DNA from: Sandaracinaceae bacterium
GTDB lineage: Bacteria > Myxococcota_A > Polyangia > Polyangiales > Sandaracinaceae
NCBI GenBank assembly: GCA_019637095.1
Contig: JAHBWG010000061.1
Coordinates: 1 to 59,250, forward strand
Length of the DNA stretch: 59,250 bases
Reading direction: 5' to 3'
The notes below the pieces were generated by a model. That model was not told the DNA's origin. It saw nothing but the letters and a program-made list of their open reading frames with translations, and ran no database searches. Positions 1 to 59,250 of this stretch are shown piece by piece; the first letter of the stretch is position 1, and the number at the start of each line of letters is the position of its first letter. Both the position numbers and the translations under genes were made by a program.

Positions 1-1001
1 GCGCGCGTCGGCGACAGCGCGCCCGCCGCGCGCTCGTAGGCCGCCGCCGCCTCGGCGCCGCGGCCGAGCGCGCGCAGCGCGTCCCCCTCGAGCATCGCGA
101 GCTCGCCGCGATCGCTCGGCCGCGGACGGGCCGCCGCGATCGCGTCGAGCGCCTCGCCGTACGCGCCGCGCTCGACGAGCGCGCGCACCTCGGCGAGCTC
201 GACCGACGTGCGCGGCGGCCCGACGCGCTCGGCCCGCTCGACCTCGCGCGCCGGCGGCGCCGGAGCGCGCGCGCCGTCGTCGTCACCTGCTTCGACGGGC
301 TCGTCCGCCACGTCGCCCGACGGATCGGTCGCGCTCGGATCGGTCGCGCTCGGATCGGTCGCGCTCGGATCGGTCGCGCGCGGATCGGTCGCGCGCGGAT
401 CGGTCGCGCGCGGATCGCCCGCGCCGTGGGCGACGCGCTCGGCCGGCGTGCTCACGGTCCCTGCGCGGGCCCTCGCGGCGCGCGCGCCCCGCTCCGCGAG
501 CGACGCCGAGACGCGCAGCCCGCCGCGCGTCGCGAACGACTCGCCGGCCGCGAGCGCGCGCACGCCTCGGGTGTCGCGCACCTCGACCCGCCCCTCGTAC
601 ACCTCGACGGCGGTCCCCGCGGCCTCGACGTGGACCGCGAAGATCGTCCCGCGCACCAGCACCGTCGCGTCCGGCGTCTCGACCACGAAGCCGCCCGGCG
701 CGCCGGGCGTCACGTCGAACAGCGCCGCGCCCTCGCCGAGCCGCCAGCCTCCGTCGCGCGCCTCGAGCCGCGCGCCCGGCAGCGCCTCGACGTGGTGACT
801 CGCCGCCGCGAGCGCGAGCGCGCCGGCCGCGCCGCCGAGCGCCTGCCGCCGTGCGCGGGTGCGCGCGCGCGCGCGCCCGACCACGAGCGCCTCGCGGATC
901 ACCGCGTCGTCGTCCGCCTCGAAGCGCGGCTCCTGCTCCCCCGCCGCGCGCGCGAGCCGGTCGAGCGGCGCCTCGGACGCGATGGACAGCCTCTCCCTCA
1001 T
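1..1001 (-). CDS. FecR-domain protein (C-terminus outside window)
   Basis: Read on the minus strand from an ATG that overlaps the stop of the sigma-factor gene (ATGA), the frame stays open to the window edge, so the C-terminus is missing. About residues 50-75 form a short hydrophobic stretch, followed by a FecR-like beta-rich segment with motifs such as FVVETPDATVLVRGTIFAV and VEVYEGRVEVRD. FecR proteins usually sense an outer-membrane or periplasmic signal and control a partner sigma factor, which fits its position directly after the sigma gene. A repetitive ATDPS/ATDPR linker follows, then an Ala/Arg-rich region ending in what looks like TPR-type helices (LAEVRALVERGAYGEALDAI). The domain call is from motif memory and is fairly secure. 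The sensing role is inferred. Confidence 0.75.
   Translation of the reverse strand, partial: MRERLSIASEAPLDRLARAAGEQEPRFEADDDAVIREALVVGRARARTRARRQALGGAAGALALAAASHHVEALPGARLEARDGGWRLGEGAALFDVTPGAPGGFVVETPDATVLVRGTIFAVHVEAAGTAVEVYEGRVEVRDTRGVRALAAGESFATRGGLRVSASLAERGARAARARAGTVSTPAERVAHGAGDPRATDPRATDPRATDPSATDPSATDPSATDPSGDVADEPVEAGDDDGARAPAPPAREVERAERVGPPRTSVELAEVRALVERGAYGEALDAIAAARPRPSDRGELAMLEGDALRALGRGAEAAAAYERAAGALSPTR
321..418. repeat. 15-bp in-frame tandem repeat within the FecR gene
   Basis: A 15-bp unit is repeated about seven times. On the coding strand it encodes the pentapeptide ATDPR (three copies) then ATDPS (four copies). The unit length is a multiple of three, so copy-number change would lengthen or shorten a linker without breaking the frame. 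The two unit variants are grouped rather than mixed, as expected from recent slippage. Confidence 0.85.
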
Positions 1002-1558
1002 CGCGCACCTCCGACGTAGCCGCCGAGCAGCGGGTCGTCCTTCAGCCGCGCCTCGAGATCGCTCCGCGCGTGCTTGAGCCGCGCGCGCAGCGTCTCGACG
1101 CTCACCTCCTCGATCGCCGCCGCCTCCTCGTGCGAGAGCCGCTCGATCGCGCAGAGCACGAACGCGTTCTTGCGCTTGTCGGTCAGCTCGCCGAGCGCCG
1201 CGTAGAAGCGCGCCATCGCCTGCCGATCGCCGAGCGCCCGCTCCGGGTCCCCGTGCCCTGCGCGCTCGACCTCCGCGACGAGCTCGAGCCGCGCGTGGGT
1301 CGCGCGCCGCCGCTTCAGCTCGCGCGCCGTCGTGCGCAGCACCACCCGGTACGCGTACGTCCTCACGCTCGAGTCGCCTCGGAAGCGCTCGAGCGCCACC
1401 ACCAGCTCGATCATCGCCTCCTGCACCAGATCGTCGAGGTCGCCGCGCGGCCCCGCGTAGCGCGCGATCCAGCGCCGCGCGTCGGCGAGCAGCGCGCGGA
1501 TCAGCGCGTCGTCCGCGCTCGGACCGCGCGCCTCTCGCTCACCGCGCCAAGGCCACAT
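998..1558 (-). CDS. RNA polymerase sigma factor, ECF-like (sigma-70 family)
   Basis: A 186-residue protein that starts at the ATG reading MWPWRGER, five bases after the stop of the barrel-protein gene. Region 2 is visible around DLDDLVQEAMIELVVALERF and VRTYAYRVVLRTTARELKRR, the core-binding and -10 recognition part. Region 4 is seen near the end as LSHEEAAAIEEVSVETLRAR followed by LKHARSDLEARL, a helix-turn-helix for -35 recognition. The length and two-domain layout match small alternative sigma factors of the ECF type. The gene sits between a surface barrel protein and a FecR-type protein and overlaps the latter by four bases, so the three are probably co-transcribed and form a surface-signalling unit. 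No classical anti-sigma factor is seen, and the FecR protein may play that part. Confidence 0.85.
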   Translation of the reverse strand: MWPWRGEREARGPSADDALIRALLADARRWIARYAGPRGDLDDLVQEAMIELVVALERFRGDSSVRTYAYRVVLRTTARELKRRRATHARLELVAEVERAGHGDPERALGDRQAMARFYAALGELTDKRKNAFVLCAIERLSHEEAAAIEEVSVETLRARLKHARSDLEARLKDDPLLGGYVGGAR

Positions 1559-1563
1559 CGCGC

Positions 1564-2616
1564 TCAGTCCCACCGGTGCACGTACGCGAGCGTCGCCGCG
1601 CCCCACGTCCACGCGTCGCTGCCGCCCAGGCCGTACACCTCGAACGTGTAGTCGAGCAGCACGCCGTGGGCCGCGCCGAGCTCGAGCGTCGCGAAGACGC
1701 CGCCGCCGAGCCCGAAGCCGAGGCGGTCCTGACCGACGAGACGGTTCTCGCGCCAGTCGACGTAGAAGCCGCCCTCGGCGTGCAGGCCGAGCTCGAGCGT
1801 GGCCGCGGTCCCGAGCGACTCTCGGAACGACAGCGCGATCGAGGGCAGGCCGAAGTTCGCCTGCACGAGCGCCCCCTCGACGCTCGAATAGCCCGCGCCG
1901 CCGCGCAGACGCAGCCCGAGCGCGGCCCACTCGGCGACCCGCCCGTAGAACGCGAGCTGGTTCGACATCGTGAGCTGCGAGCCCGCGACGTGCGGGAGCT
2001 GCGTGTGCGCGAGGCCCACCCCGAACCAGAGCGAGAACGTGCGCGGCCGCCGCCCCCGCGCGGGCTCGGGGTCGAGCGCCGGCGCGTCGGCGGGCGCGGC
2101 CGGCGCCAGCGTGGCGCTCGCTCGCGTCACGGACGGCGGCGGCTCCGGCGCCGGCTCCGAGCTCGCCGGCGGCGCGGGCGTCGCCGCGGCGCGCCCATGG
2201 CTCGGCTCCTCGCTCTCGAGCAAGCTCGCGGCGAGCACCGCGACCACGCGGGCGTCGACGACGTCCCACGCCTGCGGCGTCATCGCGTGGGCCGCGCTCG
2301 TCCGGCTCACGTCGAGCACGCGCACCTCCGCGGGCGCGAGCGCCCCGCTCGGGAACACGACCCACACCACGTGCGTCGCGTCGCGCGCGCGCGCTTCGGC
2401 CCGCATCGCGCCGGTGCCCGCCGGCTCGTCGCCGAGCGCCTCGCCCTCGAGCAGCTCCGCGCGGCCGGCGACCTCGACCCGCAGCGCCGAGATCATCTCC
2501 GCCCGCCGCTCCATCGGCAGCCGCGCGAGCACGCGCAGCTCGTCGGCGCGCGCGGCGGCCGGCGCGGCGGTCGCCGCCGCGAGGGCGAGCACCAGGATCT
2601 TCATCGAGTGAGTCAT
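1564..2616 (-). CDS. Exported protein with C-terminal outer-membrane barrel-like region
   Basis: A 350-residue protein with an N-terminal signal peptide (MKILVLALAAATAAPAAARA, beginning four codons into the open frame). The first mature third (about 25-140) is alpha/beta-like and includes THVVWVVFPSG and VRVLDVSRTS. A Pro/Ala-rich linker follows (about 150-195), then alternating aromatic/Gly strands such as FSLWFGVGLAHTQLPH, LAFYGRVAEWAALGLRLRGG and LDYTFEVYGLGG that end in an aromatic residue near YVHRWD. This is typical of a small outer-membrane beta-barrel, although the family could not be named. It is the first gene of the sigma/FecR operon and may be the surface component whose state is sensed. 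The start could be either ATG, and neither has a strong ribosome binding site. Confidence 0.7.
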   Translation of the reverse strand: MTHSMKILVLALAAATAAPAAARADELRVLARLPMERRAEMISALRVEVAGRAELLEGEALGDEPAGTGAMRAEARARDATHVVWVVFPSGALAPAEVRVLDVSRTSAAHAMTPQAWDVVDARVVAVLAASLLESEEPSHGRAAATPAPPASSEPAPEPPPSVTRASATLAPAAPADAPALDPEPARGRRPRTFSLWFGVGLAHTQLPHVAGSQLTMSNQLAFYGRVAEWAALGLRLRGGAGYSSVEGALVQANFGLPSIALSFRESLGTAATLELGLHAEGGFYVDWRENRLVGQDRLGFGLGGGVFATLELGAAHGVLLDYTFEVYGLGGSDAWTWGAATLAYVHRWD

Positions 2617-2650
2617 CTACCCGGGGTCAGTGGAGCGCGGTAGGCGAAGT

Positions 2651-2692
2651 GGGATATCCGTTGGACGAAGCATCGCGCGCCGCGCATATCCC
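2651..2692. promoter_or_regulatory. Inverted repeat in the divergent intergenic region
   Basis: The 80-bp gap between the sigma operon and the SDR gene contains GGGATAT (2651-2657) and its inverse ATATCCC (2686-2692), whose start points lie 35 bp apart. In this GC-rich DNA these AT-containing half sites stand out. They could be regulator sites or parts of divergent promoters. Nothing further can be shown from sequence alone. Confidence 0.3.
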
Positions 2693-2696
2693 GCGC

Positions 2697-3482
2697 ATGC
2701 AGAGACTCCCAGGGGTGCGCGCGCTGATCACGGGCGGCTCGAGCGGGCTCGGTCGCGCCGTCGCCATCCGCTTCGCGACGGAAGGCGCGCGGGTGGTCGT
2801 CACCGGCCGGCGCGCCGACGCGCTCGACGAGACGCTCGCGGCGGTCCGCGCCGCGGGGAGCGAGGGCGCCGCCGTCGTCGCCGACCACGCGCGCGCCGAC
2901 GACTGCGAGCGGGCGGTGCGCGAGGCGGTCGCGTTCCTGGGCGGGCTCGACGTGCTCGTCAACGCCGCCGGGATCATCGGCTTCGAGGGCGTGCTCGAGA
3001 GCGACGCGGAGAAGTTCCGCGCCATGCTCGAGACGAACCTCTTCGGCCTCTACGAGGTGAGCCGTCACGCGGCGCCCCACCTGGTCGCCGCGGCGGCGGA
3101 GCGCGGCGACGCGAGCGTCCTCAACGTCTCGAGCGTCGCGGGCCTGCGGCCGTACGCGGGGCTCCTCGGCTACTGCGTCAGCAAGGCCGGCGTCGACATG
3201 CTGACCCAGAGCATGGCCCTCGAGCTCGCGCCGAAGAAGGTGCGCGTCAACGCGGTGAATCCCGGCGTCGTGGTGACGAACCTCCACCTCCGGACGGGGA
3301 TGAGCGCAGAGGCCTACCAGGCGTTCCTCGAGCGCAGCGCGACCACGCACCCCATCGGGCGCGCGGGCACCGCCGACGAGGTCGCCGCGTTGGTCGCGTT
3401 CCTCTCGAGCGACCAAGCCCGCTGGATCACCGGCGCGCTCCACAGCATCGACGGCGGCCGCGCCATCACGTCGCTGCGCTGA
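2697..3482 (+). CDS. Short-chain dehydrogenase/reductase (SDR) family oxidoreductase
   Basis: A 261-residue classical SDR. The Rossmann motif TGGSSGLG lies near residues 12-19, the NAAG motif follows FLGGLDVLV near residue 92, the catalytic Ser is in LNVSSVAG, and the YCVSK motif supplies the catalytic Tyr and Lys. The C-terminus has the typical IDGG. Family members reduce or oxidise carbonyl/alcohol groups with NAD(P)H in the cytoplasm, but the substrate cannot be told. The chosen ATG (MQRLPGVRALITGG) fits the family N-terminus; an in-frame upstream ATG at 2649 would add 16 unlikely residues. The gene is divergent from the sigma operon and convergent with the next gene, six bases from its end. 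Confidence 0.93.
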   Translation: MQRLPGVRALITGGSSGLGRAVAIRFATEGARVVVTGRRADALDETLAAVRAAGSEGAAVVADHARADDCERAVREAVAFLGGLDVLVNAAGIIGFEGVLESDAEKFRAMLETNLFGLYEVSRHAAPHLVAAAAERGDASVLNVSSVAGLRPYAGLLGYCVSKAGVDMLTQSMALELAPKKVRVNAVNPGVVVTNLHLRTGMSAEAYQAFLERSATTHPIGRAGTADEVAALVAFLSSDQARWITGALHSIDGGRAITSLR

Positions 3483-3488
3483 CCCGCG

Positions 3489-4616
3489 TCAGCGCCCGAG
3501 CGCGCGGCGCAGGAAGGCGCAGAGCGGGAGCTGGACGCCGAGCGGATAGCCCTCGAGGCAGCTCACGATCCGACGGTCGCGCGTGAAGACGAGGACCGCG
3601 CGCACCGGGAGGCCCCGCTCGGCGAAGGAGCGCCTGCGCTGCGCGACCACGATCTCGACGACGTCGTCGAGCGCCACGTCCCGCACCCGCTCGCCGAGGA
3701 TCGATCGGTGCACGATGCGCAGCCCGCGGGCGGGGCGCCCCACGACCTCGACCGTCACGCGCGTGCTGCGCCGGACGCCTCCCCTCACGAGGACCGCGAG
3801 CGCGGCGCACGCGATCAGCGCGGAACAGAGCCGCAGGGGCCAGTTCCCGAGGACGAGGGTCGGCACGCTCCACATCAGCATGCCGCCGCCGCTCACGAGC
3901 AGCCGCAGCGCGACCGGCCCGCTCGGCAGCGGCGGAAACGCGACGCGCGAGCCGACGGCGTCCTCCTCGAACCGCAGGCCGGACGCGGGCCAGCCGAGCT
4001 CCCCGGGCGGCGGCTCGATCCGCTCCGTCGCGAGCAGCTGCGGACGGAACGGCACGACGACCTCCTCGATCGACACGGCGCATGGCCCCGACACCGGCAG
4101 CCCGGGGCTCCACTCGAGGAGCGCGCGGACGACCGGCGTGAGCCGCGCGACGTCGCCCGCGAAGACGAGCGGCATGCGGTAGCCGCTGCGGAACGTCGCC
4201 TCGAGCCACGCGACGCGTCGCACCATCGACGGCAACCGATCGTAGCTGCCGCTCGCCTCGTAGATCGACAGCGCCACCGGCGGACCGAGGCGGCTCGCGA
4301 TCCAGAAGCGCAGCGGACCGATCCCGAGCCGCGTCGACGTCGTGGAGCCGACCTCGATCCGCCAGTCGCCCACGGCCAACAGGATCGCGACCAGCGTCGG
4401 CAACCCCACGACGATGAGGAGCGGGACGAAGACCGCGAGCAGCTCCTGCAGAACCGTCGCGAGGGGCGCATCGCGCGAGAGCTCGCGGCTAGCCAGCCAC
4501 GCGAAGCCGGCCCAGAACGGCGTGGCGAGGGCGAACGCCGCCCCGCCGAGGAGGAACCTCCAGCCCCCGAGGATCGAGAAGCTCCCTCGCGCCCAGATCA
4601 CTCGTGTCGTGCTCAC
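3489..4616 (-). CDS. Hypothetical membrane protein
   Basis: A 375-residue protein starting with GTG. Two hydrophobic helices lie near the N-terminus (about 18-43 and 60-82) and another pair in the middle (about 233-275), so it is an integral membrane protein. The loop between the pairs is soluble and includes VALSIYEASGSYDRLPSMV. The C-terminal hundred residues are predicted beta-rich and resemble a small PH-like domain (TRVTVEVVGRPARGLRIVHR, LDDVVEIVVAQRRRSFAE), although this is only a visual impression. No enzyme motif is seen. It lies downstream of the kinase gene on the same strand, separated by 55 bases containing a small hairpin, so co-transcription is possible but uncertain. Confidence 0.6.
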   Translation of the reverse strand: MSTTRVIWARGSFSILGGWRFLLGGAAFALATPFWAGFAWLASRELSRDAPLATVLQELLAVFVPLLIVVGLPTLVAILLAVGDWRIEVGSTTSTRLGIGPLRFWIASRLGPPVALSIYEASGSYDRLPSMVRRVAWLEATFRSGYRMPLVFAGDVARLTPVVRALLEWSPGLPVSGPCAVSIEEVVVPFRPQLLATERIEPPPGELGWPASGLRFEEDAVGSRVAFPPLPSGPVALRLLVSGGGMLMWSVPTLVLGNWPLRLCSALIACAALAVLVRGGVRRSTRVTVEVVGRPARGLRIVHRSILGERVRDVALDDVVEIVVAQRRRSFAERGLPVRAVLVFTRDRRIVSCLEGYPLGVQLPLCAFLRRALGR

Positions 4617-4618
4617 GG

Positions 4619-4635
4619 GCCGCTCATCGAGCGGC
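4619..4635 (-). terminator. Small hairpin after the kinase-receiver gene
   Basis: A perfect 7-bp stem, GCCGCTC with GAGCGGC around an ATC loop, sits in the short gap between the kinase gene and the membrane-protein gene. There is no T run, so a terminator or attenuator role is only possible. Confidence 0.3.
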
Positions 4636-4671
4636 GCCCGGCTCGGTTTCGTCCTCTCATCGCTCAGCGCG

Positions 4672-6035
<1,364 letters not shown>

Positions 6036-6039
<4 letters not shown>

Positions 6040-6638
6040 GCGAGCGCCTCCCGCACGCGCGCGAGGATCGCCTCGTCGAACGGCCCCTCGAAGGCGCCGC
6101 GCGCGCCGACCTTGTGCGCGACCGCGCTCGCCTCGCCGGACGGCGCCTCCGTCACGAAGCACGGCACCGCGCGCGCGCCCTCGAGCCCGCCGAGGCTGCG
6201 CAACAGCGCGCGACCGCCGAGCGCCCCGCTGGTGTAGGGCACGACCACCGCCGCGAGCGGCCGGTCCATCGCGATCTCGAGCGCCGCGATCGGGTCGTCG
6301 ACGACGAGCACGCCGTCGGCCTCGCCGGCGGGCGCGCCGTAGACGAGGATCACCGGCGCGCGCGCCACGACCGCGTCGACCTCGCCGATCGCCGCGCGCA
6401 TCGCCTCCACGTCGGCGGTGCGGCGCGCGGGCGCCTCGCCCGCCTCGAGCGCCACCTCGAGCGCGCGCGCGAGCTGCGAGACCGGACCGAGCCCGTACGA
6501 GCCCGCGGCCCCCGCGATGCGATGCGCGAGCCGCGTCGCCGTCTCGACGTCGCCGTCGGCGAGGCGCTCGCGCAGCTCGTCGAGCTGCGCCCGGAGGCGC
6601 GGCACGTACGCCGCGCGGAGCTGCTCGAGCGCGTCCAT
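6036..6638 (-). CDS. HPt domain protein with degenerate receiver domain
   Basis: A 200-residue protein. Residues 1-90 form a histidine phosphotransfer domain, with the likely phospho-acceptor His39 in RLAHRIAGAAGSYGL, which matches the usual H-x-x-x-G-x-x-x-x-x-G pattern. Residues about 103-200 look like a receiver fold (VILVYGAPAGEADGVLVVDD, AAVVVPYTSG, VPCFVTEAPSG) but lack a convincing phosphorylatable Asp at the end of strand 3 and the usual Lys, so this half is probably a pseudoreceiver. The pairing with a receiver-bearing kinase suggests His39 passes phosphate to Asp375 of the partner. A TACGCT -10-like element lies 18 bases upstream. The HPt assignment is good; the pseudoreceiver call is an inference. 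Confidence 0.75.
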
Positions 6639-6656
6639 GACCCCGTCCGAGCCGGC

Positions 6657-6662
6657 AGCGTA
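6657..6662 (-). promoter_or_regulatory. Putative -10 element TACGCT for the HPt-kinase operon
   Basis: On the minus strand TACGCT lies 18 bases before the HPt ATG. The identical hexamer occurs before the starts at 10207 and 45249. No clear -35 is seen. Transcription would begin roughly 10 bases before the start codon. Confidence 0.4.
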
Positions 6663-6863
6663 TCACGCCGCTCCGCGGCCGCGCGTCTCCGCGTCCCACG
6701 CGCGCCACCTGCTGACCCGCGCGGCACCACCAAGGCTCCGAGGGCCGCCATCGCGCGCTCGTCGTCCGCGGCCGAGGACTTCCCGGCTCCGGCGGCGCTC
6801 ACTACGCTGCGCGACGCGCCTCCCGACGATCGTGGCCGTTGCGTACGCGCCGCGACCGCGAGG

Positions 6864-6935
6864 TCAGACGAGGGTCGAGCGCGCCGCGATCTCGCTGGCG
6901 AGCTGCTTGGCCACGTCCTCGTGGAGGGCGTGCAT
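6864..6935 (-). CDS. Possible 23-residue small protein after the HNH gene
   Basis: The ATG overlaps the HNH stop codon (TGATG), and an AGGAG sits eight bases before it. The product would be MHALHEDVAKQLASEIAARS plus three residues, an amphipathic helix. Overlapping start and ribosome binding site favour real translation, but such short frames are common by chance in this GC-rich DNA. No family is recognised. Confidence 0.3.
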   Translation of the reverse strand: MHALHEDVAKQLASEIAARSTLV

Positions 6936-7601
6936 CAGGCGTCTCCTGGCGCGAGCGCGCCCTGCCGCCGGAGCTCGGACGCGATGAAGGGCGCGCGCGC
7001 TTCGAGGTGCGCGAGCGGGATGATCCGCTCGCGGTAGAGGCCGATGTACTCGGCGCGCTGCGCGACGCACGGCCGCAGGTTCAAGAGCGCGCGCGTTCGC
7101 TCGATCCGGGCGTGCTGCTTCTTGGGCGCCTTCGGGCCGCGGACCACCTCGAGGGTCGCGAGATCGAGCGCGAACCAGCCGTCTCTCACGACGAAGGGAT
7201 CCACCACGTCGAGGACACCCTTCTTCGCGTTCACGCAGTGCGCCGCGAGGCGGTAGTTCGTCCACTCGTAGACGAGCCGCCAGTCCGCCGACTTCGGCAC
7301 GAAGTGGTCGACGGTGGGGCTCCCCGTAGCCCGCTCGATGTGCATCGCGAGGTACGCGCACCGCTGTCGGTAGCGATCCATCAGGTCGTCGAGCGCGCTC
7401 CGCTCGTCGGTGGGGCGGGGCTCGCGCCAGTACGCGGGGAACCGAATCTGCCGGGATGTCCTCGGGCCGCTGGTAGGTCTGGGTCGGCTTGCGCCCCCGA
7501 CCCGCGGGCCGGCCGAGGAGCCGCTGGATCGCTGCGCTCCCACGCCGGCGTACCTGGGCGTCAAAGCTCGGGGGCTCGGCGGCGGGAGCGACTCGGATCA
7601 C
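6935..7601 (-). CDS. HNH endonuclease (PtuB-like), apparently frameshifted
   Basis: The nuclease core is clear: TVDHFVPKS and NYRLAAHCVNAKKG form the His-Asn-His metal finger, preceded by RQRCAYLAMHIE. The natural start is the GTG at 7601, which overlaps the ATPase stop (GTGA) and has a strong GGAGG seven bases upstream. That frame gives a plausible N-terminus (VIRVAPAAEPPSFDAQVRR to PEDIPADSV). Near 7436-7439 the coding signal then moves by one base: after a run of four Cs the sequence continues as PAYWREPRPTDERSALDDL. With three Cs the protein would be continuous, about 221 residues. Either the gene is broken or the assembly has one extra base. The ATPase-HNH order matches Septu (PtuA/PtuB) and similar anti-phage pairs. 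Confidence 0.8.
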
Positions 7602-8860
7602 GCCTTCCTCCGCTTGGGGCGCGGCGGCGACGCCCCCTCGCGGCGGTCTCGGAAGTAGCCCCAGCGCACCCAGAACGTGTCGATGTCGGGTAGCCCCGCC
7701 TCGCGCAGGGCGGCGTCGGCCCGCCGGATCTCTTCGTCCGACGCGTCGGCCCGCCGCATCAGCGCCAGCGCCCTCAGCACCGCCTCCTCGCCTTCGAGGG
7801 AGCGAGGCTCCGCGAGGTCGAACGCCTCGCTCGCGAGCCAGTTGCCGACCTCGCCGCGGCGTACGTAGTCGCGCCGGCGGAGCACCACGGTGCGCGCCTC
7901 GAGATCGAGGTCGAACCACGCGTCTCGGTCCGCGTCGAAGTGCGGCTCGAGCGAGGCGAGCACGAGCGGCGAGTGCGTCGCGGCCACGAGCTGCACGCTC
8001 GACCCGTGCTCTCCCGTCAGGGCGTCCATCACCCGGAGCAGCGCGGGCACGACTCGGCGCTGCCACTGCGGGTGCAGGTGGCACTCCACCTCGTCGACCA
8101 GGAACACGACCTCGCGCGTCGGCCGCTCGGCGCGGAGCTTCGCGGCCTCGACGTGCTCCTGCCACGCCCACGTCAGCAGGTAGGCGAGCGCGATGACCCG
8201 GCGCATGCCGGCGGACGCGTGAATCACCGCGACGTCCTCGCCGTACGGCATCGCGAGGGTCGGGTAGCGCTTGGGGTCCTTGACCGTGAGCTTGCGGAGC
8301 TTACCCGGCGCGAGCGGCTCGGCGGGCGAGGGCGAGAGCACCGCGAGCACCTGCGTCAGGAGCTCGAACGCGGGGTCTCTGCCCGCCTGCCAGAGGGCCC
8401 AGTCCTCGAGCAGCCCATTGCAATGCTCGTTGCCCCTCCACACCTCGCTCGGCGCGAAGAGGAACCCGTTCGGCCGGTCGGGCGCGTCCTCGGTCCAGTA
8501 GTTCCGCGCCGGGTCCCACACCGAGAAGCCTCCGTCGACCTGCGCGTAGAGGATCAGCCCCGGGATCGGCGGCCGGCTGGGCTTCACCGTCCAGCGCGCC
8601 TTGGCCGGCTCGTACTTGCTCTCGTAGGCGTACGAGCCCCGCGTCTTCTTGGTGTACTCGTAGCGGATCGTCGCCTTCGCGCCGGGCGCCGGCACGACGA
8701 GATCGCGCGCCCAGGTCCGCGTGAGGACCCACCACGCGACGTCGAGGAGGAAGCTCTTCCCAAGCCCGTTGTCTCCCGTGATGAGGTTGAGGCGCGGCGC
8801 GAGCGCCATCGTCATCGCGCGCGCCGGGCCGACGTTCTCGAGGTAGAGGTGCTCAAGCAT
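7598..8860 (-). CDS. AAA family ATPase (PtuA-like, SMC/ABC-type)
   Basis: A 420-residue ATPase of the overcoming-lysogenisation/Septu class. Walker A is GDNGLGKS (29-36) right after the N-terminal strand LENVGPARAM. A signature-like SAGMRRVIALAYLL lies in the middle, Walker B is VVFLVDEVECHLHP and the switch is AATHSPLVLAS. The helical insert is moderate in length, with no long coiled coil. These proteins form dimers that sense phage-related signals and control a partner nuclease, and the partner here is the HNH gene that overlaps it by four bases. A third gene for a possible nuclease lies 69 bases upstream on the same strand. The defence role is inferred from family and context. Confidence 0.88.
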   Translation of the reverse strand: MLEHLYLENVGPARAMTMALAPRLNLITGDNGLGKSFLLDVAWWVLTRTWARDLVVPAPGAKATIRYEYTKKTRGSYAYESKYEPAKARWTVKPSRPPIPGLILYAQVDGGFSVWDPARNYWTEDAPDRPNGFLFAPSEVWRGNEHCNGLLEDWALWQAGRDPAFELLTQVLAVLSPSPAEPLAPGKLRKLTVKDPKRYPTLAMPYGEDVAVIHASAGMRRVIALAYLLTWAWQEHVEAAKLRAERPTREVVFLVDEVECHLHPQWQRRVVPALLRVMDALTGEHGSSVQLVAATHSPLVLASLEPHFDADRDAWFDLDLEARTVVLRRRDYVRRGEVGNWLASEAFDLAEPRSLEGEEAVLRALALMRRADASDEEIRRADAALREAGLPDIDTFWVRWGYFRDRREGASPPRPKRRKA

Positions 8861-8929
8861 GGGCTTCGTCTTCGCGGGCGTCCGCGCGCGGGCGCCCGCC
8901 TGAGGGTCGAGGGTACGTCAACGGAGGTG

Positions 8930-9838
8930 CTACGGGGTGCCGTCCAGGCCGAAGATCACCACCGAGGTCGCGCCGAGGCTCGGCTGACTCGCCGTCTCCG
9001 GGCCGTCGGGGTCGAGTAGCTCCGCGATCTCACGCGCGATCGCGCCCTGCGACGGCACCCCCTTCGCGAGCCCGCGGAGCTGCGCGGCGAGCCACCCGGA
9101 GACCGCCATCTGGGGCCTCCGCTGCCGGAGGATCGGCGTGCCGATCATCAGCCCGAGGAGGAACGCGCCGAACTCCGCGTTGCCGTAGACCGAGAGACAC
9201 TCGGGCACCGGCTGGCAGCGGCAGATTTCTGGAGCGGCGACCACCCTCCCGCTTCGCGATGTGTACGGGCCGGCGAGTGCGAGCCTCGACGCCGCCGCGT
9301 AGTAGATGTCCACGCCGCTCGGTCCGTGGAGGAAGAAGGCGAACGCCCCGATCGACTCGAGGCGCGCGCTCGAGAGCAGGTCCTGCGGCGGGCTGAACGA
9401 GGTGGTCGCGCCTCGAATCACCGGGCGCATGGCGAGGAGGTGCCATTGCGCGAGGTTGGCCGAAAGGCGCTGATTCGCGACGCCGCGTTGGGACGCCGCG
9501 ACCGTCCGCTCGGACTTGGCCTGGATGTACGTGAGGCGCGCGTCGCCGCTGCGCCGGTCGTAGACGATCACCGCGAGATCGCTCAGCTCGCATCGCGGCG
9601 CCGCGCGGAGATAGGTCGCCGTCCCCGTGAAGCACACCTGGTACTTCGGCCCGTGGTACACCTCCACGAGGACGGCGGGCGGCTGCGCGAGGGCGACCAG
9701 CGATCGCTTCAGCGCGTGGAAGAGCCCGATCTCCCCCTTTGCCAAACCCGAAGACTCCCGCGAGAAGGAGCGCGCGAACGCCGCCCCCAGCATCAGCGCG
9801 CGCGGGCATGCCTGCACCATCGGGCAGGGCACCCGCAT
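8930..9838 (-). CDS. Hypothetical protein with possible PD-(D/E)xK nuclease motif
   Basis: A 302-residue protein, unrecognised overall. Residues 84-108 read ELSDLAVIVYDRR...LTYIQAK, that is an acidic residue, Asp87 at a strand end and Gln106-Ala-Lys108 on the next strand. This spacing resembles motifs II and III of restriction-endonuclease-like folds of the Mrr/QxK kind. The rest includes EVYHGPKYQVCFTGTATYL before the motif and a Cys pair (ICRCQ) in the C-terminal half. The ATG at 9838 overlaps the stop of the small upstream frame (TGATG). With the ATPase and HNH genes downstream on the same strand it could supply a third component of the system. The nuclease call is tentative. Confidence 0.6.
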   Translation of the reverse strand: MRVPCPMVQACPRALMLGAAFARSFSRESSGLAKGEIGLFHALKRSLVALAQPPAVLVEVYHGPKYQVCFTGTATYLRAAPRCELSDLAVIVYDRRSGDARLTYIQAKSERTVAASQRGVANQRLSANLAQWHLLAMRPVIRGATTSFSPPQDLLSSARLESIGAFAFFLHGPSGVDIYYAAASRLALAGPYTSRSGRVVAAPEICRCQPVPECLSVYGNAEFGAFLLGLMIGTPILRQRRPQMAVSGWLAAQLRGLAKGVPSQGAIAREIAELLDPDGPETASQPSLGATSVVIFGLDGTP

Positions 9839-10053
9839 CAGCGCTTCGCCCTCGCGCCGCGACGACCCACCGGCGCGTCGAACAGGCTCTCGAGCGCCGC
9901 CTTCGCCGCGGGCGAGGTCCACTCCTCGACGACCACGTCCATCGTGCGCAGCTACCCCTTCGTGTTCCACCAACGCGCGGCGTCCATCTCGCCGAGCCGG
10001 ACGACGACGCCGCGAAGCTCCAAGATGCGCGCGAGACCTCGAGTGGTGGTCAT
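9838..10053 (-). pseudogene. BrxE-like gene remnant with in-frame stop
   Basis: From the ATG at 10053 the frame gives MTTTRGLARILELRGVVVRL followed by GEMDAARWWNTKG and then a TAG at 9952-9954. The pattern R-L-G-E-x-D-x-x-x-W-W is what I recall from the N-terminus of BrxE family proteins, associated with BREX-type and other anti-phage loci. The same frame stays open after the stop for 37 more codons (an internal ATG at 9942 gives MDVVVEEWTSPAAKAALESL...) and ends by overlapping the next gene. At 72 codons in total it is far shorter than the roughly 150-190 residues expected. It is most likely an internally deleted, stop-interrupted gene, though two overlapping short proteins cannot be excluded. 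Confidence 0.5.
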
Positions 10054-10191
10054 TCGGGTGCCGTCCTCGGGCGAGGGAGCAGGCTACTCGGTTGGTGCGC
10101 CGCGAACAATCCGCTCCTGCGCCGACGCGTGTCGCGGGACACCTACGAACGCAACCTTCGTTGCGCCGCGCGCGCAGCGCTCCGGGTGCGC

Positions 10192-10197
10192 TACGCT
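10192..10197 (+). promoter_or_regulatory. Putative -10 element TACGCT, leaderless promoter
   Basis: TACGCT ends nine bases before the GTG at 10207, and there is no purine-rich ribosome binding site between them. This is the usual geometry of leaderless transcripts. Confidence 0.45.
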
Positions 10198-10206
10198 GGG
10201 TGGACC

Positions 10207-10743
10207 GTGAGCACCGCCGAGGCGCAGGACTCCGGCGCGACCGACGCGCTCGCTTCCGTCACCTACTACCGCGCGTGCGTCGGCGCGTGGCGCGCGCCGC
10301 TGGCGATGCGCGTCACCGATCCGGCCGCGCTCCGAGACGCGGGGATGCGCTGGCTCGATCGGGTGAGCCTGCGGCTCCTCGCCGCCTGGCCGCGCTGGCT
10401 CGGCCGGCCGGTCGTCGAGACGACGGTCGCGTTCGAGGCGCCGCGCGAGGTGCTCCACACGACCACGGCGCGCTGGCTCGGCCTGCGCCTCGATCGCAGC
10501 GTCGAGCGCTTCACGCTCGACCCCGATGGCCGGCGCTTCACCGTGCACGGCGGCATGACCGGGCACGGGACGATCGACGAGCTCGCGACGCGCGGCGAGT
10601 ACCACCTGCGCTGGCGCGGGGTGGAGCTCGTCCAGCGCACGATGCGCGACGGCGACCTCGTCTCCGTCCGACAAGAAGGCCCCGGCTTCACCGGCGCCCT
10701 CGAGCTCGTGCGCCAGCCGGACAGGCGCGCGGCCTCGCGGTGA
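10207..10743 (+). CDS. Conserved-looking hypothetical protein
   Basis: A 178-residue protein starting with GTG (VSTAEAQDSGATDALASVTY). It has no signal peptide or membrane segment. Features include YYRACVGAWRAPLAMRVTD near the N-terminus, an amphipathic helix rich in Trp (GMRWLDRVSLRLLAAWPRWL), and a C-terminal run of beta strands (ERFTLDPDGRRFTVHGGMTG, RWRGVELVQRTMRDGDLVSV) that looks like a lipocalin or START-like barrel. This is only a structural impression. Codon use is typical for the window. It is divergent from the defence-type island and upstream of the broken XRE gene, with no clear functional link to either. Confidence 0.6.
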   Translation: MSTAEAQDSGATDALASVTYYRACVGAWRAPLAMRVTDPAALRDAGMRWLDRVSLRLLAAWPRWLGRPVVETTVAFEAPREVLHTTTARWLGLRLDRSVERFTLDPDGRRFTVHGGMTGHGTIDELATRGEYHLRWRGVELVQRTMRDGDLVSVRQEGPGFTGALELVRQPDRRAASR

Positions 10744-10879
10744 GCGCAGGCGCAGGGGGCGCGCCCCGCGCGGCCTCGCACTCCGGAGCCCGCAAGTCGC
10801 ATTGTCCACTCGATCGTCGCGGGCACGCCGGCGAGGTCGCGGGTTGCGCGGGTTGTCGGGTCCGACACACTGCCGAGAC

Positions 10880-11295
10880 GTGAGGGAGCGCCTGATCGCG
10901 ATGGCCGCGAGCGCCGAGCGCAGCTCGGCTGGACGCAGCGCGAGCTGGCGCGCGCGATCGGCTCGAGCGCGTCGCGCGTCTCCAAGATGGAGGCCGGAGA
11001 CCCGGGCATCTCGCTGGACCTGATCGCGCGCGCGCTCGACGCGATGGCGGTGTCGGTCCACGCCACCGTGGACTCCGAGCGCGACCCGCTCGCCGACCCG
11101 CTGCTCGAGGAGACCGATCGCGCCCTCCTCTCGCGCGAGCTCCTGAAGCGCCAGATCGCGCGGCGTATCGCGGAGCGGCACGGAGTCGACGCCGACGACG
11201 TGCGCCACGTCCTCACCAACCTCGAGCGGCCGCCGCTGGCCCGGCTCGCCCACGCGTTCCGCCGTGCACGCCTTCGACGGCACGCCGTTCACTGA
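10880..11295 (+). pseudogene. XRE-family helix-turn-helix regulator, N-terminal frameshift
   Basis: The frame ending at 11295 has a clear XRE helix-turn-helix: AQLGWTQRELARAIGSSASR then VSKMEAGDPGISLDLIARAL. No ATG, GTG or TTG precedes it in frame, and the only later ATG (10987) lies inside the DNA-binding domain. The GTG at 10880 begins a natural N-terminus (VRERLIAMAASAE) in another frame. Inserting one base near 10914 would join the two into a normal regulator. The downstream part (DRALLSRELLKRQIARRIAE, DDVRHVLTNLERPP) is unrecognised. The gene is probably broken, or one base was lost in assembly. Confidence 0.65.
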
Positions 11296-11473
11296 CGACG
11301 ACTTCGCGACCGAGTACGACGGGACGCGGGCGCTCGAGGTGGAGGACTTCGAGATCCGCGTGTTGGATCTGGCGCGCGTCATCGCGAGCAAGACAGCGGC
11401 GGCTCGCCCGAAGGACCTCGCCGTGCTCGAACAGCTCCGCGCCGCGCTGGCGGCTCGCGCGGCGACCGAGTGA
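11264..11473 (+). pseudogene. C-terminal fragment of a nucleotidyltransferase
   Basis: The frame reads VHAFDGTPFTDDDFATEYDG and then FEIRVLDLARVIASKTAAARPKDLAVLEQL. The last part is characteristic of the C-terminal end of small nucleotidyltransferase proteins (AbiEii/MNT-like), in which a hydrophobic helix is followed by an I-A-x-K...RPKD motif. The N-terminal catalytic GS and D-x-D motifs are missing and the fragment runs directly out of the XRE gene, so a deletion seems to have joined the two. The pair may be the remains of a toxin-antitoxin-type module. Confidence 0.6.
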
Positions 11474-11554
11474 GGAGCCCCGCCCCCGCGGCGAGGGACC
11501 ACTGCGGCTCACGGAGCGCCAGCCGCTGCGCAGGAATGCCGTGCTCCGGCGTCT

Positions 11555-13198
11555 TCAGGCGGCGGTGCCGGGCTCGGCCTGCGCCATCCGCGCGCGCTCC
11601 GCGCCGCGGATGAAGCGGCTGAAGAGCAGCGCGATGAGCGGGCCCGCGAGCGTGGTGCCGAACACGATCAGCCAGATCGGCTCGCTGCGGCATGGCTGCC
11701 CCTCGGCGCAGTACGTCCCGATGAGCAGCCCGCTCACCACGCCGACCGGGATCTTCGCGGCGAAGAGCGGGATCTCGGCGAGGCCCATGTAGCTCGACTC
11801 GCGGCCCTTCGGAGCCATGAGCGCGATGTACTCGTAGAGCCGCGGCGACCAGAGCGCCTCACCGACGCTCAGCACGATCACGAACAGGTACGCGCCCGTC
11901 CGCTCGTAGTGCGCGTCGGGCCCGAGCAGCCCGCCGAGCGCCGCGCGCGACGCGGCCTCGAAGGGCTCGTGCGCGACCATGAAGAGGATGCTCGCCGTCG
12001 TGATGAACGACCCGATCAGGATCACCCACCACGCGGAGAAGCGGCTCGTGAGCGAGCCGACGAGCGGCGTGAGCACGATGATCAGCAGCGGGTTGAGCGC
12101 CCAGATCGCCTCCTGCGGCGTGTCCCGCCCGAAGTCGCGCAGCATGTACGTCGGCCACGTCGAGTGCGCGTGCACGAACACCGCGCGCACCAGCACGAGG
12201 AGCGAGACGAAGAGCACGAAGGCCCAGAAGGTCCGCTCCTTCACGAGCTCGAGGAGGATCTTCGCCGCGCGCGCGACGAGCGGCGACGCCTCGGCGCTCG
12301 CCGACGGCTCGCTCGCGGCCTCGTCGACCTTCAGCGCGCGCACGATCAGGAGGCTCGCGATCGAGAAGAGCGTCGCGACGAGGAAGATGAGCTCGTAGCC
12401 GCTCAGCCCGACCGGCGGGTCGGGCAGCGGCTGGCCCGCGAGCTGCGCGGCGGCCGCCTCGCGGATCGCGTCGAGGTCCGGCGCGGTCCAGTGGTCGAGG
12501 TCGCGGCCGCCGGTCGCGACCCGCGCGAACGAGCGCACGCCCGCGTCCGCGTCCGCGCCCGGCGGCGCGGGGAAGCGATCGGCGAGCTCCGCGACGAGCC
12601 CGCGCCGCGCGTCGAGCGCGGCGACCGGCACCGGCGCGAAGAGCTCGCTCGGCCGGATCGCGCGCCCGAGGAGCGAGAGACGCAGCCAGGCGACGAGCCA
12701 CCCGGCGAGGAACGCCCCGAGGTTCATCACCACGTAGTAGATGCTGAACGCGAACGAGCGGATCGACTCCGGCGCCTTCGCCTTCACGGCCGCGATGAGC
12801 ACCGGCTTCATCGTCGCGATGCCCCAACACCCGATCGCGAGCCCGAGCAGCGGGAGCGCGCGCACCTCGGAGAACGCGAGCAGCCCGCGCCCGATGATGA
12901 GCGTCGCCGCCGCGACGATCAGCGCGCGGCGCTTGCCCATCGCGTCGGCGATCACCCCGCTCACGAACACGAGGAGCGAGACCACCGTGAACGTCGCGCC
13001 GAAGATCGTGCCGGACGTCTCGTCGCTGAAGCGCAGGTCGTCGTGCAGGTAGAGGATCAGGATGTTGACGACCGCGAAGTACGCGATGCTCTCCGTGAGC
13101 TTCGCCGCGTAGACGAGCCACAGATCGCGCGGCGCCTCCAGCAGCGCGCGCAGGTCCGAGATCATCCCGCGCCCGCGCGCTCGCTCCGGCTCCGCCAC
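11555..13198 (-). CDS. MFS transporter, POT/peptide-transporter-like
   Basis: A 547-residue membrane protein with about 12 transmembrane helices. It has a major-facilitator signature in the loop after helix 2 (GVIADAMGKRRALIVAA) and an N-terminal helix reading AAKLTESIAYFAVVNILILY. The order of motifs and the large central loop (about residues 190-260) resemble proton-coupled oligopeptide transporters, but the family-defining motifs are only partly kept, so the substrate is unknown. The GTG at 13198 was chosen because TATCGT lies exactly seven bases upstream, giving a leaderless start; a GTG at 13207 and an ATG at 13165 are alternatives. It is divergent from the serpin gene across an 85-bp gap in which both genes have such elements. 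Confidence 0.85.
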   Translation of the reverse strand: MAEPERARGRGMISDLRALLEAPRDLWLVYAAKLTESIAYFAVVNILILYLHDDLRFSDETSGTIFGATFTVVSLLVFVSGVIADAMGKRRALIVAAATLIIGRGLLAFSEVRALPLLGLAIGCWGIATMKPVLIAAVKAKAPESIRSFAFSIYYVVMNLGAFLAGWLVAWLRLSLLGRAIRPSELFAPVPVAALDARRGLVAELADRFPAPPGADADAGVRSFARVATGGRDLDHWTAPDLDAIREAAAAQLAGQPLPDPPVGLSGYELIFLVATLFSIASLLIVRALKVDEAASEPSASAEASPLVARAAKILLELVKERTFWAFVLFVSLLVLVRAVFVHAHSTWPTYMLRDFGRDTPQEAIWALNPLLIIVLTPLVGSLTSRFSAWWVILIGSFITTASILFMVAHEPFEAASRAALGGLLGPDAHYERTGAYLFVIVLSVGEALWSPRLYEYIALMAPKGRESSYMGLAEIPLFAAKIPVGVVSGLLIGTYCAEGQPCRSEPIWLIVFGTTLAGPLIALLFSRFIRGAERARMAQAEPGTAA

Positions 13199-13205
13199 GG
13201 CGCGC

Positions 13206-13211
13206 ACGATA
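13206..13211 (-). promoter_or_regulatory. Putative -10 element TATCGT, leaderless promoter for MFS gene
   Basis: On the minus strand TATCGT is followed by seven bases and then the GTG at 13198. No ribosome binding site is present between them. Confidence 0.45.
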
Positions 13212-13269
13212 CCTGCGCCGATCCCCGCGGGCTACGCCGCGCGCGCCCAGAGGAGACGAGCCTTCGTGG

Positions 13270-13275
13270 TAGCGT
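13270..13275 (+). promoter_or_regulatory. Putative -10 element TAGCGT, leaderless promoter for serpin gene
   Basis: TAGCGT ends eight bases before the serpin ATG at 13284, with no ribosome binding site between them. It lies back to back with the element of the divergent MFS gene, so the two promoters share an 85-bp region. Confidence 0.45.
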
Positions 13276-13283
13276 CGGGGCGA

Positions 13284-14576
13284 ATGCGACTCACCGTCTT
13301 GTCGTGCGCCCTCGCCCTCGCGGCGTGTGGCTCCTCGAGCCCCGAGCCCAACGTGACGCCCACCCCTGCCCCGATCGCCAGCGCGACGCCGACCGAGCCC
13401 ACCCCGCCCACGCCCGAGCAAGCGCAGCTCTTCGCCCGCGCGAGCAACGCGTTCGGCCTCGAGCTCTGGTCGCACCTGCGGAGCGAGCGCGGCAACCAGA
13501 TCGTGTCGCCGGCGAGCATCGCCGTCGCCCTCGACATGACGTTCGCCGGGGCGCGCGGCGAGACCGCGGCCGAGATGGCGCGCGTGCTGCGCGCGCCGAG
13601 CGACGCGGCCGCGCTCCACGAGGCCGCCGGCAACGTGCTCTCGACGTGGAACGATCCGTCGCGCGAGGCGTACACGCTGGCCGTCGCGAACCGCCTCTTC
13701 GGCGAGCGCACGTACACGTTCGAGGAGCCGTTCCTCGCGCTGACGCGCACGACGTACCGCGCGCCCCTCGAGCCGCTCGACTTCCGGTCCGCGGCGGACG
13801 CGTCGCGCGTCGCGATCAACGGGTGGGTCGCCGAGCAGACGCGCGACCGCATCCGCGACCTTCTCCCGCCGGCGTCCATCGACGACCAGACGCGGCTGGT
13901 GCTCGTCAACGCGGTGTACTTCCTCGCGCGGTGGGCGACCGAGTTCGAGACGCACTCGACGCAGCCGCGTCCCTTCTTCGTCGACGGCGCGGGCAGCGGG
14001 GCGCCCGTCCCGACGATGCACCGCACCGGGCTGATGCGGTACGGCGAGGTGGACGGCGCGCAGGTGCTCGAGCTGCCCTACCGGCAGAACGAGGTCGGGA
14101 TGACGATCGTGCTGCCGCGCGAGCGCGACGGCCTCGGCGCCCTCGAGGAGGGGCTCGATCCCGAGCGCCTCGAGCGGTGGGTCGCGAGCCTCGAGGATGG
14201 GCACCGCGTCGCGCTCGCGCTGCCGAAGTTCCGCATCGCGCCGCCGACCTCGCTGCGGCTCGCGGACCTGCTGCAGCAGATGAACATGCGGCTCGCGTTC
14301 TCGCGCGAGCGCGCGGACTTCACGGGCATCGCGAACCCGCCGAGCCCCGCCGACCGCCTCTACGTCTCGCAGGTCTTCCACAAGGCGTTCGTCGCGGTCG
14401 ACGAGCAGGGCACCGAGGCGGCGGCCGCGACCGCGGTGGTCATGGCGCGCGCCGGCAGCGGGATGCCGCCGGAGCCGCCGATCGAGCTCCGGGCCGACCA
14501 CCCCTTCCTGTTCTTCATCCGCGACCTGCGCTCCGGGACCGTGCTGTTCATGGGGCGGCTGACCGACCCTCGCTGA
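13284..14576 (+). CDS. Serpin-family lipoprotein (serine protease inhibitor)
   Basis: A 430-residue protein. A lipoprotein signal MRLTVLSCALALAAC places the lipidated Cys at residue 15, followed by a Pro/Thr linker of about 30 residues. The serpin fold then runs to the end: NQIVSPASIAVALDMTFAGA, LVLVNAVYFLARWATEF and the C-terminal ADHPFLFFIRD plus FMGRLTDP are family hallmarks. The reactive-loop hinge EQGTEAAAATAVV is intact and rich in small residues, so an inhibitory mechanism is expected. Counting from the hinge puts P1 at Ala or the neighbouring Arg in MARAGS, suggesting elastase- or trypsin-like targets. It would sit at the cell surface or periplasm, perhaps guarding against secreted proteases. 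Confidence 0.93.
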   Translation: MRLTVLSCALALAACGSSSPEPNVTPTPAPIASATPTEPTPPTPEQAQLFARASNAFGLELWSHLRSERGNQIVSPASIAVALDMTFAGARGETAAEMARVLRAPSDAAALHEAAGNVLSTWNDPSREAYTLAVANRLFGERTYTFEEPFLALTRTTYRAPLEPLDFRSAADASRVAINGWVAEQTRDRIRDLLPPASIDDQTRLVLVNAVYFLARWATEFETHSTQPRPFFVDGAGSGAPVPTMHRTGLMRYGEVDGAQVLELPYRQNEVGMTIVLPRERDGLGALEEGLDPERLERWVASLEDGHRVALALPKFRIAPPTSLRLADLLQQMNMRLAFSRERADFTGIANPPSPADRLYVSQVFHKAFVAVDEQGTEAAAATAVVMARAGSGMPPEPPIELRADHPFLFFIRDLRSGTVLFMGRLTDPR

Positions 14577-14621
14577 GCACGCGGCCACGAATGACGAAAT
14601 GACGAGGATCGTCCCCTCCGC

Positions 14622-14640
14622 TGCCTAATACCATTAGGCA
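14622..14640. promoter_or_regulatory. 19-bp palindrome upstream of the Lrp-type regulator
   Basis: TGCCTAATACCATTAGGCA is a perfect palindrome of 8-bp arms around ACC. It lies 42 bp before the regulator ATG and is unusually AT-rich for this DNA. Lrp/AsnC proteins often bind such sites and control their own operon, so this is the best operator candidate in the window. A TTGACA at 14668-14673, between the palindrome and the ATG, is a possible -35 box for a start further downstream. Confidence 0.55.
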
Positions 14641-14682
14641 AATCGTTCCGAGTACCGAATCCCGTTGTTGACATGGTGCGTC

Positions 14683-15201
14683 ATGCGCGTCAGGGTTCAG
14701 CCCGCGATGACGCCGCTCGACGCGATCGACCGAGAGCTGCTCGAGGTCCTGCAGCGGGACTCCAAGGTCCCGCTGGCCAAGCTCGGCGAGCAGGTCGGGC
14801 TGAGCGCGCCGAGCGTGCTCGAGCGCATCCGCAAGCTCGAGGCGGCGGGGGTGATCACCGGCTACCACGCGGCCGTCGATGGGCGCCGGGTCGGGCTCGA
14901 CATCACCGCGTTCATCGGCATCTCGATCAACTACCCGCGCGACATCGATCAGTTCCTCGGCGAGATCTCCGAGTGGCCCGAGGTGCTCGAGTGCCACCAC
15001 GTGACGGGCGGCCACACGCTGCTCCTCAAGATCAAGACGCGGAACACCGCGTCGCTCGAGCACCTCATCTCGTCGCTGCGGCGAGTGGAGTGCGTGACCC
15101 AGACCGAGACGATGGTCGTCCTGTCGACGGCCACCGAGCGCGCGCGCGTGCCCATCCTCGAGGGCGCGAGCGAATCCGATCAGAAGCGGAGGCGACGATG
15201 A
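14683..15201 (+). CDS. Lrp/AsnC-family transcriptional regulator
   Basis: A 172-residue regulator. The N-terminal helix-turn-helix is typical of the family: LDAIDRELLEVLQRDSKVPL, AKLGEQVGLSAPSVLERIRK and LEAAGVITGYHAAVD. The RAM ligand-binding domain follows (ITAFIGISINYPRDIDQF, PEVLECHHVTGGHTLLLKIK). These proteins sense amino acids and regulate nitrogen metabolism. Its stop overlaps the gltB start (ATGA), so it is translated in the same transcript and very probably regulates glutamate synthase as well as itself. The start is uncertain between ATG 14683 and ATG 14707 (MTPLDAID). The second would match a TTGACA -35 at 14668. Confidence 0.92.
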   Translation: MRVRVQPAMTPLDAIDRELLEVLQRDSKVPLAKLGEQVGLSAPSVLERIRKLEAAGVITGYHAAVDGRRVGLDITAFIGISINYPRDIDQFLGEISEWPEVLECHHVTGGHTLLLKIKTRNTASLEHLISSLRRVECVTQTETMVVLSTATERARVPILEGASESDQKRRRR

Positions 15202-18200
15202 GCGGGCTGTACCGGCCGGACTTCGAGCACGACTCGTGCGGTGTGGGCTTCGTCGCGAACATCGGCGGCAAGCGCAGCCACGCGCTCGTCGAGTCGGCGC
15301 TCGAGGTCCTCGCGAACCTCGAGCACCGCGGCGCGGAGGGCAGCGACCCGAACACCGGCGACGGCGCGGGCGTCCTCTTGCAGATCCCGCATCGGCTGTA
15401 CGCGGAGGAGGCGAAGCGGCTCGGGTTCCGGCTGCCCTCGCGCCCCGGCGTCTACGGCGTCGGCATGGTGTTCATGCCGGCCGACGAGACGCGCCGCGCC
15501 GAGTGCGTCTCGCTCATCGAGGAGATCGTGCGCGAGGAGAGACAAGACTTGCTCGGCTGGCGCGACGTGCCGGTCGACCCGACGGTCTGCGGCGACGCCG
15601 CGCGCCGCACGCGGCCGCACGTCGCGCAGCTCTTCGTCGGCCCGGGCACCCTGCCGCCCGACGACCACGCGCTGAGCCGCAAGCTCTACGTCATCCGCAA
15701 GCGCATCGAGCACGAGATCGCGCGCCGCGGCCTCAAGCAGGAGGAGTACCCCTACGTCTGCTCGCTGTCGCGCGGGACGGTCGTCTACAAGGGCCTGCTC
15801 ACGCCCGAGCAGCTCCCGCGCTTCTACCTCGATCTCTCGGACGAGCGCACCGAGACGGCCATCGCGGTCGTGCACCAGCGCTTCAGCACGAACACGTTCC
15901 CCTCGTGGTCGCGCGCGCACCCCTACCGGCGCATCGCGCACAACGGCGAGATCAACACGCTGCGCGGCAACGTCGCGTGGATGGGCGCGCGCGAGCCGGT
16001 GCTGCGCTCGCCGGTGTTCGGCGAGGACATCGAGAAGCTCCTGCCGATCGTGGACCCGACCGGCTCGGACAGCGCGATGTTCGACGACGTGCTCGAGCTG
16101 TTGCGCCACACCGGCCGCTCGCTCCCGCACGCGGTGATGATGATGATCCCGGAGGCGTGGCAGGGGCACGAGTCGATGGACGACGAGCGCCGCGCCTTCT
16201 ACGAGTACCACTCGTGCGTGATGGAGCCCTGGGACGGCCCCGCGTGCATCGTGTTCACCGACGGGCGGCTCGTCGGCGCGGTGCTCGACCGCAACGGGCT
16301 GCGGCCCGCGCGCTACACGATCACCAAGGACGACTTCATCGTCGTGGCGTCGGAGGCGGGCGTGCTCGACATCCCACCCGAGCGCGTGCGCGAGAAGGGG
16401 CGCCTGCGCGCCGGACGCATGCTGCTCGTCGACACCGAGCTCGGCTCGCTCGTCGAGGACGAGGAGCTCAAGGCCACGCAGGCGACGCGGCGGCCGTGGC
16501 GACGCTGGCTCGAGCAGAACGTCGTGACGATGGGCGAGGTCGCCCCCGCGCCGCGCGGTTCGATGCCGCCGCCGCTGCCGCCCGATCTCCTGCTCTGCGC
16601 GCAGCGCGTCCACGGCTATACACAGGAAGACTTGTTGCGCGTCGTCGCGCCGATGGCCGCCGACGGCAAGGAACCGCTCGGCTCGATGGGCCGCGACACG
16701 CCGCTCGCGGTCCTCTCGACCGAGGCGCCGCTGTTGTTCGACTACTTCAAGCAGCTCTTCGCGCAGGTCACGAACCCGCCGATCGATCCGATCCGCGAGG
16801 CGCTCGTGATGACGCTGCGCAGCACGCTCGGGCCCGAGTCGAACCTCTTCGAGGAGAGCCCGACCCACTGCCTCAAGCTCCAGCTCCCGACGCCGGTCCT
16901 CGACGACGAAGAGCTCGGGCAGATCCGCGGGCTCGAGCGGCCCGGGCTCGTCGCGGTGACGCTGCGCGCGCTCTTCGAGCCGACGCGCGAGGGCCTCCAC
17001 GCCGCGCTCGAGACCCTCACGCGCGAGGCCGAGCAGGCCGTGCTCGGCGGCGCCACCGTGCTGGTGATCTCGGACCGCGGCCAGGACGAGCGCCGCGCGC
17101 CGATCCCGAGCTTGCTCGCGACCTCGGCGGTGCACCACCACCTGATCCGCTGCGGGCTGCGCAAGAACTGCGGGCTCATCGTCGAGAGCGGCGAGCCGCG
17201 CGAGGTGCACCACTTCTGCATGCTCATCGGCTACGGCGCCGGCGCGGTGAACCCGTACCTCGCGTACGAGACGCTGCGCGCCGCCGCGCACGACGGGCGC
17301 CTCGGCGATCTCGACCCCGACCGCGCGGAGCGCCGCTACCGGCGCGCGATCGAGCAGGGGATCCTCAAGGTGATGTCGAAGATGGGCATCTCGACGCTGC
17401 AGAGCTACCGCGGCGCGCAGATGTTCGAGGCCATCGGCCTGGGCGACGCGCTGCTCGAGCAGTGGTTCCCGAACACCCCGTCGCAGATCGGCGGCATCGG
17501 CCTCGACGAGATCGCGGACGACACGATCGCGCGGCACGCGCGCGCGCACGCGCCGCACCGGCTCTCGTTGCTCGATCCGGGCGGGCGCTACGCGTGGCGC
17601 CGCGAGGGCGAGCGCCACCTCTGGAACCCCAAGACGATCGGCACGTTGCAGCACGCGGTGCGCTCCGGGAGCTACGCGACGTTCAAGAAGTTCAGCGCGC
17701 TCGCCGACGCGGACACGCGGCAGACGCACCTGCGCGGGCTGCTCGAGTTCGAGCGCGCGCACGTGACGCCGATCCCGCTCGACGAGGTCGAGCCGGCGCA
17801 CGCGATCGTGCGGCGCTTCAAGACCGGCGCGATGAGCTTCGGCTCCATCTCGAAGGAGGCGCACGAGACGCTCGCGGTCGCGATGAACCGCCTCGGCGCG
17901 CGCTCGAACTGCGGCGAGGGCGGCGAGGACCCGGCGCGCTATCGGGCGCGCGAGAACGGCGACTCGGCCAGGAGCGCGATCAAGCAGGTCGCCTCCGGCC
18001 GCTTCGGCGTGACCATCGAGTACCTGAACGCCGCCGACGAGCTGCAGATCAAGATCGCGCAGGGCGCCAAGCCCGGCGAGGGCGGCCAGCTCCCGGGGCA
18101 CAAGGTCGACGCGAACATCGCGCGCGTGCGCCACTCGACGCCGGGCGTCGGGCTCATCAGCCCGCCGCCGCACCACGACATCTACTCGATCGAGGACCTC

Positions 18201-19688
18201 GCGCAGCTCATCCACGACCTCAAGAACGCGAACCCGCGCGCGCGGATCACCGTCAAGCTCGTGAGCGAGGTCGGCGTCGGCACCGTCGCGGCCGGCGTCG
18301 CCAAGGCCAAGGCCGACGTGATCCTCATCTCGGGCGGCGAGGGCGGCACCGGCGCCTCGCCGCTGACCTCGATCCATCACGCGGGCGGCCCGTGGGAGGT
18401 CGGCCTCGCCGAGACGCACCAGACGCTCGTGCTCAACGGGCTGCGCGGCCGCGTGCGCCTCGAGACCGACGGCCAGCTCAAGACCGGCCGGGACGTGGCG
18501 ATCGCCGCGATGCTCGGCGCCGAGGAGCTCGGCTTCGGCACCGTCTCGCTCATCACGATGGGCTGCGTGATGATGCGCGTCTGCCACCTCAACACCTGCC
18601 CGGTCGGCGTCGCCACGCAGGACCCGCGCCTGCGCGAGCGCTTCCGCGGCGAGCCCGAGCACGTGATCCACTTCATGCAGTTCGTCGCCGAGGAGCTGCG
18701 CGAGATCATGGCCTCGCTCGGGGTGCGCACCTACGACGAGCTCGTCGGCCGCAGCGACCTCTTGAAGGTGCGCGAGGATCTCCCCGAGCGCGCCAAGACG
18801 CTCTCGCTCGACAAGCTGCTGTTCAAGCACGAGCTGCCTCACGCCGTCCGCTTCGAGGCGCCGCACGACCACGAGCTCGAGCTCGCGCTCGACACGGTGC
18901 TCATCGAGCAGGCCGAGGTCGCGCTCGAGCACCGGGAGCCCGTCTCGTTCGAGATGCCGATCAAGAACGTGCACCGCAGCGTGTGCACGATGCTCAGCTC
19001 GCGCATCGCGCGCCGCTACGGCCTCGCCGGCCTGCCGGACTCGACCATCCGCATCCACTTCACCGGCTCGGCGGGCCAGAGCTTCGGCGCGTTCCTCGCG
19101 AACGGGCTCGACCTCACGCTCGAGGGCGAGGCCAACGACTACCTCGGCAAGGGGATGAGCGGCGGCCGCATCGTCGTACACCCCCCGGAGGGCTCGGACT
19201 TCCCGCCCGAGCGCAACGTCATCGTCGGCAACGTCTGCCTCTACGGCGCGACCGCCGGCGAGCTCTACGTGCGCGGCATGGCGGGCGAGCGCTTCGCCGT
19301 CCGCAACAGCGGCGCGATCGCGGTCGTCGAGGGCGTCGGCGACCACGGCTGCGAGTACATGACGGGCGGGCGCGTGATCGTGCTCGGCCCGACCGGCCGC
19401 AACTTCGCCGCGGGGATGAGCGGCGGCATCGCGTACGTGCTCGACGTCGACCTCGGCCTCGCGCGGCGCGTGAACCCGGAGATGGTGGAGCTGTGCGCGC
19501 TCGACGCGGAGGACCTCGCGTTCGTGCGCACCAAGGTGCACCGCCACTACGAGCGCACGATGAGCGCGCTCGCGTGGCGCGTGTTGAGCGGCTGGAAGAA
19601 GGAGAGCCGGCGCTTCGTGAAGGTGCTGCCGACCGAGTACGGCAAGATCCTGCGCGAGCGCGGCGAGGAGCGCGTGAGCCATGGGTGA
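15198..19688 (+). CDS. gltB: Glutamate synthase large subunit (NADPH-GOGAT alpha)
   Basis: A 1,496-residue protein, the usual length for the family. It makes glutamate from glutamine and 2-oxoglutarate. The class II glutaminase begins at Cys14 ([20 protein letters not shown]), so 13 residues form the cleaved propeptide. The FMN synthase domain carries [20 protein letters not shown] and [12 protein letters not shown], the 3Fe-4S cluster ligands are Cys1123, Cys1129 and Cys1134 (CX5CX4C), and the C-terminal GXGXG beta-helix is seen as [11 protein letters not shown]. The ATG overlaps the regulator stop and has GGAGG six bases upstream. The 3' end overlaps gltD by eight bases, so the three genes form one tightly coupled operon. 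Confidence 0.98.
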
Positions 19689-21018
19689 TCCGACCGGCTT
19701 CCTGAGGATCGAGCGCGCGCTGCCGCCGCGGCAGCCGGTGAAGGTGCGCCTGCGCACCTACGAAGAGCTCGAGACGCGCATGACGGTCGCAGAGGCGCGC
19801 GACCAGGGCGCGCGCTGCATGGCGTGCGGCGTCCCGTTCTGCCACGCGGGCTGCCCGCTCGGGAACCTCATCCCCGACTTCAACCACCTCGTCTACGAGG
19901 ACCGCTGGCGCGAGGCGATCGAGGTCCTGCACGCCACCAACAACTTCCCCGAGTTCACCGGCCGCGTGTGCCCCGCGCCGTGCGAGGCCTCGTGCGTGCT
20001 GAACATCGAGCGCGTGCCGGTCACCATCGAGCGCATCGAAGAGGAGATCGCCGACCGCGCGTGGGACGAGGGCTGGGTCCGCGCGCAGCCCGCCGCGACC
20101 TCGACCGGCAAGCGCGTCGCGATCGCCGGCAGCGGCCCCGCCGGCCTCGCCGCCGCGCAAGAGCTCGCCCGCCTCGGCCACGCCGTCACCGTGCTCGAGC
20201 GCGACGACCGCATCGGCGGCCTGCTCCGCTACGGCATCCCCGACTTCAAGCTCGACAAGCGCCTGCTCGATCGACGCCTCGCGCAGCTGACCGCGGAAGG
20301 CGTGACCTTCCGCACCGGCGTCACCGTCGGCGACGGCGACGACGGCGGTGTCAGCGTCGCCTCGCTGCGCGCCGAGCACGACGCGGTGATCATCGCCGTC
20401 GGCGCCACCCTCGCGCGCGAGCTCCCGATCGAGGGCCGCGAGCTCGACGGCGTCCACCTCGCGATGGACTTCCTCGTCCCGCAGAACAAGCGCGTCGCGG
20501 GCGACACCGTCGAGGGCCCGAGCGCCGCCGGCAAGCGCGTCGTCATCCTCGGCGGCGGCGACACCGGCAGCGACTGCCTCGGCACCTCGCTCCGCCAGGG
20601 CGCGCTGAGCGTGAAGCAGATCGAGCTCATGCCGCAGCCACCCGACGACGACCCGCTCGCGTGGCCCGACTGGCCGATGATCCTGCGCACCAGCTCCAGC
20701 CAGGAGGAGGGCGGCGAGCGCGACTTCGCGGTGATGACCAAGCGCTTCCTCGGGAAGGACGGCAAGCTCACCGGCCTCGAGGCGGTGCGCGTCGAGCGCG
20801 TCGACGGCAAGCTCCGCGAGATCGAGGGCTCGACGTTCACCATCGACGCGGACCTGTGCCTGCTCGCCCTCGGCTTCGTCGGCTCGACCGTCGCGGCGAG
20901 CGGCGACGGCGTCTTCACCTGCGGCGACGCCCGCCGCGGGCAGAGCCTCGTCGTCTGGGCGATCGCCGAAGGCCGCGAGTGCGCCCGCGACGTGCACGCC
21001 TACTTGACACCGAGCTGA
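19681..21018 (+). CDS. gltD: Glutamate synthase small subunit (GOGAT beta)
   Basis: A 445-residue protein, slightly shorter than most GltD (about 470-490). It feeds electrons from NADPH through FAD and 4Fe-4S clusters to GltB. Cluster ligands are seen at Cys46, Cys49, Cys54 and Cys58 ([13 protein letters not shown]) and at Cys96, Cys100 and Cys104. The FAD-binding GSGPAG lies at 149-154 and the NADPH-binding GGGDTG at 290-295, with the C-terminal [20 protein letters not shown]. The ATG lies eight bases inside the 3' end of gltB. The transcript probably ends in the hairpin cluster that follows. Confidence 0.97.
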
Positions 21019-21030
21019 GCCCACGCCGAC

Positions 21031-21122
21031 GGGTGCTTCGCACCCTCCCGCGCTGCGGCCGAGCCGCAGCTCCCCGGTCCGCGTTCGCGGCGGACGACCC
21101 GCCGCGAACGCGCTCGCGAGCG
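21031..21122. terminator. Cluster of four hairpins between convergent genes
   Basis: Downstream of gltD and of the convergent lipoprotein gene there are consecutive perfect stems: GGGTGC/GCACCC (21031-21045, loop TTC), GCTGCGG/CCGCAGC (21052-21070), GCGTTCGCGGCGG/CCGCCGCGAACGC (21081-21111, loop ACGAC) and the palindrome CGCTCGCGAGCG (21111-21122). The 13-bp stem is the strongest and should stop transcription from both sides. No T run is present. Two copies of ACGAGCTCAG follow. Confidence 0.6.
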
Positions 21123-21140
21123 AACGAGCTCAGAACGAGC

Positions 21141-23384
21141 TCAGGGGTTGACCTGCGTCACCGGGCCGACGTTGCCGGCCGCGTCCTCCGCCCACACGCG
21201 GATCGCCTCGCCCGCGCACGACTCGAACGGGATGGTGAAGGCGCCGACGTCGTCCGCCATCGTCGAGGTCATCACGCTCCTCGCGACGTTGCGCACCCAC
21301 ACGCGCGCGAGCGGCTCGACCGCACCCATCTGCCCGCGCACGCTCCCGACCCGATAGCCGATGCCGGTGCACGGGTTGATCAGACCGCCGCTGTTGCGCA
21401 CGACGGCGAGCAGCTCGCTCACCGGCGCCTCGGGCGCGATGTCGTCGTGCGTGATGGTGACGATCGCCGCCGGGCTCTCGATCACGCCGGTGACCGCGAC
21501 GACCTCGAGGCGGTTCTCCGTGTTCGCCTGGAGCGTCACCTCGATCTCGAAGCGCCCGCCGCTGCCCGCCGGGGCGGTGACCGGCGCGCCGGCGCCGCCG
21601 CTGACGCGCACGGTGACGCCGTCGCCGCGCGCGGTCCCCGTCACGAGATGCGTCGGCATGCGTGTGTCGGGCGGCGTCGGCGCGTCGAGCTCGGGGGGCT
21701 CGGGGACCGACGAGGAGTGCGCCACCATCACCGTGCGCGGCGAGGAGGCGTTGCCCGCCCGATCGGTCGCGATGACCGAGAGCGTGCTCGTCGCGTCCGC
21801 CGCGATCGTCACGCCCGCGCTGTAGCGCCCGTCGGGCGCGGCGCTCGTCACCACGGTCGCGACGCCACCCGAGACGCTCACCGTCGCACCGGGCTCGGCG
21901 CGCCCGCTCACCACGATCGCGGTCGCGCCCGTCGGCGTCGGGATCGGGTTCACGGTCGGCGGGTCCGGCGGGATCGTGTCGTGCACCACCACGACGACGG
22001 TCTCGACGCCGCTGCCCGGCCGCGTCACGACGAGCTCGTTCGCGGCGTTGGCGGTGAGGTCGATCATCACGCTCCAGGTCCCGTCGCCGGCCGCCGTCGT
22101 CTCGACGCCCGCCGGGTCGGCGCCTCCGCTCACCGAGATGGTGATCCCGGCGGTGGCGCGCCCGCCGATCGCGATGCGCGCCATGCGCGTCGGCGAGCTC
22201 ACGGGATCGACGAAGATCGGCGCCTCGAGCGTGCTGTCCTGCGTGATCGAGACGGTCGCGGGCGCGCCCTCGTTCCCGGTGCGGTCGCGCGCGACGACGG
22301 AGATCATGTTCTCCGCGTCGCGGCGGAGGGTGACGTCGACCGCGAAGGCGCCAGCGCTGTCCGCCGTCGCGCTCGCCGCGGCGGCGCCGCCCGTCACCTC
22401 GAGCTCCGCGGCGGGCTCCGTCGTGCCGGTCAGGCGCACGACCTCGGCGCCCGTCGGCGACGGCAGCGGGTCGAGCACCGGCGGCTCCGGCGCGATGTCG
22501 TCGTGCTCGATGATCGCGCTCGCGGCCGCGCTGATCACGATGCCGTCCGAGGCGAAGAGGGTCAGGGTGTTGCGCTGGTTGGGGCGCAAGCCGAGGTTGA
22601 GCGTGAACGTTCCGTCCTCGGCGACGGTGGCGGTCGCGTCCGCCGCGCCGCCGACCGCGTCGACCGTCACGCCGGGCTCGGCGGTGCCGGTGAGCGCGAT
22701 CGGGTTGTCGCGCGTGAACGCCGGGAAGTCGTCGAGCACCGGCGCCTCGATCGCGAGGCTCGGGTCGTGCGTGATGCTCGCGCGCGCCGGCCCGCTCTCG
22801 TTGCCCGCCGCGTCGCGCGCGACGACCTCGAGCGCGTTCTCGGCGCTCGCGGTGAGGCTCAGCGTCAGCTCGAAGCGGCCGTCGGCGCCGACGGTCGTCT
22901 CGGCGGGCTCGGCGGCCCCGCTCACCGTCACGAGCGCGCCGGCCTCCGCGCTGCCGCGCAGGCGCTGCGTCGCGCGCCGCGTCGGGCTCGTGACCGGGTC
23001 GAGCGCGGGCGCGCCCGGAGGCGTGCCGTCGTGGACGACGTCGACCGTGACCGTCGGCGAGTCGAGCTCGCCCGCGCGCTGCGAGACGAGGAGTCGGTTC
23101 TCGGCGTCGGGCACGAGCGTGACGTCGAGGCGGAAGCGACCGTCCGCGCCGACCGTCGTCTCCTGCAAGGCCGGCTCCGCGCCGCGCACCTGCAGGCGCG
23201 CGCCTGGCTCGCCCTCGCCCGCCAGCTCGATCGGGCTCGCGTTGGTGAGGGGCGGCACGGCGTCGAGCCGCGGCGCGAGCGGCGGGTCCCCGGTCATCAT
23301 CATCGTCTCGCCGTCGCACGCGCTCAGCCCGAGGATCGAAGCGCAGGTCAGGGCACCCGCGAGCCATCGCGTCCGTTCGTCCAT
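21141..23384 (-). CDS. Lipoprotein with eight tandem bacterial Ig-like domains
   Basis: A 747-residue protein. The ATG at 23384 has GGAGG upstream and begins a lipoprotein signal (MDERTRWLAGALTCASILGL, then SAC with Cys23). After a Met-rich stretch there are seven repeats of about 85 residues that each start with a Pro-Leu-Asp-type strand and contain L-x-G-x-x-E-P, G-x-F-x-x-x-V-x-L and a final E/N-x-x-x-V-x-A-x-D-x-x-G-N segment, as in Big/Ig-like adhesin domains. An eighth, divergent domain ends the protein with two Cys pairs. The repeats suggest a surface stalk or adhesin. Length variation by recombination between repeats is likely. No catalytic domain is seen. Confidence 0.85.
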   Translation of the reverse strand: MDERTRWLAGALTCASILGLSACDGETMMMTGDPPLAPRLDAVPPLTNASPIELAGEGEPGARLQVRGAEPALQETTVGADGRFRLDVTLVPDAENRLLVSQRAGELDSPTVTVDVVHDGTPPGAPALDPVTSPTRRATQRLRGSAEAGALVTVSGAAEPAETTVGADGRFELTLSLTASAENALEVVARDAAGNESGPARASITHDPSLAIEAPVLDDFPAFTRDNPIALTGTAEPGVTVDAVGGAADATATVAEDGTFTLNLGLRPNQRNTLTLFASDGIVISAAASAIIEHDDIAPEPPVLDPLPSPTGAEVVRLTGTTEPAAELEVTGGAAAASATADSAGAFAVDVTLRRDAENMISVVARDRTGNEGAPATVSITQDSTLEAPIFVDPVSSPTRMARIAIGGRATAGITISVSGGADPAGVETTAAGDGTWSVMIDLTANAANELVVTRPGSGVETVVVVVHDTIPPDPPTVNPIPTPTGATAIVVSGRAEPGATVSVSGGVATVVTSAAPDGRYSAGVTIAADATSTLSVIATDRAGNASSPRTVMVAHSSSVPEPPELDAPTPPDTRMPTHLVTGTARGDGVTVRVSGGAGAPVTAPAGSGGRFEIEVTLQANTENRLEVVAVTGVIESPAAIVTITHDDIAPEAPVSELLAVVRNSGGLINPCTGIGYRVGSVRGQMGAVEPLARVWVRNVARSVMTSTMADDVGAFTIPFESCAGEAIRVWAEDAAGNVGPVTQVNP

Positions 23385-23634
23385 GTCGAAGCACCTCCTC
23401 CGACCCCGCCCGAGGTCGCCGGTGGTTCCACAGCAACGCGCGTTCCTCCGCCGAGGCTGGACGCTGGCGCGCCGCCGCCGTGGGCCTCCACCCCACAGGT
23501 GTGGGCTCCGATCCCACGACATCGCCTCGAGCCGCCACACCGCCTCCCGGCGGCCTGCGCGCCGCGAGCTGCGCTCCTCCGTGCGCCAGGGCCCCGCGTC
23601 GTTCGAGACCTGGGGGCGACTCTTCCAGAACCCG

Positions 23635-25647
23635 CTACTCCTCGGCGGCGCAGGCCTCGGCAGCGGCGAGCGCGCGGGTGTCGAGCGCGTGCGGCGCGAT
23701 CGACTCGACGTCGTCCACGTACTCGTCGTACGCGCCGGTGAGCGCCGACATGGACGAGCGCAGGGTGGCGAGGAAGCGCGCCGCGACGAGCTCCGCGTCG
23801 AGATGTGCGCGCAGGAGCCCGAGGGTGGTCTCCCAGTGGCCGTCGTCGCCGCCGTCGGTGTGGACGTGCGAGGTGAAGAACGTCATCGCGCGCCGCGGCT
23901 CCGAGACGCCCCAACCCGCGATCGTCGCCTCGAGCGCGTCGACGAACGCCGGCGTCAGGTGCGAGGCGATGCCCTCCGCCGCGAGCGGCGACGCCATGAA
24001 CGCGACCGGATCGTGGTGGAAGCCGATCAAGCTCTCCTGCACGGCCATGAAGTGACGCGTGTGCGGGCTGGGTGCCATGCGCTCGACGACGTACGACACG
24101 TCGACGTCGAGGTGCGCGAGGTCGCGCTCGATGATGATCTCGTGGTTCACCTCGCCGGCGAGGTGGCCGAGGAAGTGATCGCGCGTCGCGCGCTCGTGCG
24201 AGGAGCCGACGGCGAGGCCGAGCAGCCGCGTCGTCCAGCGAACGAACTGGTGCATGTTCGAGGCGGCGTAGACGTACTGCTCGCGCGTGAGCGTGCGCTC
24301 GAACACCGCGCGGAAGAAGCCGCGGCCGTAAAGGTCCGCGAGCCATCGCTCGATCGTCTCGTCGACCTCGTCGATGAACCACTCGGGGCTCGGGCGCTCG
24401 TCGCGCACCTGCGCGAACGCCGCCCACGCGCGATCGATCGCGAGGTCGAGGCGATTGGCAGCGGGCACGAGCGAGCGCGGGCGCGCGCCCGTCTCGTCGC
24501 GCACCCACGCGAGCCCCTCGATCGCCTCGAGGCCGAGCGCGCCCGTCACGGCGCGGTGCGGATCGCACACGTGCGCGGCGATCGTCGACGCGCCGTCGAT
24601 GCGCGCACGGCGGGCGGCCGCGTAGAGCACGAGCGCGGCCATCGCCTCGTCGCCTTCGCGCCACGCGAGGTCGCCGACGTAGGCGACGCGCGGGCTCGCG
24701 CCGGCGAGCAGGCTGCGATCGCCGCGCGTCACGGACGCGACCGCGAGGAGCGCGCCGTCCGGTGCGCGGAGCGTCACGGTGGTGTCGGCGCTCGCCGACG
24801 ACGCCGTCAGGCGCGGACCCGCCTCGAAGAGCGCGCGCGCCGCTTCATCCGGTGGCCCGCTCGTCTCGACGACGTGGACGCCTTCGACCAGCGGGCGGGG
24901 CGTACCGCGCCGTTGCGGGTGTCTCGTGGGGCGGCTCTTGGCGGCGATGTTCGACATGCGGATCACTCCTTGCGGGATCTCCCGGGTCGGACCATCGGGG
25001 CCCTCGCCGGAACAGACGGGATAGAGGTCGAGGTCGGCGGGCTCGCCGCGAAGGACGTTCCGGCGCATCGCGAGGATGGCGCGGCGCACGTCGGGGTCGG
25101 CGGTCGGCGCGTCGCGCGCGTCGCAGAAGTTGACGGTCGATCGGTAGCGATCGTCGGGATACGGGAGCGCGCCGATGCGTGCGTCGGGCTCGAAGCCCAC
25201 GCGACGTGTGAAGCGGTTGTGCTGGTGCGCGAGGCTCACGAGGTGTCGTACGCCGATCGCCGCGGCGCATGCGACCGAAGCCGCGATGACCGCGCCGCCG
25301 ATCCCGCTGCGCGCACGGGAGGGTGCCGACCACAACGCGCCCACCTCCCCGATCCCGTCCGCGTACCGCCGAGCGACCTCGCGCGCGACCCGCGGGATGC
25401 TCGCGAGAGCCTGCTCGAGCGGCAGGGGCTGGTCGGGCGCGCGCACCTGGATCCTCGCCCCGGCGACGAGCTCGCCGCCGTCGTCGTCGAATACGCAGAG
25501 CAGCCAGAGCAGATCGGGGCAGAGCTCGGGCTCGTGCGCCGCCGCCCCCGCGCCGTAGCGTGCGTAGCACGCGCGCTGCTGCTCGAGGAACGCACGCCAC
25601 ACGGCCCGCTCCCCCAACGGATCGATCAGAACGACGTGCGATCGCAT
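23635..25647 (-). CDS. GNAT-type acyltransferase fused to heme-oxygenase-like (diiron/TenA-like) domain
   Basis: A 670-residue fusion. The N-terminal 200 residues look like a GNAT/autoinducer-synthase fold: GELVAGARIQVRAPDQPLPL, GEVGALWSAPSRARSGIGGA and FTRRVGFEPDARIGALPYPD. A linker with a second GNAT-like segment (about 250-370; LRAPDGALLAVASVTRG, VAYVGDLAWREGDEAMAALV) follows. The C-terminal 270 residues resemble the iron-containing heme-oxygenase-like superfamily: LAGEVNHEIIIERDLAHLDV, SPLAAEGIASHLTPAFVDAL and MTFFTSHVHTDGGDDGHWET carry His and Glu at helix positions suited to a diiron site. Such enzymes oxidise amino- or fatty-acid-derived substrates. The fusion suggests synthesis of an acylated small molecule, which is an inference. 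Domain calls are by eye. Confidence 0.6.
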   Translation of the reverse strand: MRSHVVLIDPLGERAVWRAFLEQQRACYARYGAGAAAHEPELCPDLLWLLCVFDDDGGELVAGARIQVRAPDQPLPLEQALASIPRVAREVARRYADGIGEVGALWSAPSRARSGIGGAVIAASVACAAAIGVRHLVSLAHQHNRFTRRVGFEPDARIGALPYPDDRYRSTVNFCDARDAPTADPDVRRAILAMRRNVLRGEPADLDLYPVCSGEGPDGPTREIPQGVIRMSNIAAKSRPTRHPQRRGTPRPLVEGVHVVETSGPPDEAARALFEAGPRLTASSASADTTVTLRAPDGALLAVASVTRGDRSLLAGASPRVAYVGDLAWREGDEAMAALVLYAAARRARIDGASTIAAHVCDPHRAVTGALGLEAIEGLAWVRDETGARPRSLVPAANRLDLAIDRAWAAFAQVRDERPSPEWFIDEVDETIERWLADLYGRGFFRAVFERTLTREQYVYAASNMHQFVRWTTRLLGLAVGSSHERATRDHFLGHLAGEVNHEIIIERDLAHLDVDVSYVVERMAPSPHTRHFMAVQESLIGFHHDPVAFMASPLAAEGIASHLTPAFVDALEATIAGWGVSEPRRAMTFFTSHVHTDGGDDGHWETTLGLLRAHLDAELVAARFLATLRSSMSALTGAYDEYVDDVESIAPHALDTRALAAAEACAAEE

Positions 25648-25679
25648 GACGTGCTCAGTGCCCTCGGATCCACTGTGAC

Positions 25680-25692
25680 GTACGAGTCGTAC
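25680..25692. promoter_or_regulatory. Palindrome upstream of the GNAT/heme-oxygenase-like gene
   Basis: GTACGAGTCGTAC (6-bp arms around one base) lies 32 bp before the start of the minus-strand gene, in a roughly 100-bp region of lower GC than its surroundings. It is a candidate operator. Confidence 0.45.
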
Positions 25693-25804
25693 AAACGTCG
25701 ATACAGGTGGATTTCACGGAAAGGCGGTTTCTCCCTACAGCAGCAGAGAACACCGTGCCATCTGCGCCACGGACGCAAAGATCCGTGCCTGATGCGCGAG
25801 GACC

Positions 25805-25830
25805 ACCCAGAAGGGTTAACCCATCTGGGT
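25805..25830 (-). terminator. Hairpin terminator of the STAS-like gene
   Basis: A 26-bp dyad, ACCCAGAAGGGTT followed by AACCCATCTGGGT, has one mismatched pair. It begins 11 bases after the stop codon of the minus-strand gene at 25842. There is no T run. Confidence 0.45.
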
Positions 25831-25841
25831 CGACCGAGCGC

Positions 25842-26300
25842 TCACGCGCCGTGCGCGTCGATCGCGTTGCGCAGCGTGACGAACGTCGGACTGAGCGTCT
25901 CGGCGATCCGGCGGAGCTCGGTGCGCCCGCGGATCGCATCGGCGGCGCCGACGCCGAGGTGCCTCCACGCCTTGACGATCTCGCGGCTCGAGAAGGTCGC
26001 GATCGACGCGTTCATGAGCGCGAGCGAGGCGACCACGAACCGCACGACCACCGCGTCCGAGACGACCGCCGTGGGTGGCGAGTCGCTGACGAGCGCGTCG
26101 AGCCGACGGCGCTGCGCACCGGTCGGTGCGCCTCCGTCGGTGAGGATCAGCGCGCAAGGCCGCGGCGCGCGCGCCCGATAGCTGGCGAGCTCGCCGATGC
26201 ACGCGTCCCAGTCGCTGTCGCTCGGGGCGCTCTTGTCGTGGATCATCACGAACGCGCCGACATCGAGGGTTCCCCAGGCGAAGTTCGAGGCGCTGCGCAC
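25842..26300 (-). CDS. STAS/SpoIIAA-like conserved hypothetical protein
   Basis: A 152-residue protein without signal peptide or membrane segment. The alternation of strands and helices (LDVGAFVMIHDKSAPSDSDW, RPCALILTDGGAPTGAQRRR, PPTAVVSDAVVVRFVVASLA) looks like an alpha/beta STAS-type domain, with a C-terminal helix pair (REIVKAWRHLGVGAADAIRG). The GTG at 26300 was chosen because TAGGCT lies exactly seven bases upstream, as in other apparent leaderless starts here; an in-frame ATG at 26363 would add 21 Arg-rich residues that look non-coding. Function is unknown. Confidence 0.6.
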   Translation of the reverse strand: MRSASNFAWGTLDVGAFVMIHDKSAPSDSDWDACIGELASYRARAPRPCALILTDGGAPTGAQRRRLDALVSDSPPTAVVSDAVVVRFVVASLALMNASIATFSSREIVKAWRHLGVGAADAIRGRTELRRIAETLSPTFVTLRNAIDAHGA

Positions 26301-26307
26301 GCGTCGA

Positions 26308-26313
26308 AGCCTA
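26308..26313 (-). promoter_or_regulatory. Putative -10 element TAGGCT, leaderless promoter
   Basis: On the minus strand TAGGCT is followed by seven bases and then the GTG at 26300. No ribosome binding site lies between them. Confidence 0.4.
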
Positions 26314-26424
26314 GCCGAGCGGACACCCGTGCGGAACCCCGAAGCGAGCCCGAGTCGCGGCACGCCGCGGCTGGGCCCCCGTCGACCACGGGGCGACGGG
26401 AGATTCGATTCATCGACCCGACCT

Positions 26425-27678
26425 TCAGCGGAGGCCCTCCGCGCTCGCGGCCTGGATGATACGCTGGAGGCACCACGCCCACTGGAGCATGCCGGGGGCG
26501 GCCATCGTCTTGCCGGTGTTCAGGAAGGACACCGCGAGGTGTCGGCGCGGATCGGCGTAGACGACCACCGCCGAGAGCCCGAGGTGACCGAAGGCCCCCT
26601 TGGTCCCGAGGCCGAAGAGCGAGAAGCGCGTGCCGCCCATCATCGGGCCCAGGCCGTAGCGCATCGGGAAGCCGAACGTCCCGTCGAACTGACGCGGCGT
26701 CACCTCGGTGATCGCGCGCCGGATCGTGTGCGGGAGCATCACGCGCGTGCCGGCGAGCTCGCCGCCGTTCAAGAGCATCTGCATGAAGCGCGTCATCTCG
26801 AGGATCGTGCCGGTGACGTTGACGCTCGGGAGCACCGCCGACATGAACCGGTGCGAGTTCGAGAGTTCCACCGCGCGCGCGAGCGGGACGCCGATCGAGC
26901 GCTCGAAGATCTTGCTCATCATGCTCGGGACGGGCAGCCCGGTCATCGCGTGGCGAGCGACCCGCGGCTCGTCCGCCTCGCTCACGCCGTAGCCGAGGTG
27001 CGCGAGCGCGAGCGGCTCGAGGAAGCGGCGGCGGAGCTCGATCTCGATGCCGCGTCCCGCGACCCGCTCGACGATCTCGGCGAGGAGCACCCAGCCGGTC
27101 AACGCGGCGTAGGCCGCGAACGTCCCGGGCGGGTGCGTCGGCCGGAGCGCCGCGAGCTCGCGGAAGTCGATCTTCCCCTCGGCGATCGCGCGCTCGACGT
27201 CCATCTCCTTCGGCACGTCGGGGATCCCCGCCGTGTGGTTGAGGAGGTGGCGGACGCGGATCGCCTCGCGGCCGCCGCCCTCGAGCTCCGGCAGGTACTC
27301 GACCATGCGATCGTCGAGCCCGAGCGCGCCCTCCTCGACCATCGAGTGCACGACCATCGAGCTGACGATCTTCGACGCCGAGAACATCGAGAAGAGCGTG
27401 TCCGGCGAGGCCACGCTGCCGACCTCGTCGTCGCTCGGGCGGTTGAGGAGGTGCCCGATCGTCCGGTGGAGGACCGGGCGCCCGCGGTAGAGCACGCACA
27501 GGCCGATCGCCGGATGGAGCCCCGTCTCGTAGAGCTTCACGACGTCGGCCCAGACGCGCTCGGTCGGGAAGCGCCCGGGGTCCTCGTCGCCGACGCGAAC
27601 GAAGCCGAGCGCGTCGTCATGGCGGGTCACCAGTCGCTGGAACCGGTCGAGGAAGGCCACGCGCCCGCATGGTCGCAC
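26425..27678 (-). CDS. Serine hydrolase, beta-lactamase/class C family
   Basis: A 417-residue protein starting with GTG, with GAGG about 12 bases upstream. The nucleophile motif S-x-x-K is in LFSMFSASKIVSSMVVHSMV, followed by VRHLLNHTAGIPDVP, which is typical for the family. The Tyr motif is in TFAAYAALTGWVLLAEIVER and the third motif is in KGAFGHLGLSAVVVYADPRR (HLG). No signal peptide is seen, so it probably acts in the cytoplasm as an esterase or peptidase-like hydrolase of the EstB/LACTB kind. The gene is alone on its strand, 124 bp upstream of the STAS-like gene. Confidence 0.88.
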   Translation of the reverse strand: MRPCGRVAFLDRFQRLVTRHDDALGFVRVGDEDPGRFPTERVWADVVKLYETGLHPAIGLCVLYRGRPVLHRTIGHLLNRPSDDEVGSVASPDTLFSMFSASKIVSSMVVHSMVEEGALGLDDRMVEYLPELEGGGREAIRVRHLLNHTAGIPDVPKEMDVERAIAEGKIDFRELAALRPTHPPGTFAAYAALTGWVLLAEIVERVAGRGIEIELRRRFLEPLALAHLGYGVSEADEPRVARHAMTGLPVPSMMSKIFERSIGVPLARAVELSNSHRFMSAVLPSVNVTGTILEMTRFMQMLLNGGELAGTRVMLPHTIRRAITEVTPRQFDGTFGFPMRYGLGPMMGGTRFSLFGLGTKGAFGHLGLSAVVVYADPRRHLAVSFLNTGKTMAAPGMLQWAWCLQRIIQAASAEGLR

Positions 27679-27876
27679 GACGCCGACCTCGAGGGGCAGG
27701 GGTCCTGCGCGCGCGTCGTCCCCTGCGGTTCGGTGCCCGCGCGCCGCGCGGGTGCCCGGGCGCCGAGCCGGACAGGCCGCGAGAAGCTCGCCACAAGTGC
27801 GTTCGAGGAAGAGTTATGGCGACTTTGGTACGATCTAACATCGCCACATCTCTTCCATCTCCGGGACTTCTGGCGG

Positions 27877-29331
27877 ATGATGCGCCCGATGAGCTCGATC
27901 GTAGGCCGGGATCGAGAGCGCAAGACCCTCGCCGAGGTGCTCGCGTCGGACAAGCCGGAGCTCGTCGCCGTCTACGGCCGGCGGCGGGTCGGCAAGACGT
28001 TCCTCGTCCGCCAGGTGTACGACCAGGACATCGTCTTCGAGCTCGTCGGGAGCCACGACGAGAGCCGCGCCACCCAGCTCCGGGCGTTCGCCGCGGCGCT
28101 GCGCCGCGCGATCGGGAGCCCGGCGCCGCTGGCCGCGCCCGACGACTGGCCGCACGCGTTCGAGGTGCTCACCGAGTACCTCGCCCCGCTCCTCAGGAAG
28201 AGTCGACGCAAGCGCGTCGTCTTCTTCGACGAGCTCCCCTGGTTGGCCACGCCGCGCTCCGGCTTCCTCGCCGCCTTCGAGCACTTCTGGAACGCGTGGG
28301 CCTCGACCCAGCCTCGACTGGCCGTCGTGATCTGCGGCTCCGCCGCATCCTGGATGCTGCGCAACGTCATCCAGCAGCGCGGCGGCCTCCACAACCGGGT
28401 CACCCGGCGCGTCCGCCTGGATCCCTTCTCCCTGCGCGAAGCCGAGCAGCTCCTCGCCGCGGCGGGCGTCCACCTCGGGCGCTACCAAACGCTGCAGCTC
28501 TACATGGCCCTCGGCGGAGTCCCGCACTATCTCGCGCAGGTCGAGCGCGGACAGTCGGCGGCCCAGGCCATCGATCGGCTCTGCTTCGACAGAGGAGCGC
28601 CGCTGCGCGACGAGTACCGGACCCTCTACGGCGCGCTCTTCACCAAGCCCGAGAGGCACGAGGCGGTGATCCGCGCGCTGGCGTCGCGACGCCGCGGGCT
28701 GACCCGCTTCGAGCTCCTCGAGGCGGCCGGGATGGACACGGGCGGCGCGGCCACCAAGGTGATCGACGAGCTCATCGAGTCGGGGTTCGTCATGACCGCG
28801 CCGCAGATGGGCCACGCGAAACGCGACATGATCTACCGTCTCGCGGATCCGTACTCGCTGTTCTATCTGCGCTTCATCGAAGGGCATCGGGGCGCGGGGG
28901 AAGGTGCCTGGCTCAAGAAGCACCGCAGCCCAGCCTACCGGGCGTGGTGCGGCCTGACCTTCGAGGCGATCTGCCTGACCCACGTGCACGGGATCCTGAG
29001 GGCCCTCGGCATCCACGGCGTCGAGACCGAGGTCTCGGCGTGGCATCACGTGGCGCACGAGCCCGGCGAGCGCGGCGCCCAGATCGACCTCGTGATCGAC
29101 CGCGCAGATCAGACCATCAACCTCTGCGAGATGAAGTTCGCCGAGGCGGAGTACACCATCGACGAGGCGTACGCGGCCGAGCTCCGCGAGAAGCGCGCGA
29201 CCTTCGAACGGGTCACCCGTACCAAGAAGGCGATCTTGCTCACCCTCGTGACGACGTACGGCGTCAGGGAGAACGCGCACGCGCAATCGCTCGGCGTCTC
29301 GTCGGTGACCATGGACGCCCTGTTCGCGTGA
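27877..29331 (+). CDS. ATP-binding protein, archaeal-type ATPase with DUF234 domain
   Basis: A 484-residue protein. The AAA domain has Walker A in VYGRRRVGKTFLVRQ and Walker B in KRVVFFDELPWL, with VVICGSAASWM as sensor 1. A winged-helix part follows (RRGLTRFELLEAAGMDTGGA), then the C-terminal DUF234-type PD-(D/E)xK-like region (GAQIDLVIDRADQTINLCEM followed by KFAE; Asp and Glu-x-Lys). Such proteins are widespread, often near mobile DNA, and their function is poorly known. Three ATGs lie close together, and 27877 is the first. The region upstream is AT-richer than its surroundings (TTGGTACGATCTAACAT), so a promoter is likely there. Confidence 0.88.
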   Translation: MMRPMSSIVGRDRERKTLAEVLASDKPELVAVYGRRRVGKTFLVRQVYDQDIVFELVGSHDESRATQLRAFAAALRRAIGSPAPLAAPDDWPHAFEVLTEYLAPLLRKSRRKRVVFFDELPWLATPRSGFLAAFEHFWNAWASTQPRLAVVICGSAASWMLRNVIQQRGGLHNRVTRRVRLDPFSLREAEQLLAAAGVHLGRYQTLQLYMALGGVPHYLAQVERGQSAAQAIDRLCFDRGAPLRDEYRTLYGALFTKPERHEAVIRALASRRRGLTRFELLEAAGMDTGGAATKVIDELIESGFVMTAPQMGHAKRDMIYRLADPYSLFYLRFIEGHRGAGEGAWLKKHRSPAYRAWCGLTFEAICLTHVHGILRALGIHGVETEVSAWHHVAHEPGERGAQIDLVIDRADQTINLCEMKFAEAEYTIDEAYAAELREKRATFERVTRTKKAILLTLVTTYGVRENAHAQSLGVSSVTMDALFA

Positions 29332-29439
29332 TCCGCGAGGCGCGCGGAAAGACGATGTAAGACCGGCGCGCGACCGCTCTGGGACGCTTCATCGCCCCGC
29401 GCGTGTAGCCGTCGCGCGGGCTCGCTCGAGGAGTCCGAG

Positions 29440-30931
29440 ATGAAGCTCGCCTGCCGCCTCTTCAAGCTCACCGCCGCGCTCGCGCTCACCGGGTGCGCGG
29501 CCGATGTCGTCGACGCGCGCGCGGCGCCGATCGTCGGCGGCGCCGTCGAGCACGGCTACCCGGAGGTGGTGTTCGTGCGCAACGAGGTCACGGGGCAGAA
29601 CTGCACCGGGACGATCGTCGCGCCGCACGTGGTGTTGACCGCGAAGCACTGCGTCCCGACGGATCCGCCGAGCGGGCGCCCCGATCTCGCGGCGCGCTTC
29701 CGCGTGCGCACGGGGACCCACGCCGACGGCGCGACCTACCTCGTGTCGGAGGTGCGCGCGGCGCCGGGCTCGTGGAACGTGGTCGACGGCGCCGACGTGG
29801 CCGTGCTGATCCTGTCGGCGCCGGCCAGCGAGCGGCCGCGCGTGATCTCGTTCGACGATCCCTCGGCGCTCCTCGGACAGACGTTCACCGCCGTCGGCTA
29901 CGGGCGGCGCCCCGACGGCGGCTCGGGGGTGAAGTACTCGACCACGAACCGCGTCGAGGGCGTCGACGAGACGAACCTCGACGTGCCGCCGACGATCTGC
30001 ACGGGCGACAGCGGCGGACCGCTGATCGGATCGGACGGGCGCGTGTGGGGCGTGGTGTCGTACACGTACGCGAGCGACGAACCGGGCCTGCGGTGCGGGC
30101 TCGCGCGCGGGTCGTACAACACGCTGCGGCCGTTCCGGCGGTTCCTCGAGCAGGCGATCGCGGACGCGGGCGGGGGCGCGACGTGCACGCCGGCGCCCGA
30201 GGTCTGCGACGGCATGGACGACGACTGCGACGACGTCGTCGACGAGGGCTGCGGGCGCCTCGGCGATCCGTGCGCGGCGGACGGCGAGTGCGCGAGCGCG
30301 CTCTGTCGCACGGTCGGCGGCGCGCGGCGCTGCACGGCGGCGTGCGATCCGCTGCGAGCCGCGGACGGCTGCGGCGCGAGCGCGCACTGCGCGCCCGCCG
30401 CCGCGGGGAGCTGCGAGGGGCTCTGCGCGCCGGGCGCGCTCGGCGCGCGGGAGCTCGGAGATCCGTGCGCGGCCGACGTCGAGTGCGGGTCCGGGCGCTG
30501 CGCCGCGATGGACGGAGGCGCGCGCTGCGTCGAGGCGTGCCGCGGCGGCGGCGAGTTGCGCAGGTGCCGAGCGTGTGCTCAGCGCCGCGCGCGCCGCCGT
30601 GGCGCGTGCGTGCGTGGCTGCGCGCGCGCCGACGCCAGGCGCGTCGGACGCCTGGCGCGCTGGCGACGGCGACTGCGCGGCCGGCGCGCGCTGCGCCGAC
30701 GGACGGTGCACGCGCGCGTGCGCGCCCGACGCGTGCGCGATGGGCCTCGAGTGCGTCGGCGTGCTGCTCGACGAGGCCGGCACCCCGATCTGCCGACCGC
30801 GCGAGGAGCCGGCCGACCCGGCGAGCTCACGGGGCTGCGCGTGTCGCGCGGCGCCTCCGACGCGAGGCGGCGGCGCAGCGGCGCTCGGGATCGCGATCGC
30901 GTTCGGCGCGCGGCGACGCCGCGTGCGGTGA
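29440..30931 (+). CDS. Secreted trypsin-like serine protease with MYXO-CTERM-like tail, frameshifted
   Basis: The ATG has AGGAG upstream and starts a lipoprotein-type signal (MKLACRLFKLTAALALTGC). The S1 protease domain is complete: mature N-terminus IVGG, His in LTAKHC, Asp in DVAVLIL and Ser in CTGDSGGPL. A calcium-motif segment EVCDGMDDDCDDVVDEGC (MopE-like) and several six-Cys repeats follow. At about 30545-30640 the coding signal leaves this frame, and the C-terminus is found in the next frame: DGDCAAGARCADGRC and then GCAC, a hydrophobic helix and an Arg cluster, the layout of a MYXO-CTERM sorting tail. Without the shift the first frame would run on for thousands of bases antisense to the kinase. 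Either the gene is broken or the assembly has one or more indels. Confidence 0.75.
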
Positions 30932-30936
30932 GCGCG

Positions 30937-34308
<3,372 letters not shown>

Positions 34309-34465
34309 CCCGCCTCCGAGGATGCCACGGCGGCGTGCCCGGGGGCGCGCGCGAGAATTCGAACCGGGCGGCGGTCGATTTCGTGCGACGGCGCGCGCCG
34401 GCTCGCGTCCTCGGCGTGCGCGGCGAGGGGCCGCGTGACTTTCCCGACGAGGAGCCGAGAGACCC

Positions 34466-35785
34466 ATGAAGAGGACCACCGTAGCGCGCGCGCTCTTGAT
34501 CACGCTGGCGCTCGCGAGCGCCACCGCCTGCGGGCGCGGCGCCGTCGCCCTGCGCACCGAGACGCCGGTGCTCTTGCAGGCCGCCGCCGACCCCGCCGCG
34601 CTGCGCGCGGCGATCGTGCGCGCGCTCGAGGCGCGGCGCTACACCACCGAGAGCGAGGAGCCGGGCGCGATCGTCGCGCGCATGTCGCAGCGCGGGACGA
34701 TGCTGCGCGTGCGCGTCGACTACAGCGGGACCGACTACCGCATCACGTACCTCGAGAGCGAGGGGCTCGAGCACCGCGTCGACGCCGCCGGGCACGCGAC
34801 GATCTCGCGCCGCTACGACGGCTGGGTCGCGCAGCTCCAGCGCAGCATCGCCGACGAGCTCGCGCGGCCCGAGCGCGAGGCGCGCGAGGCGGTCGAGGAG
34901 CAGCGGCGCCACGAGCTCGCGGTGATCGAAGAGCAGCGCCGTCGCGAGCAGGAGGCGCGCGACCACCAGTCGCGCGAGCAGGAGCGCGAGCGTCGCGCGC
35001 AGCTCGAGCGCGAGCGCCACCTCACCGAGCGCGAACGCCTGCGCGCCGAGCAGGCGCGCGCCGAGGCGGAGGCGCGGCGGCCGGTCATCGTCGACCACAC
35101 GCCGTACGTCGTCGACTCCATGGTGGTCGCGCCGCGCCAGCGGGTGCGCGCCCGCTTCGCGAGCATCGACGTCGACGGCCGCGTCCGCACGCGCTGGCTC
35201 GACGGTCAGGCGGAGGGCGACATCGACAGCACGTCGATCGGGCTGCCCGCGAGCTGCCGCGGCTTCTACGCGGGCACGCCGGAGCACCTGCTCCAGGTGC
35301 GGCGAGGCGTCGACTACCTGCGCCTCGAGACCGACGCGGAGGGCGACCCGACGCTCATGCTCGTGGCGTCGGACGGCGCGGTGTACTGCGACGACGACGG
35401 CGGCGAGGGGCTGAACTCGCGCATCGAGGGCAGCTTCCCGCCCGGCACGTACCGCGTCTACGTCGGCAGCTACCGCGCGGGCGAGAGCGCGCGCTACCGG
35501 CTCCTCGTCAGCGCGGAGCGCGCCGAGGCGCCGCGGCCGGACGTCGCGCGCCGCGCCCCGCGCGACGCGCCGCCCGCGCCGTGCCGCACCGTCGTGATCG
35601 AGATGGGCCACAACCCCGTCCAGGGCATGCACTGCGACGGCGCGGAGCCGCGCTGCGCCGAGGCGCTGCTGCGCGCCGGCCACTCCCCCGCCCAGCTCCT
35701 GCACTGTCGCGGCGTCGAGCCGGCGTGCGCGGTCGCGTCGCTGCGCGCCGGCCACTCCCCCGCGCAGCTCCTGCACTGCCGCTGA
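34466..35785 (+). CDS. Coiled-coil lipoprotein with C-terminal Cys repeats (copy A)
   Basis: A 439-residue protein. The signal MKRTTVARALLITLALASAT ends in AC, giving a lipidated Cys22. Residues about 35-120 form a small alpha/beta domain (LRAAIVRALEARRYTTESEE). Residues about 130-200 are a highly charged coiled coil full of Glu, Arg and Gln. A beta-rich domain follows (STSIGLPASCRGFYAGTPEH to SFPPGTYRVYVGS), as in many secreted myxobacterial proteins. The C-terminus has three related Cys units ending in QLLHCR. The gene is divergent from the kinase, so the two may be regulated together. An identical second copy lies at 39796. Function is unknown. Confidence 0.8.
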   Translation: MKRTTVARALLITLALASATACGRGAVALRTETPVLLQAAADPAALRAAIVRALEARRYTTESEEPGAIVARMSQRGTMLRVRVDYSGTDYRITYLESEGLEHRVDAAGHATISRRYDGWVAQLQRSIADELARPEREAREAVEEQRRHELAVIEEQRRREQEARDHQSREQERERRAQLERERHLTERERLRAEQARAEAEARRPVIVDHTPYVVDSMVVAPRQRVRARFASIDVDGRVRTRWLDGQAEGDIDSTSIGLPASCRGFYAGTPEHLLQVRRGVDYLRLETDAEGDPTLMLVASDGAVYCDDDGGEGLNSRIEGSFPPGTYRVYVGSYRAGESARYRLLVSAERAEAPRPDVARRAPRDAPPAPCRTVVIEMGHNPVQGMHCDGAEPRCAEALLRAGHSPAQLLHCRGVEPACAVASLRAGHSPAQLLHCR

Positions 35786-35816
35786 GCGCGTCACCCCTCA
35801 CGCGCGGCTTCACCGC
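35711..35816. repeat. Left direct repeat flanking inserted block 1 (106 bp)
   Basis: The last 25 codons of the lipoprotein gene plus 31 bases after its stop recur at 43443-43548 with two mismatches. Between the two lie about 7.6 kb of genes unlike their surroundings. Confidence 0.85.
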
Positions 35817-35842
35817 CCTCCGCACATGCGAGCTGGAACTCC

Positions 35843-37165
35843 TCAGGGGGTGATCTGCAAACGCTCATCGATGCGCCAGGCGATCGAGTGCAGGCCATCG
35901 GGAGGCGTGGCGGCGAGGGCCGCTGATGTCGTCTCGTGACCGTCACGATCGATCGTGCGGGAGTGGTACTCACGGGCACTGCCGTAAATGATGAGCGCCC
36001 CGCCCGAGTCCGCGCGCCACCGAACTGACCCGCGGGCGATGCCGGTTTCCGTCGGAACGTGGGCCAGCGGCGTCATGCCGTGCAGGTCATAGAGAACCAG
36101 CATCACGCCAGTCGGCCCGTCGCACGGCAGAAGGAGCCGGCTGCCATCGGGCGACGACCGCCACGGTCCCCAGAAGCTGTCGCGAGCCGGCGAGCAAGGG
36201 AGTGAAGCCTCTCGAGGTGGCTCGGTGCTTCGTCGGCTCGCAGCAAGGGTCAAGACGTCCGCCTCGTCTTGTCGAACGACGACGTACCCGTCATCGCCCG
36301 CCCGCGAGACGTCCGCCCATCGAGCGCCCCGCAAAGAGCTGAGCTCCCGGCGCTGCCGCCGCGTGATGTCGAGCAAGCCCACGTATCCGCCTTCATCAAC
36401 GCGTGCGTGGACGAGGATCGCGCCATCTCGGAGCACCGCGAGTGGGAGCTCGTCGGGCAGAATGAAGCTGCGATCGACTTCTTCGCCGGTCACTGGGTCG
36501 TGGACCGACCATACCGCACCTCGAGCGCGTGGGGTCTCATGCCAGTTCGTTGGGCACATCTCGTCCAGTCGAAACTCCAGACAGCTGCCCGGGCGGAAGA
36601 AGCCAGCCGAGCACTCGCTGCTCAGCGCGAAGAAGCCGCCGTAGGTCATCTCGACGAGGTGAGTCCTCATCCGGCGTCGGGTGACCGTGCCCATCTCGTT
36701 GACGAAGCACGTGACGCCGAGGACACGACCATCGGCGCGATAGTTGGCGCTGAAGCCGGCTGCGTCCCATCGGGGCTCGGTACCAGACGCATCACAACCC
36801 TCGAGCCCGCCGGCAGGAGGGAGTTGCGCGATCGGTCGGCCGGAGTCGACATCGACGACTGTGATAGAGTCCCCCCGCGAGAGGACGACCGAGCGCCCGT
36901 CCGGAGAGCCGAGGACGTCGTCGGCCGGATCGGCGTTGGCGACGCGTCGGATACTCCCGTCGCCGCCAAGTTCGAGCAACGCACCATCCGCGACGACGAG
37001 CAGCGAGTCGATGGGCGCCGCCGGAGCCGGGGGCGTCGACCCGCAGGCTGGCGGGTCGGCAGCCGGCACCGGCGAGTGGGCGAGGTAGCACCCCACGCCA
37101 GCGATGGAGCCCAGGAGCACCGCGAGCAGTTCTACCGTTCGATTCCCCACGACCGACGATGACAT
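35843..37165 (-). CDS. Hypothetical lipoprotein, possibly beta-propeller
   Basis: A 440-residue protein starting at ATG 37165 (MSSSVVGNRTVELLAVLLGS), with a likely lipobox AGVGC. A Pro-rich stretch follows and then repeated strand groups: SLLVVADGALLELGGDGSIR, DVLGSPDGRSVVLSRGDSI, WRSSPDGSRLLLPCDGPT and WRADSGGALIIYGSAREYHS. The S-P-D-G-x-x-x-x-x pattern is typical of TolB/WD-type propeller blades. Cys residues are few and scattered. By eye its GC content is lower than that of the flanking genes, which suits recent transfer. It belongs to block 1. No role can be assigned. Confidence 0.65.
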   Translation of the reverse strand: MSSSVVGNRTVELLAVLLGSIAGVGCYLAHSPVPAADPPACGSTPPAPAAPIDSLLVVADGALLELGGDGSIRRVANADPADDVLGSPDGRSVVLSRGDSITVVDVDSGRPIAQLPPAGGLEGCDASGTEPRWDAAGFSANYRADGRVLGVTCFVNEMGTVTRRRMRTHLVEMTYGGFFALSSECSAGFFRPGSCLEFRLDEMCPTNWHETPRARGAVWSVHDPVTGEEVDRSFILPDELPLAVLRDGAILVHARVDEGGYVGLLDITRRQRRELSSLRGARWADVSRAGDDGYVVVRQDEADVLTLAASRRSTEPPREASLPCSPARDSFWGPWRSSPDGSRLLLPCDGPTGVMLVLYDLHGMTPLAHVPTETGIARGSVRWRADSGGALIIYGSAREYHSRTIDRDGHETTSAALAATPPDGLHSIAWRIDERLQITP

Positions 37166-37359
37166 GGGACTATCCGGATCGAACGCACGTCTCGTGACCG
37201 AGGTCGCTGGTGCCAGCTGCTGCGCGTTTACGCGACGGAGGGGCCCGCCACCCCGGTTCGCGCCCGCGCCGTACGCCGCCGGTCGAAGCGGCAACGTGCA
37301 ACGCTCTCTTGCCTCGGTGAGACACGGCGCCCCTCGCAGATACCATGCACACAGGCGAC

Positions 37360-38115
37360 TCAACATGGCGCGGGCATCAGGACCCTCCCACCGCATTCAC
37401 CCCGGGGGCAACATTCGCTCAACACCGTTCCCGCATGCTCTTCGTAGGCTTCTCTGAGAAGCGCGAGCTCCGCGTCGCACGCCGCTTTCTCAGCCTCCAC
37501 ACGGGTCAACTCGCGCGTGAGCTCGGCGGCGAGCGCGAGCAACGGGACCAGCGCAGCTGCGAGCCCAATGACAATCGTCCAGAGTATGAACGACGCCGGT
37601 CCGGCGTTCAGCGCAGCGATGAAGAGCACGATGAGCGCCACGAGCAGAACGACGACACCAAGCCAGGCCGCGGCGACTTCCACGATGAGGCCCTCGTAGC
37701 GGCTTGTGAGACGCGCGCAGCGTGCGCAAGCGGCCTCGAGCTCGAAGTACGTCCGATCGAGCGCGATGACGCCATGGTCGCACCGAGGGAGCACGGGGCA
37801 CATCGAGTCGCAGTCTCGAGACCCCAACCCGGACATCGGGTCCGGCGGCGGCAGATCGAGCACGTGGGGTCCGCTCGAGAACGGCTGGCTCGCGCAGTCC
37901 TCCGCTCTCGCGAAGAGGGGTAGCCGTTCGCGCGCGACGAGAAAGCTCGCCTCCTCATGGAGCGGACAGTCCTCGAACCGCAGCTCCGCCACCGATCCGC
38001 CGCTCCGATCGACTATCGAGACGCGCCGAATGCCGACGCCGCCGACATCTCGGAACGCGAAGAGGACGCGGAACGCGTCGCCCTCCGGGTGCCCGATGGA
38101 GCGGGTCTCGATCAC
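37360..38115 (-). CDS. Hypothetical Cys-rich membrane protein
   Basis: A 251-residue protein whose GTG overlaps the stop of the upstream gene (GTGA). The first 140 residues are soluble with several Cys (FEDCPLHEEASFLVARERLP, SRDCDSMCPVLPRCDHGVI). Two adjacent transmembrane helices follow (AAWLGVVVLLVALIVLFIAA, FILWTIVIGLAAALVPLLAL), then a charged helix and a short Cys-rich tail (LSECCPRGECGGRVLMPAPC). No family is recognised. The coupled upstream membrane gene suggests the two act together. Confidence 0.6.
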   Translation of the reverse strand: MIETRSIGHPEGDAFRVLFAFRDVGGVGIRRVSIVDRSGGSVAELRFEDCPLHEEASFLVARERLPLFARAEDCASQPFSSGPHVLDLPPPDPMSGLGSRDCDSMCPVLPRCDHGVIALDRTYFELEAACARCARLTSRYEGLIVEVAAAWLGVVVLLVALIVLFIAALNAGPASFILWTIVIGLAAALVPLLALAAELTRELTRVEAEKAACDAELALLREAYEEHAGTVLSECCPRGECGGRVLMPAPC

Positions 38116-38885
38116 TGTCGCCGCCCCGGGCCGAAGCACTCACACCCGGCGGCGCTGGCCAGATGAGCATGGGCCTCGAGGTGGGCGCGACCTCCGAGCT
38201 CGACGAACCGCTCAACGTCGGACCCGAGCCCTTGCCCCCAATGGCCCGCCAGCTCGTCGAGACGACGCGCAAGTCGTCTGGACCGGCGAAGCGCCAGCAG
38301 GAGGATTGCCGTCGTCGCCAACAGTCCGAAGCCCAGCACCTGTGCCGCCGAGCTCGACGGTTCTAGCGTCAGAAGGACGATATCGGCCACGGCGAAGGTG
38401 GCGGTGATCAGCACTGCTAGCGTAGCAACGCCTACGAACCGTCCACGCTGTCGTTGGACACGATCGATCTCGCTCCGGGCTCGGAGGGATTGCGTGTGCT
38501 CGCGCTCCGCCGCCTGCCGAAGCGCGCGAGCCGCTGGGTCATGCTCCAGGTCAATCGCGGCGATAGGGAGTGCGTAGGCGTCGAGTGCCGGCTCGTCTGC
38601 GTCAAACGGCGACGGGAAGATCGGAGCGGACGCGTCCGACGATCCGTCATCGTAGGAGAGCTTTAGGCGGACTGGGAACTCCCGGCGACTCACGTCGTAC
38701 AGTGCCACCAGCGCGCCGTCGGCCGTAGCCGCACGTTCAGCGAGAGGACGTCCGCTGGCACCCCAGACCACGACTCGCTTGGCGGCGCGTGCAGCGTACG
38801 CGGCGAAGGACAGCGTCCCGGGAGCCACCTCGATGAGATAGAGGGATATCTCGAGTCTCGCGCGCGCTACTCTGCCGCCCGGCAT
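38112..38885 (-). CDS. Hypothetical membrane protein
   Basis: A 257-residue protein. The N-terminal half is beta-rich and soluble (LYLIEVAPGTLSFAAYAARA, FPVRLKLSYDDGSSDASAPI). A charged helix (about 118-148) leads into two transmembrane helices (FVGVATLAVLITATFAVADI, VLGFGLLATTAILLLALRRS), then an amphipathic segment ending with two Cys. The layout mirrors the coupled downstream gene, a soluble domain plus a hairpin of two helices, so the pair may form one membrane complex. Its function is unknown. The start at ATG 38885 lacks an obvious ribosome binding site. Confidence 0.55.
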   Translation of the reverse strand: MPGGRVARARLEISLYLIEVAPGTLSFAAYAARAAKRVVVWGASGRPLAERAATADGALVALYDVSRREFPVRLKLSYDDGSSDASAPIFPSPFDADEPALDAYALPIAAIDLEHDPAARALRQAAEREHTQSLRARSEIDRVQRQRGRFVGVATLAVLITATFAVADIVLLTLEPSSSAAQVLGFGLLATTAILLLALRRSRRLARRLDELAGHWGQGLGSDVERFVELGGRAHLEAHAHLASAAGCECFGPGRRQ

Positions 38886-39175
38886 AACGCTTCTTCGGGT
38901 CGTCGAGCCTCCCGGGGGCTAGCCATACGAAACCAGGAAGACGGTACCACCCGGGGGGCGCCCGTCGCAACCAGAGCCGATTCGGGCGGCCGAATCGGCG
39001 CGCCAGTAACGCAGGACGCAGGACACGAACCCCCCAGGCCGACGTCCACGAGCGTCCCGTGGGGCCGCAGATCGACCGTGAGCAGGCGATGAGGACGGAG
39101 CGGTGCGCCGCGGCCGGCGAGGACGCTCAGCCGAACGCAGGCCGGAGCTGGCCCCGAGGCCGTGACGTAAGTGCC

Positions 39176-39638
39176 CGAGCTGCGGCGCGCGCGCGCCGCG
39201 CCGCACCCAGAGCACGTTGCTCGGCTTCAGGTCGCGGTGCACGACGCCCCGCGCGTGCGCGTGCGCGAGCCCGTCGAGCAGCGTCGCGAGCGCCTCGCGC
39301 AGCGCCCGCCATCCCGGCCGCGGCGGTCGCGCCCAGAGCGTCGCCTCGCCGAGCTCCATCACGAGGTACGGCTGCTCGGGCGCGAGCGACTCGGGGCGCG
39401 CGCGCGCCACCGAGGGGCGCACCTCGCCCTGATCGACGATGCGCACCACCGCCGGGTGCAGCAGGCTCGCGACGGCCCGCGCCTCGCGCGCCACCGCCTG
39501 CCGATCGATCGGCTCGCGCAGCAGCTTCACCGCGACCGCGAGCGAGCTCGGCGGGTGGACGGCGCGCCAGACGTCGGCGCTGCCGCCGACGGCGAGCCGC
39601 TCCTGGAGGTAGAACACGCCGAGCCGGAGGAGGCCCAT
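39176..39638 (-). pseudogene. Truncated copy of the kinase-ATPase gene
   Basis: This is the first 154 codons of the kinase at 30937-34308, ending just after HRDLKPSN and before the DFG motif, so it cannot form an active kinase. The frame runs on into unrelated sequence and stops at 38919. The ribosome binding site is also altered from GGAGG to GGAGT just before the ATG. It is a by-product of the duplication. Confidence 0.9.
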
Positions 39639-39795
39639 CCCGACTCCGAGGATGCCACGGCGGCGTGCCCGGGGGCGCGCGCGAGAATTCGAACCGGGTG
39701 GCGGTCGATTTCGTGCGACGGCGCGCGCCGGCTCGCGTCCTCGGCGTGCGCGGCGAGGGGCCGCGTGACTTTCCCGACGAGGAGCCGAGAGACCC

Positions 39796-41115
39796 ATGAA
39801 GAGGACCACCGTAGCGCGCGCGCTCTTGATCACGCTGGCGCTCGCGAGCGCCACCGCCTGCGGGCGCGGCGCCGTCGCCCTGCGCACCGAGACGCCGGTG
39901 CTCTTGCAGGCCGCCGCCGACCCCGCCGCGCTGCGCGCGGCGATCGTGCGCGCGCTCGAGGCGCGGCGCTACACCACCGAGAGCGAGGAGCCGGGCGCGA
40001 TCGTCGCGCGCATGTCGCAGCGCGGGACGATGCTGCGCGTGCGCGTCGACTACAGCGGGACCGACTACCGCATCACGTACCTCGAGAGCGAGGGGCTCGA
40101 GCACCGCGTCGACGCCGCCGGGCACGCGACGATCTCGCGCCGCTACGACGGCTGGGTCGCGCAGCTCCAGCGCAGCATCGCCGACGAGCTCGCGCGGCCC
40201 GAGCGCGAGGCGCGCGAGGCGGTCGAGGAGCAGCGGCGCCACGAGCTCGCGGTGATCGAAGAGCAGCGCCGTCGCGAGCAGGAGGCGCGCGACCACCAGT
40301 CGCGCGAGCAGGAGCGCGAGCGTCGCGCGCAGCTCGAGCGCGAGCGCCACCTCACCGAGCGCGAACGCCTGCGCGCCGAGCAGGCGCGCGCCGAGGCGGA
40401 GGCGCGGCGGCCGGTCATCGTCGACCACACGCCGTACGTCGTCGACTCCATGGTGGTCGCGCCGCGCCAGCGGGTGCGCGCCCGCTTCGCGAGCATCGAC
40501 GTCGACGGCCGCGTCCGCACGCGCTGGCTCGACGGTCAGGCGGAGGGCGACATCGACAGCACGTCGATCGGGCTGCCCGCGAGCTGCCGCGGCTTCTACG
40601 CGGGCACGCCGGAGCACCTGCTCCAGGTGCGGCGAGGCGTCGACTACCTGCGCCTCGAGACCGACGCGGAGGGCGACCCGACGCTCATGCTCGTGGCGTC
40701 GGACGGCGCGGTGTACTGCGACGACGACGGCGGCGAGGGGCTGAACTCGCGCATCGAGGGCAGCTTCCCGCCCGGCACGTACCGCGTCTACGTCGGCAGC
40801 TACCGCGCGGGCGAGAGCGCGCGCTACCGGCTCCTCGTCAGCGCGGAGCGCGCCGAGGCGCCGCGGCCGGACGTCGCGCGCCGCGCCCCGCGCGACGCGC
40901 CGCCCGCGCCGTGCCGCACCGTCGTGATCGAGATGGGCCACAACCCCGTCCAGGGCATGCACTGCGACGGCGCGGAGCCGCGCTGCGCCGAGGCGCTGCT
41001 GCGCGCCGGCCACTCCCCCGCCCAGCTCCTGCACTGTCGCGGCGTCGAGCCGGCGTGCGCGGTCGCGTCGCTGCGCGCCGGCCACTCCCCCGCGCAGCTC
41101 CTGCACTGCCGCTGA
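39796..41115 (+). CDS. Coiled-coil lipoprotein with C-terminal Cys repeats (copy B)
   Basis: Identical in protein sequence to the 439-residue product of 34466-35785, including the lipobox, the Glu/Arg coiled coil and the three C-terminal Cys units. Its upstream region is also duplicated, so it should be expressed like copy A, giving a double dose. No sequence divergence is seen, so the duplication is recent or maintained by gene conversion. Confidence 0.85.
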   Translation: MKRTTVARALLITLALASATACGRGAVALRTETPVLLQAAADPAALRAAIVRALEARRYTTESEEPGAIVARMSQRGTMLRVRVDYSGTDYRITYLESEGLEHRVDAAGHATISRRYDGWVAQLQRSIADELARPEREAREAVEEQRRHELAVIEEQRRREQEARDHQSREQERERRAQLERERHLTERERLRAEQARAEAEARRPVIVDHTPYVVDSMVVAPRQRVRARFASIDVDGRVRTRWLDGQAEGDIDSTSIGLPASCRGFYAGTPEHLLQVRRGVDYLRLETDAEGDPTLMLVASDGAVYCDDDGGEGLNSRIEGSFPPGTYRVYVGSYRAGESARYRLLVSAERAEAPRPDVARRAPRDAPPAPCRTVVIEMGHNPVQGMHCDGAEPRCAEALLRAGHSPAQLLHCRGVEPACAVASLRAGHSPAQLLHCR

Positions 41116-41167
41116 AGATCGGTCGATGAATCGGACCGAGCACCGCCGTGGTCCCATGTGCCGCGTG

Positions 41168-41193
41168 ACCACCCATCGTGGCGGTGGTAGCTT
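41168..41193 (+). promoter_or_regulatory. Inverted repeat overlapping a putative -10 of the poly-G gene
   Basis: ACCACC (41168-41173) and GGTGGT (41183-41188) form an inverted repeat whose right arm overlaps TAGCTT (41188-41193), a possible -10. A strong ribosome binding site (GGGAGGAGG) follows before the ATG at 41217. Confidence 0.4.
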
Positions 41194-41216
41194 GGCAGCA
41201 AGGGAGGAGGACGCGC

Positions 41217-42609
41217 ATGACACAGCGTGATCGACGAGGGCGTCGGCTCATGGGGGGGGGGGGTTGCCGTGCTCGTCCTCATGGCGCCGTTGTTGGCCGG
41301 CGGCCGGCGCGGCACGTGTGACGGACCGCGCGGGTTCTACGTGGACGTCCGCGAGCCGCTCCCCGTCGGAGACCGGACCGCTCGCTACTTCGTCGAGATG
41401 CCGACGTGGGCGGACGAAGATCTCTCGGGAAGCGCGAGGCTTATCACGCCCTGGGCTCCCCTCGTCGGTGGCCCGGGTGTCGGGGCCCGGGTCGATCGGA
41501 TCCGTTGGCAAGGCGACTCCTACTCGCAGGCGCTCATCTTCCCGGCCGAAGGCGATGCAGCCGGGACGATTCGCGAACGGGGCTGGACCCGCTCTTCCGA
41601 CGACGGGGCGATCGATCTCGGACTGGCCGGGCGCTTCTCCTCCGTGCGGTCCGTCGACCTTGGTTCTTGCTCCGCGACTCAGTCGTACATCGACGGCGCG
41701 GGTGGGGGGTTCGCCGAGCAGCTCGATGCGGGGCTCCTCGAGGCGCTCCGCCAGCCGATCGCGGACAGTGCCCCAGACGCCTGCGCCATCACGTGCGCGG
41801 GTCACCTCGAGCCCATCACCTACCTCATCTGCTTGTCCAACTGCGTCGCGGTCGGCGCGCGGGTCGGTCGGAATCGGCCATCGGAGTTCTGGCCGACGTT
41901 CGGTTCGCAGGCGCCCTCCGGCGTCCCCGAGGTGACCGAGACGGAGGGCTACCCCACCGACGACAGCCTCTGCTACTCGGCCGACTTCTACGCCGGGGTC
42001 GCCCACACGTTCACGGACTCGGCGCCGTTCACCGTGTGCTTCCAGATCGGGGTGCGCCGCAGCTTCGTGCCGTTCCTCGAGCGCGAGGCGCTTCGCCGCC
42101 CCGACGATCGGGCGCGTGCCCCGTTCGAGTTCGAGCGGAGCCGGGTAACCGTCCGGCTCACGCGCGTGGTCGTCGGGACGTTTCGATCCGGTCAGCTCCC
42201 CACGATCACGCCCGCGCAGCTCGAGGCGGCGCTGCGAGACCCGGTGGGCGGCCTGGCCCCCTCGCTCGAGGCGCGGATCACCGAGGCGCTCTGGGCGCCA
42301 GCGCTCTGCCCCGCGCTGACGAACGCTGCGAACCGGGCGGCGTGTCGTCTCGCCACGGGCACGAACGACGTGCGGATGCGCGATGGCGCGCCGCAGTTCC
42401 TCGCCCACCCCGACCGCTTCGAGGTGTTCCCCGACCGCCTCGAGATCGTTCTGACCCGAGACTACTGGGATCGTCCTGAGGAGGCGCCACCGCCGTCCCT
42501 CCAAACCGACCGGCAGGTCGACATCTTTCGCGTGGGCATGCTCTGTGACCGCGCACGGATGATCCCGGCGAGCATCGACCACCCCACCGCGCGGCTGGTG
42601 ATCCCGTGA
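41217..42609 (+). CDS. Secreted protein of unknown function, switched out of frame by a poly-G tract
   Basis: The ATG at 41217 follows GGGAGGAGG and starts a charged signal-peptide n-region (MTQRDRRGRRLM). A run of 12 Gs follows directly. In the present sequence this leads into a short out-of-frame tail. With 11 or 14 Gs the reading continues as VAVLVLMAPLLAGG, a good hydrophobic core, and then the whole body to 42609 (about 460 residues). The body has Cys pairs (ACAITCAGHLEPITYLICLS), strand-rich parts (FEFERSRVTVRLTRVVVGTF) and a late PDRLEIVLTRDYWD. No family is recognised. The stop overlaps the start of the next gene. The gene appears to be OFF in this sequence, or the G count is misassembled. 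Confidence 0.7.
41252..41263. repeat. Poly-G tract (12 Gs) inside a signal peptide
   Basis: Twelve consecutive Gs, the first being the last base of an internal ATG. Tracts of this length are prone to slipped-strand mispairing. One G less, or two more, would restore the frame. Confidence 0.9.
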
Positions 42610-43415
42610 GCCCCCCGGTGACGCGCGCCGCCACGGTGGCCGTCGCGCTCTCCCTCGTCGGGTGCTTCGACTCGCACGGCACGGAGGACGCCGGGGCCCG
42701 GCGCGACGCACAGGTCGACTGGCCGGACGGCTACGTTCCGAGCACGTGCGAGATCGCGCCCGGCATCCTGCGATGCAACGCGCCGGGCTGCGAAGACACG
42801 TGCCCGTGGACGGCCGAGTGTTACATGCAGGTCCCGATCCCGGCAGGCGACGGCTTCCGCGTCGGGCCTGGCGTGTGCGTCGAGTCCAGGGGCTTCGGTT
42901 GCGCTTGCGAAGCGGGTGAGGTCTGCGTGCCGGGAGTCACCCCCCGGGCCTCGGGGTTGCCGATGTTTTACCTCTGCGCTGACGCCGAGCACTGCGTCGC
43001 GGCGCGCAACGCGGCAGGGCTCGACGAGCTCGCTGGCTGCTTCTACGGCGACCTGACGCCGGCGGTCACGGGGGAGCTCCCGGAGGTCTCGTGCGCCGAG
43101 CGACCGCACGAGGCGCTCTGCGGCAGGGGCTGTCCGTGCGAGGACGGCTCGCGCTGCGGGCTGGCCAGCGAGACCGCGTCGTGGGGGCTGTGTCAGAGCC
43201 GGGCCCACGGCACGAGCTGCCGCGTGAGGGCCGGGTGCAACAGCGTCTTGCCGTTCGAGTGCGAAGGGTGTCGCGCGTGCCTCAGGATCGAGCCGAGCCC
43301 CGAGATGGCAGCACGGTGGGAGTCCGAGCCCTTCCAGTACTCGCTGTGCGTCCCGCCGGAGGTCTGCGAGACGCTGGCCTCGCTCTACCCCGACCGCTAC
43401 ACGTGTCCGCCATAG
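42606..43415 (+). CDS. Small Cys-rich lipoprotein
   Basis: A 269-residue protein whose GTG overlaps the stop of the preceding gene (GTGA), so it is translationally coupled. The signal MSPPVTRAATVAVALSLVGC gives a lipidated Cys20. The mature part contains about 20 Cys, many in close pairs (CNAPGCEDTCPWTAEC, CACEAGEVCVPG, CGRGCPCEDGSRC, CEGCRACL), pointing to a disulfide-stabilised surface protein. Parts of the second half (CGRGC...SRCGLASETASWGLC and the ending YSLCVPPEV...YPDRYTC) resemble the small lipoprotein of block 2 at 51248. Its production may depend on translation of the poly-G gene. Confidence 0.75.
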   Translation: MSPPVTRAATVAVALSLVGCFDSHGTEDAGARRDAQVDWPDGYVPSTCEIAPGILRCNAPGCEDTCPWTAECYMQVPIPAGDGFRVGPGVCVESRGFGCACEAGEVCVPGVTPRASGLPMFYLCADAEHCVAARNAAGLDELAGCFYGDLTPAVTGELPEVSCAERPHEALCGRGCPCEDGSRCGLASETASWGLCQSRAHGTSCRVRAGCNSVLPFECEGCRACLRIEPSPEMAARWESEPFQYSLCVPPEVCETLASLYPDRYTCPP

Positions 43416-43442
43416 GCACCTGAGATGCCCCGCGCAGCTCGT

Positions 43443-43548
43443 GGCGTCGAGCCGGCGTGCGCGGTCGCGTCGCTGCGCGCCGGCCACTGCCCCGCGCAGC
43501 TCCTGCACTGCCGCTGAGCGCGTCACCCCTCACGCGCGCCTTCACCGC
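43443..43548. repeat. Right direct repeat flanking inserted block 1
   Basis: Copy of 35711-35816 with two mismatches. It contains the last codons of the coiled-coil lipoprotein gene and its downstream bases, and it leads directly into the next resident gene. The sequence just left of it (43428-43442) also resembles the lipoprotein 3' repeats, with a small deletion. Confidence 0.85.
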
Positions 43549-43614
43549 GCCGACGGGCCGCTGTACCGTCGGCGCGGTGAGGCGGCACGGCGACGAGCGC
43601 GACGAGGACGCGCG

Positions 43615-45120
43615 GTGAGGCTGGCCGCGCCGCTCCTCGCCGGCTACGGGCTCGGCGTCGTCGCGCTGTGCGGGCTCTCGGGAGACCCGCCCGCGACCGA
43701 GCGGCGCAGGCTGTGGCAGGGCCAGGTCGACGGCGTGACGCTCACGATCGGCGCGCGCATGCACGCGTGGTCCCGCGGCGCGCACCTCGATCACTCCGCG
43801 CGCTGGGTCCCCGCGGCGCGCTTCGCGGCGATCTACGAGGACGTCGAGGCGGCGCGGGAAACGCGCCCCATCGCCCGCTACGACCTCACCACCGGGCGCC
43901 CGATTCGTCCCCAGATCGGATCGCGCCTGCGCTCGGACGACGACGGCCGCGCGGCGCTGGCGAGCCTCCCGTTCGTGGTCTGCCCGGTCCGCCACGGGGT
44001 CGCCTTCCGGCTCGCGGACGAGGCCTGGCAGGTGGTCTGGGTCCTCGGTGACGAGGTGTTCCACGCGTCGCCGCCGCTCGAGGGCGACGCGTGCGGGGAG
44101 CTCGCCGGGCGCGTGCCCGCGCGCGACGAGTGGCTCGCGCAGCGCCCCGTCGGCGCCACGACGTGCCGCGCGCTCGACGACGCGGGGCGGCGCGCGCTCG
44201 CCGCCGACTGCCTGGCGATCGGGCTGCGCACGGAGCTCGTCCCGATCGCGCCGCTGCCGGAGTCGGGAGAGGCCCGCCGGGCGGCGATCGCGCGGCCGCG
44301 CCCCGAGGACGACCCGTTCGACGCCCGGATCGCGGCGGACCCGGCGGCGATGGCGCGCTTCGAGGCGCGGCAGCTCGCGGCCGACGAGCCCGACGCGACC
44401 GACTCGGCGCCGCCGTCGCGCCGTCAGTTCTGGGCGCCCGGCGTGGCGCGCGTGCTCACCCGCGCCGGACGCGGCCCGAGCTTCGTCGCGCGCGTGACCG
44501 CCCAGTGCCGCGACGCGAGCCAGCCGTGCACGGATCGGATGCTCGAGGTGCTCGGCGCGCTGTGGCGCAGCGACGGCGCGCTCTCGCCCGACGCGTGCGA
44601 GCAGGTCAGCGCGCTCGCGGAGGTCCTCCGGGCGCGCCCCGACCCCGCGCCGATGGTCCGCGTGCTGGGCTTCGTGCGCGGCTACTTCGAGTGCGACACG
44701 CCCGCGCTCCGCAGGCTCGCGCTCGAGGGGCTCGGCGTCCCGACGCAGCCCGAGACGACGCTGACGACGCCCGACAGCCAGCGCTACGCGAACAACGACA
44801 CGCACTGCGGCGTCGCGCAGCTCCGCGACCGCGCGCGAGAGCCTCGCTGCGGATCGTACCCGCGCTTCGCCGGTGCATGGTGGATGCAGAGGTGTGATCC
44901 CGACGCCGTCGCGCGCGCCCGCGCCCTCGCGGCGGAGCGCCCGCGGGCGCCGTTCGATCCGCGCGAGGACCAGGTCCTCGACGGCGCGCTCCGCGTCCTG
45001 GGCGCGTGCGACGCCGAGGCCTTCGAGGCCGCGGTCGCGCACGTGCCGGACGACCCGGTCCCCGCCGCGAACCTGCGCTCGCGAGCGCGGCTGCGCGCCG
45101 TCTTCCTCTCCCCGCGCTGA
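43615..45120 (+). CDS. Hypothetical protein, probably exported
   Basis: A 501-residue protein starting with GTG (GAGG 11 bases upstream; another in-frame GTG lies at 43576). The N-terminus VRLAAPLLAGYGLGVVALCG is hydrophobic and could be a signal or anchor. Residues about 40-170 are beta-rich (YDLTTGRPIRPQIGSRLRSD, VAFRLADEAWQVVWVLGDEV). The second half is helical, with regularly spaced Cys (VTAQCRDASQPCTDRMLEVL, VRGYFECDTPALRRLALEGL, AWWMQRCDPDAVARARALAA), reminiscent of HEAT-like repeats held by disulfides. No family is recognised. It is the resident gene next to the coiled-coil lipoprotein before block 1 arrived. Confidence 0.65.
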   Translation: MRLAAPLLAGYGLGVVALCGLSGDPPATERRRLWQGQVDGVTLTIGARMHAWSRGAHLDHSARWVPAARFAAIYEDVEAARETRPIARYDLTTGRPIRPQIGSRLRSDDDGRAALASLPFVVCPVRHGVAFRLADEAWQVVWVLGDEVFHASPPLEGDACGELAGRVPARDEWLAQRPVGATTCRALDDAGRRALAADCLAIGLRTELVPIAPLPESGEARRAAIARPRPEDDPFDARIAADPAAMARFEARQLAADEPDATDSAPPSRRQFWAPGVARVLTRAGRGPSFVARVTAQCRDASQPCTDRMLEVLGALWRSDGALSPDACEQVSALAEVLRARPDPAPMVRVLGFVRGYFECDTPALRRLALEGLGVPTQPETTLTTPDSQRYANNDTHCGVAQLRDRAREPRCGSYPRFAGAWWMQRCDPDAVARARALAAERPRAPFDPREDQVLDGALRVLGACDAEAFEAAVAHVPDDPVPAANLRSRARLRAVFLSPR

Positions 45121-45234
45121 GTCGGCTGAGGCGCACGCTCCAACGCTCGAGCGGCGCGGCGCTCGATCGGTCGACGCTCTTCGAGTCCCGCGGACGCCGC
45201 GCTCCTGCCAGCGGCGCGCGGCGACGCCGTCGTG

Positions 45235-45240
45235 TACGCT
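45235..45240 (+). promoter_or_regulatory. Putative -10 element TACGCT, leaderless promoter
   Basis: TACGCT ends eight bases before the ATG at 45249, with no ribosome binding site between them. Confidence 0.45.
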
Positions 45241-45248
45241 GCGCGACC

Positions 45249-45890
45249 ATGTCGATGACGAGCGAGCCCACGACGAGAGAGTGCGCGCGCTGCGGCGCGC
45301 ACCTGCACCACGCCACCCTCCAGGGCTTCAGCCTGCTCGGCTGCGGCGCGTGTGGGGGCGTCTTCATGGACCAGGAGGCCGCTGCGAAGGTGGTGGACGG
45401 AGGCGTCTGGCAGGCGGGTCAGCTCGCAGAGACCCTGGAGCGCGGCACGACCGCGGATCTCGCCGCCCTCACACGCGAGCCCTGCTGCCCCGAATGCGGT
45501 GTGGTCATGGCGCCTGCGCACCTGATGGGCGTCGAGCTCGACGTCTGCGCGGAGCACGGCACCTGGTTCGATCGCGGTGAGCTCAGGTTCCTGCTGCGGG
45601 CCGTCTCGCCGCCGACCACCCCACAGCTCGCCGTCCGACGTCCCGCGCCCGCGAAGGAGCGCTATCGTTGGCTCGCGACGTTCCCCATCTTCTGCAACGC
45701 GCTGGTCGCCCTCTCCACGCTCGCCGGCTTCTACGGGCTCATCGCGGCGCTCTTCTTCGACGGTTACCCGGACTTCCCCGGCGCCGCGTGGGCGCTGCTG
45801 CAAGCCTCGATCGGCGTGTCCTTCCTCTTGGCTGCCGCCCAGGCGAGCAAGCTGCTGCTCGATCTCGCCGATCGGGGAGAGCTCTCCTGA
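45249..45890 (+). CDS. Zinc-ribbon (TFIIB-type zinc finger) membrane protein
   Basis: A 213-residue protein. Two zinc-ribbon units are visible: CARCGAHLHHATLQGFSLLG followed by CGACGGVFMD (about 12-41), and CCPECGVVMAPAHLMG followed by VCAEHGTWFDRGELR (about 80-113). The pattern C-x-x-C...C-x-x-C-x-G-x-W-F/x-D is typical of the zf-TFIIB domain family, small proteins of unknown function. Two transmembrane helices follow (TFPIFCNALVALSTLAGFYG, ALLQASIGVSFLLAAAQASK). The zinc ribbons probably face the cytoplasm. The gene has its own TACGCT element and lies 68 bp before the histidine-kinase gene. Confidence 0.85.
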   Translation: MSMTSEPTTRECARCGAHLHHATLQGFSLLGCGACGGVFMDQEAAAKVVDGGVWQAGQLAETLERGTTADLAALTREPCCPECGVVMAPAHLMGVELDVCAEHGTWFDRGELRFLLRAVSPPTTPQLAVRRPAPAKERYRWLATFPIFCNALVALSTLAGFYGLIAALFFDGYPDFPGAAWALLQASIGVSFLLAAAQASKLLLDLADRGELS

Positions 45891-45944
45891 GGCGAGCGCC
45901 GGACGACGAGGACACACGAGCCGAGCGGGCGCGAGCTGGACGCG

Positions 45945-45950
45945 TATACT
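45945..45950 (+). promoter_or_regulatory. Putative -10 element TATACT, leaderless promoter
   Basis: TATACT is followed by seven bases and then the ATG at 45958, with no ribosome binding site. It is the best match to a consensus -10 in the window. Confidence 0.55.
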
Positions 45951-45957
45951 CCCGCGC

Positions 45958-47652
45958 ATGCCGGGGAGCTCGGGGCGGGACGCTTCGCCGCGTTGGGGAG
46001 CGATCCTCGACGCGGTCGCGCGCGTCGCCGATCACCTGCGCGCCGCGCCCTCCGTCGCGGAGGCGATGCCGCAGGTGCTCGCGGTCCTCGGGCACGGGAC
46101 GGGCGTCAGCCGGGTCTACGTCTTCGAGCACGTCGCGCACGATCGGGACGACGCGCGGATCCGCCAGCGCTTCGAGTGGTGCGCGCCGGGCGTGGAGCCG
46201 CAGATCGACAACCCCGATCTGCAGGACGCCGACCTCGGCGCGATGGGCTTCGACCGCTGGGTGCGCGAGCTGACCGCGGGGCGCCCGGTGTTCGGCGACG
46301 TGGCGGACTTCCCCGCGAGCGAGCGCCCGCTGCTCGAGGCACAGGCGATCCACTCGGTGCTCGTCCAGCCGATCTTCTCGGGGTCGTACTGGTGGGGGTT
46401 CATCGGGTTCGACGCGTGCGAGCGACCCCACGCGTGGCAAGCGGCGGAGGCCGACACGCTGCGCGTCGCCGCCCAGATGTGCGGGATGGCGCTCGCGCTC
46501 GAGTCGCGCGAGGCCCACGCGCGGCACGCGTACAAGATGGAGGCGCTCGGCCGCATGGCGGGCGGCATCGCGCACGACTTCAACAACCTGCTCGCGGTGA
46601 TGCACGGGAACGTGGAGCTCTTGCGCCGAGACGCGGGGCTCGCGGGCGTCGATCCCGGCCGCCGGCTCGTCGAGCTCGAGCAGGCGATCGACCAGGCCGC
46701 GCGGCTGACGCGCGAGCTGCTCGACTTCGGGCGCCCGCGCGACGAGGCCGCGCCGGTCACCGCGCCGCTCGAGGCGCTGCGCGCGCTCGAGCCGCTCCTG
46801 CGCCGCGTGGCCGGCCCGGACGTGCGGCTCGACCTCGACGCGCTCGGCGACGTCGCGCCGGTCCGCATGGCGCCGTCGCGGCTCGAGCAGATCGTGTTGA
46901 ACCTCGTGAGCAACGCGCGCGACGCGATGCCCGCGGGGGGCACCCTGCAGCTGCGCCTGCGGACCCTCGAGGCGGCCGAGGCGCTCGTCCTCGGGGACGT
47001 GCTCGCGCCCGGCGAGTACACGCTGATCTCGGTGCGCGACAGCGGGCACGGCATCCCTGCCGAGCTGCGCGAGCGGGTGTTCGAGCCGTTCTTCACGACG
47101 AAGGAGCTCGGGCAGGGGACGGGGCTCGGGCTCTCGACGGTCTACGGCGCGGTGTCCGCCGCGTCGGGCGCGCTGCGCCTGACGAGCTCCGCGTCGGGCA
47201 CGGAGCTGCGCGTGTACCTGCCCGCCGAGCGCGCGAGCGCGACGCCGCTGTCGCGCGCAGCGTCGGAGCCGGCGCCCGCGCCCGGTCACGGCGAGCGGAT
47301 CCTCGTGTGCGACGACAACGCGGCGAGCCTCGAGTGGATCGCGCAGGTGCTCCACGACGCGGGCTACCGCGTGCTCGTCGACGCGAGCGCGACCGGGTGC
47401 CTCGCGCGCGAGGAGGTCGCGAGGGGTGAGATCGACCTCCTGCTCACCGACGTGCGGATGGCGCCGATCGACGGGCCCACGCTGGCGGCCGAGCTGCGCG
47501 AGCGGATGGGCTCGCTCCCGTGCGTGTTCATGTCGGGCTTCACCGCGAACCTGCTCACCGGCCTGCGCGAAGAGGACACGCTCCTCGACAAGCCGTTCAC
47601 GCGCGCGCAGCTCCTGAGCGCCCTCGCGCGCGCGCTGCGCGAGGGCCGGTGA
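45958..47652 (+). CDS. Hybrid sensor histidine kinase (GAF, HisKA, HATPase, receiver)
   Basis: A 564-residue soluble protein. Residues about 15-190 form a GAF-type sensor (VARVADHLRAAPSVAEAMPQ, IHSVLVQPIFSGSYWWGFIG). The HisKA box has His206 in GRMAGGIAHDFNNLLAVMHG. The ATPase domain shows the N box LVSNARDAMPAGG, G1 in VRDSGHGIP, the F box EPFFTTK and G2 in GQGTGLGLSTV. From about 445 a receiver follows: ILVCDDN, Asp498 in LLTDVRMAP and the conserved Lys in LLDKPFT. There is no membrane segment, so it senses a cytoplasmic signal. No dedicated partner regulator lies nearby; the HPt protein at 6036 is a distant candidate, which is speculative. Confidence 0.93.
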   Translation: MPGSSGRDASPRWGAILDAVARVADHLRAAPSVAEAMPQVLAVLGHGTGVSRVYVFEHVAHDRDDARIRQRFEWCAPGVEPQIDNPDLQDADLGAMGFDRWVRELTAGRPVFGDVADFPASERPLLEAQAIHSVLVQPIFSGSYWWGFIGFDACERPHAWQAAEADTLRVAAQMCGMALALESREAHARHAYKMEALGRMAGGIAHDFNNLLAVMHGNVELLRRDAGLAGVDPGRRLVELEQAIDQAARLTRELLDFGRPRDEAAPVTAPLEALRALEPLLRRVAGPDVRLDLDALGDVAPVRMAPSRLEQIVLNLVSNARDAMPAGGTLQLRLRTLEAAEALVLGDVLAPGEYTLISVRDSGHGIPAELRERVFEPFFTTKELGQGTGLGLSTVYGAVSAASGALRLTSSASGTELRVYLPAERASATPLSRAASEPAPAPGHGERILVCDDNAASLEWIAQVLHDAGYRVLVDASATGCLAREEVARGEIDLLLTDVRMAPIDGPTLAAELRERMGSLPCVFMSGFTANLLTGLREEDTLLDKPFTRAQLLSALARALREGR

Positions 47653-47659
47653 GCCGCGA

Positions 47660-49261
47660 TCAGCCGTCGTAGGGCCGGCAGCACAGGTCGCCGGGCCGCG
47701 TCGCGCACGTCTCGCCGCTCCGGTAGAGCGCGATGCAAGAGGCCATGAGGCGGTAGTAGTAGTCGCCCATCGCGTTCTGCCCGGGCTCGATGTCGCGGTT
47801 GTACTCCACGTCGTACGCGTCGAGGAAACACGCCGAGTAGCGCGAGCACGGGCAGGTCTCGTGCTGCCCGCACGGGATGCGCTGGATCGTCCACTCGTTC
47901 CAGCCGGTGATCGTCGCGACGCCGACGCCCGGGTTGTCGAAGAGCGTCCCGAACTGCGCGCGCATGGTGAGGCCTCGGTGCTTGGGCACCGCGCACTCGG
48001 GCACGCTCATGTACGTCCACTGGTAGGCGGTGGTGATGCTCACCTGCTCCACCCTGCCCTCGCGGATCGCGGAGCGCTGGTTGCACCGCCCGCCGCGCGC
48101 CGGGTCCGCCGCGCACGGCTCCATGAAGCTCCAGTAGCTCGCGTCGTAGCGCCCCATGTGCGCCCACATGCGGCGCACCGTGTAGCGCGCCGACAGCTCG
48201 CGCAGCTTCGCCTCGTCCGTGACGAACGCCTCGCGGTTCTCCGTGACGAACAGGAGCGGCAGCCCGAGGTGCTCGGCCTGCATCCCCGGGTGCGCGGCGA
48301 GCCGGCTCAGGAGGTAGTCCACCGTGAAGACCGCCGGATCGGTCCGCGAGCTCACCACCGGCACCCAAGGCACGATGCGCGGCGCGCCGGGCACCGCGCT
48401 CCACACCGCGAGCATGCGCTCGAACGGATCGATGACCATCTCGCGCGTCCGGTCGCTGCGGCTGTCCATGTACGCGTGGTTGGTCGCGTCGATGAAGACG
48501 AAGTCGATGCCCGCGTCGCGGAGCTGCTCGGCGTGCCGGCGCAGCAGCGCGTCGTTGCGCGAGAGGCAGTAGTAGCCGGCCTCCGGCCGATCCCACCAGT
48601 GGAAGGCGTACAGCGGACCCCACGACTGCCGCCCCGCGAGGATCTCGCTGATGTCGTGGATCGCGCGGCGGTGCGGGTTGCCCTCCGCCTGCGGGCAGTG
48701 CCACGTGCTGTAGAAGATCCCGATCAGCGTGCCGCTCGTGTCGACCGGCCGCGACACGCACGCGTTGACGGACGTGTCGCAGCGCTGGCGCGCGCTCGCG
48801 CAATGCGAATCGTCGCGGCACTCGACGCAGAAGCGCCCGTCACAGCGGCCCCCGGTCGGGCACGTGCCGAACAAGCACGAGTACCGGCAGTAGCCGCGGT
48901 CGCAGCGCCTGCCCGTCGGGCACTCGGCGTCGCCACTGCACTCGGGCGGGGGCGCGCTCGAGCCCGCGTCGGAGCCCGCGTCGAGCGCGAAGGAGGCGTC
49001 GGGCGCGAAGGAGGCGTCGAGCGCGATGGAGGCATCGAGCCCGGCCGACGCGTCGAGCCCGGCCGACGCATCGAGCCCGTCGGGCTCGCTCGACGCGGCG
49101 TCCGGCCGCGCGCCCGCCTCGCCCGGTGGGGAGGGCGTCGAGGCGTCGAGCGTCACCCCCGGCGGCGCGCTCGCGTCGAGCAGGGCAGCGCGCGGCGCGC
49201 AGGCGACGCACGAGATCGAGCAGAGCAGCGCGAGCGCACCACGGCAGAGACGTCCAGCCAT
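47660..49261 (-). CDS. Secreted lipoprotein with Cys-rich region and glycoside-hydrolase-like domain
   Basis: A 533-residue protein. The ATG at 49261 has GGGGAG upstream and starts a signal with a likely lipidated Cys (MAGRLCRGALALLCSISCVA). A low-complexity LDAS-rich linker follows (about 40-105), then a Cys-rich part (CSGDAECPTGRRCDRGYC, CPTGGRCDGRFC, about 108-170). The main domain starts at TLIGIFYSTWHCPQAEG and continues with YAFHWWDRPEAGYYC and AGIDFVFIDATNHAY to the late ATITGWNEWTIQRIPC. This resembles the barrel of GH71/GH99-like glycan-processing proteins (W-x-x-P-E-x-G-Y and W-N-E-W are suggestive), so a polysaccharide target is possible. The family call is tentative. Confidence 0.65.
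   Translation of the reverse strand: MAGRLCRGALALLCSISCVACAPRAALLDASAPPGVTLDASTPSPPGEAGARPDAASSEPDGLDASAGLDASAGLDASIALDASFAPDASFALDAGSDAGSSAPPPECSGDAECPTGRRCDRGYCRYSCLFGTCPTGGRCDGRFCVECRDDSHCASARQRCDTSVNACVSRPVDTSGTLIGIFYSTWHCPQAEGNPHRRAIHDISEILAGRQSWGPLYAFHWWDRPEAGYYCLSRNDALLRRHAEQLRDAGIDFVFIDATNHAYMDSRSDRTREMVIDPFERMLAVWSAVPGAPRIVPWVPVVSSRTDPAVFTVDYLLSRLAAHPGMQAEHLGLPLLFVTENREAFVTDEAKLRELSARYTVRRMWAHMGRYDASYWSFMEPCAADPARGGRCNQRSAIREGRVEQVSITTAYQWTYMSVPECAVPKHRGLTMRAQFGTLFDNPGVGVATITGWNEWTIQRIPCGQHETCPCSRYSACFLDAYDVEYNRDIEPGQNAMGDYYYRLMASCIALYRSGETCATRPGDLCCRPYDG
48970..49085. repeat. LDAS-encoding tandem repeats in the GH-like lipoprotein
   Basis: Short imperfect repeats of 18-21 bases encode GLDASAGLDASAGLDASIAL and related units, forming a flexible Asp/Ala/Ser linker between the membrane anchor and the Cys-rich part. 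Confidence 0.7.
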
Positions 49262-49456
49262 GCGCCGGGCTCCCCGCACGTTCGGGGCCAGCCGCTGCGC
49301 CCACGCGACTCGCCCGCGAACGGCCGCTCGGGGGCGCGTCGCGGGCGCACGAACGTTCGGCGCGCCGGACAGGTCGGTGGGGCGAGCGCCGCGTGGGAGC
49401 GAGCCCGGAGGTGCGGATCGAAGGACGCCGAAGGGTCGAGCGCTCTATCGAGGCCA

Positions 49457-49601
49457 GGCCATCGCGCAAGCGATGGCCGTTGGCCGAGGGGGCCCCATCG
49501 CCCCGCGATGGGGTCGAACGCGGCGCCGCCGCGTTCGCCTTGGGTGGGGGGCCCCATCGCGGCTTTGCCGCGATGGGGGGAGGGGCTGGAACAGCCCCTC
49601 C
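49457..49601. other. Array of five consecutive perfect hairpins
   Basis: Within the 351-bp gap between two minus-strand genes, directly after the stop of the beta-helix gene, lie five perfect stems. They are 49457-49478 (9-bp arms GGCCATCGC, loop GCAA), 49493-49513 (CCCCATCGC, loop CCC), 49515-49537 (CGAACGCGGC, loop GCC), 49552-49578 (CCCCATCGCGGC, loop TTT) and 49579-49601 (GGAGGGGCTG, loop GAA). Three share the core CCATCGC. The last one would be the first transcribed and may terminate the beta-helix gene. The remainder, 49262-49456, shows no gene. Confidence 0.85.
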
Positions 49602-49612
49602 AGCTAGCCAGC

Positions 49613-51100
49613 TCAGAACATCGGCGCGACGACGCCGAGCACGTTGCCGGGCGGCGGGACGAGCCCCGGGAGCGCCTCGGTGACCGCGGCGAACGCGCCG
49701 GTGAACGCGAGATCGTTGGCGCTCGTCGCCCCCTCGCGCGCGATGCCCGCGTCCCAGCCCGGCGGCGACTCGGCGGTCAGCCGGCCCGCGCCGCTCGCGC
49801 GGCCGGCGACCGCGCCGAGCTGCGCGCCGGTGCCCGACACGGTGACCCCCTCGAACGTCACCGCCCCCGCGCCGAGCTCGACGGTGACGCCCGCGCGCGC
49901 GTTGTCGGTGAGGCGCAGCCCCGCGAGCCGGATCGGCCCGCGCGCCCCGGTCACGTGGACTCCGTCGCCGACGCGCAGGAGCCCGATCGCGCCGACCGCG
50001 CGCTCGACCTCGCGCGTGCCCTCGACCGTCGCGCCCTCGACGCGGACCCCCGAGGAGCCGACGACCACGATCGCGGCGAAGCCGTTGTCCGAGAAGCGGC
50101 TCGCCGCGCCGTCGAGCACCGCCTCGTCGCACTCCGAGATCCAGAGCGCGGCGTCACCGTTGCCCGACGCGGTCACGTCGGTGAGGTGCGCGACGCTCTC
50201 GTGCACGAGCAGCCCGTAACGTTCGTTGTCGCGGACCGCGAGGCCCGCCGCGTCGAGGCGCGCGCCATCCGTCGCGATGAGCGCGTACGGCCGATCGCCG
50301 CGCAGCCCCGCGCGCGTCGTCTCGAGCGCGACCCCGGCGAGGCTCAGCGCGCCGCCGACCTGGCGCACGCCGACCCCGAGCGTGTCGGTCACCGCGCCGC
50401 CGCGCCACGTCACGACGCTCTCGTCGAGGAGCGCCCCCCACGCGGCGAAGCCGCGCGCGCTCACCCCCGTCAGCTCCGCGCGCGCGACGCGGCTCAGCAC
50501 GAGGCCGAAGGTCGCCGTCCACGTCGCCCACCGGCCCTCCGCGGTGCACACGCGCTCGGCGTCCGCGTCGAGCGCGCCCGGCTCGCAGTCGCACGCGCCG
50601 GGCGTCGGACACGGCGCCGGATCGGCGGGCGCCGGCGCGACGCGGACCCAGCGCGCGTCCTCTGCGTTGTCCCCGGTGACCGGGCCGGCGAGCGTCACGT
50701 CCTCGAGGATGAGCGAGGCGAGCTCCGCCGCGCCGAGCGCGATCCCGCGGCGCGCCTCGACGGCGACGCGCCGCACCTCCACCGCGCCGCCGCCGCGCAA
50801 GAGGACGCCGATGCGCCCGTCGACGCGCACGCGCAGATCGCGGATCACCGTGGGCGCGCCGCCGCCGATCGCGACGATGGCGCCGCTCTCGCGCGGGGCG
50901 ACCACGACGGTGCCGCCCGTGCCCGCGAGCGTGACGCCGGGCGGGACGCGGAGCGGGCCCTCGAGCTCGCAGTCGCCGAGCACCACCGTCTCGCCCGGCG
51001 CGGCGGCGAGGAGCGCGGCCTCGGCGTCGGCGCGATCACAAAGCTCGGACGTGCACGCGCCGAGGCCCACCGCGGCGATCGCCAACGCCAGATTGCGCAT
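49613..51100 (-). CDS. Lipoprotein with right-handed parallel beta-helix repeats
   Basis: A 495-residue protein. The ATG at 51100 starts MRNLALAIAAVGLGAC, with lipidated Cys16; an in-frame ATG at 51115 lies five codons upstream. From about residue 50 the protein consists of short strand-turn units (LRVPPGVTLAGTGGTVVVAP, TVIRDLRVRVDGRIGVLLRG, VEVRRVAVEARRGIALGAAE) of the pectate-lyase-like beta-helix type. One insert with four Cys (CPTPGACDCEPGALDADAER) may be a small disulfide loop. No catalytic residues could be pinned down; such proteins bind or cut glycans or serve as adhesins. The first 19 codons and the upstream region are duplicated at 56044-56136. Confidence 0.75.
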   Translation of the reverse strand: MRNLALAIAAVGLGACTSELCDRADAEAALLAAAPGETVVLGDCELEGPLRVPPGVTLAGTGGTVVVAPRESGAIVAIGGGAPTVIRDLRVRVDGRIGVLLRGGGAVEVRRVAVEARRGIALGAAELASLILEDVTLAGPVTGDNAEDARWVRVAPAPADPAPCPTPGACDCEPGALDADAERVCTAEGRWATWTATFGLVLSRVARAELTGVSARGFAAWGALLDESVVTWRGGAVTDTLGVGVRQVGGALSLAGVALETTRAGLRGDRPYALIATDGARLDAAGLAVRDNERYGLLVHESVAHLTDVTASGNGDAALWISECDEAVLDGAASRFSDNGFAAIVVVGSSGVRVEGATVEGTREVERAVGAIGLLRVGDGVHVTGARGPIRLAGLRLTDNARAGVTVELGAGAVTFEGVTVSGTGAQLGAVAGRASGAGRLTAESPPGWDAGIAREGATSANDLAFTGAFAAVTEALPGLVPPPGNVLGVVAPMF

Positions 51101-51135
51101 GCCGAGGCATATCACGTAGCCTCCGGGCGCCCCAG
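51043..51135. repeat. Left direct repeat flanking inserted block 2 (93 bp)
   Basis: A perfect copy of 56044-56136. It contains the start of the beta-helix lipoprotein gene (signal peptide and lipobox) and 35 bases upstream of its ATG. Confidence 0.92.
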
Positions 51136-51175
51136 GCGGAGCGAGGCCCCTCGCTCCGCGGCGGCGAGGCGCCGC
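51136..51175. other. Two hairpins at the left edge of block 2
   Basis: Exactly at the junction with the 93-bp repeat lie GCGGAGCGAGG/CCTCGCTCCGC (51136-51159, two-base loop) and GCGGCG/CGCCGC (51161-51175). They may terminate the small lipoprotein gene of block 2 or mark the element edge. Another 9-bp stem (GTCGGCGCG/CGCGCCGAC, 56005-56025) lies 18 bases inside the right edge. Confidence 0.55.
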
Positions 51176-51247
51176 GCCCGCCGGGTCTCTCGACGAGCCC
51201 CGTGCTCCTCAGGGCGTGCGCTGGGCTCACCCGTCGACCGCTCGCCG

Positions 51248-52144
51248 CTACAGCTCGTGGCCCCGTCGATCGAGGCAGCGGACCTCGGTCGGGAACCGGT
51301 CGCGGTACGCGACGCAGCTCCGGCGCGCCACCCCCCAGCCGTGGTCCGCGTACTCCGGAAGCGCTACGGGCGAAAGGAGCATGCACACGCAGTCGACGCC
51401 GCCAGCGGCCTGGCACTCGTCGAGGCCCTGGATCGGGTCGAGCCCGAGGGAGGGATCGACCGGCGAGCAGCGCAGCCGTGAAGGCGCACAGACGCCGAAG
51501 CCTCGCGACTCGCTGATCCCCACGCACGACGGCGAGAAGGAGGGGCCGTGGTAGGTCCCGGGGCACCTGTCGCCGCACTGGCCGCCACAGAAAGGCCAGC
51601 TCGGGTCGGAGCCGGTGCCGCAAGGTTCATCGGGTGGTCCCTCGTCGAAGAGCGTCCCCTCCGAGTAGCGACAGCGGATGTGAGCGAGCTCCGGCTGTCC
51701 GAGGACCCACCGACAATAGGCGTGGTCGACACAGACGCCGCCCCAGGTGTCCTCATGGGTACGGTGGAGCTCAGAGGTCGCGCAGAGGCGAGCGCCGCGA
51801 TAACAGTACGGGATGCCCACCGGGAGATTCACACCACAGTGCTCACGACCCCGGGGGTCCTCGTCGCTTCCCGCACACCGATGATAGACCTCGCTGCACG
51901 AGCGCCGATCCTCCGGGCATCGATCGGGGCAATAGGGTCCGCAGAGCCGCTCCGCACCCACCGAGCACTCCCCGGCGTCACCGCTTGCCGACGAGGCGTC
52001 ACCCTCTGAGCCGTCGGCGTCCACGCGACCGTCCTGCCGCGCGCCACCGTCGGCTCCAGCCGCGTCGGGGTCCACGGTGTTGACGAGGAAGCACGCCTCC
52101 AGCATAAGTCCGAACAGGGGGACCGTGAGATACGCAGATCGCAT
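51248..52144 (-). CDS. Small Cys-rich lipoprotein (block 2)
   Basis: A 298-residue protein. Its ATG overlaps the stop of the preceding large gene (TGATG), so the two are translationally coupled. The signal MRSAYLTVPLFGLMLEAC gives a lipidated Cys18, followed by an Asp/Ala/Gly linker. The mature part carries over 20 Cys in close pairs (CGPYCPDRCPEDRRSC, FCGGQCGDRCPG, DCVCMLL). Two stretches resemble the small lipoprotein of block 1: a Cys-Gly-rich segment followed by ESRGFGVC, and the ending with RSCVAYRDRFPTEVRCLD. It is probably a disulfide-rich surface protein. Confidence 0.75.
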   Translation of the reverse strand: MRSAYLTVPLFGLMLEACFLVNTVDPDAAGADGGARQDGRVDADGSEGDASSASGDAGECSVGAERLCGPYCPDRCPEDRRSCSEVYHRCAGSDEDPRGREHCGVNLPVGIPYCYRGARLCATSELHRTHEDTWGGVCVDHAYCRWVLGQPELAHIRCRYSEGTLFDEGPPDEPCGTGSDPSWPFCGGQCGDRCPGTYHGPSFSPSCVGISESRGFGVCAPSRLRCSPVDPSLGLDPIQGLDECQAAGGVDCVCMLLSPVALPEYADHGWGVARRSCVAYRDRFPTEVRCLDRRGHEL

Positions 52145-55100
52145 CAACACCCCGGAGGGAAGGGACAGATCTGGCACGTGCCGCCTCTGCACGCGTGGTT
52201 CGGCGGGCACCGAGCCCCGCAGGCTCCACAGTGACGCGTGTTCGACCCGAGGTCCGCACAGACCCCGTCGCAGCACGCCTCGCCCGGTTGGCACGTGCGC
52301 CCGCAGGTGCCACAGCTCCGAGGATCCGAGGTGAGATCGAAGCACCGCCCACCACAGTTCGATTGCCCCACGGGACAGCACACCCCAACCGAGCAGTTCC
52401 CGGATGCGCACACCGCTCCGCACTCACCACAGTTCGCGGGATCGCGGAGGAGATCGGCGCAACGAGCGACCTCCCCCTCGGTGCACACGCTGTTGCCCGC
52501 CGGACAACACCGTCCGTCGGCGCAGAGAGCTCCCGGCGGACACGCGTTGTCGCACGCGCCGCAGTGCTCGCGGTTCCCCGCGAGGGACACGCAGCCTCCG
52601 CCGCAGCACTCCTCGGCCTCGTCGCACACGTTGCCGCAGCCACCGCACGCCCACCGGTCCCGGGAAGGGTTCTGCACGCAGCGCCACGTCGTCGACGGCG
52701 CGGCGGGCGGCGCGGGCGTGGTGGTGAAGAACGGTCTTCCGCCGCCCGCGGGCGGCACGGGGCAGAAGTCCGAAGGGAAGCAGCACTCGCCGGACTCGCG
52801 GTCCGGGCCCAACGGGGTGAGCGCCGGGAGCGGCTGAACGTAGCAACTGAGGAGAGCGTGGTTCCGCCGATCGCCCGGTCGCAGCCGGTGCGGAAGCGGA
52901 GCGGGGCCACCACACTGCGTCCCGTCGTCGCTGCAGATCCCGCGGCAGCCGGTCACCACTCCGCTGGCCGCCACGGTCAGCGGGTCGTCGGGGTGGCAGA
53001 TTCTTCGGAGGCGCTGGCTGTCCGCGAGGTCGGTGATCGCACGTGCCACCGTGGTCACGATCTCCAGGGAATCGGATGTGAGGGAGCCGTCACGATCAGG
53101 AAAGCAGTAGGCACGCAGAGCCCCGTGGGGGCTCGTCGTGAACAACCGGTGCTGTGGATCCGTCGTGGAGTCGGCGAGCACGACCTCGAGCCCGTCGGGA
53201 CGCACGTTGACGCGCCGGAGCTCGAAGCGCACTCGCTCGCATCGGAAGTCGACGGCGAGCGCCGGGTCGTCGGTCCACTGCCCGCTCTCCTGAACGCCTA
53301 CGCATCCGTTGCGGCGCCCGCCAAAGTACTGGGGAAGCGCGGCCACGCACATCGCGTCGCTGGCGAAGACCACGCCGGTCTCCGGATCCGTGCGGCCGCA
53401 GGTCGGAACGTCCTCTCGGCGGATGCCCCAGTCGGTCAGGGGGCGCTCGAGCGAGCCGGTGAGCTGGCCGATGACGCGGTCGAACTGCGAACGGAGCTGT
53501 GCCTGGAGCCGGCCGGTCAGCGCATCGTTGAGCCCGCTGGTGATGCAGTCGACGAGCCCGCCATCGAGGAACTCGATCACGGGCTCGAAGTCGAAGGCGT
53601 CGCGGAGCGCCCGCACGCGGCGGGGTCGGACGTAGAAGTCCCGACGCAGGGGAGGAGCGCCCCCGATCTGCTGGCAGAGGTAGTGGTCCGGCATCACCCA
53701 GCAGCGCTCTCGGCACGCGACCGCGAAGTCACACTCGTGCGGCTCGGTCATCCGGCGATCCTCGAGCTCGCTCTCGAGCGTGGGAGCGAAGGCGGGGATG
53801 CGGCGGAGCCGAACCCCCATGCTGAGCCGGAAGCGCCCCCCGGGGCAGCCGAACGCACTACCGCGGACGGCCGCATACTCGATGAAGACGTTGAGCTGAT
53901 CGCTGTCGATCGCTCGGCCGAAGTCACCGCTGCCGCTCGCGAGGATGGGGGTGATGTGCGCCGGGGCGTAGTCGTGGCAGATCGGCGGCCCGCTCGTGGG
54001 GCATCCGTCTGCGAACACGGGAGCGAGCGTCAGGGGGTCGTGGGGGTAGGTCGCGCCGCCGTACTCCGTCTCGAAGTCGACGAGGAAGCGGTTCAAGGAG
54101 GCGGTCACCGCGTTGACGGCGTCTCGATGAGAGACGAAGCGGCTGCACGCCCCGGCGTCGTAGACGCGGAGCGACTGCCAGGTGCTGGGGGGGTCGCCGC
54201 CCACGAGACGGCCCAGCTCGATCGTGCGCACGGGCAGGCCCGCGAAGTTGGCGGGGAGCTGCGCGAAGCGGTGGCCAACGGTGACGCCCGCTGGTGGCCA
54301 ACCGGCCGTCGCGCTCGGCAGAAAGTCGGGCGGATCGGCCGGCGGGTTGCGATCGTCCCAGCGACCCGTCAAGTCGCCTTGCAACAGAAACAGGCGATGC
54401 CGATCGCCGAGCCGGTAGCGTATGCGCTGGGAGCGACCGCTGGTGCGTGGGAGCTCGGCCGGGCCCGCGCCAGTGTTGCCGCCCTCCGGGACCGCGACGG
54501 TGTCGCGGGCCGCAGCCTCGGTCTCGAGCTGGACGAACTCGCCGCCGCAGCTCGCGCCCTCGAAGGGCGCTGCGGCGCGGCCCTCCCGGCTCACGGCGCA
54601 GGGCCGGCACGCCTGCTCGCCGCTCGCCTCGTCGACGACGACGTGGCCTGGACAGCAACCTGCGCTCGTGGCGGGTTGTCCTTCACGCCCGCACGCGGTG
54701 CACCGTCCTCCTGCGCAGACGGCGAATCCGTCGCAGCAGTCGGCGTCCGAGGTGCACGGGTCGCCCACGTAGCGGCAGCACGTGAAGACCTCGCCGCGGC
54801 GCGGGTCGTTCGTCAGCTGGCAGTCGGCGCCGGTGTCCGCGCAGGGGACGCCGCCCTGCGGGTTGCAGAGGTTCCCGTTCGGCACGAGAAGCGGCCGGCA
54901 GTACCGCTGTGGCTGGTCGGTAGGCCCCGGTAGCGCGACGCACGGCTCCGGCGCGTCCCGGCAGGCGCACAGGTCGGGGCGCTCGACCCCTGGTGCCCCA
55001 GGCAGCTCGCATGCTCGGAGGCAGATGCGTCCGTGGTCCGGAGTGACTCGGCACCACGTGCCCGCCTCGCACGGCGCGCAGCCGTGGGGCCCGCGGTCCA

Positions 55101-55671
55101 GGTTGCCGTCGCACGGCTCGCCCTCGCGCGCGGGGAGCCAACAGAAACCGCGTGCGCTCCCCGAGAGGCCGGCACGGCGGCGAAGCGGGAACGCGCGCGG
55201 GCACCCGTCCGCGTCGGTGGCGTCGGCGTTGACGCAGAACGTGCCGCTCTCGCACTGCCGCGGCTCGGCGCCCGTATCGTCCGGGTCGCACTCATCGAAC
55301 AGGCCGGCCGCGGCGCGGCAGAAACCGATGCGCTCGGGCTCGATCGATCGCTCGCTCGGCGTGCATCGGTAGGACTGCCCGGCGGCCGTCGGGGAGGGGC
55401 AGCGAAACACGTCTGGCCGCAGGTACGCCTCGACGTCGCAGTCGTCGAGGGGGCACATCACGTCGCCGAGCATGTCGCCCTCGAAGACGGGCGCGCAGAA
55501 GTTGATGCACGCCTCCGCCGTCGTGAGATCGGCCCGGTCGCAGCGGCCCGTGAAGTCACAGCCCGTCGGCGTCGGCGTGCAGGTGGAGCCCAGCAGCAGC
55601 ATGGACCCGAGCACGAAGCTCAGCGCGACGAGTAAACGCTGCTTGCTTGCTTGCTCGCTCGTCGTCGTCAA
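52144..55671 (-). CDS. Large Cys-rich secreted protein (block 2)
   Basis: A 1,175-residue protein. The TTG at 55671 is preceded at good spacing by GGAGG and begins a signal peptide (MTTTSEQASKQRLLVALSFV, then LGSMLLLGSTC). Residues up to about 370 are packed with Cys in EGF/Stigma-like patterns (CTSDADCCDGFAVCAGGRC). The middle (about 390-880) is a larger fold with few Cys (IRYRLGDRHRLFLLQGDLTG, GDFGRAIDSDQLNVFIEYAA, LNDALTGRLQAQLRSQFDRV). The end has four to five Stigma-type repeats with HCGACDNACPPGALCADGRC-like units. It is probably a cell-surface or matrix protein. Its position before a small lipoprotein mirrors the gene pair of block 1. Confidence 0.75.
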   Translation of the reverse strand: MTTTSEQASKQRLLVALSFVLGSMLLLGSTCTPTPTGCDFTGRCDRADLTTAEACINFCAPVFEGDMLGDVMCPLDDCDVEAYLRPDVFRCPSPTAAGQSYRCTPSERSIEPERIGFCRAAAGLFDECDPDDTGAEPRQCESGTFCVNADATDADGCPRAFPLRRRAGLSGSARGFCWLPAREGEPCDGNLDRGPHGCAPCEAGTWCRVTPDHGRICLRACELPGAPGVERPDLCACRDAPEPCVALPGPTDQPQRYCRPLLVPNGNLCNPQGGVPCADTGADCQLTNDPRRGEVFTCCRYVGDPCTSDADCCDGFAVCAGGRCTACGREGQPATSAGCCPGHVVVDEASGEQACRPCAVSREGRAAAPFEGASCGGEFVQLETEAAARDTVAVPEGGNTGAGPAELPRTSGRSQRIRYRLGDRHRLFLLQGDLTGRWDDRNPPADPPDFLPSATAGWPPAGVTVGHRFAQLPANFAGLPVRTIELGRLVGGDPPSTWQSLRVYDAGACSRFVSHRDAVNAVTASLNRFLVDFETEYGGATYPHDPLTLAPVFADGCPTSGPPICHDYAPAHITPILASGSGDFGRAIDSDQLNVFIEYAAVRGSAFGCPGGRFRLSMGVRLRRIPAFAPTLESELEDRRMTEPHECDFAVACRERCWVMPDHYLCQQIGGAPPLRRDFYVRPRRVRALRDAFDFEPVIEFLDGGLVDCITSGLNDALTGRLQAQLRSQFDRVIGQLTGSLERPLTDWGIRREDVPTCGRTDPETGVVFASDAMCVAALPQYFGGRRNGCVGVQESGQWTDDPALAVDFRCERVRFELRRVNVRPDGLEVVLADSTTDPQHRLFTTSPHGALRAYCFPDRDGSLTSDSLEIVTTVARAITDLADSQRLRRICHPDDPLTVAASGVVTGCRGICSDDGTQCGGPAPLPHRLRPGDRRNHALLSCYVQPLPALTPLGPDRESGECCFPSDFCPVPPAGGGRPFFTTTPAPPAAPSTTWRCVQNPSRDRWACGGCGNVCDEAEECCGGGCVSLAGNREHCGACDNACPPGALCADGRCCPAGNSVCTEGEVARCADLLRDPANCGECGAVCASGNCSVGVCCPVGQSNCGGRCFDLTSDPRSCGTCGRTCQPGEACCDGVCADLGSNTRHCGACGARCPPNHACRGGTCQICPFPPGC

Positions 55672-56142
55672 GGCCCCCTCCGCGTGATCGACAGCGTACG
55701 AGGCAGGCAACCGCCGAGCAACGATCCGGGGGACGATCTTCTGCCGAGGTAGGCGCCATCCGAGCGTGCCCGCAGTGTCGGCAAGGCGCGCTCGAGCTGC
55801 CTGGCGCCGTACACCGGCCAGCGCGCACGAGGGTCGGACGCGCTACGCGGCTTGGCGCGCCCCCACGTCGTGCAGCGGCGAGCACCGGCTGAAGCGCCGG
55901 GCTCGTCCTCGACGAGTCTCTCGAAGTCCCCCGGCGGTGGGACGAGTGGGTCGTGGGCGGGCGGCAGATCGCCGAGCGTCATGCCGACGAGGGCAACGGG
56001 CCGCGTCGGCGCGGCGCGCGCCGACTTCGCGCCCACCGACGAGGCTCGGACGTGCACGCGCCGAGGCCCACCGCGGCGATCGCCAACGCCAGATTGCGCA
56101 TGCCGAGGCATATCACGTAGCCTCCGGGCGCCCCAGAGGAGC
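55672..56142. other. Intergenic region at the right edge of block 2
   Basis: This 471-bp stretch should hold the promoter of the large Cys-rich gene (minus strand) and of the kinase-ATPase (plus strand). I see no convincing gene in it. It includes a 9-bp hairpin (56005-56025) and the right 93-bp repeat, which carries an orphan copy of the beta-helix gene start (MRNLALAIAAVGLGAC) that quickly runs into unrelated codons. Confidence 0.6.
56044..56136. repeat. Right direct repeat flanking inserted block 2
   Basis: Perfect copy of 51043-51135. Before the insertion this DNA was the divergent promoter region between the beta-helix gene and the kinase-ATPase gene that starts seven bases after the repeat. 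Confidence 0.92.

Positions 56143-59250
<3,108 letters not shown>

Follow-up and report, generated by a model that had tools for sequence, protein, structure and literature searches.

The window analysed here is a stretch of 59,250 nucleotides (positions 1-59250 of contig C156) in the genome of a Sandaracinaceae bacterium, G000, which comprises 9.25 Mb in 197 contigs and is 96% complete with 4% contamination. It contains two gene pairs, each consisting of a gene for a large protein and a gene for a small cysteine-rich lipoprotein, and each lying in a block between direct duplicates of the end of a resident lipoprotein gene. This arrangement poses two questions. What are the paired genes, and how did they come to lie between two copies of a neighbour's end? 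The features concerned are the following.

39796-41115, + strand: resident lipoprotein gene, 439 aa, intact, its 3′ end duplicated; it lies in a 1,940-bp exact repeat, with a second copy at 34466-35785
41037-41115, + strand: left copy of the block 1 duplication, the 3′ end of resident gene 39796-41115; 79 bp, 97% identity to 43439-43517
41116-43438, + strand: inserted block 1, 2,323 bp, between the 79-bp duplicates
41227-42609, + strand: large protein of block 1, 460 aa, core family; E-value 7e-78 with the large-core profile, which contains this sequence itself
42606-43415, + strand: small Cys-rich lipoprotein of block 1, 269 aa, 27 Cys, GTG start at 42606
43439-43517, + strand: right copy of the block 1 duplication; extended by 31 bp, to 43548, it aligns with 35707-35816 as well (110 bp, 97%)
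49613-51115, − strand: resident right-handed beta-helix lipoprotein gene, 500 aa, intact (PF13229, E-value 1e-6)
51043-51135, − strand: copy of the block 2 duplication at the 5′ end of resident beta-helix gene 51115-49613; 93 bp, 100% identity to 56044-56136
51136-56043, − strand: inserted block 2, 4,908 bp, between the 93-bp duplicates
51248-52144, − strand: small Cys-rich lipoprotein of block 2, 298 aa, 25 Cys, ATG start at 52144
52144-55671, − strand: large protein of block 2, about 1,175 aa, TTG start at 55671
56044-56136, − strand: second copy of the block 2 duplication, coding only for a signal peptide, a lipobox and a short truncated frame

The first-pass annotation had claimed that the large gene overlaps the small lipoprotein gene by its stop codon in both blocks, and that both pairs sit between direct duplicates of resident lipoprotein-gene ends. 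Both claims are borne out, with the junction reading GTGA (4 nt of overlap) in block 1 and TGATG (1 nt) in block 2, and with duplicates of 79 bp and 93 bp at 97% and 100% identity, respectively. The GC content of block 1 is about 0.71, compared with 0.75-0.78 in its flanks. The large protein of block 1 has no match in Pfam, NCBIfam or PHROG. That of block 2 consists of an N-terminal Cys-rich region, the core (about residues 380-940) and C-terminal Cys repeats, the last of which match PF04885 (STIG1) and NF041328 (MXAN_6577-like). These two models match only this tail, which is absent from the large protein of block 1, and both the conserved core and the small protein lie outside it.

Are the two small lipoproteins related to each other? 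Direct BLASTP among the window proteins gave no significant match, the comparison of the block 1 and block 2 small proteins having an E-value of 0.07. In a genome search, the block 1 small protein matched the copy in a third pair of G000, on contig C35, with an E-value of 4e-4, and the C35 small protein in turn matched that of block 2, also at 4e-4. On contig C154, a fourth locus of G000 comprises a large gene resembling that of block 2 (70% identity) and, behind it, two small genes in tandem. Judged from such intermediates and from shared invariant cysteines, the small lipoproteins of block 1 and block 2 are distant homologues; the first-pass annotation had named the lack of any detectable homology between them as grounds against its proposal, and homology was found. 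A profile built from five sequences of the family finds members in other genera; with one built from twelve, the family is detected in 18 of the order's 183 genomes and in 16 of its 83 genera, a patchy distribution.

The family alignments show a hydrophobic N-terminus followed by a nearly invariant cysteine of the lipobox type, with 18 invariant cysteines among 12 members and 16 among 20. The 20-member alignment also contains the motifs CGG.CG and G..E.RG.G.C. The similar endings of the two window proteins, pointed out in the first-pass annotation, align with each other and are conserved as C...[YF]P...C in the 20 members, in which the protein is conserved up to its last cysteine and possesses no variable C-terminal domain. 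Pfam gave no convincing match for any member of the family, NCBIfam and PHROG gave none for the two window proteins, and named genomes, scanned with the block 2 protein, likewise gave nothing. The structure model of the small protein has a mean pLDDT of 78, with much of the core at about 90; no matching fold was found for it in the PDB, VIA or viral structures, and the family profile matched no solved (PDB) sequence.

The large-core profile is present in 12 of the 183 genomes at 19 loci, at 16 of which the next gene encodes a Cys-rich lipoprotein. Ten loci are known from the large profile alone; here the next gene belongs to the small family in six (E-values from 4e-4 to 4e-20), and in a seventh it encodes another, unrelated-looking lipoprotein. 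In nearly all of the 16 paired loci the start of the small gene overlaps or abuts the stop of the large one (ATGA/GTGA, TGATG, −12 to −18 nt, +3/+4 nt, and one case of +34). The distances among the large proteins and among the small proteins co-vary, with a Mantel r of 0.71 (p = 2e-4), or 0.29 (p = 0.007) after removal of the closest pair. The large proteins differ in length, that of block 2 carrying added Cys-rich ends, and AlphaFold gave no usable model of the core (pLDDT 37). Roughly one in two small genes is solitary, and tandem or truncated copies also occur; a large partner is therefore not obligatory. The alternative envisaged at the outset, that homologues are mostly single genes in stable positions, is thus at odds with the large genes and partly agrees with the small ones. 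At locus L024 (6450-8565), the small lipoprotein gene is tandemly duplicated behind one large gene (565 bp, 92%).

With regard to the second question, relatives of the module are informative. In the finished 10.75-Mb chromosome of G008, a 1,031-bp insert at locus L135 holds only the small gene and has on either side the same 51 bp, which form the end of an FG-GAP lipoprotein gene and are identical in both copies. The finished genome G007, from the genus of G008, has the empty site with a single copy of the 51 bp; the flanks of the G008 insert overlap in G007 by exactly these 51 bp, identical and with no base lost. Because a sister genome shows the empty site for one relative, the duplicates bracketing the inserts are insertion scars of target sequence, the empty site itself belonging to L135 and not to the window blocks. 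A further scar occurs at locus L046 in G036, in which 83-bp repeats of 94% identity flank a small gene behind a beta-helix lipoprotein gene. At each of the four scars (block 1, block 2, L046 and L135), the resident gene has remained whole and shares its strand with the inserted genes. The four repeats, of 79, 93, 83 and 51 bp, respectively, are unrelated in sequence; three are located at the 3′ end of a gene, and that of block 2 at a 5′ end. No transposase or integrase was found in the inserts, as judged from the ORF and Pfam content of blocks 1 and 2 and the ORF content of L135 and L046. No empty site was seen for L046 in related genomes or for L081 in G005.

Could such brackets be a matter of chance? 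In a control scan of about 1.2 Mb, the background was 1.15 brackets per 100 kb in G000 and 0.25-0.29 in two other genomes, and a 49-kb control sample of a fourth genome contained none. From the scan coverages, a Poisson estimate gives about 0.3 module scars expected versus 4 seen (p about 4e-4), a count biased by the selection of the window blocks for their brackets; after subtraction of these blocks, roughly 16 loci contain 2 scars where about 0.23 would be expected (Poisson p about 0.02). Chance does not account for the brackets. Most small-gene loci have no bracket, including two of the four in G000 (C35 and C154), and duplicated neighbours are therefore not a constant feature of the module. 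Moreover, other bracketed segments in G000 carry unrelated genes, and the process is therefore not specific to the module. The earlier proposal of an undescribed, exchangeable surface cassette, whose homologues might always come as overlapping pairs between duplicated neighbours, survives in part: the module recurs, is gained and lost, and its large genes are usually paired, but the bracket is inconstant and the small genes are often solitary.

Several candidate brackets were rejected as target duplications. The one at L042 derives from what is left of a second small gene, the repeats at C154 reflect a tandem duplication of the small gene, and the one at L142 (5337-5382 and 12271-12316, in G277) is a tRNA att site.

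Block 1 is nested in a larger structure that the first-pass annotation had not noted. Positions 33846-35785 and 39176-41115 form the exact 1,940-bp direct repeat, which takes in the whole resident lipoprotein gene and a portion of a gene for a divergent protein kinase, and between its copies lies a further insert (35817-39175) with two minus-strand genes and a GC content of about 0.68. The simplest order of events would be that this insert, which duplicated about 1.97 kb, preceded block 1, and that the latter entered at the end of the second copy. Since the genome is fragmented, this outer structure is to be taken with caution.

On balance we lean towards an accessory two-gene surface module, some copies of which arrive by insertion with long target duplication. 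The first gene would encode an exported protein with a conserved core and an apparent ordinary signal peptide, and the second a small lipoprotein in which at least 16 cysteines are conserved and whose lipoprotein signal implies that it is anchored, probably in the outer membrane. The overlap of the two genes may couple their translation, in which case both products would be made in step. In the most economical reading, the two products most likely form one disulphide-rich surface complex, with the lipoprotein as the anchor half and the large protein as the exposed half that might bind ligands or mediate adhesion; such a role is suggested by the neighbours, which are cysteine-rich, beta-helix and FG-GAP surface proteins. 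The modules are accessory, and at least some copies enter the chromosome with a long target duplication. As the insertion copies 50-100 bp of target, the resident gene stays intact. A plausible course is that a break with widely staggered nicks is repaired and filled in around captured DNA, which we favour because it yields target duplications of variable length. Ku end-joining was considered as the general mechanism and rejected: Ku is present in G007, G008 and G006 and was not found in G000, and classical Ku end-joining is therefore seemingly not required.

The main rival to staggered-nick insertion is a circular donor with short homology. If a circular or tandem donor contained the end of the resident gene beforehand, homologous recombination with it would leave the same product, and recombination of circles has been proposed for transposed genes in Arabidopsis, which likewise lie between direct repeats homologous to the target site, albeit in a plant genome (PMC2869330). 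A large homology of this kind would be consistent with the exact repeat of 1,940 bp next to block 1. However, no donor arrangement was found, and the borders of the L135 insert have no evident extra homology to the target; we therefore hold this route to be possible but the less probable one. The repeats might alternatively be att sites, used by a trans-acting recombinase for site-specific integration at gene ends, given that a gene 3′ end is covered in three of the four scars and that the distant small-family gene at L142 in G277 lies on an element that is integrated at a tRNA and carries a tyrosine recombinase. We think this unlikely, since the four repeats are unrelated, unequal in length and without a constant core, block 2 sits at a 5′ end, and the inserts contain no recombinase or integrase. 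That the window structure is an artefact of assembly or strain mixture seems very unlikely: an exact 1,940-bp repeat in a genome of 197 contigs with 4% contamination would invite such a suspicion, but the long repeat is not needed for block 2, and the same kind of scar is found in one finished genome and the empty site in another.

The remaining rival concerns the function of the pair. In the sitBAI genes of Myxococcus, sitB overlaps sitA by 11 bp (PMC5562445), and the large protein could accordingly be a SitB-type accessory and the small one a SitA-type toxin, moved between cells by outer-membrane exchange, a route of lipoprotein delivery that the first-pass annotation had also considered. 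In both systems the gene of an exported protein overlaps a lipoprotein gene downstream of it, a genome has several divergent copies, and the context is mobile; the likeness to SitB is one of gene layout. Unlike SitA, the small protein has no variable C-terminal toxin domain and no toxin match in Pfam; no immunity gene follows the pair, since the duplicate and resident sequence come next in both blocks; and the TraA model NF033759 had no match in G000 and none above cut-off in 10 family genomes. A Sit-like system is hence highly improbable, and the suggestion of outer-membrane exchange is not upheld.

Insertion with long target duplication, the route preferred here, has been described in Helicobacter (Nobusato et al. 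2000, Gene 259:99-108, as cited through PMC1643837 and PMC3031569), where a restriction-modification cargo is a frequent association rather than part of the definition. The common points are a gene or small block without a transposase of its own, a long target duplication of variable length, and a relative with a single-copy empty site (here L135 of G008 compared with G007). Different from the often restriction-modification cargo in Helicobacter, the inserts here are lipoprotein modules in a myxobacterial order, and they land beside lipoprotein genes. The scars thus belong to an already known insertion type, and the cargo is new.

The analysis defines a conserved, previously unnamed two-gene envelope module, whose Cys-rich lipoprotein fits no solved fold, and provides a base-exact case, in two finished genomes, of a single gene that entered without a transposase and duplicated 51 bp of its target. 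Such entries could account in part for the way in which the large genomes of myxobacteria acquire surface genes while the existing genes stay unbroken. A more far-reaching proposition, which we put forward only tentatively and regard as rather doubtful, is that surface-lipoprotein modules of myxobacteria spread preferentially by this recombinase-free insertion with long target duplication, beside resident lipoprotein genes on the same strand; if true, it would amount to a non-disruptive swapping of surface components, one gene or pair per event. The insertion process could be put to the test in finished genomes of myxobacteria that show empty sites.

Some further repeats were observed beside these loci. 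At L025, a 61-bp direct repeat of 93% identity (11168-11228 and 13284-13344) begins 42 bp past the C35 pair and brackets a DUF2330-like gene, a scar of the same kind with another cargo. Direct-repeat-bracketed segments of G000 also occur at L062 (1188-1754 and 8765-9331), where the duplicated part is the 5′ end of a TPR lipoprotein gene, at L051 (2056-2144 and 9115-9203) and at L068 (15314-15390 and 16198-16274). Finally, a dispersed 30-bp element, CGGGGACGATCCTATTCATTCGTCAAACTC, is located at L042 (10292-10321) and at many places in G005 and G006, with about 9 copies in 340 kb, often just 3′ of genes and sometimes as adjacent inverted pairs.
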